Below are positions 1 to 64,000 of a stretch of 64,000 nucleotides of DNA, in pieces. The position numbers were made by a program, and so were the translations under genes. The first letter of the stretch is position 1. Every line of letters starts with the position of its first letter. The stretch spans positions 1-64,000 of the forward strand of contig JAEMWC010001374.1 in assembly GCA_016490735.1 (NCBI GenBank). The letters are read 5' to 3'. The DNA is from Pachyseris speciosa (taxonomy: Eukaryota > Cnidaria > Anthozoa > Scleractinia > Pachyseridae). Under the pieces are notes generated by a model. That model ran no database searches, was not told the origin of the DNA, and was given only the letters and a program-made list of their open reading frames with translations.

Positions 1-24632: not shown

Positions 24633-24674
24633 TTTTGGGGGTCACGATTTAACGTTAAATCGTGACCCCCAAAA
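24633..24674. repeat. 42-bp perfect palindrome in Penelope pseudo-LTR
   Basis: TTTTGGGGGTCACGATTTAAC followed by its exact reverse complement. The same 42 bp occurs at 35807-35848 and 38924-38965. It sits just after the ORF2 stop, at the start of the pseudo-LTR. Confidence 0.95.
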
Positions 24675-24679
24675 AGTAT

Positions 24680-26496
24680 TTATTTACATAGATGTGCTAA
24701 CGTGTTAGTAGCTTTATAACTAACGATAATACTAAGGTTAGGTAAATGCTTAAGAATAACTTTCTTGATTCCAATATGACTGCAATTAAAGGACGTTTTG
24801 AACACCACCCGTCTATGCGTAAGTACTCTTGCAGGCTTAGAAAACCATTTCTTCCTGTTCCGATAGCTAATCTCCCTGAAAATGGGTAGTAAAAACTTAG
24901 CAGGATAACCCCTAAGGCGTAGGCGCTTCCAAAAAAGTAGCCGTGTCTCATTGAATGAGTAAAACCTGGAGCTATTTCTGGCGTAGCGCATAAGTTCGCC
25001 CTTAATAAAAGCTTTTTTATTGCTGGTGGGGTGAAATGATTCAAAAGATATGTACAAATACTTGTTAAGTGGTTTCTGAAAAGTAGAGTATTGCAGCGTT
25101 GGATAAGAAGAATCCTTGAAAAGAAGCAAATCTAGAAAAGAAATCTTAGAATCGCTAATTTCGTACGTTATCTTAATTCCTTCATCCTTAGTATTTATAG
25201 CACTCAGAAATTCTGAAAGGATTTCCCGCGTCCCATCCCAGATGACAAATATATCATCAATAAATCGCTTGTAAAGAGTAAAAGATGTTGAGCATACAAC
25301 TCTATAATGTCCCTTTCGTGATAATACATAAATGCATTTACCGCTGTAACAGCAAAGGGAGTGCCCATAGCGATTCCGTGTATTTGATGGTATATGTCAC
25401 AGCTAAATTCTGATTTAAGGAAATTATTCTCAAAGACTAATCTAGTTAACTGAACCAACAGAGGAGTTTGCGTAACCTTACCCTCGCGGAGCAGGAGGTC
25501 AAGAGCAATAATAGCCTTCTTAGTGTCAATGTTCGGGTAAAGTGATGACACATCCGCCGTGACAAGAAGGCAATTTGCGGGTAGCTTAATCCCCTCTAGA
25601 CATTGGATCAGTTCACCAGAGTCACGTAACACCGTAGGCATGGTTATAGAAGGTTTAACTAACTCGTCTATAAGAATACTAATAGGCCTGGTGATGTAAG
25701 AGTGAGAAGCTGCGATAGGCCTTCCAGCTATAGGTGACTTGTGAATCTTAGGAATAATGTAGAACTTAGCGGGATCGAGACTCCTAGGATTGTCATCAAG
25801 ACTACGAAGAAATTTGTGAGAATTTGGAGGTAGAAAGCTAGAGTAACTCTTAACAAGTTTTTTCCCTTGTCTCGATTACCTTTTGACGTCTGAATGTCCA
25901 GTCATCTTTGGTGACTTTAACATACGACTTAGTGTCATTTAGGTGATTTAGAGTTTCTTGTTCTACCCATTCTGTGGAAATGAGAGCAGGTCCAAGGTTT
26001 TTGTCCGTTGCTAGGACGCGAACTGTAGTATCTTCCTTGATCTCACGCAATCCACTCCGTTCATCAGACGACAGATTATTGCGCCAGCTGGTTTATTCTG
26101 ATGAAAGTTCTCCAGTAAGTCTTGACGAATTTTGTACAGGTGTTCCTCGAGGTCAGGATCTTCCCGTGGAGGATTCCAGCCTGATCTTACGTACAGTTTA
26201 GGATTAAAATCAGGATCATCGGGCTGATTGGCATATTTGTAATGCAACCGGACACTGCGACAGAAGTCCTGTACTTGACCCTCGAAAACACGCGCAGTTG
26301 GGGGCTGAAGCGTGGGCCTGAACTTCAGACCCAGGCCAAGAGTTCGTGACTGCGTCGCGGTGAGAGTGGCGTGTGAAAGATTGTGAAATTCCAAGTTCCG
26401 TGGTAATAAGTCCAAGATCGGTTTCTTTGCCATTTTATCCAGCCATTTCTCGTAACTGCCTCGTATGTCTACTTTACGACAGCGTTTCCTCGGCAT
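24680..26496 (-). pseudogene. Penelope-like ORF2 reverse transcriptase, broken copy
   Basis: Starts with an ATG (MPRKRCRKVDIRG) overlapping the ORF1 end. Same protein as 37167-38918 but frame breaks fall near 26075 (after FHQNKP), 25860 and 25280, so the polymerase blocks are in separate frames. The TADVSSLYPNID and GIAMGTPF motifs survive, while the FIDD region lies beyond a break. The C-terminal piece (24680-25129) reads HPTSNKKAFIKGELMRYARN. Non-functional as it stands unless the breaks are assembly errors. Confidence 0.8.
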
Positions 26497-27518
26497 TTTA
26501 CGTTTTTTGACTGCTGGCGACGCGAAACAGAGGAAGACCGGCTATCTGAGAACCCCACTCGTGGTTTTCTCGCTGCTGTCTTTCTCCTTTCTATTGATCG
26601 ACTTTGCCTGCCTTTTGGTGTGGGTTTGGCTGCCGATGCGTCTCGCTGGTTACCACTGGAATTGCGGCGTTGGCTGCGATTCCTGGAGCTTGATCGTTCC
26701 GTGTTACGGCTTCTGGGATTTTTGGAGTTTTTACTGGGAGCTTGGCGTGTCTTCACTAGGGAGGAAATTGGTTTAAGCTTTGAGACTTCTCGTTGCACGG
26801 CACGTTGAACCATGTCGTGGATTGATTCCTCGTTGGTGGTGAATTGTGCTTCCATTCGCTCCGCAGTTTTGGCGGCTTTGCTTGCTTTCTTGATGTTCTC
26901 CGTTACCTGTTTAGAAGTCCGTTTTGCGGCGCACTTGAAGTAAAAGTCATCGGCGAAAGATGTTGCTGATTTGGCAAACTCGTCCGCTTCGATATTCAGA
27001 GAAGGCTCACTTGACTGGAACGAGTGTCTCCAAGTCTCTCTAGTTGTGAGGACTTTCTGTTTTTCTTCCGTGCATCGATCTTTCACGTGCTGTTCGTCCA
27101 ATTGAAGGGCCTCGATAGTGGCGTCTAGAAGCTTCAATTCAGCCTCCTTAATTATGACATCAAATGTTTGCTGAAGATGTTCCGCGTTTCTGCCTTTCGC
27201 AGTGACATTGCCAATCTTCATACCATTGGGCACCTTCCCGTCGCTTTTTGAGGACTCAAGTCTTTGCTTACGCTCTTGTAGAGCATAGAGCTGGTTTTCG
27301 GCATCGATGAGGTTGTAGACAAGCTTTTTGAGGACGCGTTGAAAGTTGTCGTCGATCCACGTTTGGGATTCTGCTGATTCTTCGGATGATGCTCGAAGAT
27401 CTTCCACTATATCATCACGCGCACTGCTCTGTCTCTCCGCAGATTCTTGCCGCTTTTTAAGTTTCAAGGCACTTTTACCTTTCTTGAGTCCAGGGCGACC
27501 TGTAGTGTTGCTGAACAT
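26469..27518 (-). CDS. Penelope-like ORF1, coiled-coil and basic tail
   Basis: A 349-residue frame from the first ATG (reading MFSNTT); the frame is open upstream without another ATG. The N-terminal part is basic (KKGKSALKLKKRQ). The middle is strongly helical with predicted coiled coil (ENQLYALQERKQRLESS, LLDATIEALQLDEQHVKDRC). The C-terminal third is rich in Arg and Ser (RSRNTERSSSRNRSQRRNSS), resembling an RNA-binding or nuclear-localisation tail. It has no known enzymatic motif. It likely coats element RNA, as ORF1 proteins of other retroelements do. ORF2 begins 28 bp before its end in another frame. The copy B equivalent is frameshifted. Confidence 0.65.
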   Translation of the reverse strand: MFSNTTGRPGLKKGKSALKLKKRQESAERQSSARDDIVEDLRASSEESAESQTWIDDNFQRVLKKLVYNLIDAENQLYALQERKQRLESSKSDGKVPNGMKIGNVTAKGRNAEHLQQTFDVIIKEAELKLLDATIEALQLDEQHVKDRCTEEKQKVLTTRETWRHSFQSSEPSLNIEADEFAKSATSFADDFYFKCAAKRTSKQVTENIKKASKAAKTAERMEAQFTTNEESIHDMVQRAVQREVSKLKPISSLVKTRQAPSKNSKNPRSRNTERSSSRNRSQRRNSSGNQRDASAAKPTPKGRQSRSIERRKTAARKPRVGFSDSRSSSVSRRQQSKNVKCRGNAVVK

Positions 27519-27824
27519 TGTGGCTTCTTCTAGTGACGACTTAGACAATTTTTTAAACAAAAACTAGTGAGCAGCACACAGCAAACGCGTTCCAAACTAA
27601 TTTGTGGTATTACATTTTAGAGAAATTCGGTGCATGATAACAACAACGCACTGAAGAATTCTGCCAATCGGTGCGAAGTAGGGAATTTCATCGGAGGAAA
27701 ATTTGGTTTCCGTCAAGTTCATAGGAGGCACGATTTAAAATATGACAATTCCGTCAAAATCACACTATTTATTCCATTTTGAACAAGCCTATTGACAAGA
27801 ATACATTTTACTTTTTACAAATTA

Positions 27825-28600
27825 GAAATTCCGAATTTCGGAGCCCCTCAACACTTATCCGAGGAAAAACAGTCATTTCTATTTAACTTGAGAGGTATTC
27901 CGAATTTCGGAACCCCTCAACACTTATCCGAGGAAAAACGGTCATTTCTATTTAACTTGAGAGGTATTCCGAATTTCGGAGCCCCTCAACACTTATCCGA
28001 GGAAAAACGGTCATTACTATTTAACTTGAGAGGTATTCCGAATTTCGGAGCCCCTCAACACTTATCCGAGGAAAAACGGTCATTACTATTTAACTTGAGA
28101 GGTATTCCGAATTTCGGAGCCCCTCAACACTTATCCGAGAAAAAACGGTCATTTCTATTTAACTTGAGAGGTATTTCCGAATTTCGGAGCCACACAACAC
28201 TTATCCGAGGAAAAACGGTCATTGCTATTTAACTTGAGAGATATTCCGAATTTCGGAGCCCCTCAACACTTATCCGAGGAAAAACGGTCATTTCTATTTA
28301 ACTGTGAGAGGTATTCCGAATTTCAGAGCCCCTCGCCACTTCTCCGAGTAAAAACGGTCATTACTATTTAACTGTGAGAGGTATTCCGAATTTCGGACTC
28401 CCTCAACACTTCTCCGAGGAAAAACGATCATTACTGCGGTTTAACTTGATAGGTATTCCGAATTTCGGACCCCTTCAACAGTTATCCGAGGAAAAACAAA
28501 TTACCATTATTATTTAACATGAGAAGTTTTTCCGAATTTCGGACCCCTTCAACACTTGTCTTGGAAAAAATAAAAACGATCATCGGAGATCTTCCGCTAG
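27825..28600 (+). repeat. 69-bp minisatellite with palindromic core
   Basis: About eleven head-to-tail units of 69 bp, each with TTCCGAATTTCGGAGCCCCT and TTATCCGAGGAAAAACGGTC. Because 69 is divisible by three, the first units form a 146-residue open frame of 23-residue repeats, which is a by-product. Divergence rises toward the right end. The core TTCCGAA-T-TTCGGA is the reverse-complement form of the core in the array at 30765-31490. Confidence 0.9.
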
Positions 28601-28784
28601 GAAAACAATCTGTTCTATCCAACTCGAAATGTTAAAAGAAACGCGTTTCATTACTGTTAGAATTAAACACGTTACAACATAAAATGGAATTTAGAACAAG
28701 GTCTAACGAAAATATATTTACTAGTTTCATAACTATTGATGATAACACATATATTGTATTTCAATGAAAACAAAAGACAGCCTG

Positions 28785-28912
28785 TTACTGAGCGCCTTCG
28801 GACGAACCAGCTTTCTCTCTGAGATTTGCAACAAATTTACTTTTTCTCCTTCCTGTTTGCCCAACGAAGATGCTGTTCCTCCTCACCTTCAAGCCTGCTA
28901 GCATCCCATTTC
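28785..28912 (-). CDS. Possible terminal exon of an unidentified host gene
   Basis: The minus strand shows a T-rich tract ending TTTTTTTAG, then an open frame of about 42 residues ending in a stop and rich in basic residues (FVGQTGRRKSKFVANLR). The frame can be joined in phase with an upstream stretch ending at a donor CAG|GTAGGA at 29170 (reading APSAHKKGKDNP). Nothing earlier could be linked, and I do not recognise the protein. Chance signals in AT-rich DNA remain a real alternative. Confidence 0.25.
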
Positions 28913-30764
28913 CTAAAAAAATGGCAAAACTTGCATCAAACGAGAACTGACTAACATATATCACATTAATATACAAACACAGCCAACGGCTTCTGTAAAA
29001 TCTGTTTGCATGTTTAAGTGGTTTAATTGAGGTCATTTAAACAGTGTAAAATAAAGTTGAAGTTGAAGTTTTAGGAAAGCGATGGCCGAACAATCTAGAC
29101 GATTGTCTGAATAAAGGCGAAACAAGGCATTTTACGTTCCATGCAACCACTGAAGAGAAAGTTTCCTACCTGGATTATCCTTTCCTTTTTTATGGGCCGA
29201 CGGCGCGCTTACATCCAGTAAACATCAATATTCTAGTCCTTTCGAACTTTTCAAAGCAAGGCCATTTCCGACAATCTTCGTTTTACCGTCAACAACCCGT
29301 AATGAACCACAACTTCGCTGCTTGGGACGATGTTGTTATCAGGAACTGAAACACTGATTACTAAAGCAAGGCTAGTGATTAACTAACAGAGCTCTTATGT
29401 ACTGATCTCACTTATTCCAAGCTGACAGTGAGCTACGTGACTATTTTCTTAGCATTTACATTTTCTCACGGTTCATATTTGTTTAGAAAAGGTGTGAAAA
29501 AGCGGCAAAGAAACAGAATTCTTTGTTCAACTGATTTTTTTGCAGAGATTTTTTCTGTAGCAGATGACAAACCAGACTTAAAATGAGGGGCGCTGGCGCT
29601 TCAAAGTTTCCAGATAAAAATCTGGTTTCGAAATCTACTGGGTTGTAGTTGTCAGTAGGAACAAACACAGCTCATCCCTTTGATCTAGATTCAGTGGTCG
29701 GTTTTGTTATTGTCAAGTTGCAATCAACGCGGTCATTTCAAAAATTACACTAACCTAATGTAAGTTGATAGTTGGTACCGTCAGTGATACAGCAAGGTTA
29801 TAGAGTATATAACGTCCCTTGTCGGTCCCGTAGGTGGTAGATATATGTTCGACTTGTGGTGTGAGAAAAAAAAATTCTTCCCAGAGTCGTTCAAGGTGAC
29901 AGAACTATGCTTGGAAGTCGGCTTCTAATCTTTAATTTCCGATAAAGTAAACAATAACCTATTCTTTACCCACAAATTTAATCTAAAAGGTGTTACCGAC
30001 GCAATGAGATGCGGGTGTTCGTGTCGTTGTTCAAAAGGGAACTGTCGAATAGCCCATCAAACATTCCTGATGTCTCCACTGCTTTGCTTGAAATATTTCA
30101 GACGATAGTTTTGACGATACGTGTTCGAGTTCTTGCACTAATTTATGTCATAGTATTCCAATCAAGGAAACTGCTTCTGCTCCTCAAGACAGTCGAACGA
30201 TCAACGAACGATCTTTGTCAGTTCAGACTCGGAACCCGAAATTGAAGTATTTGACAAGACCGCGACCTGGTGAGTATTAACATTTGCCTGTATGTGAAAT
30301 TTCCATTTTTTATAACTTTGGTTGTCTACGCTAGATTTTTACATGAATTTCTTTCAGTTTCAACGAACAATCGTGCGTGTGTGAAATGAGGCGTAAGTTC
30401 AGGTTACTGTAAACGCTCGGGGATAAAAATTTTCAACATTTAAGTTTTGCTCTTGTTGATTAGACGAATAATTAATGTAGCAATTAGCAAAAGAACATTT
30501 CCAAAAAAAGATTTCCGTGAGCAGTTAATAAATACGGTAGCTGAAGGTGTCGAAATACGTTAATTCAGCAGTCTTTTGACATTTTTCGTATGTACCTTCA
30601 TTCGAGATCTGGAATCCCGTTTACATCAACTTTCGAGTAAATTTCGAGCCGGTGGTATTTGATTTTATTTTCAGATATAATTTCAACACCAAATCCATTT
30701 ATTCCGATCATAACCGGAGGATAAATACTCTGTAACATATTTGGGGAACTCATAGTCCGGGTTC
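28913..30764. other. Spacer between two minisatellites, no certain gene
   Basis: About 1.85 kb of unique-looking DNA. It holds a possible minus-strand exon ending at 29170 and a plus-strand GTGAGT donor near 30269 behind a short acidic frame (SSDSEPEIEVFDK). Neither can be built into a gene model from sequence alone. Confidence 0.35.
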
Positions 30765-31490
30765 CGAAATTCTGAAACCGGTCTTAGTGTTTGTAGGGGC
30801 TTCCGAAATTCGGAAACGTCTTGGCGTTGTTAGTGAGTTCCGAAATTCTGAAAAGTTTTGGTGTTGGTAGGGGTTTCCGAAATTCGGAAAGGTCTTGGTG
30901 TTAGTAGGGGCTTCCGAAATTCGGAAACGTCTTGGCGTTATTAGGGGTTTCCGAAATTCGGAAACGTCTTGGTGCAGGAAGGGGCTTCCGAAATTCGGAA
31001 ACGGCTTGGTGTTGGTAAGGGCTTCCGAAATTCGGAAACGTCTTGGTGTTGGTAAGGGCTTCCGAAATTCGGAAACGTCTTGGCGTTATTAGGGGCTTCC
31101 GAAATTCGGAAACGGCTTGGTGTTAGCAAGGGCTTCCGAAATTCGGAAACGTCTTGGCGTTATTAGGGGCTTCCGAAATTCGGAAACGTCTTGGTGCAGG
31201 TAGGGGCTTCCGAAATACGGAAACGGCTTGGTGTTGGTAAGGGCTTCCGAAATTCGGAAACGTCTTGGTGTTATTAGGAGCTTCCGAAACTCGGAAACGT
31301 CTTGGCGTTGGTAGGGGCTTCCGAAATTCGGAAACGTCTTGATGTTGTTAGTGGGTTCCGAAATTCGGAAACCTCTTGGTGTTGGTAGGGGCTTCCGAAA
31401 TTCGGAATCCTCTTGGTGTTATATTAGGGGCTTCCGAAATTCGGAAACGTCTTGGCGTTATTACGGGCTTCCGAAACTCGGAAGGGTCAA
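30765..31490 (+). repeat. 37-bp minisatellite with palindromic core
   Basis: About nineteen units of roughly 37 bp, each with the 15-bp palindrome TTCCGAAATTCGGAA followed by ACGTCTTGGTGTTGG-like text and a G-rich GTAGGGGC. Units vary by substitutions in the spacer much more than in the palindrome. The short open frames crossing it are by-products. Confidence 0.9.
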
Positions 31491-31499
31491 ATGGTTTTT

Positions 31500-31678
31500 A
31501 AGCGGTTCCAAAATTAGGAAAATCTGCATTAAGTGAAACCATTGATTTGTGCTGAGAAAATTTGCGCTTCCGAGTAAAATAAGAATTCCTTCTTCTAAAT
31601 TTTAGCACGATTTTAAGATTCCGAGTTAATAGCGGAGCTCCGACGGTCCGAAGGGCCGTCAAGCGGAGCACCATACCT

Positions 31679-31710
<32 letters not shown>

Positions 31711-31760
31711 AAAATGGCTAGCGGTATTGCTCGTGGGCGCGTACGCACGACGACGGAGTC

Positions 31761-31791
<31 letters not shown>

Positions 31792-33689
31792 CATAATAAT
31801 CCAACATGGCGGCCATACTCCACCTGGCCCAGCTGACCAGCTACTTTACAGCGTACATCTTTGATACTGGACATCCATCTTAAAGCCAATTGACACCTGT
31901 CAAAACAAGGTATCCGCTGACCAGTGTAACGTGACCATATCGCGGGCTCAAGTTAAGACCTCATCGAGGTCAGCTGTTTTTTTGAAGTTGACCGCTGACC
32001 AGGTACTTGCTTTCGATTGGATCGCAGGCTCAAGCCAGGTGTGGGACACCCAAACCAAATCGAGGCCGTTAAAATTTTTCGCGCGCTTTCTGCGGCTGGT
32101 AATTTCACATTCAGTTGGTTTCTTTATTTTGAGCAAAACAACTTCATCTTCTTCGATCGAAGTTTGTCTTTCGCGTAAAAAGCATAAAGATCAAGAACTT
32201 GTCAAAAGATACTCCGGAAGGTGAATTTGGGAGGAATGAGTAGCTCAAACTCTGTGGAAGAAGCTCTTTCTTTGGACAAACCGTTTGCTATTTTTGCGGA
32301 TGCTTGTTTTTACTTTACTGAAGCTTACGCATTTTCAAGTGGTAGAAACCTCTACAACACAGGACAGTGAGGTAAATTAAATAAATAGAAGCTTAACATT
32401 TGGTTTAATCGTTGTTACTTTTCTTCGGAATGAAACTTGTATTTTTCTCTCGAATGGATATAAATAACAATAATCTGTACTCGTTTTGGACGCAAAGAAG
32501 TAGTTGAATTGTTTGTTTGTTTTGTTACGTTGTTTTCTTTGCAAGCGAACGAGTGTTTTTACTCGGCTTGGCTGACTGTTTTTCGACCTTGGTTCCTCAC
32601 AGTAGCGTTAAGAAACTTTTGCCCTTATCTTATCAACACGTAATCGCAATGAGTCCTCGTAAAATTAAGCATTAAAGGGGGAGACTCGAGCTCGAGTAAA
32701 AATAAAAAATCCGATCAAATGCATGTGCATGTGCACTTCTCAAAATCTGACATTAAGTTGTCAAAATGCTGCCAAAACAGTCAAAACCCAGCGCGCCTCA
32801 CTTCGTCAAGTCTTTAAGAGATCTTCGTCGAAAGCAACCTGTAAACAACAATTAAGTTTCGCCGTCTTTAAACATGTCGTTTGTTTGAACCGGTGTAAGC
32901 CAAGGAAAGATTTTGTGGGAAATGGCTCTATTATTCAGCTCTGTCGCATTCCGAGTGATTACTGTCTCAGTGATTCCTGTTGACTGCTCTAAACGATCAG
33001 GTACGGACCTCTTTTTTGTCTTTTCTACGGACATTTATGTCAAATCTGCTAAGGAAATTTTCTAGCTTAATACAAGATAGTTTTGTTACCTGTCCAATTT
33101 CTGCACCTTCTCCAAGAATCTTCGAAGAAATATTATTCATATTGTGCTTTGTTTTCTTGTAATAAGTCTTATGTTTGTTGTTATATTGTTTCTGAACCGC
33201 GGTCAATTCCTGTTGACTGCTGTAAACGAAGAGTTTGTACCCTTTATTTTTTTTTCTAGGGGCATTTATGTCAAAATAAATACCGATTTTCCTAGCTTTA
33301 TCATTACAAGCTATTTTAATTACTAGCTAGTCTTGTTTAATTTCTCCACCTTCTCCTTCTTCGAGCAAAACACTCGCATCGTACTTTGTTCGCTTGCAAT
33401 GTTTTTGTTTTGTTTTGTTTTGTTTTTTTTTTTTTGGATCCGCTTTGAATCCCTTTACGCTTTCATCTCAAGGTAGTTAGACTCAAGAATGTCCGTCTTT
33501 TTTTTTTTTTTTCTTTTTTTTGCAAACGTTTACTATCGAAAACTCTTCGTTTTCCCTACTGCTGCTCAATTGTTTTGGACACAAATTAAACTGGCCCAAA
33601 TAAACTCTTGCGAAGTTGCTCGGTGAGAGTGTGCAGCTCCGATTCTAGGCTTGGCATGGCTAAATATATATATGGCCTTCAGCTTTTCT
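31500..33689. other. No certain gene; scattered repeat-like text
   Basis: A GC-rich self-complementary patch (GACGGTCCGAAGGGCCGTC, near 31639-31657) is followed by AAT-rich simple sequence. The GGAGCTCCG...TAGGCTTGGCTAAATATATATA theme of 33640 and 35310 begins here and may belong to a dispersed element. T runs occur near 33425 and 33499. No coding region could be supported. Confidence 0.35.
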
Positions 33690-34130
33690 TTTTTTAATCG
33701 CTACATAACAGACTGGAATGGTGTTCCACCGAACATCATGCATGCACCTTCTTTAAGCAGTTTTAAGTCTTATCTATTACATTATTAGTGTCAATTTTAA
33801 ATCAGATGTAGCTTGTGAGTGACAAGTATGTAATTTAATTAGGTTTGCTTTGGATTACTTCATGATTTTTAGTCTCAATCTCAAATCAGGGGTGACTTGT
33901 AAGAGACAAGTATTTGATTTAATTTGATTAGGTTAGCTTTGGGCCACGTTTAAATTTCACCTCTTAGTTTTTAGAATGTGTAATATTAGATAATATTCTT
34001 TGTATGGGAATTTAGTTTCTCCCAATTATTCTCCAGTCATGCACTTTTTTGTTTTGTATCAACTTAGTTGTATTCACATGACAAAGTATCATTAAACTTA
34101 AAACTTAAAATTAAACTTAAAGTAAGCTCT
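33690..34130 (+). mobile_element. 5'-truncated LINE 3' end
   Basis: A short frame reads ITDWNGVPPNIMHAPSLSSF and stops. This is the W-N-x-(L/V)-P ... S-L-x-x-F tail that ends CR1/L2-like ORF2 proteins. A 330 bp untranslated stretch follows, ending in repeated TTAAACTTAAAA units like a LINE 3' tail. Confidence 0.6.
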
Positions 34131-35587
34131 TTCTCATCAATTTACACATCCTTTGGACTTCCTCCTCCTGCATACAGTCTTTCAATTAATTTTATTAGTA
34201 GCTGGTCACACCAATCTCGTGGGATATTTGGATGACATTTGGCATTAATGTTTAATGGAATCTCTGATGTTTGATGAAGTATGTTAAAATCAAGTTAAGA
34301 TGGCTAACGGATTTCCAGCACTCTTGCTTTGATGAATCACCTTGATAGTGGTATCAACCAAATGCCCAATATATTATTATCAAGTTGTTTGGTCTTGCAC
34401 TTAACTGGCCAGAAGAGCAGCTGGATTTCTTTTTGAAAACACTGTAGGTGCATTGAGTGATGAGCTTAATGTTAGCAAGCAGTTTTTTTTTGTGATAGTA
34501 AGGTCAAGAAGTAATTGATCAAAATAAATATCTTGGTCTTAATTCATGGCATCTAAATATTTTTATTGATTTCCATGTATCTTTCTTTCATAATTTTTGT
34601 GAGGCATACATATATCCAGAGGATACACAATTTCCGATTTCTGACTGTCTCATGGGAGGCTGTGGATAATTGAAATTGCATTCATTATGAAGTGATGATC
34701 TGAATCACGATATATCTGATGTGATACTGATTCCAAGGAGCAATCACCAGGCTTCTACACCAATTTCTAGTGGCTCTAAACCATACCTAAGTAGCTAAGT
34801 ATGTAACTAAGTTGCCTACAGTTGGGGAAACAGACCTGTCCTTAGGTATTGCTCTAAGATGTTAAGAAATGTTTTGTTTTAAAAATTTATAGATGAAAAC
34901 TAGCTTTGCAGGTTCTTTTTTACACAAGGTATTAAAGATTATTTAAAAAAAACCTACCTCAATATTTTTATTTTGCTTTTTTAACATCTCCAAACTCAGT
35001 TTGGAAAGGAATTTTTATTACCTTACTCAATAGAACGCTTGTTTTTAGGAGGGGTGGGGGTCCAAATTCGTAAAAGGGGATTCATATCTGCTAGCAGTTC
35101 TGGACTAGGGGGTCCAAATCTGATCCACAAGTAGATCTGGACTGGAGAGTGCAAATCCATGTGGGGTCCAAATCCACTGTGCCACTGGCTCAGATCACCT
35201 TTCCATACTATTTTCTATAGCATTGGGTCTGTAGCTTGAGTGAGGTCAGATGGGTGATATGACAAGCAGACTATATGTAAATGCCAGTAGAAAAAGAATG
35301 CTTTTGGAGCTCCGCTTTTAGGCTTGGCTAAATATATATATTAAATAAAATTCACTCCTGTATAAAGGCGCGATTTTCAAATTCCGTGCAAAATGTAAGT
35401 GTACTTTTCTGCCAAATCTTTAATGTTTTCCGTTGAAACTTCAAACATTCCTTGGTTCAAATTCATGATTCCGACTGATATAGAAATTTTATTTGTTAAA
35501 ATAAGCGATTTTTCGCTTGAATCTAAGTAATTGCTCTGAATTTTCCGAAAATGTAATGACACAATTTAGTTTGTAACGCGTTAGCAG
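34131..35587. other. No gene recognised
   Basis: AT-rich DNA with G-rich variants of GGGGTCCAAAT repeated loosely between 35050 and 35170. No convincing coding frame, RNA gene or transposon end was seen. Confidence 0.4.
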
Positions 35588-36014
35588 CAGATCTTGTCAA
35601 TGTTTTTTAATATTATCCGACCGGTTTCGTCTGATCAGACAGACTTCACCAGGGATTTAACAACATTACAAATTGAACTACTTTTATACTTAACATTTAC
35701 AGTATAAAGCACGTTCAAAGTAGGGTGTGAACAGCAAAAAACACCCACAAAAAAATACGCACAGGATACAACGTATATCCTGCGTTACAAAATGTGCAAT
35801 AGTTAATTTTGGGGGTCACGATTTAACGTTAAATCGTGACCCCCAAAATTTGTTTGTGGGTGTTTTTTGCTGTTCACACCCTACTTTGAACGTGCTTTAT
35901 ACTGTAAATGTTTAGTATAAAAGTATTTCAATTTGTAATCTTGTTAAATCCCTGATGAAGTCTGTCTGATCAGACGAAACCGGTCGGATAATATTAAAAA
36001 AACATTGACAAGAT
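35588..36014. repeat. Inverted pseudo-LTR pair around a palindrome
   Basis: The left arm (35588-35806) is the reverse complement of the right arm (35849-36014) with the 42-bp palindrome at the pivot. The right arm lacks about 52 bp next to the pivot that are present in the left arm and in the 3' pseudo-LTR. The left-arm hammerhead core is mutated (CTGGTGA instead of CTGATGA); the right-arm core is consensus. Confidence 0.85.
35938..36014 (+). ncRNA. Hammerhead ribozyme motif, copy B 5' pseudo-LTR
   Basis: ATCTTGT / ACAAGAT form the outer stem I. The core is CTGATGA, stem II is GTCTG / CAGAC, then GAAAC, the short ACCGGT and the cleavage triplet GTC. Cleavage after GTC would define the 5' end of the element RNA starting GGATAAT. 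Confidence 0.65.
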
Positions 36015-36083
36015 CTGTTGCTGTGTGCTGCTCACTAGTTTTTGTTTAAAAAATTGTCTAAGTCCTCACTAGAAGAAGCCACA

Positions 36084-37131
36084 ATGTTCAGCAACACTAC
36101 AGCTCGCCCTGGACTCAAGAAAGGTAAAAGTGCCTTGAAACTTAAAAAGCGGCAAGAATCTGCGGAGAGACAGAGCAGTGCGCGTGATGATATAGTGGAA
36201 GATCTTCGAGCATCAGCCGAAGAATCAGCAGAATCCGAAACGTGGATCGACGACCACTTTCAACGCGTCCTCAAAAAGCTTGTCCAACCTCATCGATGCC
36301 GAAAACCAGCTTTATGCTCTACAAGAGCGTAAGCAAAGACTTGAGTCCTCAAAAAGCGACGGGAAGGTGCCCAATGGTATGAAGATTGGCAATGTCACTG
36401 CGAAAGGCAGAAACGCGGAACATCTTCAGCAAACATTTAATGTCATAATTAAGGAGGCTGAATTGAAGCTTCTAGACGCCACTATCGAGGCCCTTCAATT
36501 GGACGAACAGCACGTGAAAGATCGATGCACGGAAGAAAAACAGAAAGTCCTAACAACCATAGAGACTTGGAGAAACTCGTTCCAGTCAAGTGAGCCTTCT
36601 CTGAACATCGAAGCGGACGAGTTTGCCAAATCAGCAACATCTTTCGCCGATGACTTTTACTTCAAGTGCGCCGCAAAACGGACTTCTAAACGGGTAAAAG
36701 AGAACATCAAGAAAGCAAGTAAAGCCGCCAAAACTGCGGAGCGAATGGAAGCACAATTCACCATCAACGAGGAATCCATCCACGACATGGTTCGGCGTGC
36801 CGTGCAACGAGAATTCTCAAAGCTTAAACCAATTTCCTCCCCGGTGAAGACACGCAAAGCTCCCAGTAAAGACTCCAAAAATCCCAGAAGCCGTAACACG
36901 GAACGATCAAGCTCCAGGAATCGCAGCCAACGCCGCAATTCCAGTGGTAACCAGCGAGACGCATCGGCAGCCAAAAACACTCCAAAAGGCAGGCAAAGTC
37001 GATCAATAGAAAGGAGAAAGACAGCAGCGAGAAAACCACGAGTGGGGTTCTCAGATAGCCGGTCTTCCTCTGTTTCGCGTCGCCAGCAGTCAAAAAACGT
37101 AAAAGGCCAAGGAAACGCTGTCGTAAAATAG
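36084..37131 (+). pseudogene. Penelope-like ORF1, frameshifted copy
   Basis: Homologous over its whole length to 26469-27518. The frame changes near 36284, after VLKKLV, so the N-terminal piece ends in unrelated residues and the second piece (about 283 residues) resumes with the coiled-coil region. The Arg/Ser-rich tail is present. The ORF2 reading frame begins before its stop. Confidence 0.8.
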
Positions 37132-37166
37132 ACATACGAGGCAGTTACGAGAAATGGCTGGATAAA

Positions 37167-38918
37167 ATGGCAAAGAAACCGATCTTGGACTTATTACCAC
37201 GGAACTTGGAATTTCACAATCTTTCACACGCCACTCTCACCGCGACGCAGTCACGAACTCTTGGCCTGGGTCTGAAGTTCAGGCCCACGTTTCAGCCCCC
37301 AACTGCGCGTGTTTTCGAGGGTCAAGTACAGGACTTCTGTCGCAGTGTCCGGTTGCATTACAAATATGCCAATCAGCCCGATGATCCTGATTTTAATCCT
37401 AAACTGTACGTAAGATCAGGCTGGAATCCTCCACGGGAAGATCCTGACCTCGAGGAACACCTGTACAAAATTCGTCAAGACTTACTGGAGAACTTTCATC
37501 AGAATAAACCAGTTTGGCGAAATAATCTGTCGTCTGATGAACGGAGTGGATTGCGTGAGATCAAGGAAGATCCTAAGGTTCTCGTCCTAGCAACGGACAA
37601 AAACCCTGGACCTGCTCTCATTTCCACAGAATGGGTAGAACAAGAAACTCTAAATCACCTAAATGACACTAAGTCGTATGTTAAAGTTACCAAAGATGAC
37701 TGGACATTCAGACGTCAAACGTTAATCGAAACAAGGGAAAAACTTGTTAAGAGTTACTCTAGCTTTCTACCTCCAAATTCTCACAAATTTCTTCGTAGTC
37801 TTGATGACAATCCTAGGAGTCTCGATCCCGCTAAGTTCTACATTATTCCTAAGATTCACAAGTCACCTATAGCTGGAAGGCCTATCGCAGCTTCTCACTC
37901 TTACATCACCAGGCCTATTAGTATTCTTATAGACGAGTTAGTTAAACCTTCTATAACCATGCCTACGGTGTTACGTGACTCTGGTGAACTGATCCAATGT
38001 CTAGAGGGGATTAAGCTACCCGCAAATTGCCTTCTTGTCACGGCGGATGTGTCATCACTTTACCCGAACATTGACACTAAGAAGGCTATTATTGCTCTTG
38101 ACCTCCTGCTCCGCGAGGGTAAGGTTACGCAAACTCCTCTGTTGGTTCAGTTAACTAGATTAGTCTTTGAGAATAATTTCCTTAAATCAGAATTTAGCTG
38201 TGACATATACCATCAAATACACGGAATCGCTATGGGCACTCCCTTTGCTGTTACAGCGGCAAATGCATTTATGTATTATCACGAAAGGGACATTATAGAG
38301 TTGTATGCTCAACATCTTACTCTTTACAAGCGATTTATTGATGATATATTTGTCATCTGGGATGGGACGCGGGAAATCCTTTCAGAATTTCTGAGTGCTA
38401 TAAATACTAAGGATGAAGGAATTAAGATAACGTACGAAATTAGCGATTCTAAGATTTCTTTTCTAGATTTGCTTCTTTTCAAGGATTCTTCTTATCCAAC
38501 GCTGCAATACTCTACTTTTCAGAAACCACTTAACAAGTATTTGTACATATCTTTTGAATCATTTCACCCCACCAGCAATAAAAAAGCTTTTATTAAGGGC
38601 GAACTTATGCGCTACGCCAGAAATAGCTCCAGGATTTACTCATTCAATGAGACACGGCTACTTTTTTGGAAGCGCCTACGCCTTAGGGGTTATCCTGTTA
38701 AGTTTTTACTACCCATTTTCAGGGGGATTAGCTATAGGAACAGGAAGAAATGGTTTTCTAAGCCTGTAAGAGTACTTACGCATAGACGGGTGGTGTTCAA
38801 AACGTCCTTTAATTGCAGTCATATTGGAATCAAGAAAGTTATTCTTAAGCATTTACCTAACCTTAGTACTATCGTTAGTTATAAAGCTACTAACACGTTA
38901 GCACATCTATGTAAATAA
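37167..38918 (+). CDS. Penelope-like reverse transcriptase, intact
   Basis: The 583-residue frame holds an N-terminal domain with VLVLATDKNPGPALIS, the FYIIPKIHKSPIAGRPIA block (residues about 223-240), TADVSSLYPNID (first catalytic Asp), GIAMGTPFAVTAANAF, and KRFIDDIFVIWDG (FIDD active site, about residue 391). It continues with SKISFLDLLLF and a basic connection region ending LAHLCK. No GIY-YIG or other endonuclease motif follows, unlike the other Penelope family in this window. Copy A starts ORF2 at an ATG about 38 codons upstream. That ATG is changed here, so translation would begin at the internal ATG or by frameshift from ORF1. It copies element RNA into DNA. Confidence 0.8.
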   Translation: MAKKPILDLLPRNLEFHNLSHATLTATQSRTLGLGLKFRPTFQPPTARVFEGQVQDFCRSVRLHYKYANQPDDPDFNPKLYVRSGWNPPREDPDLEEHLYKIRQDLLENFHQNKPVWRNNLSSDERSGLREIKEDPKVLVLATDKNPGPALISTEWVEQETLNHLNDTKSYVKVTKDDWTFRRQTLIETREKLVKSYSSFLPPNSHKFLRSLDDNPRSLDPAKFYIIPKIHKSPIAGRPIAASHSYITRPISILIDELVKPSITMPTVLRDSGELIQCLEGIKLPANCLLVTADVSSLYPNIDTKKAIIALDLLLREGKVTQTPLLVQLTRLVFENNFLKSEFSCDIYHQIHGIAMGTPFAVTAANAFMYYHERDIIELYAQHLTLYKRFIDDIFVIWDGTREILSEFLSAINTKDEGIKITYEISDSKISFLDLLLFKDSSYPTLQYSTFQKPLNKYLYISFESFHPTSNKKAFIKGELMRYARNSSRIYSFNETRLLFWKRLRLRGYPVKFLLPIFRGISYRNRKKWFSKPVRVLTHRRVVFKTSFNCSHIGIKKVILKHLPNLSTIVSYKATNTLAHLCK

Positions 38919-38923
38919 ATACT

Positions 38924-39238
38924 TTTTGGGGGTCACGATTTAACGTTAAATCGTGACCCCCAAAATTAACTATTGCACATTTTGTAACGCAGGATTTACG
39001 TTGTATCCTGTGCGTATTTGTTTGTGGGTGTTTTTTGCTGTTCACACCCTACTTTGAACGTGCTTTATACTGTAAATGTTTAGTATAAAAGTAGTTCAAT
39101 TTGTAATCTTGTTAAATCCCTGATGAAGTCTGTCTGATCAGACGAAACCGGTCGGATAATATTAAAAAACATTGACAAGATCTGTTGCTGTGTGCTGCTC
39201 ACTAGTTTTTGTTTAAAAAATTTTAAAAAATTTTAAAA
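38924..39238 (+). repeat. 3' pseudo-LTR of Penelope copy B
   Basis: Begins with the 42-bp palindrome (38924-38965), includes a full hammerhead motif at 39106-39181 and ends in CTCACTAGTTTTTG and A/T-rich text. The CTCACTAG segment also precedes ORF1, as expected for repeated termini. Confidence 0.8.
39106..39181 (+). ncRNA. Hammerhead ribozyme motif, copy B 3' pseudo-LTR
   Basis: Same architecture as at 35938-36014 with no change in the CTGATGA and GAAAC boxes or in the stem II pairs. Stem I closes with ATCC / GGAT and ATCTTGT / ACAAGAT. Confidence 0.65.
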
Positions 39239-39242
39239 ACTT

Positions 39243-42008
39243 GGCTCACCTCCTTTACGGAAAGCCTTTGAGGCAGGAAACCCTTAAACCGGCTACATCA
39301 CGTATTTCAGATTTTACCGTAAACCGCTAAAACACATCTTGGAATGAAAGGAAACCACAATATAATGGTTAGATTTTGTTTAGAATTCCTCTGTTATATA
39401 CCAAAAATAGAAATAAGCCCCTTTGGATACGGAAAAGCAAGAATGAAAATGGATTCCGACTTGAAAAATTGACCAAATGATCCATGACTTGTTGTCTTTA
39501 TTGAGATATTCTTTCCGTAGAGAAAATGGCTTAAAATCGTTCTTTTTTCCTCTGGGAGTAGTATGAATGTCAAAGGAATTATTTCATGGCTCTTAGTTTT
39601 AATCTCATGCAGCTCATTTTCCTACCATAAAAAAATCGCCTTGAAGCGACAGCCCCTTTAAAGCTGCGGTAGTTTGGGACTGAGCAATCTGAATTAGATT
39701 TAAATTTTTACCACCTTTGCTAGTAAGCTTTTACCACACCTTTGCTAGCTTTTACCACCTTTTCTAGTAAGCTCGCAATATGATTGGCTAATTTGCCGTT
39801 GTCGATAAGAGTCTAGAAAACGCTGCTCGCGTCCGACTTCAACGATTTTCCTCGCGCTCTGAAATAAACATTTCTTTGACGTTGATATTGTGGTAAAAAA
39901 TAAATGGAATGTGGTTTAGCTTTGTCTGTACTCTTATTCGTCATCACAGTGGTCAAAACTTGCTGTGGACTAACTCGGCTGCGCCTCGTTAGTCCACAAC
40001 ATTTTGACCACTGTGATGACGAATATCGCTTTCTTTAACCGCTTTCTTTGCAGTGACGCAGCTTCAAAGAACACTTGAGGAACTTCCTCAAATGGAATGT
40101 GAATTAGACTTCAAATTTACGCTTGCCGCCTTTCTTTCTCCCGCGACGAAGAAAATCCCATACGGCAAAACTACCTCCAAACCGCACAAGGTACACAAGA
40201 AGTGAGATTGTTTTGTCCCTTTTATTAAACAAAATTATGTCAAATTATAACCGTTAACCAAATCATAGTCAAGAGTCATGATCCGCCAGAAGGGGCGCAG
40301 GTGAGAATGTTCGGGAGTTTGATGTTTTATTTCGTTTAATTGACCAACATTATCTCACGTTCGTTCATGATTACTTTGAACCAGATACCGTTTTAAACAA
40401 GAGTCACGTTCCTCCAGAGGGGATGCATGTGAACGAGCACAGATGCCCTGCTAATTGGGGAGACTAAATCAAATCAAATCTAAATAAAGTACAATCAAAT
40501 CAAATCAAATCAAATGTTGGTTTTGTGGAGAGGGAAAACTGGAATACACCGAGGAAAACACGCAACGGTTTGGTTAATCAAGGTAAAATTGGTTTATGCT
40601 GGCTTTTCGTGGAAACTCCCGTAACAAGAGTGATAGAGTTAATGCTGAAAGCCTTCTTGAAACATTCTCGATTCTGAAGAGATGCCAGAGTAAGCTGTGA
40701 CTGCTAAGCCATAACTAGCACAGGGCCACAGGGTACTTCTTTCAAATTAGGCGCTTGTCAAGGGTATCAATGATATCCGTGATCCAAGACGCCTTACATG
40801 GCCGAATCCGTACTGCACACTACTGAGCAAAAAAATGCATTAATCCAAGGAAAACTATTTACTTGAGCAATACCTGCAACTTTGAGCTTGCAATTTATAT
40901 GCAAACATCAATAGTTATTTACTTGAGATTTTAACAACTTTGGACATTTGAACTTCACAACGATGCTATGACGATACCCGGACAATTTTTAGATACGGGC
41001 AACCGCTGACTTTCAGGTTGATAGCCATCAACTGAGACGCGACTGAGATTTTGATGTATCCGCTGACTGCTTCAGTCAGCGCAAAACACAAAAAATACGA
41101 ATATCTATCATATGGTTTCCGTCGCTATTAGTTTATCGATTATTTTAATTAACTTGAAGTAAGCATAGGCGGAGCATTTACCGCAAGAGTTACCACAAGC
41201 TTTTCTGCATGCCTTGCTGATAAATTTAGGATCACGTCTATGTATAACTTTCTAGCTCTGTAATTAGCCATAGTTGAATTCGGCACAGAAACTTTACAGT
41301 CTCAAACGTATCTAACTAAAGTGAACCTTATGAAGTTGGTTACAATAAGCTTGATCAACTTATTGTAACTCACGCTCGGGGCACGTATTCACCCGGGACA
41401 CGTATTGTTTAGAGAGAGAGGAGCACGTATTCGCCGGGGCACGTATTGTTTAGAGTCTTTGTCTATTGTTCTACAAAGGAAACAAGACATCAACCAATCA
41501 GAGCTCAGAGCGAGCGTACTTAATCGCTAGTTTTGTGTAGTTTAGGGAGAGTTGTCTGTCGGCTACGGCAGAGTGTAGAGAATTGTCTGTCGGCTACGGC
41601 AGAATGTAGAGAGTTGTCTACCGGCAACGGCAGAGTGTAGAAGTCTGACGCTGAATAAACTGAAGTGATCCTGAAAAGCCACAGCTTTCTTAATCTGTCC
41701 CGCAACACACTTGAGTACAATTAATGTTTTTAGCCGGGAAGCATAGGAAAACTTTTATTACCAACTCGATTTACGATTATCACCGGTGAAGAATTCCACT
41801 CTTTTTCAAATATATGTTCGCAATTTATCGACGTTCCACACATTTAATTCCCTTTCACTGAATTCTTTTGTGTTTTCAACTTGTTGATCAGCTATGACTT
41901 ACAACTGTATCATTGGACTAAAAAATTAAACAGCTTTATCGCACAATGTACCTGTTACGCACAGCGATGCGAGTTTGTTTGCCCCCTGAGAATCCCATAA
42001 TATTCTGT
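39243..42008 (+). repeat. 2.76 kb duplicated segment, copy 2
   Basis: Direct copy of 21609-24365 including the hairpin near 39940-40025, the AATCA tract (longer by a unit here) and the 31-bp tandem units near 41545-41640. Differences are scattered, consistent with a fairly recent duplication. Its left edge touches Penelope copy B, whereas copy 1 touches Penelope copy A at its right edge. Confidence 0.85.
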
Positions 42009-42751
42009 AAATTTTAGTTATTCAAAATGGACGCAGGATCGGTGAAAAGGTCTATTGGTAGTACACTCGAATAGTGCTATCATCAGTGTCCTCAAGCGAA
42101 CAATCGGAAAGTATCAGACCTGAATAATGAACATTCCTCCTTTTTTAAAAACTCTTTCGAAACAATCACTCTAATAGTAAAGTTTTCAACGCAGAGGAGG
42201 TGGTAGATATATACTGAGTTCTTTAAAAGTCAGTGAAAAGTACGAGTTAACCAGAAATCAAGGATAACACCCGAACTCACCTACCTCAAAATTAATAATC
42301 TCTGCCAGTTTTTTTTTTTTTTTTATAAAATCAATATAAATTTCGTTCATTTTCTATCAATTAGTATTGATTGTCGGTTTATCTCAATGCAAGTGACTAC
42401 GCCTGAAAGTTGCGAGTCAAGTTATAGCGATAAAAACATGAACTTACTGAATTTAGCCCAGGGTCAACATAGACTTGGTTTTGAAGCATAACACTGCGGA
42501 GAAAGAGAATAATAAAGGGACATTCAGTCGGAAACTGGGTAAACAATATGAGACCTTATCCTTTAAATTTTAGAGACGTTTATTTCTGTCTAGCCAAAAA
42601 GAAAGGGCATTATCTTCTGACTCGTATGACTGCAAAAATAGTAGTTTTGCTCTATGTCTAGAAAAATCGTTCAACAAGTCTTCTCTTGTTTACCTCTTGC
42701 GTGTCGCACAGATAAGAGTGTGAAAGAAATATGAAAAAAAAAAACAATAAC
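42009..42751. other. Left flank of the Polinton, no gene
   Basis: AT-rich DNA with a T run near 42311. No coding frame or repeat was recognised. It ends in the TATGAC target site. Confidence 0.5.
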
Positions 42752-42757
42752 TATGAC

Positions 42758-42939
42758 AGTAGTATAGTGTTTGGCGGTTTCAGCACACTTTTCAAATAAA
42801 TGATTATAATAATTTATAGTTATTTAATTTTCAGCACATTTTTCAATCTGATGGAAATATATAGTTGTTTAATCTGAAATTCTCGGAAAAATCACCAAGC
42901 GTGACATTCTCGGAAAACAGGGAATGAGTCATCGCCTAT
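42758..42939 (+). repeat. Polinton left terminal inverted repeat
   Basis: Starts AGTAGTATAGTGTTTGGCGG. It matches the right repeat with about two substitutions and one 10-bp insertion in an AT-rich part (near 42805). Preceded by TATGAC. Confidence 0.97.
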
Positions 42940-43115
42940 AGCTATTATTATAACTCACGTGACGGTCGCATGATCTTTTCTAGCCAATCATAATGAAACA
43001 AGTTCCTTATTATAAATTCTTGAAGTAAAGTTTACTGACAATTTTTACTTAAAAAGTTTATGCTAAAGTTTGTAGACCGACACAGCTGTGCCGTGACGTC
43101 ATGACTTCTTTGGAT

Positions 43116-46100
43116 TTACTTTTTGATGGCACAGTGCCCGTATGCGTAACTGTTGATTCCGTCTTTTGATATATATCTTTTGTCATCGAAGCAACTGATT
43201 GATACTTTGTTGATTTCATAGCTTCCTAATTGATGGTTTTCACTTCTGATTGTTTTCATTGTATGATGCATCTGTTTATTATTAAATAGTGTCTCCTTAT
43301 AATTTTCATGTTTGATGTTCTTTTTTATAACAATCTTTTTGATTCCTTTTGCTGTTTTTCCTCCTTTTTGGTTATTTTTCATATAGCTATACATTTTCGA
43401 TCGTAGACCGATGAATTCGCAAACGGGTACTCCTGCTGCCTCATCTTTGAATTTGCCAATAACTTTTTTATTAGTCTTATTGAAATACGGCGAGCTTTCA
43501 GGGTAGTCACTGTTGTCAAATTTATCTTTATCATTCCAGAAATCCCTATAGACATCTTCAGCTTCAATCTCATATGTCAAACTGTCTGTATCAGTGAAGA
43601 GCAACTTAGCCTTATTACCATACTTTTGTTTAATGTAATTATAATGGAAATCATACATTAGTGTCTTACTAAGATCTAGAATACACATCCCCACATATGC
43701 CGGCCGGTTTAAAGTAAGTGTTTCTTTGATCTTATGCACCGCAACTAGATTTTCATTGAATATCTTACTGCTAACATAAGTTGGTTTACTGGCTAATTTC
43801 AATAGCTTCTTCTCATCAGTCACCAATCTGACATCTACTCTCTTTCTGAGATTCTCCATGGTTTTGCCAAATACTGAGTTATTCATTAACTTGAAAAAGT
43901 CTTTCTCAAAGGCATTTTTGGCATTAGTTCTTTTCTGTGTGTTGAAGTCAATGTACTGTCTCAGCCAAGGGGATTGTTTGAATTCAAGAATCCTATGGAT
44001 TTTTGTTATTTTCAAACCCAAGTCTGTGTATAATTGGAGGTTTCTGTAATGAAGAACATATTTCTCTTTGTTGCTTAATGTTGGTATCAGTTTATGTACC
44101 AAACCAGTTGATATATTGTATTTCTTTGCAATATCTTTGCAGTAATCAGACAACATGCCTTCAGTTACTTTCACCTTCTCTGGTCCAAGTGGGTAGTCAT
44201 TATGATGGTCATGTAACTCTTGGGGGTATTCCAGATCAACTTCAAGTATCAAACCCTTTGAACTATCTTCTTTGTACTTAGCAAGGTTGAGATTGTTTAT
44301 TTTATTCTCAGTCATCCATCTAAATCCGCCAGTTGGAAGGTATTGACTCATTGCCCAACCATATAGATTGTTTGCATCAAGATACATGATATATTTCGAG
44401 GGCGCCTTCTCATCGTATTCTTTCATGTACTTATTATTTGCTTTACCATAACGGTTGGCAATATAACTGATACCACCTCGCAGACCCTTTTCAATGAACT
44501 GGAACATATCAATGTCAGTCATCAATTCTAATTTGATATTAGTCATCTTTAGCATGGCATCCCAAGATAAACCAGGAGATGTGAAATAGTGACACGGATC
44601 CAGTTTGTAGTACTCAAGACATGTTTTCCTGAAGTTTTCAAATACATCAGCTAATAGGAGGACATCTGATTTAAGGTACAGATCATGATACTCACCCATG
44701 TTTTTCAAAGAGAATGTATTCCAAACAGTCTGAGCATGTGCATAGTCTTCATCTGATATATGCTCATCACTCAATATACTATAGAATTCATCTTTTGATG
44801 GCAGCTTTTGGTTGAATTTATTAAAACTATCCATATAGTCATAAGGATAAACACCTTTCTGTGCCACCAGATTAAGATCATTTCCCTTGAACTCTTGTGA
44901 GGTGTATTTTAAGGCTTCTTTTGGCAGATTGCCTACAAGTTTTTCCAAACTAGAGCTCATGAACTGGAAACTATCAAGAAATGTTAGGTGATTGCCAAGC
45001 ATGAAAGCCATATACTTCTCCATATTATTGGGTATAGCATTGATTGTCATCTGGCACTTCTCACCTTTCTTATTTGTATAGGTGTGTTTCTTGACAATGG
45101 CTCCAATCTCTTGCATAATAAAATGACTATCATAACCTCTTAGATTGTGAAATATAACAGGTATCTTTATTTCTTCTGGGTTAACTCTAAGTTTCAGGTT
45201 ACATTCTTGATGAGCTGATCCTCTATACTGGCCAGTAATATGACAGTGATCTCGTACTCGAATATCTTTGTCAGTGTATTTTTTATCACAAATGTGACAT
45301 TCTTTGGCTTTTTGGAATTCCTTCTTATCATCTTTTGTCATTTTCAATGGTTTGTTGAATTCTTTTTTCATAACCTTCTTGCAATATTTAACTTCCTCAA
45401 TCACAGCTTCCATGAATTTGTACACAGCTTTTTCACCCCTGTATATTTGTATTGGTTTGCTGTATTTATCATCATAGCAACAAACAACCTTGTAACCATA
45501 TCCACAGTCAGTATGCTTCTGATAGGCTTCAGTGTATGATTTATTATTGTTGGGTTGGCAACCATGTATTTTCTCAGTGATAGCCTCAAAATCAGCATAT
45601 ATCACAAATGGTACCTGTTGTTGTTTATGGTAATTGTTGAATTTCAGTATGTTGTTATCCTTGGTTGGCATCTTTATTGCTTGTGTGCCATTAACTAGCA
45701 TACAGTTGTCCTTATGATCATTCAGAACCCTTTCAGAGCTGAAACACTGAAGACAATGCATGCAGAAATGCTTTCTATGCTCATGTTTAGTCTGATTATA
45801 CATTAACTTGTTGAAATCTTTGATCAACACATAATGTTTGTTTTCATTTTCAGTTATAAGAAGAAGATTCAAACAGTCTTCATACTTTTCTTTTGAAACA
45901 TATAGTGGATATGGTTGTTTATTCTCATAACCGAAAATATTGATGTTGATCTCATTTTGTTTTTCAATCTTATTGTAATGTTTGGTTGCCACTGGAAATT
46001 CAATTCCTGAATAATCCAATTTGTCAATATACTGTTTGTCTGATTTTTTAATCCTCTGTGGGTTTTTCTCTTGTGGGTTCAGGTGTCTGATGTGGCACCA

Positions 46101-46931
46101 TCGGAAGCATTCATTATCCTCATTTTTCAAGTTAATTAAACCTTTTTTATTTCGTAATTCTGCTGGCAGTTTTATGTATGAAGAACCTCTCATCGGTTGA
46201 TATTTCACAACATTGAGGTAATGGCTGTCAACAGATTCAATTGTCCAACCTGAACCTTCAGATACCCAAACTGCAATCTTATTCATTATTTGGTCTTTTG
46301 ACAACTGTAGTGATTCAGTTACTTCCAGATTATTCACAATTGTTTGAGCTACACTGTTGAAATATGCGGTTTTGTATTCTATTTCTCCGTCAGTCATTTT
46401 TGCAAATGTTACCTTGAGTGTTTCAACGAATTTGAGACCTTTAATTTCATTCAACAATTTTATAATATTATATGCAACAGCCTTTCTTGTGTTTTGCAGT
46501 TGCGCAAGCGGGTCTTTGTTATTTTTTATACTGATTTCAAAAGATTTTGTGAAGCCCTTCAAAGCTTTCTCTGTTTGCTCTATCTTAGTCCTGGGTGTCG
46601 GAACCGGCACAGGCTTTTTGGCTCTTGGGGCTGGGATCGGTCTCTTTTTCAATTGTTCTATTTCTTCCAACCATTCTTTTGGTGGGGCTGGAAGTCTTTT
46701 CCTCTCAAAATAATCAACCAATTCTTTCACAGTTGGTCTTTTCGTCCTTGGGGCGGGAATCGTCCTGACAGTCCTAGGTGCAGGAATTGGTCTTGTTCTT
46801 GTGTCATCAACTATGATAACTTTTGGTTTTTTCTCAATTTTTTCAAGCTTTTCAAGTCTTTCATTCATCTTGATTAACATATTTATGAGCTTAGATTTGC
46901 TCAGTTTTTTGAAATCTTTCTTATTCATCAT
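43116..46931 (-). CDS. POLB: Protein-primed DNA polymerase B of the Polinton
   Basis: An intact 1271-residue protein. The N-terminal 120 residues are basic and proline-rich, with repeated PIPAPR and related motifs. A C2H2-like finger (CMHCLQCF...H...C) lies near residue 390. Exo I (YADFEAI) is near 447, an endonuclease-VII-like zinc motif (CHICDKKY ... DHCHITGQYRG) near 550, Exo II (FHNLRGYDSHF) near 597 and Exo III (YLKSDVLLLADVF) near 755. Polymerase motif A (YLDANNLYG) is near 855, motif B (MNNSVFGKTMEN) near 1018 and motif C (FTDTDS) near 1112. All catalytic aspartates are present. It replicates the element from its termini with a protein primer. A TATCTAA box lies 10 nt upstream of the start. 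Confidence 0.97.
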   Translation of the reverse strand: MMNKKDFKKLSKSKLINMLIKMNERLEKLEKIEKKPKVIIVDDTRTRPIPAPRTVRTIPAPRTKRPTVKELVDYFERKRLPAPPKEWLEEIEQLKKRPIPAPRAKKPVPVPTPRTKIEQTEKALKGFTKSFEISIKNNKDPLAQLQNTRKAVAYNIIKLLNEIKGLKFVETLKVTFAKMTDGEIEYKTAYFNSVAQTIVNNLEVTESLQLSKDQIMNKIAVWVSEGSGWTIESVDSHYLNVVKYQPMRGSSYIKLPAELRNKKGLINLKNEDNECFRWCHIRHLNPQEKNPQRIKKSDKQYIDKLDYSGIEFPVATKHYNKIEKQNEININIFGYENKQPYPLYVSKEKYEDCLNLLLITENENKHYVLIKDFNKLMYNQTKHEHRKHFCMHCLQCFSSERVLNDHKDNCMLVNGTQAIKMPTKDNNILKFNNYHKQQQVPFVIYADFEAITEKIHGCQPNNNKSYTEAYQKHTDCGYGYKVVCCYDDKYSKPIQIYRGEKAVYKFMEAVIEEVKYCKKVMKKEFNKPLKMTKDDKKEFQKAKECHICDKKYTDKDIRVRDHCHITGQYRGSAHQECNLKLRVNPEEIKIPVIFHNLRGYDSHFIMQEIGAIVKKHTYTNKKGEKCQMTINAIPNNMEKYMAFMLGNHLTFLDSFQFMSSSLEKLVGNLPKEALKYTSQEFKGNDLNLVAQKGVYPYDYMDSFNKFNQKLPSKDEFYSILSDEHISDEDYAHAQTVWNTFSLKNMGEYHDLYLKSDVLLLADVFENFRKTCLEYYKLDPCHYFTSPGLSWDAMLKMTNIKLELMTDIDMFQFIEKGLRGGISYIANRYGKANNKYMKEYDEKAPSKYIMYLDANNLYGWAMSQYLPTGGFRWMTENKINNLNLAKYKEDSSKGLILEVDLEYPQELHDHHNDYPLGPEKVKVTEGMLSDYCKDIAKKYNISTGLVHKLIPTLSNKEKYVLHYRNLQLYTDLGLKITKIHRILEFKQSPWLRQYIDFNTQKRTNAKNAFEKDFFKLMNNSVFGKTMENLRKRVDVRLVTDEKKLLKLASKPTYVSSKIFNENLVAVHKIKETLTLNRPAYVGMCILDLSKTLMYDFHYNYIKQKYGNKAKLLFTDTDSLTYEIEAEDVYRDFWNDKDKFDNSDYPESSPYFNKTNKKVIGKFKDEAAGVPVCEFIGLRSKMYSYMKNNQKGGKTAKGIKKIVIKKNIKHENYKETLFNNKQMHHTMKTIRSENHQLGSYEINKVSISCFDDKRYISKDGINSYAYGHCAIKK

Positions 46932-46941
46932 TAATATAATA

Positions 46942-46948
46942 TTAGATA
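46942..46948 (-). promoter_or_regulatory. TATCTAA box before POLB
   Basis: TATCTAA on the minus strand, 10 nt before the polymerase ATG, in AT-rich context. One of a family of like-placed boxes in this element. Confidence 0.6.
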
Positions 46949-47025
46949 TTATTTTTCTTTTATATATATTTTAAATATTATAATAAAATTTTTATTTAAA
47001 GAATTATTATGTAAACTATATTATA

Positions 47026-47759
47026 ATGAATAAGATTGAAATTAACGAGTGCGTTTACAACATTCATCCAGTTTATGATCTGTATGCTTCTGATAAGGAT
47101 GGAAATGTGATTAATATTGTCAAAAAAGTGTCAGTGAATGGATTTGATAATTGTAGAGGATACAGGAAATGTGGTGTGAGAAAACACGGTCAAAATGGGT
47201 TCAAAAAGTATTATGTCCATAGGTTTGTTTGGGAGTGTCATAACGGTATTATTCCAGAAGGCAAAGTGATCGATCATATTAATGATGTGAAAGATGATAA
47301 TCGTTTATGCAATTTACAGCTTGTGACACAGAGTCAAAATATTAAAAAATCAACAAATGATCGGGATTTTTCACATAATAAAAGTCCAAAATGTGTGAAA
47401 GCAACCAATATTACCACCAAAGAAGTTTCATATTTTAATAGTATGTATGCAGTCCAGCAACATCTTAATGTGAGTAATGGTATTGTAAAGAGAGTTTGCG
47501 ATGGAGTCAAATATTATAAATCAGGTGTCTCAAAAAAGATGGATATTCTTATAAATTCGAGTATGTTGAAAAAGAGGATTTACCAGCTAATCATTTTAAA
47601 TCAGCTAACAAACGTAAAAATAGAGTTCCTGATGAGGAAAAAAAGAGTCACCATGCGTTGTCAATGAAAAAATGGACAAACAAAGAGTATAAATGTCCAA
47701 GATGTGAGAAAGTGATGAAAAACAATAATAGACAATATCATAGAAAAACTTGCAATTAA
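47026..47759 (+). pseudogene. HNH endonuclease with C-terminal zinc motif, one frame break
   Basis: The first 213-residue frame has an N-terminal module (YDLYASDKDGNVIN, like the NUMOD4-type lead-in), then HRFVWECHNG, VIDHINDVKDDNR and NLQLVTQSQNIKKS, the HNH fold with its catalytic His-Asn-His residues. A DNA-binding segment like NUMOD1 (YFNSMYAVQQHLNVS) follows. The frame is lost at an A run (47532-47537); the adjacent frame continues to a stop at 47759 and contains CPRCEKVMKNNNRQYHRKTC, a C2HC-type finger. HNH genes of this kind are mobile endonucleases of large DNA viruses and phages. It stands alone on the plus strand beside POLB and lacks the TCTAA box. Confidence 0.75.
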
Positions 47760-48667
47760 ATCTTTCTTCTTGATAAGTATAATTTGCTTTCTTCTAAGTG
47801 TTTAGTTATTTCGTGGATCAAATCTTCGAAACAATTGCTCATGATGTACTTACACTTGTTTTTCTCATACATTTGCTTCATACTTTTTTGTTTATCTGAC
47901 ACTTGATACACACCAGTTGGACTTTTGAATTCAAGACATAGAGCATTGTATTTTCTAGTGGGATTCAACAGCATTAAATCACACTGACCAGCCATATATC
48001 CTTTGTTATAACTTCTGATTCTCATATTTGAGCTTATTTGATTTTCACCTAATCCCGCCACCATTAAAGCATCTTCATATTTTTTTCTGATGAATGATAC
48101 AATCTTGCAGTGCAGATCATTTTCACTTTCAATCATCAGCATGTTATTACTTCTATCATTGAACTGTTTGTAATATCCCTGTTTCCTGATTGATGGCAAC
48201 ACTTTAGATGTAACCCAATGTTTGAATTTTACTGCTTCCTGTTTTTTAGAGGACAGTATTAGTGAATAAAATCCTGATTCATTTATAAAAAAACATTTGA
48301 AAGTTTTTTCAATGGTCTCAGCACGAGGTAACGTTTTGTTACATCGTGAATCAGTGGCCTCAGCACGAGGGACCGTTTTGTTACATCGTGAATCAGTGGC
48401 CTCAGCACGAGGGACCATTTTTGTCCCCCGTGAATCAGTGGCCTCAGCATGAGGTAACGTTTTGTTACATCGTGAATTTATGCTGATTTTGTGGTCTCTT
48501 AAGATTCTATCATCAGATAAAACATGATCCTTGATTGCCTTTTGTGGATTTTTATAGTCAAGAATTTTAGCAATGTCTCTTCCTCTGAACCAAACGTTAT
48601 TTTTATCATCAACATAACAGTCTATTGACACATCTAATTCTTTGTTATCGTAGGAATATTTTTGCAT
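47756..48667 (-). CDS. BRO-N domain fused to VRR-NUC-like nuclease
   Basis: A 303-residue protein. Residues 1-60 and 121-165 form a BRO-N domain (VWFRGRDIAKILDYKN ... FINESGFYSLI ... VTSKVLPSIRKQGYY), a DNA-binding module common in large DNA viruses. Four copies of a 14-residue repeat (residues 65-120; typical unit SRCNKTLPHAEATD) are inserted in its middle. Residues 180-290 resemble a VRR-NUC / PD-(D/E)xK nuclease: Asp230 in AGQCDLML, Glu246-x-Lys248 in LEFKSPTG, and Gln260. Probable DNA-processing or self-mobilising enzyme; its role in the element is unknown. It ends overlapping the HNH gene tail by 4 nt. No TCTAA box upstream. Confidence 0.7.
   Translation of the reverse strand: MQKYSYDNKELDVSIDCYVDDKNNVWFRGRDIAKILDYKNPQKAIKDHVLSDDRILRDHKISINSRCNKTLPHAEATDSRGTKMVPRAEATDSRCNKTVPRAEATDSRCNKTLPRAETIEKTFKCFFINESGFYSLILSSKKQEAVKFKHWVTSKVLPSIRKQGYYKQFNDRSNNMLMIESENDLHCKIVSFIRKKYEDALMVAGLGENQISSNMRIRSYNKGYMAGQCDLMLLNPTRKYNALCLEFKSPTGVYQVSDKQKSMKQMYEKNKCKYIMSNCFEDLIHEITKHLEESKLYLSRRKI
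48282..48476 (-). repeat. In-frame 42-bp tandem repeat within the BRO gene
   Basis: Four units of 42 bp built on GTGAATCAGTGGCCTCAGCA (plus-strand view) with minor differences. Length divisible by three keeps the BRO frame open. It lies between the two conserved halves of the BRO-N domain. Confidence 0.85.
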
Positions 48668-48819
48668 TTGTATATTATATTATAATAATTTATTTTTTAA
48701 ATTCATTTTCGACCTATGTTTAAATATAGTCAGGAATAATAATATTCTTGGCTACATATAATAGCAAACAACAGATATACTGTAGGGTCTACTCACATAT
48801 ATGTTAGATAATTTTCTCT

Positions 48820-49769
48820 TTATAATATGTCTTTTAAATCCTTGAACGGGATCCAACTGTTAAATTCGTCACTGTAACCCTTCCACTTCACTAAAGCTTG
48901 TTTCTTCTTGTAATCTCTGCGAATGACTTTATCAATACGGAATACATCCTGTCTGGCTTTCAATAATTCAGCTTCATAAAAACTCCCTTGTATTTCTTCA
49001 TCGTTGAGATCTTTTAGTTTGTAAGTGACTGGATTAGTGTACTGGATTTTATCAACTGTAAACACTTCTTCAGTCCAATTTGGTGTATAGCCCTTGTCGA
49101 ACACATTCCGTTTATACTTGGATATTCGGACCTTGTCACCTATTTTAAATTTTGGTTTCTGTTTTAATGTTTTCATATCACCATACAAATTGAAGTAAAC
49201 AGTTCCTTCGTTCCTCTTATCAGATGCTTCAACGGGTGTCATCTTTGTGCTTGAATGTTTGGTATTATTATACTGTTTCACTAATTTTGGTAACATGTCT
49301 AAATACTGTGTATTACCTTGAACAGTGAACTGCTTCCACATTTTGGATTTAATTGTCCTATTCCATCTTTCAACTACTGATGATTTCTCTTCATTCTCAG
49401 TTGAGTACATCTGTACACTATGTTTCTCTAGCAAGTCCTTCAAGTGTTTGTTGTAAAACTCTTTTCCCTTGTCGACCCATAAATACTGTGGTTTTCTACC
49501 TTCCTTGAATATTATTTGAATGCTTCAGTGACAGATTCACCTTTCTTATCCTTCAATGGGACAATCCAACCATATTTGCTGAAGACATCAATAACCATAA
49601 GAAGATATCGATAACCTTTATTCCATTTACTGAACTGTTGCATTTCAACTAGATCACTTGCCCATATTTCATCAATTTTATTTACAATCACACGCCGCCG
49701 AGTGAAATTTCGTTTTATGGGTGCATGTAATTCATCAGCTAGTTTTTCTTGCCAGTTTTCTTCACTCGA
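48820..49769 (-). pseudogene. INT: Polinton rve integrase with chromodomain, one frame break
   Basis: The upstream frame contains LADELHAPIKRNFTRRR, then the rve core with the first catalytic Asp in EIWASDLVEMQ and the segment YRYLLMVIDVFSKYGW. The frame changes near 49508-49518. The next frame has the second Asp (LWVDKGKEFYN), the catalytic Glu in SVVERWNRT about 33 residues later, an SH3-like region (FKIGDKVRISKYKR) and a C-terminal chromodomain (IDKVIRRDYKKKQALVKWKGY). All three acidic residues are present, but split across two frames. No ATG was seen. The N-terminal part overlaps the end of the phospholipase gene in another frame. It inserts the element, making the 6-bp duplication. Confidence 0.9.
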
Positions 49770-50377
49770 CGGCTTTTTCCGTTTTTTGAAACACCGAGAC
49801 CAAGTTTCTGTTTTTTGTCGATTAAGAATCTAGCTGTTTGACCCCATTTTGGCATCTCACCATATGGTATTTGATCTAGTGACTCGACCATTGTTCTATC
49901 ACAATCGCCTTTGTCTTTTTTCATATCATAACAAATATCGTGGTAAGCTGCTATTTCATCCACCTTATTGTAAGGTTGTACATTCCATTTCAAGACCTCG
50001 CCAGTATTTGGATCATATTCCAACTGCTCATGCAATGGATTGTATGGTCCCATATATTTATATTTACTTGGTGTCCAACCACTTTTCGGTTTAGGAAGCT
50101 TGCCAATAACCTTATGAATGTCAATAGCACCGCCATAATCTAATCCTTTGATATCTGTTTTGTAACGAATATTTGGTCTCACTTTTGTTGAGAGTTGTTT
50201 CAAAGCTTCTGACCCAACCTTTGTGATTGCAGGCTTTGCGAGGGAAAGTCCTTTGTCAATTAATTTCTTTTGCAGCTTTGGATTTCTCATTGCTTCTGAT
50301 GCATAATATCTACCCATTTCAACACCCTTCTTCGCTAAATAAGGGACTCCATGTTCCAAAAATCCTGTTAGCGCCAT
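49739..50377 (-). CDS. Virion phospholipase A2-like protein (VP1u-type)
   Basis: A 212-residue protein beginning MALTGFLEHGVPYLAKKG, with a helical N-terminal region. YMGPYNPL at residues 108-115 is the calcium-loop motif Y-x-G-P-x-N, and AAYHDICYD at 143-151 holds the His-Asp catalytic pair, as in parvovirus VP1 unique-region phospholipase. In parvoviruses this activity breaches endosomal membranes during entry, and a like role is inferred here. The C-terminus is strongly basic (KNGKSRRVKKTGKK). It sits between the integrase and the zinc-ribbon gene. It has no TCTAA box directly before the ATG, so it may be read from an upstream start. Confidence 0.75.
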   Translation of the reverse strand: MALTGFLEHGVPYLAKKGVEMGRYYASEAMRNPKLQKKLIDKGLSLAKPAITKVGSEALKQLSTKVRPNIRYKTDIKGLDYGGAIDIHKVIGKLPKPKSGWTPSKYKYMGPYNPLHEQLEYDPNTGEVLKWNVQPYNKVDEIAAYHDICYDMKKDKGDCDRTMVESLDQIPYGEMPKWGQTARFLIDKKQKLGLGVSKNGKSRRVKKTGKKN

Positions 50378-50421
50378 ATCTGCGGCCGAATCTAGTATGC
50401 CCGCCCCTTCAGACGGGCTAT

Positions 50422-50580
50422 TCAGTTTCCCCGATTTCTGACAAATTTAGTCTTTGTGATTCCACATTCAGCACAAGTACATTTCATCACAGTTCGACCA
50501 TTTTTTGTCTTTTGATATCTTTCACTTCCTGGTACACACTCAGTCTGCTTCTTCTGTTTCACACAATATGATTTTACCAT
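50422..50580 (-). CDS. Small zinc-ribbon protein (DUF5679-like)
   Basis: A 52-residue protein with cysteines at 6, 15, 34, 36 and 39. The pattern YCVKQKKQTEC ... TKNGRTVMKCTCAECG matches the small DUF5679-type zinc ribbon found in viral and plasmid genomes. The second cysteine of the first CxxC is Gln here, so metal binding may use Cys15 or be weakened. A TATCTAA box lies 12 nt before the ATG and includes the stop codon of the protease gene. Function unknown; possibly a virion or transcription-associated factor. Confidence 0.65.
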   Translation of the reverse strand: MVKSYCVKQKKQTECVPGSERYQKTKNGRTVMKCTCAECGITKTKFVRNRGN

Positions 50581-50592
50581 TATACCATTAAG

Positions 50593-50599
50593 TTAGATA
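50593..50599 (-). promoter_or_regulatory. TATCTAA box before zinc-ribbon gene
   Basis: TATCTAA, 12 nt before the ATG. Its last three bases are the stop codon of the upstream protease gene. Confidence 0.6.
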
Positions 50600-51047
50600 T
50601 TTTTGAAGTAGTCTATGATGAATCTGTGATTGACTCTTGTGTCTGTTGGATCAAATTCAGCATTATGTATTGTATTAAGAATGGATCTGCCTTTTTGTCT
50701 CTCAAGAAGATAGTACAAACACCAATATCCACATAATACTGATTCCCTTTCTTGTATCTCATCACCAGAGTATTCAAGTTGTTTACCGCTTGCAGCCATG
50801 TATTTCTGTACTTCTGTTGGCATCATTAAACCGAAAGAGTCGAAGTATTCACAGTATTTATCATTTTTGAAATTCCTATAACAAACCCAGTGAGTACCAG
50901 GTCCAATTTTGGAATCAAGATTGACTATCCCACATTCATTCTTTTTTATTTGTCTCGGCATATTGTCTCTTGAAAATACTCCTCTAAAATGTTTTATTCC
51001 AAGTTGTTTAACCCAATTGATTAAATCAAAGTTGGATAAGGGTTTAT
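50593..51047 (-). CDS. PRO: Adenovirus-type cysteine protease (C48/C5 family)
   Basis: Counted from the first ATG (50961) the catalytic set is His24 (GTHWVCYRN), Asp41 (EYFDSFG), Gln70 (EIQERES) and Cys77 (VLCGYWCLYYL), the Ulp1/adenain fold. It processes capsid precursors in adenoviruses. The frame stays open upstream of that ATG and encodes a segment typical of Polinton proteases (LSNFDLINWVKQLG, then FRGVFSRDNMP), so the real protein is probably about 30 residues longer. However, no in-frame ATG was found before this segment; the left limit given is the end of the neighbouring gene. Start by non-ATG codon, frameshift or loss of the start are all possible. Confidence 0.85.
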
Positions 51048-51905
51048 TTACAAAATGGTTCCTAGTATGGGGATTGAATTGAATGGACTGTTTTTGCCTA
51101 GTAGAAGTCCTTTTCCTTTGGTTTTTCTTTTTTTTTTCATTCCCATGCCTATTGGGTTATTCCATGTACCAAAAACAGGAGGAGATTGCCATGGAATCAT
51201 AGCATGTTTCCCACCTTTCTTTCTGGGTACAATGTCATCTGGAACATGAACAGGTATTGACCGTCTTGGACGGCTGCTTTCAACATGCAAACCTTTTCCA
51301 GTTAATTTTCTGATTGCTTCTATAGCCAAAGGAATTCCAATGCTGGCGAGTATTGTTCCAATACCCTTTCCAGTCTGCGCTTTTGTTGGTTTTATAACAA
51401 CGTCTCCACCATACTGCATTTTTTGGATAACATCAGCCATCTGTCTCGTATTCAATAAATTTCCTACATTCAATAATTGGGATAAATTGGCATTAGGAAT
51501 AAGAAATCCTCCTTTTTGTTTCTTTCCAAATAGTTTATCAATGCCGAGACTTGCTAATGAAGAAAGAGCACCTGTAGCCAATGCTGGAGCCGCTTTAGCT
51601 ACTGCTTTACCTGCATAAGGCAATAGTCTTGTTCCAAGTGAAAAAAGACTGGACCAAAGAGAGCCTCCTTCTTGGACTGATTTTCTGATCTGTGCTTTGG
51701 ATATCTTTACATCAGCACCTGTTCCATTTCTCTGTGATTTGGCTAATTTTTTTATCTGTGTTTTTGTCAACATCATTTGATCACCTCCAGTGAGATCTCC
51801 ATGTGCGAGTCTCAATGTTACCGGTGAATTTGTTTGTATAGCTTTTGCAAGCCTTTGCTTCTGACTGTTTGAAAGTCTTACTCCATGAGGATGATAAGTA
51901 GTCAT
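51048..51905 (-). CDS. Putative minor virion / membrane-active protein
   Basis: A 285-residue basic protein. The N-terminal 80 residues contain repeated Lys-rich helices (MLTKTQIKKLAKSQRNG, ISKAQIRKSVQEGG). The middle has hydrophobic, glycine- and alanine-rich segments (AGKAVAKAAPALATGALSS; GIGTILASIGIPLAIEAIRK). The C-terminus is very basic and glycine-rich (GMGMKKKRKTKGKG). Position next to the major capsid protein and this amphipathic, basic make-up suggest a minor capsid or core protein comparable to adenovirus pVI/pX, but no sequence motif proves it. Intact. No clear TCTAA box is seen before the start. Confidence 0.6.
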   Translation of the reverse strand: MTTYHPHGVRLSNSQKQRLAKAIQTNSPVTLRLAHGDLTGGDQMMLTKTQIKKLAKSQRNGTGADVKISKAQIRKSVQEGGSLWSSLFSLGTRLLPYAGKAVAKAAPALATGALSSLASLGIDKLFGKKQKGGFLIPNANLSQLLNVGNLLNTRQMADVIQKMQYGGDVVIKPTKAQTGKGIGTILASIGIPLAIEAIRKLTGKGLHVESSRPRRSIPVHVPDDIVPRKKGGKHAMIPWQSPPVFGTWNNPIGMGMKKKRKTKGKGLLLGKNSPFNSIPILGTIL

Positions 51906-51954
51906 ATAATATATGTTTATACTAAATTGTATTTAATACAAACAATCATTTAAT

Positions 51955-53247
51955 TTACATTGATCTCAGAATTAATTTTCCATCAGTCTTTCTCATCTCA
52001 ATATCCTGCTCATAGAGTACCAATGCATAAACACTGTAATCAACAGTTGTTGCAGCACTCAAAGTGTATTTGAAAGTCAGTTTTGTCATTCCATCTTTAA
52101 TATCTTGTTTCTGTTTTGTCAGATCAAAATAAATGAAAGGGAATATTGTACCAAAGTTTCCTCTTGTGAGAAGGGTACTTTCACTGAATTCATTTACAGC
52201 TTCAACATATTTCAAAACATCTCTAAATACTCTTGTTGGTTCTGTTGATGGTTTATAATGAACCTCTGGATAATCATTTCCATTGCCAACTTCAAGATAA
52301 CAATCAGTCAAAGTTCGCAGATGTCCAACTGCTCCAACAGCAAATGTGTTGTACAAGAATTTATTAGCTGTCTGAGATGCATCATTAGCATCATTGATGA
52401 TGAATACAAAAACATGCCTGGGTTTGTTTATTCCTGTGGAAATACGGAAATTGGCAGTCTGCTGTCTTGTTGAATTGCCTCTTTCGACCATTTCTCTCAT
52501 GTAAGTCCACTTTCTGTTGTCAAGATACTTGCTCATGTATAAGGACTTTCCCGCAGAATTGAAAACAATGCGAGGAACTATTAGCTGGAATTTAGTTAGT
52601 ATCACACGGCAATCATCAGCAGTTTTCCAAATCAAATTAGCATCACTCTCACGTGTTAATTTCACCTCTATTTTTGAGTTAGGCATGAGTTCATCCCAAA
52701 AGCTCTTGAAAAAACCGTATCTGTTCAATGCTATCTCTGCATTTACTTCACCACCACCATTAAGCAATGCTTTACGAGCTGCGAAACCTTTGTTATAAGC
52801 AGCCTGAGCCGCTCTTTCTTCAGCATTCCTATTTGTGTCAAGATAGAAGAACTCATTGGTTCCCTGACTTACAGCATAACCCTGTGAATACTCAAGCAAT
52901 GACTTAATATTTGTGGCTTGGTTGGCATCTCTACACTCATAAACATCAAGACCATTCATTTTTACATTAATGGTTTTAATAAGAGCGTGAGCTGAATTAA
53001 CAATACCACTATGATCATTAGCAGCAATGTTAGCTCCATCTGCAAGCTTGTTTACTTTGAAAATAACATTAAAACGGGCATTATACCAGTCAAATGGTGT
53101 AGTCTCTCCACTGTTATCAACAACAAAACGGTAGCCTGTTTCACTCTGATGAGCATTGTTTTCTACTACAGTATTAAGTGCTGTCTCTAGTTCGAACACT
53201 ACATCTTCATATCTTTCGATATATTTTGAGTCACGATAGTTTGACAT
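51955..53247 (-). CDS. MCP: Major capsid protein, double jelly-roll
   Basis: An intact 430-residue protein. Recognised by features shared with Polinton/adintovirus hexon-type capsid proteins: an early segment FDWYNARFNVIFKVNK, then NGLDVYECRDANQATNIKSL, YGFFKSFWDELMPNSKIEVKL and the C-terminal strand set (VDYSVYALVLYEQDIEM). These proteins form trimers that tile an icosahedral capsid. A TATCTAA box stands 11 nt before the ATG. It is followed downstream by the putative minor virion protein and preceded by the small basic protein, in a morphogenesis cluster. Confidence 0.92.
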   Translation of the reverse strand: MSNYRDSKYIERYEDVVFELETALNTVVENNAHQSETGYRFVVDNSGETTPFDWYNARFNVIFKVNKLADGANIAANDHSGIVNSAHALIKTINVKMNGLDVYECRDANQATNIKSLLEYSQGYAVSQGTNEFFYLDTNRNAEERAAQAAYNKGFAARKALLNGGGEVNAEIALNRYGFFKSFWDELMPNSKIEVKLTRESDANLIWKTADDCRVILTKFQLIVPRIVFNSAGKSLYMSKYLDNRKWTYMREMVERGNSTRQQTANFRISTGINKPRHVFVFIINDANDASQTANKFLYNTFAVGAVGHLRTLTDCYLEVGNGNDYPEVHYKPSTEPTRVFRDVLKYVEAVNEFSESTLLTRGNFGTIFPFIYFDLTKQKQDIKDGMTKLTFKYTLSAATTVDYSVYALVLYEQDIEMRKTDGKLILRSM

Positions 53248-53258
53248 ATATTATTGTG

Positions 53259-53265
53259 TTAGATA
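53259..53265 (-). promoter_or_regulatory. TATCTAA box before MCP
   Basis: TATCTAACAC..., 11 nt before the capsid ATG, lying between the two genes just beyond the stop of the upstream small basic protein. Confidence 0.65.
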
Positions 53266-53269
53266 AAAG

Positions 53270-53500
53270 TTATTTTATTTTACGAGGTCGACCTCTCTTT
53301 CTTTTGATTAAACCACCAGTCTGGCTCACACTCTCAGTTCCACTTTTTCTCTTTTTCAAAAGTTCTATGATTTTGTCGCCAGCTTTTTTGCCAGCATGTT
53401 CACCAATTGTTGTTGCTGCTTTTTTTCCAGCTGTTTTGATCATATCAGTCACAATACCTTCACCATGTTGTTCATATTTTTTAAACTCAAACCGTTTCAT
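53270..53500 (-). CDS. Small basic virion-like protein with AT-hook-like tail
   Basis: 76 residues. The middle is an amphipathic alanine/lysine helix (TAGKKAATTIGEHAGKKAGD) and the C-terminus ends GLIKRKRGRPRKIK, with the GRP core of an AT-hook. Its size and charge resemble adenovirus core peptides (mu/pX-like), and small proteins of this type stand beside capsid genes in animal Polintons. Role inferred: DNA condensation or minor virion component. Upstream box is a variant (CCTAA, 6 nt before the ATG). Confidence 0.6.
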   Translation of the reverse strand: MKRFEFKKYEQHGEGIVTDMIKTAGKKAATTIGEHAGKKAGDKIIELLKKRKSGTESVSQTGGLIKRKRGRPRKIK

Positions 53501-53513
53501 ATACTATTAGGTT

Positions 53514-54299
53514 TTATAATTCTGTCTCTCTCAAGAATAACTCAATATACCAATCTATCCCATTTAAATCGACTGGAGCTCTAGAAGAGTCTGTGACATA
53601 AAAACGTATTGAGCTGATTGTATGTGTTGAGACTGGATTCCATGAAAGAAAACGAGGTTTGTAAGTGAAAGGTAAACTTCTAACGAGATCTGTGACAGGA
53701 ATAACAGCGATTGTATTTGTGCTATTTCCATCAACAATGCTATCTGTCACCAAATCACAATTGATATAAATTTCATCTACTCCTCTTGTAATATCAGGTA
53801 GATTTGTTCCATATTCTGTGGCTGGAACTAATTTTGAATCGAAACCGATAAGTTTTCTGAAATCAAGATTTCTTAGATCCACTCGATAGTTTTCATCAAG
53901 TTCAATCAAAATGCGATATGTTGACAAAACGAAATACATGTTAATACCATACAGGAATTTTGATTTGTCTGTTTCAGATGGATTCAGTACATGGCTGTTT
54001 TTTCTCATATACTCATGAATGTAACTATTGATATCGTCGTATGAATACATCCCGTTAACGAATGTTATTGTTTCCCAGTTTACACCTTTGTCATAGCTGT
54101 ATTTCATTTGATTATTCCCAAAAATATCTCTGATATTGTACCAACTGTATGTCATATTGATGACATTCACAGCCATTTCATATTTCAAATCATTCGTTAA
54201 TTTAAGAGGTGTATTGAATCTTTTTTCAAAATCATGACTCTTGCTGACACCAATTTTGTCTCTGTTTTTACTGTTGAATCGTAATGAAATTTCTGTCAT
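53514..54299 (-). CDS. PX: Minor capsid protein (penton, single jelly-roll)
   Basis: An intact 261-residue protein. The N-terminal strand SLRFNSKNRDKI, the aromatic segment MTYSWYNIRDIFGNN and the C-terminal block ISSIRFYVTDSSRAPVDLNG with WYIELFLRE are characteristic of the Polinton minor capsid (penton) protein. It should occupy five-fold vertices and anchor fibres, of which this element encodes two. A TATCTAA box lies 11 nt before the ATG and within the last codons of the upstream gene. Confidence 0.88.
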   Translation of the reverse strand: MTEISLRFNSKNRDKIGVSKSHDFEKRFNTPLKLTNDLKYEMAVNVINMTYSWYNIRDIFGNNQMKYSYDKGVNWETITFVNGMYSYDDINSYIHEYMRKNSHVLNPSETDKSKFLYGINMYFVLSTYRILIELDENYRVDLRNLDFRKLIGFDSKLVPATEYGTNLPDITRGVDEIYINCDLVTDSIVDGNSTNTIAVIPVTDLVRSLPFTYKPRFLSWNPVSTHTISSIRFYVTDSSRAPVDLNGIDWYIELFLRETEL

Positions 54300-54305
54300 A
54301 TACTT

Positions 54306-55169
54306 TTACATTAGATATTTCATCATTATTTTATTCAACTCACCGGTTTTTAGGATTCCCAGTCTGTTCAATGTATGCAATATTTTTGTGAATTCATTTT
54401 GAACATTTCTGCTGTTGTTGCCGGCTGAAATAGATCCACCAAGCAACTGTAGTCTTGAAAGCATGTCACCCAAAAATGCACCCCTTGAACCCATTGCACC
54501 TCTTCTTCCCATGCCTGAACCAATAGTTTGTGCACCTTCCTCAACGGCTTTAATTCTTTTTCGGTACTTTTGTAATAATTTGATCTCTTGAGTCAATTCA
54601 TATATCTTTTCTTTATTTTTATCCCTCTTCGTTTTGGTTTGTGATAGATGAGCTTTTTTTATTCCAACATCTTGGGTTAATTTACCAATCATTTTGTCAT
54701 ACTTGTTGATGTCGATTTCACCATCCATATATGATTTAAATATCTGTGATGGAGGAGGCAATTTATGTTTCATCAATGTTTGAATATCCTCAAGTGAAAA
54801 ACCTTTGTCAAGATCTGACTTATATGGTGATTCTGTTTCAGTCATCATTTTAGGTTTGTAATCAATTGGTAATGTTGTTTTCATTGGTACTGATTCAGGT
54901 AACGTGTTCATCAGCATAAGATCTTCAAAACCAGATGTCAAGGCTTTTTGATTCTTTTTCAACTGTTTAATAACTTCATCCTGTTTTTCGTCGACACTTT
55001 CTTTCACACTCTTCTGGACATCAATAGAGGGTTTCAGCAATTCTGATGTTGTATCATATGCATCCTGTTTTCTGTATTCATGAGTCTTGATAACATCACG
55101 AACTTCTCTAGTTTTATTTCCGGCTTCAATTCCACTTTTAAGAAGACTTTTCATTCGTTCTATATCCAT
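54306..55169 (-). CDS. Coiled-coil Polinton structural protein (PW-like)
   Basis: 287 residues from the first ATG (reading MDIERMKSLLKSG). Rich in charged helices, including VKESVDEKQDEVIKQLKKN and a long coiled coil near residues 175-215 (KRDKNKEKIYELTQEIKLL). Then comes a glycine-rich hinge (GSGMGRRGAMGSRG) and a C-terminal helix. I know no enzymatic motif in it. The neighbouring penton and ATPase genes and the length fit the PW-type virion proteins of Polintons, but assignment is by context. The gene starts at the divergent box at 55181-55194. Confidence 0.6.
   Translation of the reverse strand: MDIERMKSLLKSGIEAGNKTREVRDVIKTHEYRKQDAYDTTSELLKPSIDVQKSVKESVDEKQDEVIKQLKKNQKALTSGFEDLMLMNTLPESVPMKTTLPIDYKPKMMTETESPYKSDLDKGFSLEDIQTLMKHKLPPPSQIFKSYMDGEIDINKYDKMIGKLTQDVGIKKAHLSQTKTKRDKNKEKIYELTQEIKLLQKYRKRIKAVEEGAQTIGSGMGRRGAMGSRGAFLGDMLSRLQLLGGSISAGNNSRNVQNEFTKILHTLNRLGILKTGELNKIMMKYLM
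54311..54317 (-). promoter_or_regulatory. TATCTAA box before penton gene
   Basis: TATCTAATG..., 11 nt before the penton ATG, overlapping the final codons of the upstream coiled-coil gene. Confidence 0.6.
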
Positions 55170-55180
55170 ATACAATTGTG

Positions 55181-55194
55181 TTAGACTAATCTAA
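55181..55194. promoter_or_regulatory. Divergent TTAGA-TCTAA promoter
   Basis: TTAGACTAATCTAA: an inverted pair of TCTAA boxes with four bases between. On the minus strand the box is 11 nt from the coiled-coil gene ATG; on the plus strand it is 11 nt from the ATPase ATG. The two genes share only this 36-bp intergenic region, so the pair most likely serves both directions. Confidence 0.7.
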
Positions 55195-55205
55195 ACTATT
55201 TACAT

Positions 55206-55844
55206 ATGGAAATCCCTAATTATGATATTCAGGGTTTAAAGAATTCATTCAGACAGTTGTATCCGTATATGCCAAAAGACACTTTCAGGATGCTGCTGGC
55301 TGGTAATTCTGGATCTGGAAAGACAACATTGTTCATGCATCTGATTATGGAACCGTTGGTCTATTATGATCAGATACATCTTTATGCAAAAAATTTGGAT
55401 CAAGACAAGTACAAATATCTTCGGAAAGTAATGGATGAAATAAGCAGTCACATTGGATATCCTGCCTTGGTTTGCAGTCAAGAAGAGATATTGCCAGTTG
55501 AACAAATAAAAGACACAAATTTGCAGCGATTGGTTGTTTTTGATGATTTCGTGACTGACAAGAAACAAGATCAGATAATCAGCTATTTCATTCAGGGGAG
55601 ACACAAGAACTGTTCAGTCATATATCTCACACAGTCATTCTATGGATGCCCAAAATCAATCAGACTCAATTGCAGTCACTTCTGTCTTTATGATTTCCCA
55701 TCATCAAGAGAAAGGAATCTGATTGCACAGGAGCTTGGAATCGACAAGAAGAAATACATTGAAGCAACCAAAAAACCATATTCCTTCTGTTATGTTGACA
55801 AGCCGATGAAGACAATCAAGAGAAATTTTTATGGTGCTGTTTAA
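55206..55844 (+). CDS. ATP: A32-type genome-packaging ATPase
   Basis: An intact 212-residue protein of the FtsK/HerA superfamily. Walker A is GNSGSGKT (33-40) and Walker B is LVVFDD (109-114), followed by DQIISYFIQGRHKNCSVIYL with the sensor-type region and LTQSFYG. It pumps DNA into preformed capsids in Polintons, virophages and poxviruses. It is the first gene of the rightward block and opens 11 nt after the AATCTAA half of the divergent promoter. Its stop codon lies beside two further TCTAA boxes. Confidence 0.95.
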   Translation: MEIPNYDIQGLKNSFRQLYPYMPKDTFRMLLAGNSGSGKTTLFMHLIMEPLVYYDQIHLYAKNLDQDKYKYLRKVMDEISSHIGYPALVCSQEEILPVEQIKDTNLQRLVVFDDFVTDKKQDQIISYFIQGRHKNCSVIYLTQSFYGCPKSIRLNCSHFCLYDFPSSRERNLIAQELGIDKKKYIEATKKPYSFCYVDKPMKTIKRNFYGAV

Positions 55845-55854
55845 TCTAATCTAA
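55843..55854 (+). promoter_or_regulatory. Doubled AATCTAA box
   Basis: Two overlapping AATCTAA boxes (55843-55849 and 55848-55854), 11 and 6 nt before the ATG of a 24-codon frame. Confidence 0.5.
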
Positions 55855-55860
55855 TATTAT

Positions 55861-55935
55861 ATGGCAATCAATAATTTCCAAAATGTTGAAAAACAGGAGA
55901 ATCCAAAAACAGAAAGAATCGAAAAATTAATCTAA
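55861..55935 (+). CDS. 24-residue micro-ORF with its own TCTAA box
   Basis: Reads MAINNFQNVEKQ... and stops inside the next TCTAA box. It starts at the spacing from the box seen for real genes of the element. The peptide is acidic/basic mixed without a membrane segment. It could be a leader for the fibre transcript, the remnant of a lost third fibre tail, or chance. No homologue known to me. Confidence 0.35.
   Translation: MAINNFQNVEKQENPKTERIEKLI
55929..55935 (+). promoter_or_regulatory. AATCTAA box before long fibre
   Basis: AATCTAA, 12 nt before the fibre ATG. Its TAA is also the stop of the preceding micro-ORF. Confidence 0.6.
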
Positions 55936-55947
55936 CAAGATGATATA

Positions 55948-58900
55948 ATGGGAGTTTTTAATGCTCAAATAAATCAAGATAAAACAGAAACTGGTACTGG
56001 TGAAAGAGGCCCAGCTGGTCCAGTTGGTCCCAAAGGTGAAAAAGGTGATAGAGGTGATAGAGGTCCAAAAGGTAATACAGGTGCAATTGGTCCACAAGGA
56101 GCTACTGGAGCTGTTGGTCCTAAAGGTGATGGATTTAGATTAACACAAGATGGTAATTATGACATTGAAAATAAACGTTTGACAGATGTTGGTGATCCAG
56201 TAAATCATTATGATTCTGCTAACTTGGGATATGTTAATGATGCTGTTTTATCAATTGAAGGAACACGTGTTAATCCATTCAAATTTCTTCTTGAAGATAC
56301 ATCAAAAACAACTATTCTTAGAAATGCGAATAATCTGCAATTGGAAGATTTTGACAAAAGCCCTTACTCATTTAATAAAATAGCCTTGTCTTTTGTTATT
56401 CCTACTGCTGGTCTTACAACTGTTCTTCGTTTTGATCTGACACAATTGGAAGTTTCAAAGTACACTTTAGTTGTTGAGTTTTATACTGATGGTAGCCCAA
56501 ATAATGCAACAGTCGATGACGACAATCTGTCATCTAATTTAATTGAAAGAAAGGATTCAATAAAAAGAGCATTTCCAAAGACTCATCTTGTTGATGGTTA
56601 TCTCAAAAGAATATTCTTCCTTGAAAAAACAAGTCATGGTTCCACATCAATGGAGTTATTGTTGATTTCACCATATTTACAAAATAATAAAAAACATTAT
56701 GTTATAGTTTATGGTGTTTATGGATTTTCTAATATCATTTTATCACATATTCACGACCCAGCTTTTGAAATAGAAAACGGTAATGTTGCATTCGATGGTA
56801 AAATTGACATGAAATTAAACAAAATCATCAACCTGCAGGATAACCCCTCAAACCCACAAGACGCTGTAAACAAATCTTACGTTGATAATAAAACAGCTGA
56901 TTTCCTTAATAAAAACACTGGTGGTGTAATTTATGCACCTGTCAGCATGAATAGAAATGATCTGTTTGGCATACCAGATAACCCAATATTTGGTTATTCA
57001 GCTGTAAATAGAAACTATGTGAACAATAATTTTTTGAAACTAAATGGAAGCGTTGCGATGACTTCTGATTTGAATCTTGGAGGTAACAAATTGACTAATG
57101 TATCAACACCAACTGCAAACGATGATACAGCCACAAAGGGGTATGTTGATACTGAAATTGCTGGTATTGCTGGCATTGATGTTTCTCTATTTCTTAAAAA
57201 AGATGGAAGTGTTGTAATGACTGGTGATCTTGACATGGGTGACAATAAAATAACAAATGTTGGATCTCCAAACTCTGATAAAGATTCTGCCAACAAAAAG
57301 TATGTTGATGACCTTGTTTTTTCAGCATCTGGAGCACAAAAAAATCCATTCGCTTTTCTGTTAAAAGACAAATCCAAGTCTTCTGCAGTCAGTGGTGTGG
57401 AAAACCTTCAAATTGAGAATTTTGACAGATCACCATACCACATAAACAAGTCGTCATTGTCTTTTTTCATCAAACGAAGAGGCAACTTTACATCTAAAAT
57501 TCGTTTTGATGTTTCATCATTGAGTAATGGACGGTACACATTTGTTTCTGAGTTTTACTCACCATCAGATCCAAGAAGTGCTGCAATCAGTTTAACCCTT
57601 CCAACAATTAATATGCGTGACGCTGGACTGTCATTTCAAAAAGCTTTTACTAGAACTCCACATGTTGATGGTTATATTAAAATTCTTTTCCAGATAGAAA
57701 AAACCAGTGGTGGGCAAGCGGCAATACAGGTGGAACTTTCCAGCACTGCTCCTGCGTCTAACACCAAAACACATATCATCGTTTATGGGGCCTATGGCTA
57801 TCATACCAATTTGTCTTACTTTCTCCATGACCCAGCTTATGAAATTGAAAACGGTCATGTTGCGTTTGGTAGTAATGTTGACATGAAATTAAACAAAATC
57901 ATCAACCTACAGGATAACCCCTCAAACCCACAAGATGCTGTAAACAAAAAGTATGTTGATGCTGAAATTGCTGGTATTGATGTTTCTCAATTTCTTAAAA
58001 AAGATGGAAGTGTTATAATGACCGGCAATCAGGATTTTGGGGGTTTATTATTAGAGGCCATGGGATAGGAAACCAACCAGCAGATCTTGTGAATAAATCA
58101 TATATTGACACTAATCTCGCATCAAAAAGCAGTATCGGTCAAACTCTACTTCGAGATGGAACACAAGAAATGACTGATAATTTAAATCTGGCTGGTAACA
58201 AAGTGATCAACTGTGCAACACCAACTGCTAACACAGATGCTGCCAACAAAAGATATGTTGACCAGGCCCCTTTTCTTAAACTTGTCGGAGGTCAAATGGC
58301 TGGTGATATTGACATGGGTGATAACACACTCGCAAACTTAAAAGAAGGAACAAATAAAACCGATGCTGTAAATTTAGATCAATTAGAAAAAAGTCATATT
58401 TCATCTGCTTCTCATCCAAAGAATGCTTTCAAATATTTGATGAATGATATTGATGAAGTCAGTACTGAATATGGCTTGACAGTTAATGGATATGTCAATT
58501 TACCTCGTTCACCACATTTGATTTCAAAAAAGGTCATTGATATAGACTTGAATAAAGAAGCTAATCATATTTACAGAGCTAGAATTGGATTTAATATGTA
58601 CACAATAAAAGATGGAAAATACACTTTCATTCTTGAATGGCTATTTCCTGATTATGAAGGAATGAATCTTAGTAGTGTAACATTCAGTGCAACTGGTGGA
58701 ATTACAATTCATAAAACTGTAGGGAGAAAATTTGATAACAGAAATGAAGATCATTCGAGATATTTATTATGGATTGAAAAACCATCAGCAAGTTCACCAC
58801 CTGAATATTTATATTGTACGATTCATATTAATGCTAACCCAACTTATCCAAATAAGTACAAAGTTCATTGTGTTGCATATGGTATTGATTTCGAAGCAGT

Positions 58901-59621
58901 AGACGTTCCATCAAGTGTTTACGACTTCTCTGAACCTTTCAAAATCGTTAATGAGGAAATACAATTACAAACTGATTTAGATTTGAATGGTTTTGACGTG
59001 AAAGAAAATGAAAATTGGTTGTTTGGTGGAGACAATGGTGAATTGACAATGCTGAATAATATTAATATGAACACTTATCTGATAAAAGAGGCCAAACTTG
59101 GTGGTGATTTAAATATGAATGGCTATAGAATTCATAACGGTGCTTTGAATCTATTTCGTTCAAGCGTTACAGGTGTAATTATGGAAACGGCTTTCGATTT
59201 GGGTGGATTTGCTCTTTACAGGCCGAAATTAGGAGGTGATCTAGATTTGAATGGGAATAGAATAATTGGTCAAACAATTTATATAAATGCCTTCGTTGAA
59301 GTCAAACAAAACCATGACTCGAATGTGTTGAAAACTGTCTTAATTGATGGGGGAAAACAGATGGTTGTTTTAAACAATTTTTATTTCAAACGTTTACACA
59401 TTATTCAAAACGCTGGAACTGGAATACTTGTGTTCGTAAATAAAAGAGATGGACAAGCAAGTAGGTCAATAACAAAGCGCTATACAATTAGTAATACTCC
59501 TAATATCACAACTGTCGATATTAATCTACAATTATATAATGGCTTCTTTTACATTGACTATTCACACCCCAATTCAAATGCTTTTGATTTGTCCTTTTTG
59601 CTTGAATTTATTATTAACTAG
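55948..59621 (+). pseudogene. Long fibre: collagen stalk and tail-fibre-type repeats, one frame break
   Basis: The first frame (706 residues, to 58068) opens MGVFNAQINQD, then about 15 Gly-X-Y triplets (GPAGPVGPKGEKGDRGDR...). It continues with alternating short repeats ending DAVNKxYVD or close variants (about nine over both frames) and ~170-residue beta-rich modules (starts NPFKFLLED and NPFAFLLKD). The second frame (58069-59621) continues the same repeats, has a third module (NAFKYLMND) and a C-terminal beta-rich knob. The frames separate at a run of five Gs at 58039-58043, so this was one gene of about 1,220 codons. Collagen plus such repeats resembles phage tail fibres; host attachment is inferred. 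Confidence 0.8.
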
Positions 59622-59641
59622 TACAATAGTCTTCATGAATT

Positions 59642-59648
59642 AATCTAA
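59642..59648 (+). promoter_or_regulatory. AATCTAA box before short fibre
   Basis: AATCTAA, 12 nt before the ATG of the short fibre gene, in AT-rich intergenic DNA. Confidence 0.65.
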
Positions 59649-59660
59649 AATAATATTATA

Positions 59661-60590
59661 ATGGGTGTATTTAATCATTCACTAAATCAAGACAATAAAG
59701 GTGATAAAGGTGATAAAGGTGATGGATTCACATTAACACAAGATGGGTATTTTGATATTGGAGGAAATAAAATAACTAATGTTGATGAAGGAACATCAGA
59801 TGATGATTGTGTAACAAAAAAACAACTAGATTTGAAGTTAGATAGAGCAACTTTTGTTATTTCAAATTCACTGCCTGGTATACCTGTTCTTGATGGAATT
59901 TCAATTGCTTTGATACCATCTCTGTCTGTATTGACAACTGATGCTGATGATAGAGTTTCTAGTTGGCTGGATCCTGTTAATAATGTCACTTTTACACAAA
60001 CTTCTAATTCGAAAAAACCATTGTTACTAAGAGATTCAGTCAAGAAAAAGTTTTTCATACGTTTTGATGGCAGTGATGACTACTTGGAGAACAGTTCATT
60101 TGATGTTTCTAAAGTTGCTGGACGGAGTGGAAATACTTGTACTGTTATAATCATTGCAAACACAAAACAAACAAAATGTCAATCACAATTTCAATGGGGT
60201 AAGGGTGCTGTTAGATTTGGTGTTCATCTGCCTTGGATTAATGGAGCATGTTATATTGATTTCGGTTCTATATTAAATGGAAGACTTGCTGTTTCTTCTT
60301 TGGCTAATCTGACGGGAAATATTGAAGTTTTTACTGTTCGAGTTGATGGTTATAATATGGAATTTTTCAGAGGTATTTCATCAATGACACCAGTTGGAAC
60401 AGGATCAATTTCAGCAACATTGACTGGTAGTGCACAAGAAATGTTTATTGGTTGTCAAGTTCATACAGATGGTTCTGCAATTAATTTTTGTGAAATGGAT
60501 CTTTATGCTTTTGCTGTTTGGCAGAAATCACTAACTAACCAAGAACTGAGAAATATGTATCGTTTCATTGAAGATTATTTTGATCTTTGA
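59661..60590 (+). CDS. Short fibre: collagen stub and LamG/ConA-like knob
   Basis: An intact 309-residue protein. It opens MGVFNHSLNQD, nearly the same tail as the long fibre, then a short GDKGDKGDKGDG collagen stub and one tail-fibre-type repeat (GGNKITNVDEGTSDDDCVTK). Residues about 85-305 form a predicted concanavalin-A/LamG-like jelly roll: FIRFDGSDDYLENSS, TVIIIANTKQTK, AQEMFIGCQV and the terminal DLYAFAVWQKSLTNQELRNM typical of such lectin folds. The shared tail implies both fibres plug into the same penton. Glycan binding is inferred from the fold only. Confidence 0.7.
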   Translation: MGVFNHSLNQDNKGDKGDKGDGFTLTQDGYFDIGGNKITNVDEGTSDDDCVTKKQLDLKLDRATFVISNSLPGIPVLDGISIALIPSLSVLTTDADDRVSSWLDPVNNVTFTQTSNSKKPLLLRDSVKKKFFIRFDGSDDYLENSSFDVSKVAGRSGNTCTVIIIANTKQTKCQSQFQWGKGAVRFGVHLPWINGACYIDFGSILNGRLAVSSLANLTGNIEVFTVRVDGYNMEFFRGISSMTPVGTGSISATLTGSAQEMFIGCQVHTDGSAINFCEMDLYAFAVWQKSLTNQELRNMYRFIEDYFDL

Positions 60591-60608
60591 ATTATGTAAT
60601 CAATTATT

Positions 60609-61028
60609 ATGAAGCAGATTATAAGATTTGTACGATGGTTCATTCGGGATGCTGAACGGAAAAACCCTGGTGTTGATAAGAGGATTTTGAAATCAGCTTT
60701 GGTTTACCAGTTTCTATATCACAAACATTTCAACAAATATATTGAAGTGAGAGATATTATCCAGGAGCATATAGGCATTGGATTAATCGGTCCCGGTGAA
60801 GGCTGCTTAACACATTTTTTGGAGCATACTCTTGGTTGGATTGATACATTACAGACACATGGTATATTACACGATGCCTTCGGTAGGTTTTATGTCAAAC
60901 ATGCACTTGATAGAGGATATTCTTATGCTCTACCGTCTTTCTTGACGACTAAAATTAGTAAGTTATCACCTCTAAGTGGGCAATTGTCTGGTTTGTGGTA
61001 CTGTGTGTTGAACAGAATCGTTATATAA
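60609..61028 (+). CDS. Hypothetical Polinton protein, 139 residues
   Basis: Reads MKQIIRFVRWFIRDAERKNP and is mostly helical and basic, with a short glycine-rich turn (GIGLIGPGEG) and a histidine-rich middle (THFLEHTLGWIDTLQTHG). I do not recognise it. It follows the short fibre by 18 bp and precedes the next gene by 9 bp. No TCTAA box is present, so it may be read from the fibre transcript. Confidence 0.55.
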   Translation: MKQIIRFVRWFIRDAERKNPGVDKRILKSALVYQFLYHKHFNKYIEVRDIIQEHIGIGLIGPGEGCLTHFLEHTLGWIDTLQTHGILHDAFGRFYVKHALDRGYSYALPSFLTTKISKLSPLSGQLSGLWYCVLNRIVI

Positions 61029-61037
61029 GCATATTGT

Positions 61038-61523
61038 ATGAAAGAGCGAAAAAGCATATTCAGCTGGAACCATATTTCAGGTGAATTAACAGAAGATCAG
61101 GTAAATGAATTAAAAGCCTATTACCACACATATCACAGAAAGTGTTGGGCTCATAAACAGGCTGTTAAAAGGTTCAAAAAATGGAAATTACTGGGGAATT
61201 CCTTGTCCATCATCTTTGCAACTGGGGGTCTCGCCACAAGTGTGGCAACAGGTGGTGTTAGTTTGGTAGCCATCAGTACAGCAGCACTTTTGATACAAGG
61301 GTGGATGAAGCATAAAAACCTAGATTTGAAAATCCAGAATTGCACATATGCTTATCAAAGCTATCAACATCTACTCAATTCAATAAAAGACAAGTTGAGA
61401 AGTGGTGATTTTGATGCTTCAAGTATACAAATCTCAATGAAGAATATCGATGATTATGTGACTGATAATAGTCCAATTATTGATAAGTACCTACTGAAAT
61501 ATGATGAAAAATTCACTGCTTGA
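61038..61523 (+). CDS. Membrane-hairpin protein (SLATT-like), 161 residues
   Basis: A charged N-terminal helix leads into a glycine- and alanine-rich hydrophobic hairpin (residues about 53-88; SIIFATGGLATSVATGG then VSLVAISTAALLIQG). A helical C-terminal domain follows (LKIQNCTYAYQSYQHLL). The layout resembles SLATT-type or pore-forming two-helix proteins. A virion membrane or holin-like role is possible but unproved. It overlaps the convergent VLTF3-like gene by 11 bp. Confidence 0.5.
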   Translation: MKERKSIFSWNHISGELTEDQVNELKAYYHTYHRKCWAHKQAVKRFKKWKLLGNSLSIIFATGGLATSVATGGVSLVAISTAALLIQGWMKHKNLDLKIQNCTYAYQSYQHLLNSIKDKLRSGDFDASSIQISMKNIDDYVTDNSPIIDKYLLKYDEKFTA

Positions 61524-62076
61524 TAATACTAATAATCTTATCAAATCTCAACAATAGAATCTCAACCCAATATTGATCATAAAATTTTAATGTCTTCTTT
61601 GATCTTGTAACTATTATTTCATCAAATGGTAGATCAAGCATTATGAATATTTGCTTAAGCATAAATTTGGTGCTTATCATTCTTTTACGATTCTTATTCA
61701 CCGAAGGGATGATAGTGTCTATCTCTTCGAATATTTTCAATATTTTACCCTTATCTTTTACTGAAATTTGAAATCTATTCTTGCAACATATACCATTTAT
61801 CACATTTTCAATATGGTACTTCCGGTGATATACAGATTTTCGCCGTATTTTATACATATTATTATGAAAGTCAACGTACTCCTTACAATAGTCATAGCCG
61901 TGGACTGAACCACAATTTAGACAAACATTTTCACCATCATCATTAAACATTTTCTGTTTATCACAGCAAGGTGCTTTCACACTTTTAACAACTTTGACCA
62001 ATAGCTGATCACAAAAAGGACATGTCAACTCCCCCATATTCTTCAATTCATTGTGGATTACTAAATTACAACTCAT
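61513..62076 (-). CDS. Zinc-ribbon transcription factor, VLTF3-like
   Basis: 187 residues. An N-terminal zinc region has paired cysteines (TCPFCDQLL; APCCDKQ; NVCLNCGSVHGYDYC), then RRKSVYHRKYHIENVI. A helical C-terminal domain (VNKNRKRMISTKFMLKQIF, KTLKFYDQYWVEI) follows in the order of poxvirus late transcription factor 3. Such factors direct late gene expression in large DNA viruses and occur in some Polintons and virophages. It stands alone on the minus strand at the right end. A near-match box TATCTCA lies 10 nt before the ATG. Assignment is by pattern, not by alignment. Confidence 0.55.
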   Translation of the reverse strand: MSCNLVIHNELKNMGELTCPFCDQLLVKVVKSVKAPCCDKQKMFNDDGENVCLNCGSVHGYDYCKEYVDFHNNMYKIRRKSVYHRKYHIENVINGICCKNRFQISVKDKGKILKIFEEIDTIIPSVNKNRKRMISTKFMLKQIFIMLDLPFDEIIVTRSKKTLKFYDQYWVEILLLRFDKIISIIKQ

Positions 62077-62086
62077 CTATATTATA

Positions 62087-62093
62087 TGAGATA
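62087..62093 (-). promoter_or_regulatory. TATCTCA near-match box before VLTF3-like gene
   Basis: One base off TATCTAA, 10 nt before the ATG, same strand and spacing as the exact boxes. Confidence 0.4.
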
Positions 62094-62119
62094 TTATTTC
62101 TTTATGCAGCTAACACATG

Positions 62120-62291
62120 ATAGGCGATGACTCATTCCCTGTTTTCCGAGAATGTCACGCTTGGTGATTTTTCCGAGAATTTCAGATTAAACAACTATAT
62201 ATATCCATCAGATTGAAAAATGTGCTGAAAATTAAATAACTATAATCATTCATTTGAAAAGTGTGCTGAAACCGCCAAACACTATACTACT
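62120..62291 (-). repeat. Polinton right terminal inverted repeat
   Basis: Reverse complement of the left repeat without the 10-bp insertion; ends ...CACTATACTACT and is followed by TATGAC at 62292-62297. Confidence 0.97.
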
Positions 62292-62297
62292 TATGAC

Positions 62298-62516
62298 AGT
62301 GTATGTGTCGGCTAACTGCACGCAAGCCAACCAAAACGTTTCCGGGAATAATTTTCTCTTTGCCAAAGTTTCATGGTTTCTCTGCATGAAGCTACATAAA
62401 CAAACTTGATCCATCTAATTGGGTCCTATTATTGTCCCGGTGATTTGCAGTTAATTCCCAGAGAATCCAATAATTGGATGTCTCAAGACAAAAAACTGAA
62501 CCTCTCACAAGAATGT
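62298..62516. other. Right flank of the Polinton, no gene
   Basis: Unassigned host DNA between the Polinton target duplication and the next MITE. Confidence 0.5.
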
Positions 62517-62965
62517 CAGGGGCACCCAACGACAAGTTTCGGTAGATATCTGTTCGGTGGATGGTAATTTTCGCCTTGCACTTTCGGCGTCGATTTAAGA
62601 GTGCACTCGGATTTTCGTAACTAAAACGTGGCCTAAAAGGTTCGAAATTGGGAAATCATAGCCCCTGAGGTTTTCGGAAAGGTCGTAATTGCTGTTTTTG
62701 GCAGTCAAAAACGTCAGCTAGTATTTTCGGAAAGAAAATAGTTCCCTAGAAAGTTCGTGAAAAGCTCATTTCAGCTTGCATTTTCTCAAAGGAGGATTTT
62801 GTTCCCTAACATTTTCGTGCAATTAAAATTTCAGCTAGGGAATCCGAACAGATGAACTTCTTCTAGCTTATGAAAAAATCGCTTTAAACAGACTTCAAAC
62901 ACCATAAGGAACTTAAAAATGCCTTTCTACAGCTTTTGGTTGATTTGGCTAGTTGGGTGCCCCTG
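62517..62965. mobile_element. MITE with CAGGGGCACCCAAC ends
   Basis: Perfect 14-bp terminal inverted repeats CAGGGGCACCCAAC / GTTGGGTGCCCCTG bound 449 bp of non-coding DNA with repeated TTTTCGGAAAG-like text. I could not find a clear target duplication. Likely a non-autonomous DNA transposon of undetermined superfamily. Confidence 0.7.
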
Positions 62966-62987
62966 AAAGATCCTACGAATCAACCTG

Positions 62988-63183
62988 GATAATCTTAGTA
63001 AGAGGGTCAACTTAACCGATCTTATGTAAAACGAATGTTGATCCGCCTGCTAGGGTGATCCGCTTCTCGACTGTTCTGTATTCTAAGTGCCAACTCTCTT
63101 CTCGTCATTATTAATATCTCTAAGCTCTAAGCTGGATAATCCTAGCATGAGGGTCAACTCAACCGATCTTATGTAAAACGAAT
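62988..63183. repeat. Two direct copies of a ~52 bp sequence
   Basis: TGGATAATC(T/C)TAG...GAGGGTCAACT(T/C)AACCGATC occurs at about 62990 and again at about 63131, both ending TTATGTAAAACGAATG, with about 90 bp between. Confidence 0.75.
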
Positions 63184-63224
63184 GAATAAATTAAAGGGGA
63201 TTAATTTCTAAAGAAATTGTGGTG

Positions 63225-64000
63225 TTCCGCCGATGTATAACTTTTTTCATAATGTGCAGGTTATGCAATAGATACCCTTTGCAGAGGTACACGTGAAACG
63301 ATCAGTGATCTTAACAGATCGCTTAGGGCCCGATATTTTGTCAGTGTTTTGAATGAAAGGATAAGTTTTGCATCGCGAGCGCGCCGTTTAAAAATGGCAG
63401 GTCGTTCAGTTGTTTTGAAAGCGCTTCTAACTAGATAGTTACCTCCATTTTTGTCGCATTTGAATGAAATCAGCGGTGGTTGCGAAAAGATTCTAGCAGT
63501 TTCTGGATCATTTTGCAGTATCTTAAAGTTATTAAGAATGAGGGCTTTAACTGGATTATTATGAGGGTGAAATGTGAGGGTGAATGGAATTCTGTCATTC
63601 TTTTTCTTTGCGACGTCTGTAGTGCTGACTGTTCATCAAATTGCTTGGCGCGGTGATGGCCCGATTGAACCACAGAATCAGGATAGCTACGTTTCTCGAA
63701 GAACTGGCACATTTCCTCTGATTTGTTGGAAAAATCAGAGTCATCACTACATAGACGTCGAAGTCTAAGAAATTGAGAATAAGGAATGGCGTTTTTGACA
63801 CGAGGTGAATGTGAAGATGAATACAACAAAAAACTGTGAGAATCGATGAGTTTGTAGTGCACACTTTTACATAAACCGTACATAAACCGTTGACTTTGAT
63901 ATCAAGAAAGGTCAGCGAAGTTTCCGAAATTTCCCAGGTATATTTTAGAGCCGGATGAAAGGAATTAACGGCGGTTATAAATTGATTGATTTCCTCCTTG
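63225..64000 (-). pseudogene. Penelope-like element, 3' part, running off the window
   Basis: On the minus strand, from the window edge: KEEINQFITAVNSFHPALKY (end of RT), then SPRVKNAIPYSQFLRLRRLC (63883-63470), then GIYCITCTL and KKLYIGG of a GIY-YIG endonuclease near 63310-63225. Frames are broken in several places, with a stop within the endonuclease core. It is the same family as 13575-16465, in close agreement by eye. The left end at about 63225 lacks the rest of the endonuclease and the pseudo-LTR. Confidence 0.75.

Follow-up and report, generated by a model that had tools for sequence, protein, structure and literature searches.

Mavirus and the EMALE type 4 elements carry a TCTA motif in AT-rich surroundings, which is common to the late genes of CroV according to the accessible part of PMC8547959. 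This agrees with the TCTA-type promoter that our initial annotation of the present DNA had ascribed to mavirus and CroV. As stated in the part of PMC10945749 available, a response to CroV was confined to type 4 among eight EMALE types, and this is the type that bears the late motif of that virus. A TCTAA-type box in animal Polintons was not found described in the accessible portions of the literature on these elements, and in two papers devoted to them the word promoter does not occur.

The window analyzed here, the whole 64,000-nucleotide stretch of Pachyseris speciosa DNA, contains a Eupolintovirus (Polinton/adintovirus) element of 19.5 kb. It exhibits the terminal inverted repeats of Eupolintoviridae and the gene set typical of that family, namely PolB, packaging ATPase, major capsid protein (MCP), and integrase. 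Genes were assigned by Pfam, with the packaging ATPase identified as Pox_A32. PolB shares 82% identity with a protein named PolB of Corynactis coral adintovirus, which is placed in Eupolintoviridae. The MCP, with 2172 protein relatives, gave no Pfam match and owes its label to the first reading of the sequence, while the integrase, whose frame is broken, was recognized by eye in the translation together with a chromodomain. A sequence search gave no PDB relatives of POLB, MCP, or the VLTF3-like protein, tblastn of MCP and POLB against phages gave no match, and no related DNA was obtained from public collections (viral_contigs with MCP and with the MCP, ATPase, and POLB alignments; genome_contigs).

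Exact TCTAA was located 10–12 nt ahead of the ATG of POLB, the zinc ribbon gene, MCP, penton, the coiled-coil gene, the ATPase, and both fibre genes (Table 1). The initial annotation had listed nine exact boxes, including one at a micro-ORF, and all nine are present at the spacings it gave, on both strands as it proposed. A column table of the eight boxes exhibited AT-rich flanks on both sides. The coiled-coil gene and the ATPase lie on opposite strands with 36 nt between their start codons, and both boxes are situated inside this interval. The one-mismatch box reported for the VLTF3-like gene was also recovered as claimed. The CCTAA reported for the 76-residue gene does exist, but it lies only 6 nt from the ATG and is hence out of register.

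Table 1. Coordinates of the element, its TCTAA boxes, variant boxes, and the VLTF3-like protein in the window.
Feature	Position	Strand	Start codon	Spacing (nt)	Remark
Eupolintovirus element	42758..62291				bounded by terminal inverted repeats
Terminal inverted repeats	42758-42939 and 62120-62291				95-99% complementary
POLB box TCTAA	46942..46946	-	46931	10	
HNH gene variant TGTAA	47010..47014	+	47026	11	
BRO/VRR-NUC gene variant TATAA	48680..48684	-	48667	12	
52-aa zinc ribbon box TCTAA	50593..50597	-	50580	12	TAA doubles as protease-frame stop codon
285-residue gene variant TATAA	51917..51921	-	51905	11	
MCP box TCTAA	53259..53263	-	53247	11	
Penton box TCTAA	54311..54315	-	54299	11	
Coiled-coil gene box TCTAA	55181..55185	-	55169	11	as AGTCTAA; back to back with ATPase box
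Packaging ATPase box TCTAA	55190..55194	+	55206	11	
Tandem box TCTAATCTAA	55845..55854	+	55861	11 and 6	ahead of 24-codon micro-ORF
Long fibre box TCTAA	55931..55935	+	55948	12	TAA doubles as micro-ORF stop codon
Short fibre box TCTAA	59644..59648	+	59661	12	seen in window copy
VLTF3-like gene variant TCTCA	62087..62091	-	62076	10	
VLTF3-like protein, 187 aa	61513..62076	-			zinc ribbon; candidate box reader

The placing of TCTAA was compared with dinucleotide shuffles, in which 0.22 genes had the box in register as against 8 of the 16 genes of the element. Three ORFs (48820-49410, 50593-50961, and 58170-59621), corresponding to the broken integrase, a protease without an ATG ahead of its conserved part, and the long fibre continued in another frame, were left out of this count as their first ATG, judged by eye, seems internal; the score is 7/18 when these are included and the 52-aa zinc ribbon is excluded. 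In this set of 18 non-overlapping ORFs of at least 60 aa, the 7 had TCTAA at 9–13 nt against 0.24 in shuffles (largest value 2 among 300 shuffles), and the host DNA of the window gave 1/35 ORFs with 0.25 expected. A search that scored every pentamer in every 3-nt spacing window also ranked TCTAA at the top, a score that was matched by 0/1000 shuffles. Even a count free of gene calls identified TCTAA as the most enriched pentamer 10–12 nt before the ATGs of the element (11/42 against 2.82, first of 1016). Its total number in the window, 149 against 189 expected, showed no overall enrichment; TCTAA is special by placing only, not by abundance.

The remaining 8 of the 16 genes lack exact TCTAA, and the count rises to 14/16 only when TNTAA is allowed, a pattern formulated post hoc from the data. 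In the four other copies with a match, the HNH gene is preceded by TGTAA (3/4) or TATAA (1/4). In 20 other copies, the 285-residue gene has TATAA (17/20) or TCTAA (3/20) in the same place, representing an interchange at one site. The region upstream of the VLTF3-like gene, read in 3 of 8 loci, contains TCTCA in two and TCTTA in one. POLB retains TCTAA at the mapped ATG in only 1/12 other copies with a match; within the lineage, POLB, BRO, HNH, and further genes often have TATAA, TGTAA, or another AT-rich sequence at a similar place. The preceding frame ends on this TAA at the zinc ribbon, the long fibre, and the 76- and 161-residue genes.

Conservation was evaluated at mapped starts in 40 other copies (20 nearest and 20 more diverged), all of which come from one 984-Mb host genome. 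TCTAA was kept at MCP in 40/40 copies, at the ATPase in 35/36 (and 16/17 in further copies of the lineage), at penton in 33/36 (the remaining three have TCTAC), at the coiled-coil gene in 28/33 with TCCAA in some diverged copies, at the long fibre in 23/27, and at the zinc ribbon in 10/11, whose start was unmapped in three more copies. With the window copy counted, TCTA occurred at 9–13 nt from 41/41 MCP starts and 37/37 penton starts. Since the whole upstream stretch is often near-identical among the 20 nearest copies, their conservation reflects recent spread, and the evidential weight therefore falls on the 20 more diverged copies, in which the penton (14/17) and coil (11/16) boxes are incompletely kept. 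Among 21 distinct upstream sequences of MCP, all 5 columns of the box were invariant, but only 3/29 columns upstream and 4/11 in the spacer; in ungapped windows, penton, coil, and ATPase lacked so sharp a contrast. The steady spacing amid varying neighboring bases noted from the single sequence is thus borne out by diverged copies, which keep the box while its flanks change, most clearly at MCP.

The genome also contains a second, distant lineage of Polintons, which was sampled at ATPase starts and in one 2.7-kb piece. It had TCTAA at 1/21 readable ATPase starts, whereas at 19/21 a TATA-like run lay no more than 15 nt away. The TCTAA box is hence lineage-specific and not general to animal Polintons, which suggests that lineages within one genome differ in upstream signals, as EMALE types do. 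The initial proposal of a virus-type promoter code in an animal Polinton is supported in part, in that the box is real, positioned, kept by diverged copies, and similar to that of mavirus and EMALE type 4, but it was too wide for animal Polintons generally and for all genes of this lineage.

The tandem box precedes a 24-codon frame, for which the TCTAA claimed 11 nt ahead does exist. This frame turned out to be what is left in a shortened copy of a small gene, 72–83 codons long, that lies between the ATPase and the long fibre. A box and an ATG occupy this site in 18/20 near copies. The shortened forms terminate exactly where the fibre box stands. In two copies (L016 and L018), the fibre is preceded by a tandem box resembling that of the small gene. 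Displacement of the small gene by a fibre cassette was considered and dropped, as the gene is whole ahead of the fibre in 7/20 near copies.

The VLTF3-like protein matched Pfam Pox_VLTF3 at 26.0 bits (cut-off, 25), and the A2L and TFIIB zinc ribbons matched it below cut-off. Its 150 best-scoring copies are 93–100% identical, and 148 have no internal stop. The host genome contains 84 Pox_VLTF3 matches, all above cut-off, of which seven are stronger than that of the element and may be giant-virus remains. Fold prediction from the single sequence was uninformative (mean pLDDT, 36.7), and no Pfam match to further poxvirus transcription families was detected among the element ORFs scanned. It is plausible that this protein reads the box.

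Judging from position and conservation, the box is probably a virus-type core promoter or initiator that is the element's own and specific to its lineage. It would lie at the transcript start of virion genes, so that each gene would be served by a separate promoter and its transcripts would have only a very short leader. In function it would be of one type with the TCTA late promoter that mavirus and CroV use. We infer that it would act in transcription and be read by a virus-type factor, either the element's VLTF3-like protein or one from a helper virus. TCTAA marks the virion genes, and the TATAA or TGTAA that other genes often have at about the same distance may separate expression classes. 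A more tentative extension is that the lineage runs its own virus-type expression code in the host nucleus, where the VLTF3-like protein would read TCTAA for late virion genes and TATAA/TGTAA would serve the others, with no giant virus needed. Against the promoter reading stand the half of the genes without exact TCTAA, among them the VLTF3-like gene itself with its TCTCA or TCTTA, the rarity of the box at POLB in other copies, the incompletely kept penton and coil boxes, and the distant lineage without the box.

The host RNA polymerase II might instead read the box, with no viral factor, as an initiator with the start inside it or as a weak TATA-like element, which we regard as possible though doubtful. 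The pyrimidine-pyrimidine-A of TCTAA is compatible with a loose initiator, the variants are TATA-like, and so is the run at ATPase starts of the distant lineage. However, an animal TATA box lies approximately 30 nt before the transcript start, so that with such a box 10–12 nt from the ATG transcription would begin within the gene itself. All 21 distinct MCP sequences keep the C of the box, a constancy that a plain TATA element would not require. Beyond the box, the 45 nt ahead of the MCP start contain no block of conserved columns, and host ORFs of the window rarely have the box. Reading by the machinery of a co-infecting giant virus, on which the Polinton depends or depended like a virophage, is unlikely. 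This would fit the core shared with the CroV late promoter (accessible part of PMC8547959), the response of EMALE type 4 alone (available part of PMC10945749), and the seven stronger Pox_VLTF3 matches, but the element encodes its own VLTF3-like gene and is not known to have a giant-virus partner.

A further alternative, in which the box chiefly marks a site of recombination between genes and was brought near the ATG by exchanges or deletions ending there, appears improbable. It would account for the shortened small-gene forms ending at the fibre box, the tandem box ahead of the fibre in two copies, and, for the 20 near copies, coil proteins that share 51–97% identity in local matches next to upstream DNA that is almost the same throughout. 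A recombination point would not, however, need the fixed spacing kept at MCP and ATPase, and the small gene is shortened, not displaced. Chance is highly improbable: the upstream DNA is AT-rich and 2/8 boxes (zinc ribbon and long fibre) have a TAA that doubles as a stop codon, but the dinucleotide shuffles and the MCP footprint in diverged copies speak against it. A splicing branch point, which TCTAAC resembles, was rejected because no AG was found by eye between box and ATG in 6/8 genes, the exceptions being penton and the long fibre.

A conserved, positioned box provides a concrete handle on capsid-gene expression in animal Polintons and bears on whether particles still form. From it, transcript starts can be predicted to within a few nucleotides and a candidate factor can be named, and in promoter logic it links animal Polintons with mavirus.

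Poxvirus late promoters have an AT-rich start element, TAAAT, that coincides with the start codon, and they use a VLTF3-type factor. The present element similarly combines an AT-rich start element near the ATG with a VLTF3-type factor, whereas its TCTAA lies 10–12 nt before the ATG. As with the type-specific promoter motifs of EMALEs, lineages within one host genome differ in upstream sequence, though the comparison here concerns two animal Polinton lineages. The closest likeness in motif is to mavirus and EMALE type 4 (accessible part of PMC8547959), in which a TCTA core in an AT-rich setting also stands upstream of the genes of a Polinton-related element; the TCTA core occurs here at 8/16 genes. 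Compared on motif, this locus differs in that it belongs to an animal element, has the exact box at half of its genes in place of nearly all, and encodes a VLTF3-like factor.

Every TCTAA lying 6–17 nt before an ATG of the Polinton element was listed. Exact boxes at 10–12 nt precede the POLB, zinc ribbon, MCP, penton, coiled-coil, ATPase, micro-ORF, and both fibre genes, as the initial annotation had claimed, and two more exact matches at this distance are intragenic. TCTAA 10–12 nt before an ATG occurs 11 times in the 19.5 kb of the element versus 6 times in the 44.5 kb outside it. A broader TNTAA pattern, which was formed post hoc after looking at the data, precedes 14 of the 16 element genes (1.75 in shuffles); the two exceptions are the PLA2-like and VLTF3-like genes. 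Six of the eight genes without TCTAA carry TATAA or TGTAA at 9–13 nt (0.61 in shuffles). In front of the 76- and 161-residue genes, the TAA doubles as the stop of the preceding gene, so the firmer cases are HNH, BRO, and the 285- and 139-residue genes.

Pfam matches among the element ORFs comprise an A32-type packaging ATPase, HNH, a PLA2-like domain, VLTF3, Endonuclease VII in POLB, BRO with a weak VRR-NUC, and fibre-like and collagen-like repeats, together with an adenovirus-type protease below the cut-off. The labels MCP, penton, and coiled-coil were assigned in the initial annotation; 2172 protein relatives were obtained for MCP and 2077 for the ATPase. Pfam detected no polymerase domain in POLB itself; the PF03175 polymerase domain is present in several of its relatives. 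Over the searched part, POLB shares 82% identity with the so-named PolB of Corynactis coral adintovirus, a virus that NCBI assigns to Eupolintoviridae. The host of the element is likely to be a cnidarian.

Coordinates of features in the window
Feature	Position	Strand	Remark
Element	42758–62291		Flanked by inverted repeats
Intragenic TCTAA match	46880 (ATG)		In POLB
Repeat inside the BRO/VRR-NUC gene	48309–48476		Four tandem 42-nt units
Integrase	48820–49760	−	Frame broken, by eye
Protease	50593–51060	−	Frame without ATG ahead of conserved part, by eye
Coiled-coil gene	54306–55169		
Micro-ORF	55861–55935		24 codons; stop inside the fibre box
Intragenic TCTAA match	57509		Four-codon frame
Long fibre	58041–58170	+	Place where the gene seems to run on in another frame as a 483-codon ORF, by eye

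The conservation of the box was read in other copies of the element. The best 98 of 4495 MCP matches in the same 984-Mb genome are full-length, and 97 of them have no internal stop. About 3 kb upstream of MCP was read in 40 other copies, namely 20 near copies whose MCP is 90–100% identical to that of the window, and 20 diverged copies found by a search with a distant MCP and absent from those best 98. Only starts that could be mapped to an ATG were counted.

TCTAA at 10–12 nt before mapped start codons in 40 other copies
Gene	Near	Diverged	Dropped of 40	Exceptions
MCP	20/20	20/20	0	
ATPase	19/19	16/17	4	One with TCTAA at 9 nt
Penton	19/19	14/17	4	Three with TCTAC, in register
Coiled-coil	17/17	11/16	7	Five with TCCAA, 9 nt from ATG
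Long fibre	12/15	11/12	13	
76-residue	0/20	1/18	2	

At MCP, the box is constant across the copies and its flanks vary widely. Such a sharp column-by-column contrast was not seen in ungapped windows at penton, coiled-coil, and ATPase, which is due in part to register shifts caused by small differences in length. The coiled-coil protein is only 35–97% identical between the copies (L009 to L048, local matches), and most of the genes beside it are better conserved, suggesting that this gene has been exchanged or changes rapidly. In copies L032 and L039, what seem by eye to be foreign insertions lie in the coiled-coil gene, as a series of similar units, and in the penton gene.

Five other genes, namely the zinc ribbon, the 285-residue gene, HNH, BRO, and POLB, were read in 20 of the 40 copies. 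Of 14 zinc ribbon matches, 11 had a mapped start; TCTAA precedes 10 of these and TGTAA the remaining one. TATAA precedes the 285-residue gene in 17 of 20 copies; the other three, all from the diverged set, have TCTAA at 11 nt. HNH gave four matches (TGTAA in three, TATAA in one). Among 14 mapped starts from 17 BRO matches, 10 have TATAA, two have TCTAA at 9 or 11 nt, and two have it further off, at 15 and 21 nt. TCTAA precedes a mapped ATG in only one of 12 POLB matches, so the POLB of the window is atypical; two others have TCTAA upstream of an unmapped start, and the remaining nine carry AT-rich sequence of other kinds.

Downstream of the ATPase gene, 18 of the 20 near copies keep both the tandem box and the ATG. 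In seven of the 20, the frame has 72–83 codons and lies whole between ATPase and fibre, the fibre start coming after it, and the remaining near copies have a shorter frame. By comparison of the copies, the micro-ORF is therefore a small gene in shortened form, preceded by a box of its own. In copies L016 and L018, a tandem box resembling that of the small gene precedes the fibre start.

A further 20 ATPases were drawn from a family search, of which 18 belong to the window lineage (82–99% identical). TCTAA lies at 11 nt in 16 of their 17 mapped starts, and the most distant ATPase (82%) has TATAA at 11 nt. The other two (48–49% identical) represent a second lineage, whose ATPase has at least 150 matches in the genome, some with stops. 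Among 21 readable starts of 22, one of them ATA, TCTAA was found in one and TNTAA at 9–13 nt in four; 19 have a TATA-like run no more than 15 nt away. One 2.7-kb piece of this lineage (52% GC, MCP 36% identical) contains no TCTAA 8–14 nt before any ATG. By these results, the box is lineage-specific. This GC-richer Polinton lineage was seen on contigs C84, C290, and others of the same genome.

The most economical reading is that the TCTAA box would act as a core promoter or as an initiator at the transcript start. Transcription from an animal TATA box starts approximately 30 nt downstream, so the distance between box and ATG is too short for such an element. The start codons of the divergent coiled-coil and ATPase genes are separated by 36 nt, within which both boxes lie. 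The box may be read by the element's VLTF3-like protein, by the host, or by a helper virus. The VLTF3-like protein of the window gave a Pfam match just above the cut-off; 84 VLTF3 Pfam matches exceed the cut-off in the genome, and 148 of the best 150 of 1988 matches to this protein have no stop. Seven Pox_VLTF3 matches on contigs C743, C283, C435, C234 (two places), C402, and C10 are far stronger than the others (E = 3e-20 to 8e-10), and could be relics of giant viruses or of a different element.

Mavirus and EMALE type 4 share a motif with a TCTA core in AT-rich DNA, which corresponds to the CroV late promoter (PMC8547959). Type 4 alone among eight EMALE types responded to CroV (PMC10945749), and according to one review all mavirus genes are preceded by the CroV late promoter (PMC6723459). 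The literature covered, which included few subscription papers and not the original description of adintoviruses, reports no such box for animal Polintons. As a predicted promoter motif, TCTAA is one more version of an established type; what is new, as far as could be seen, is its setting in an animal element with a VLTF3-like gene of its own.
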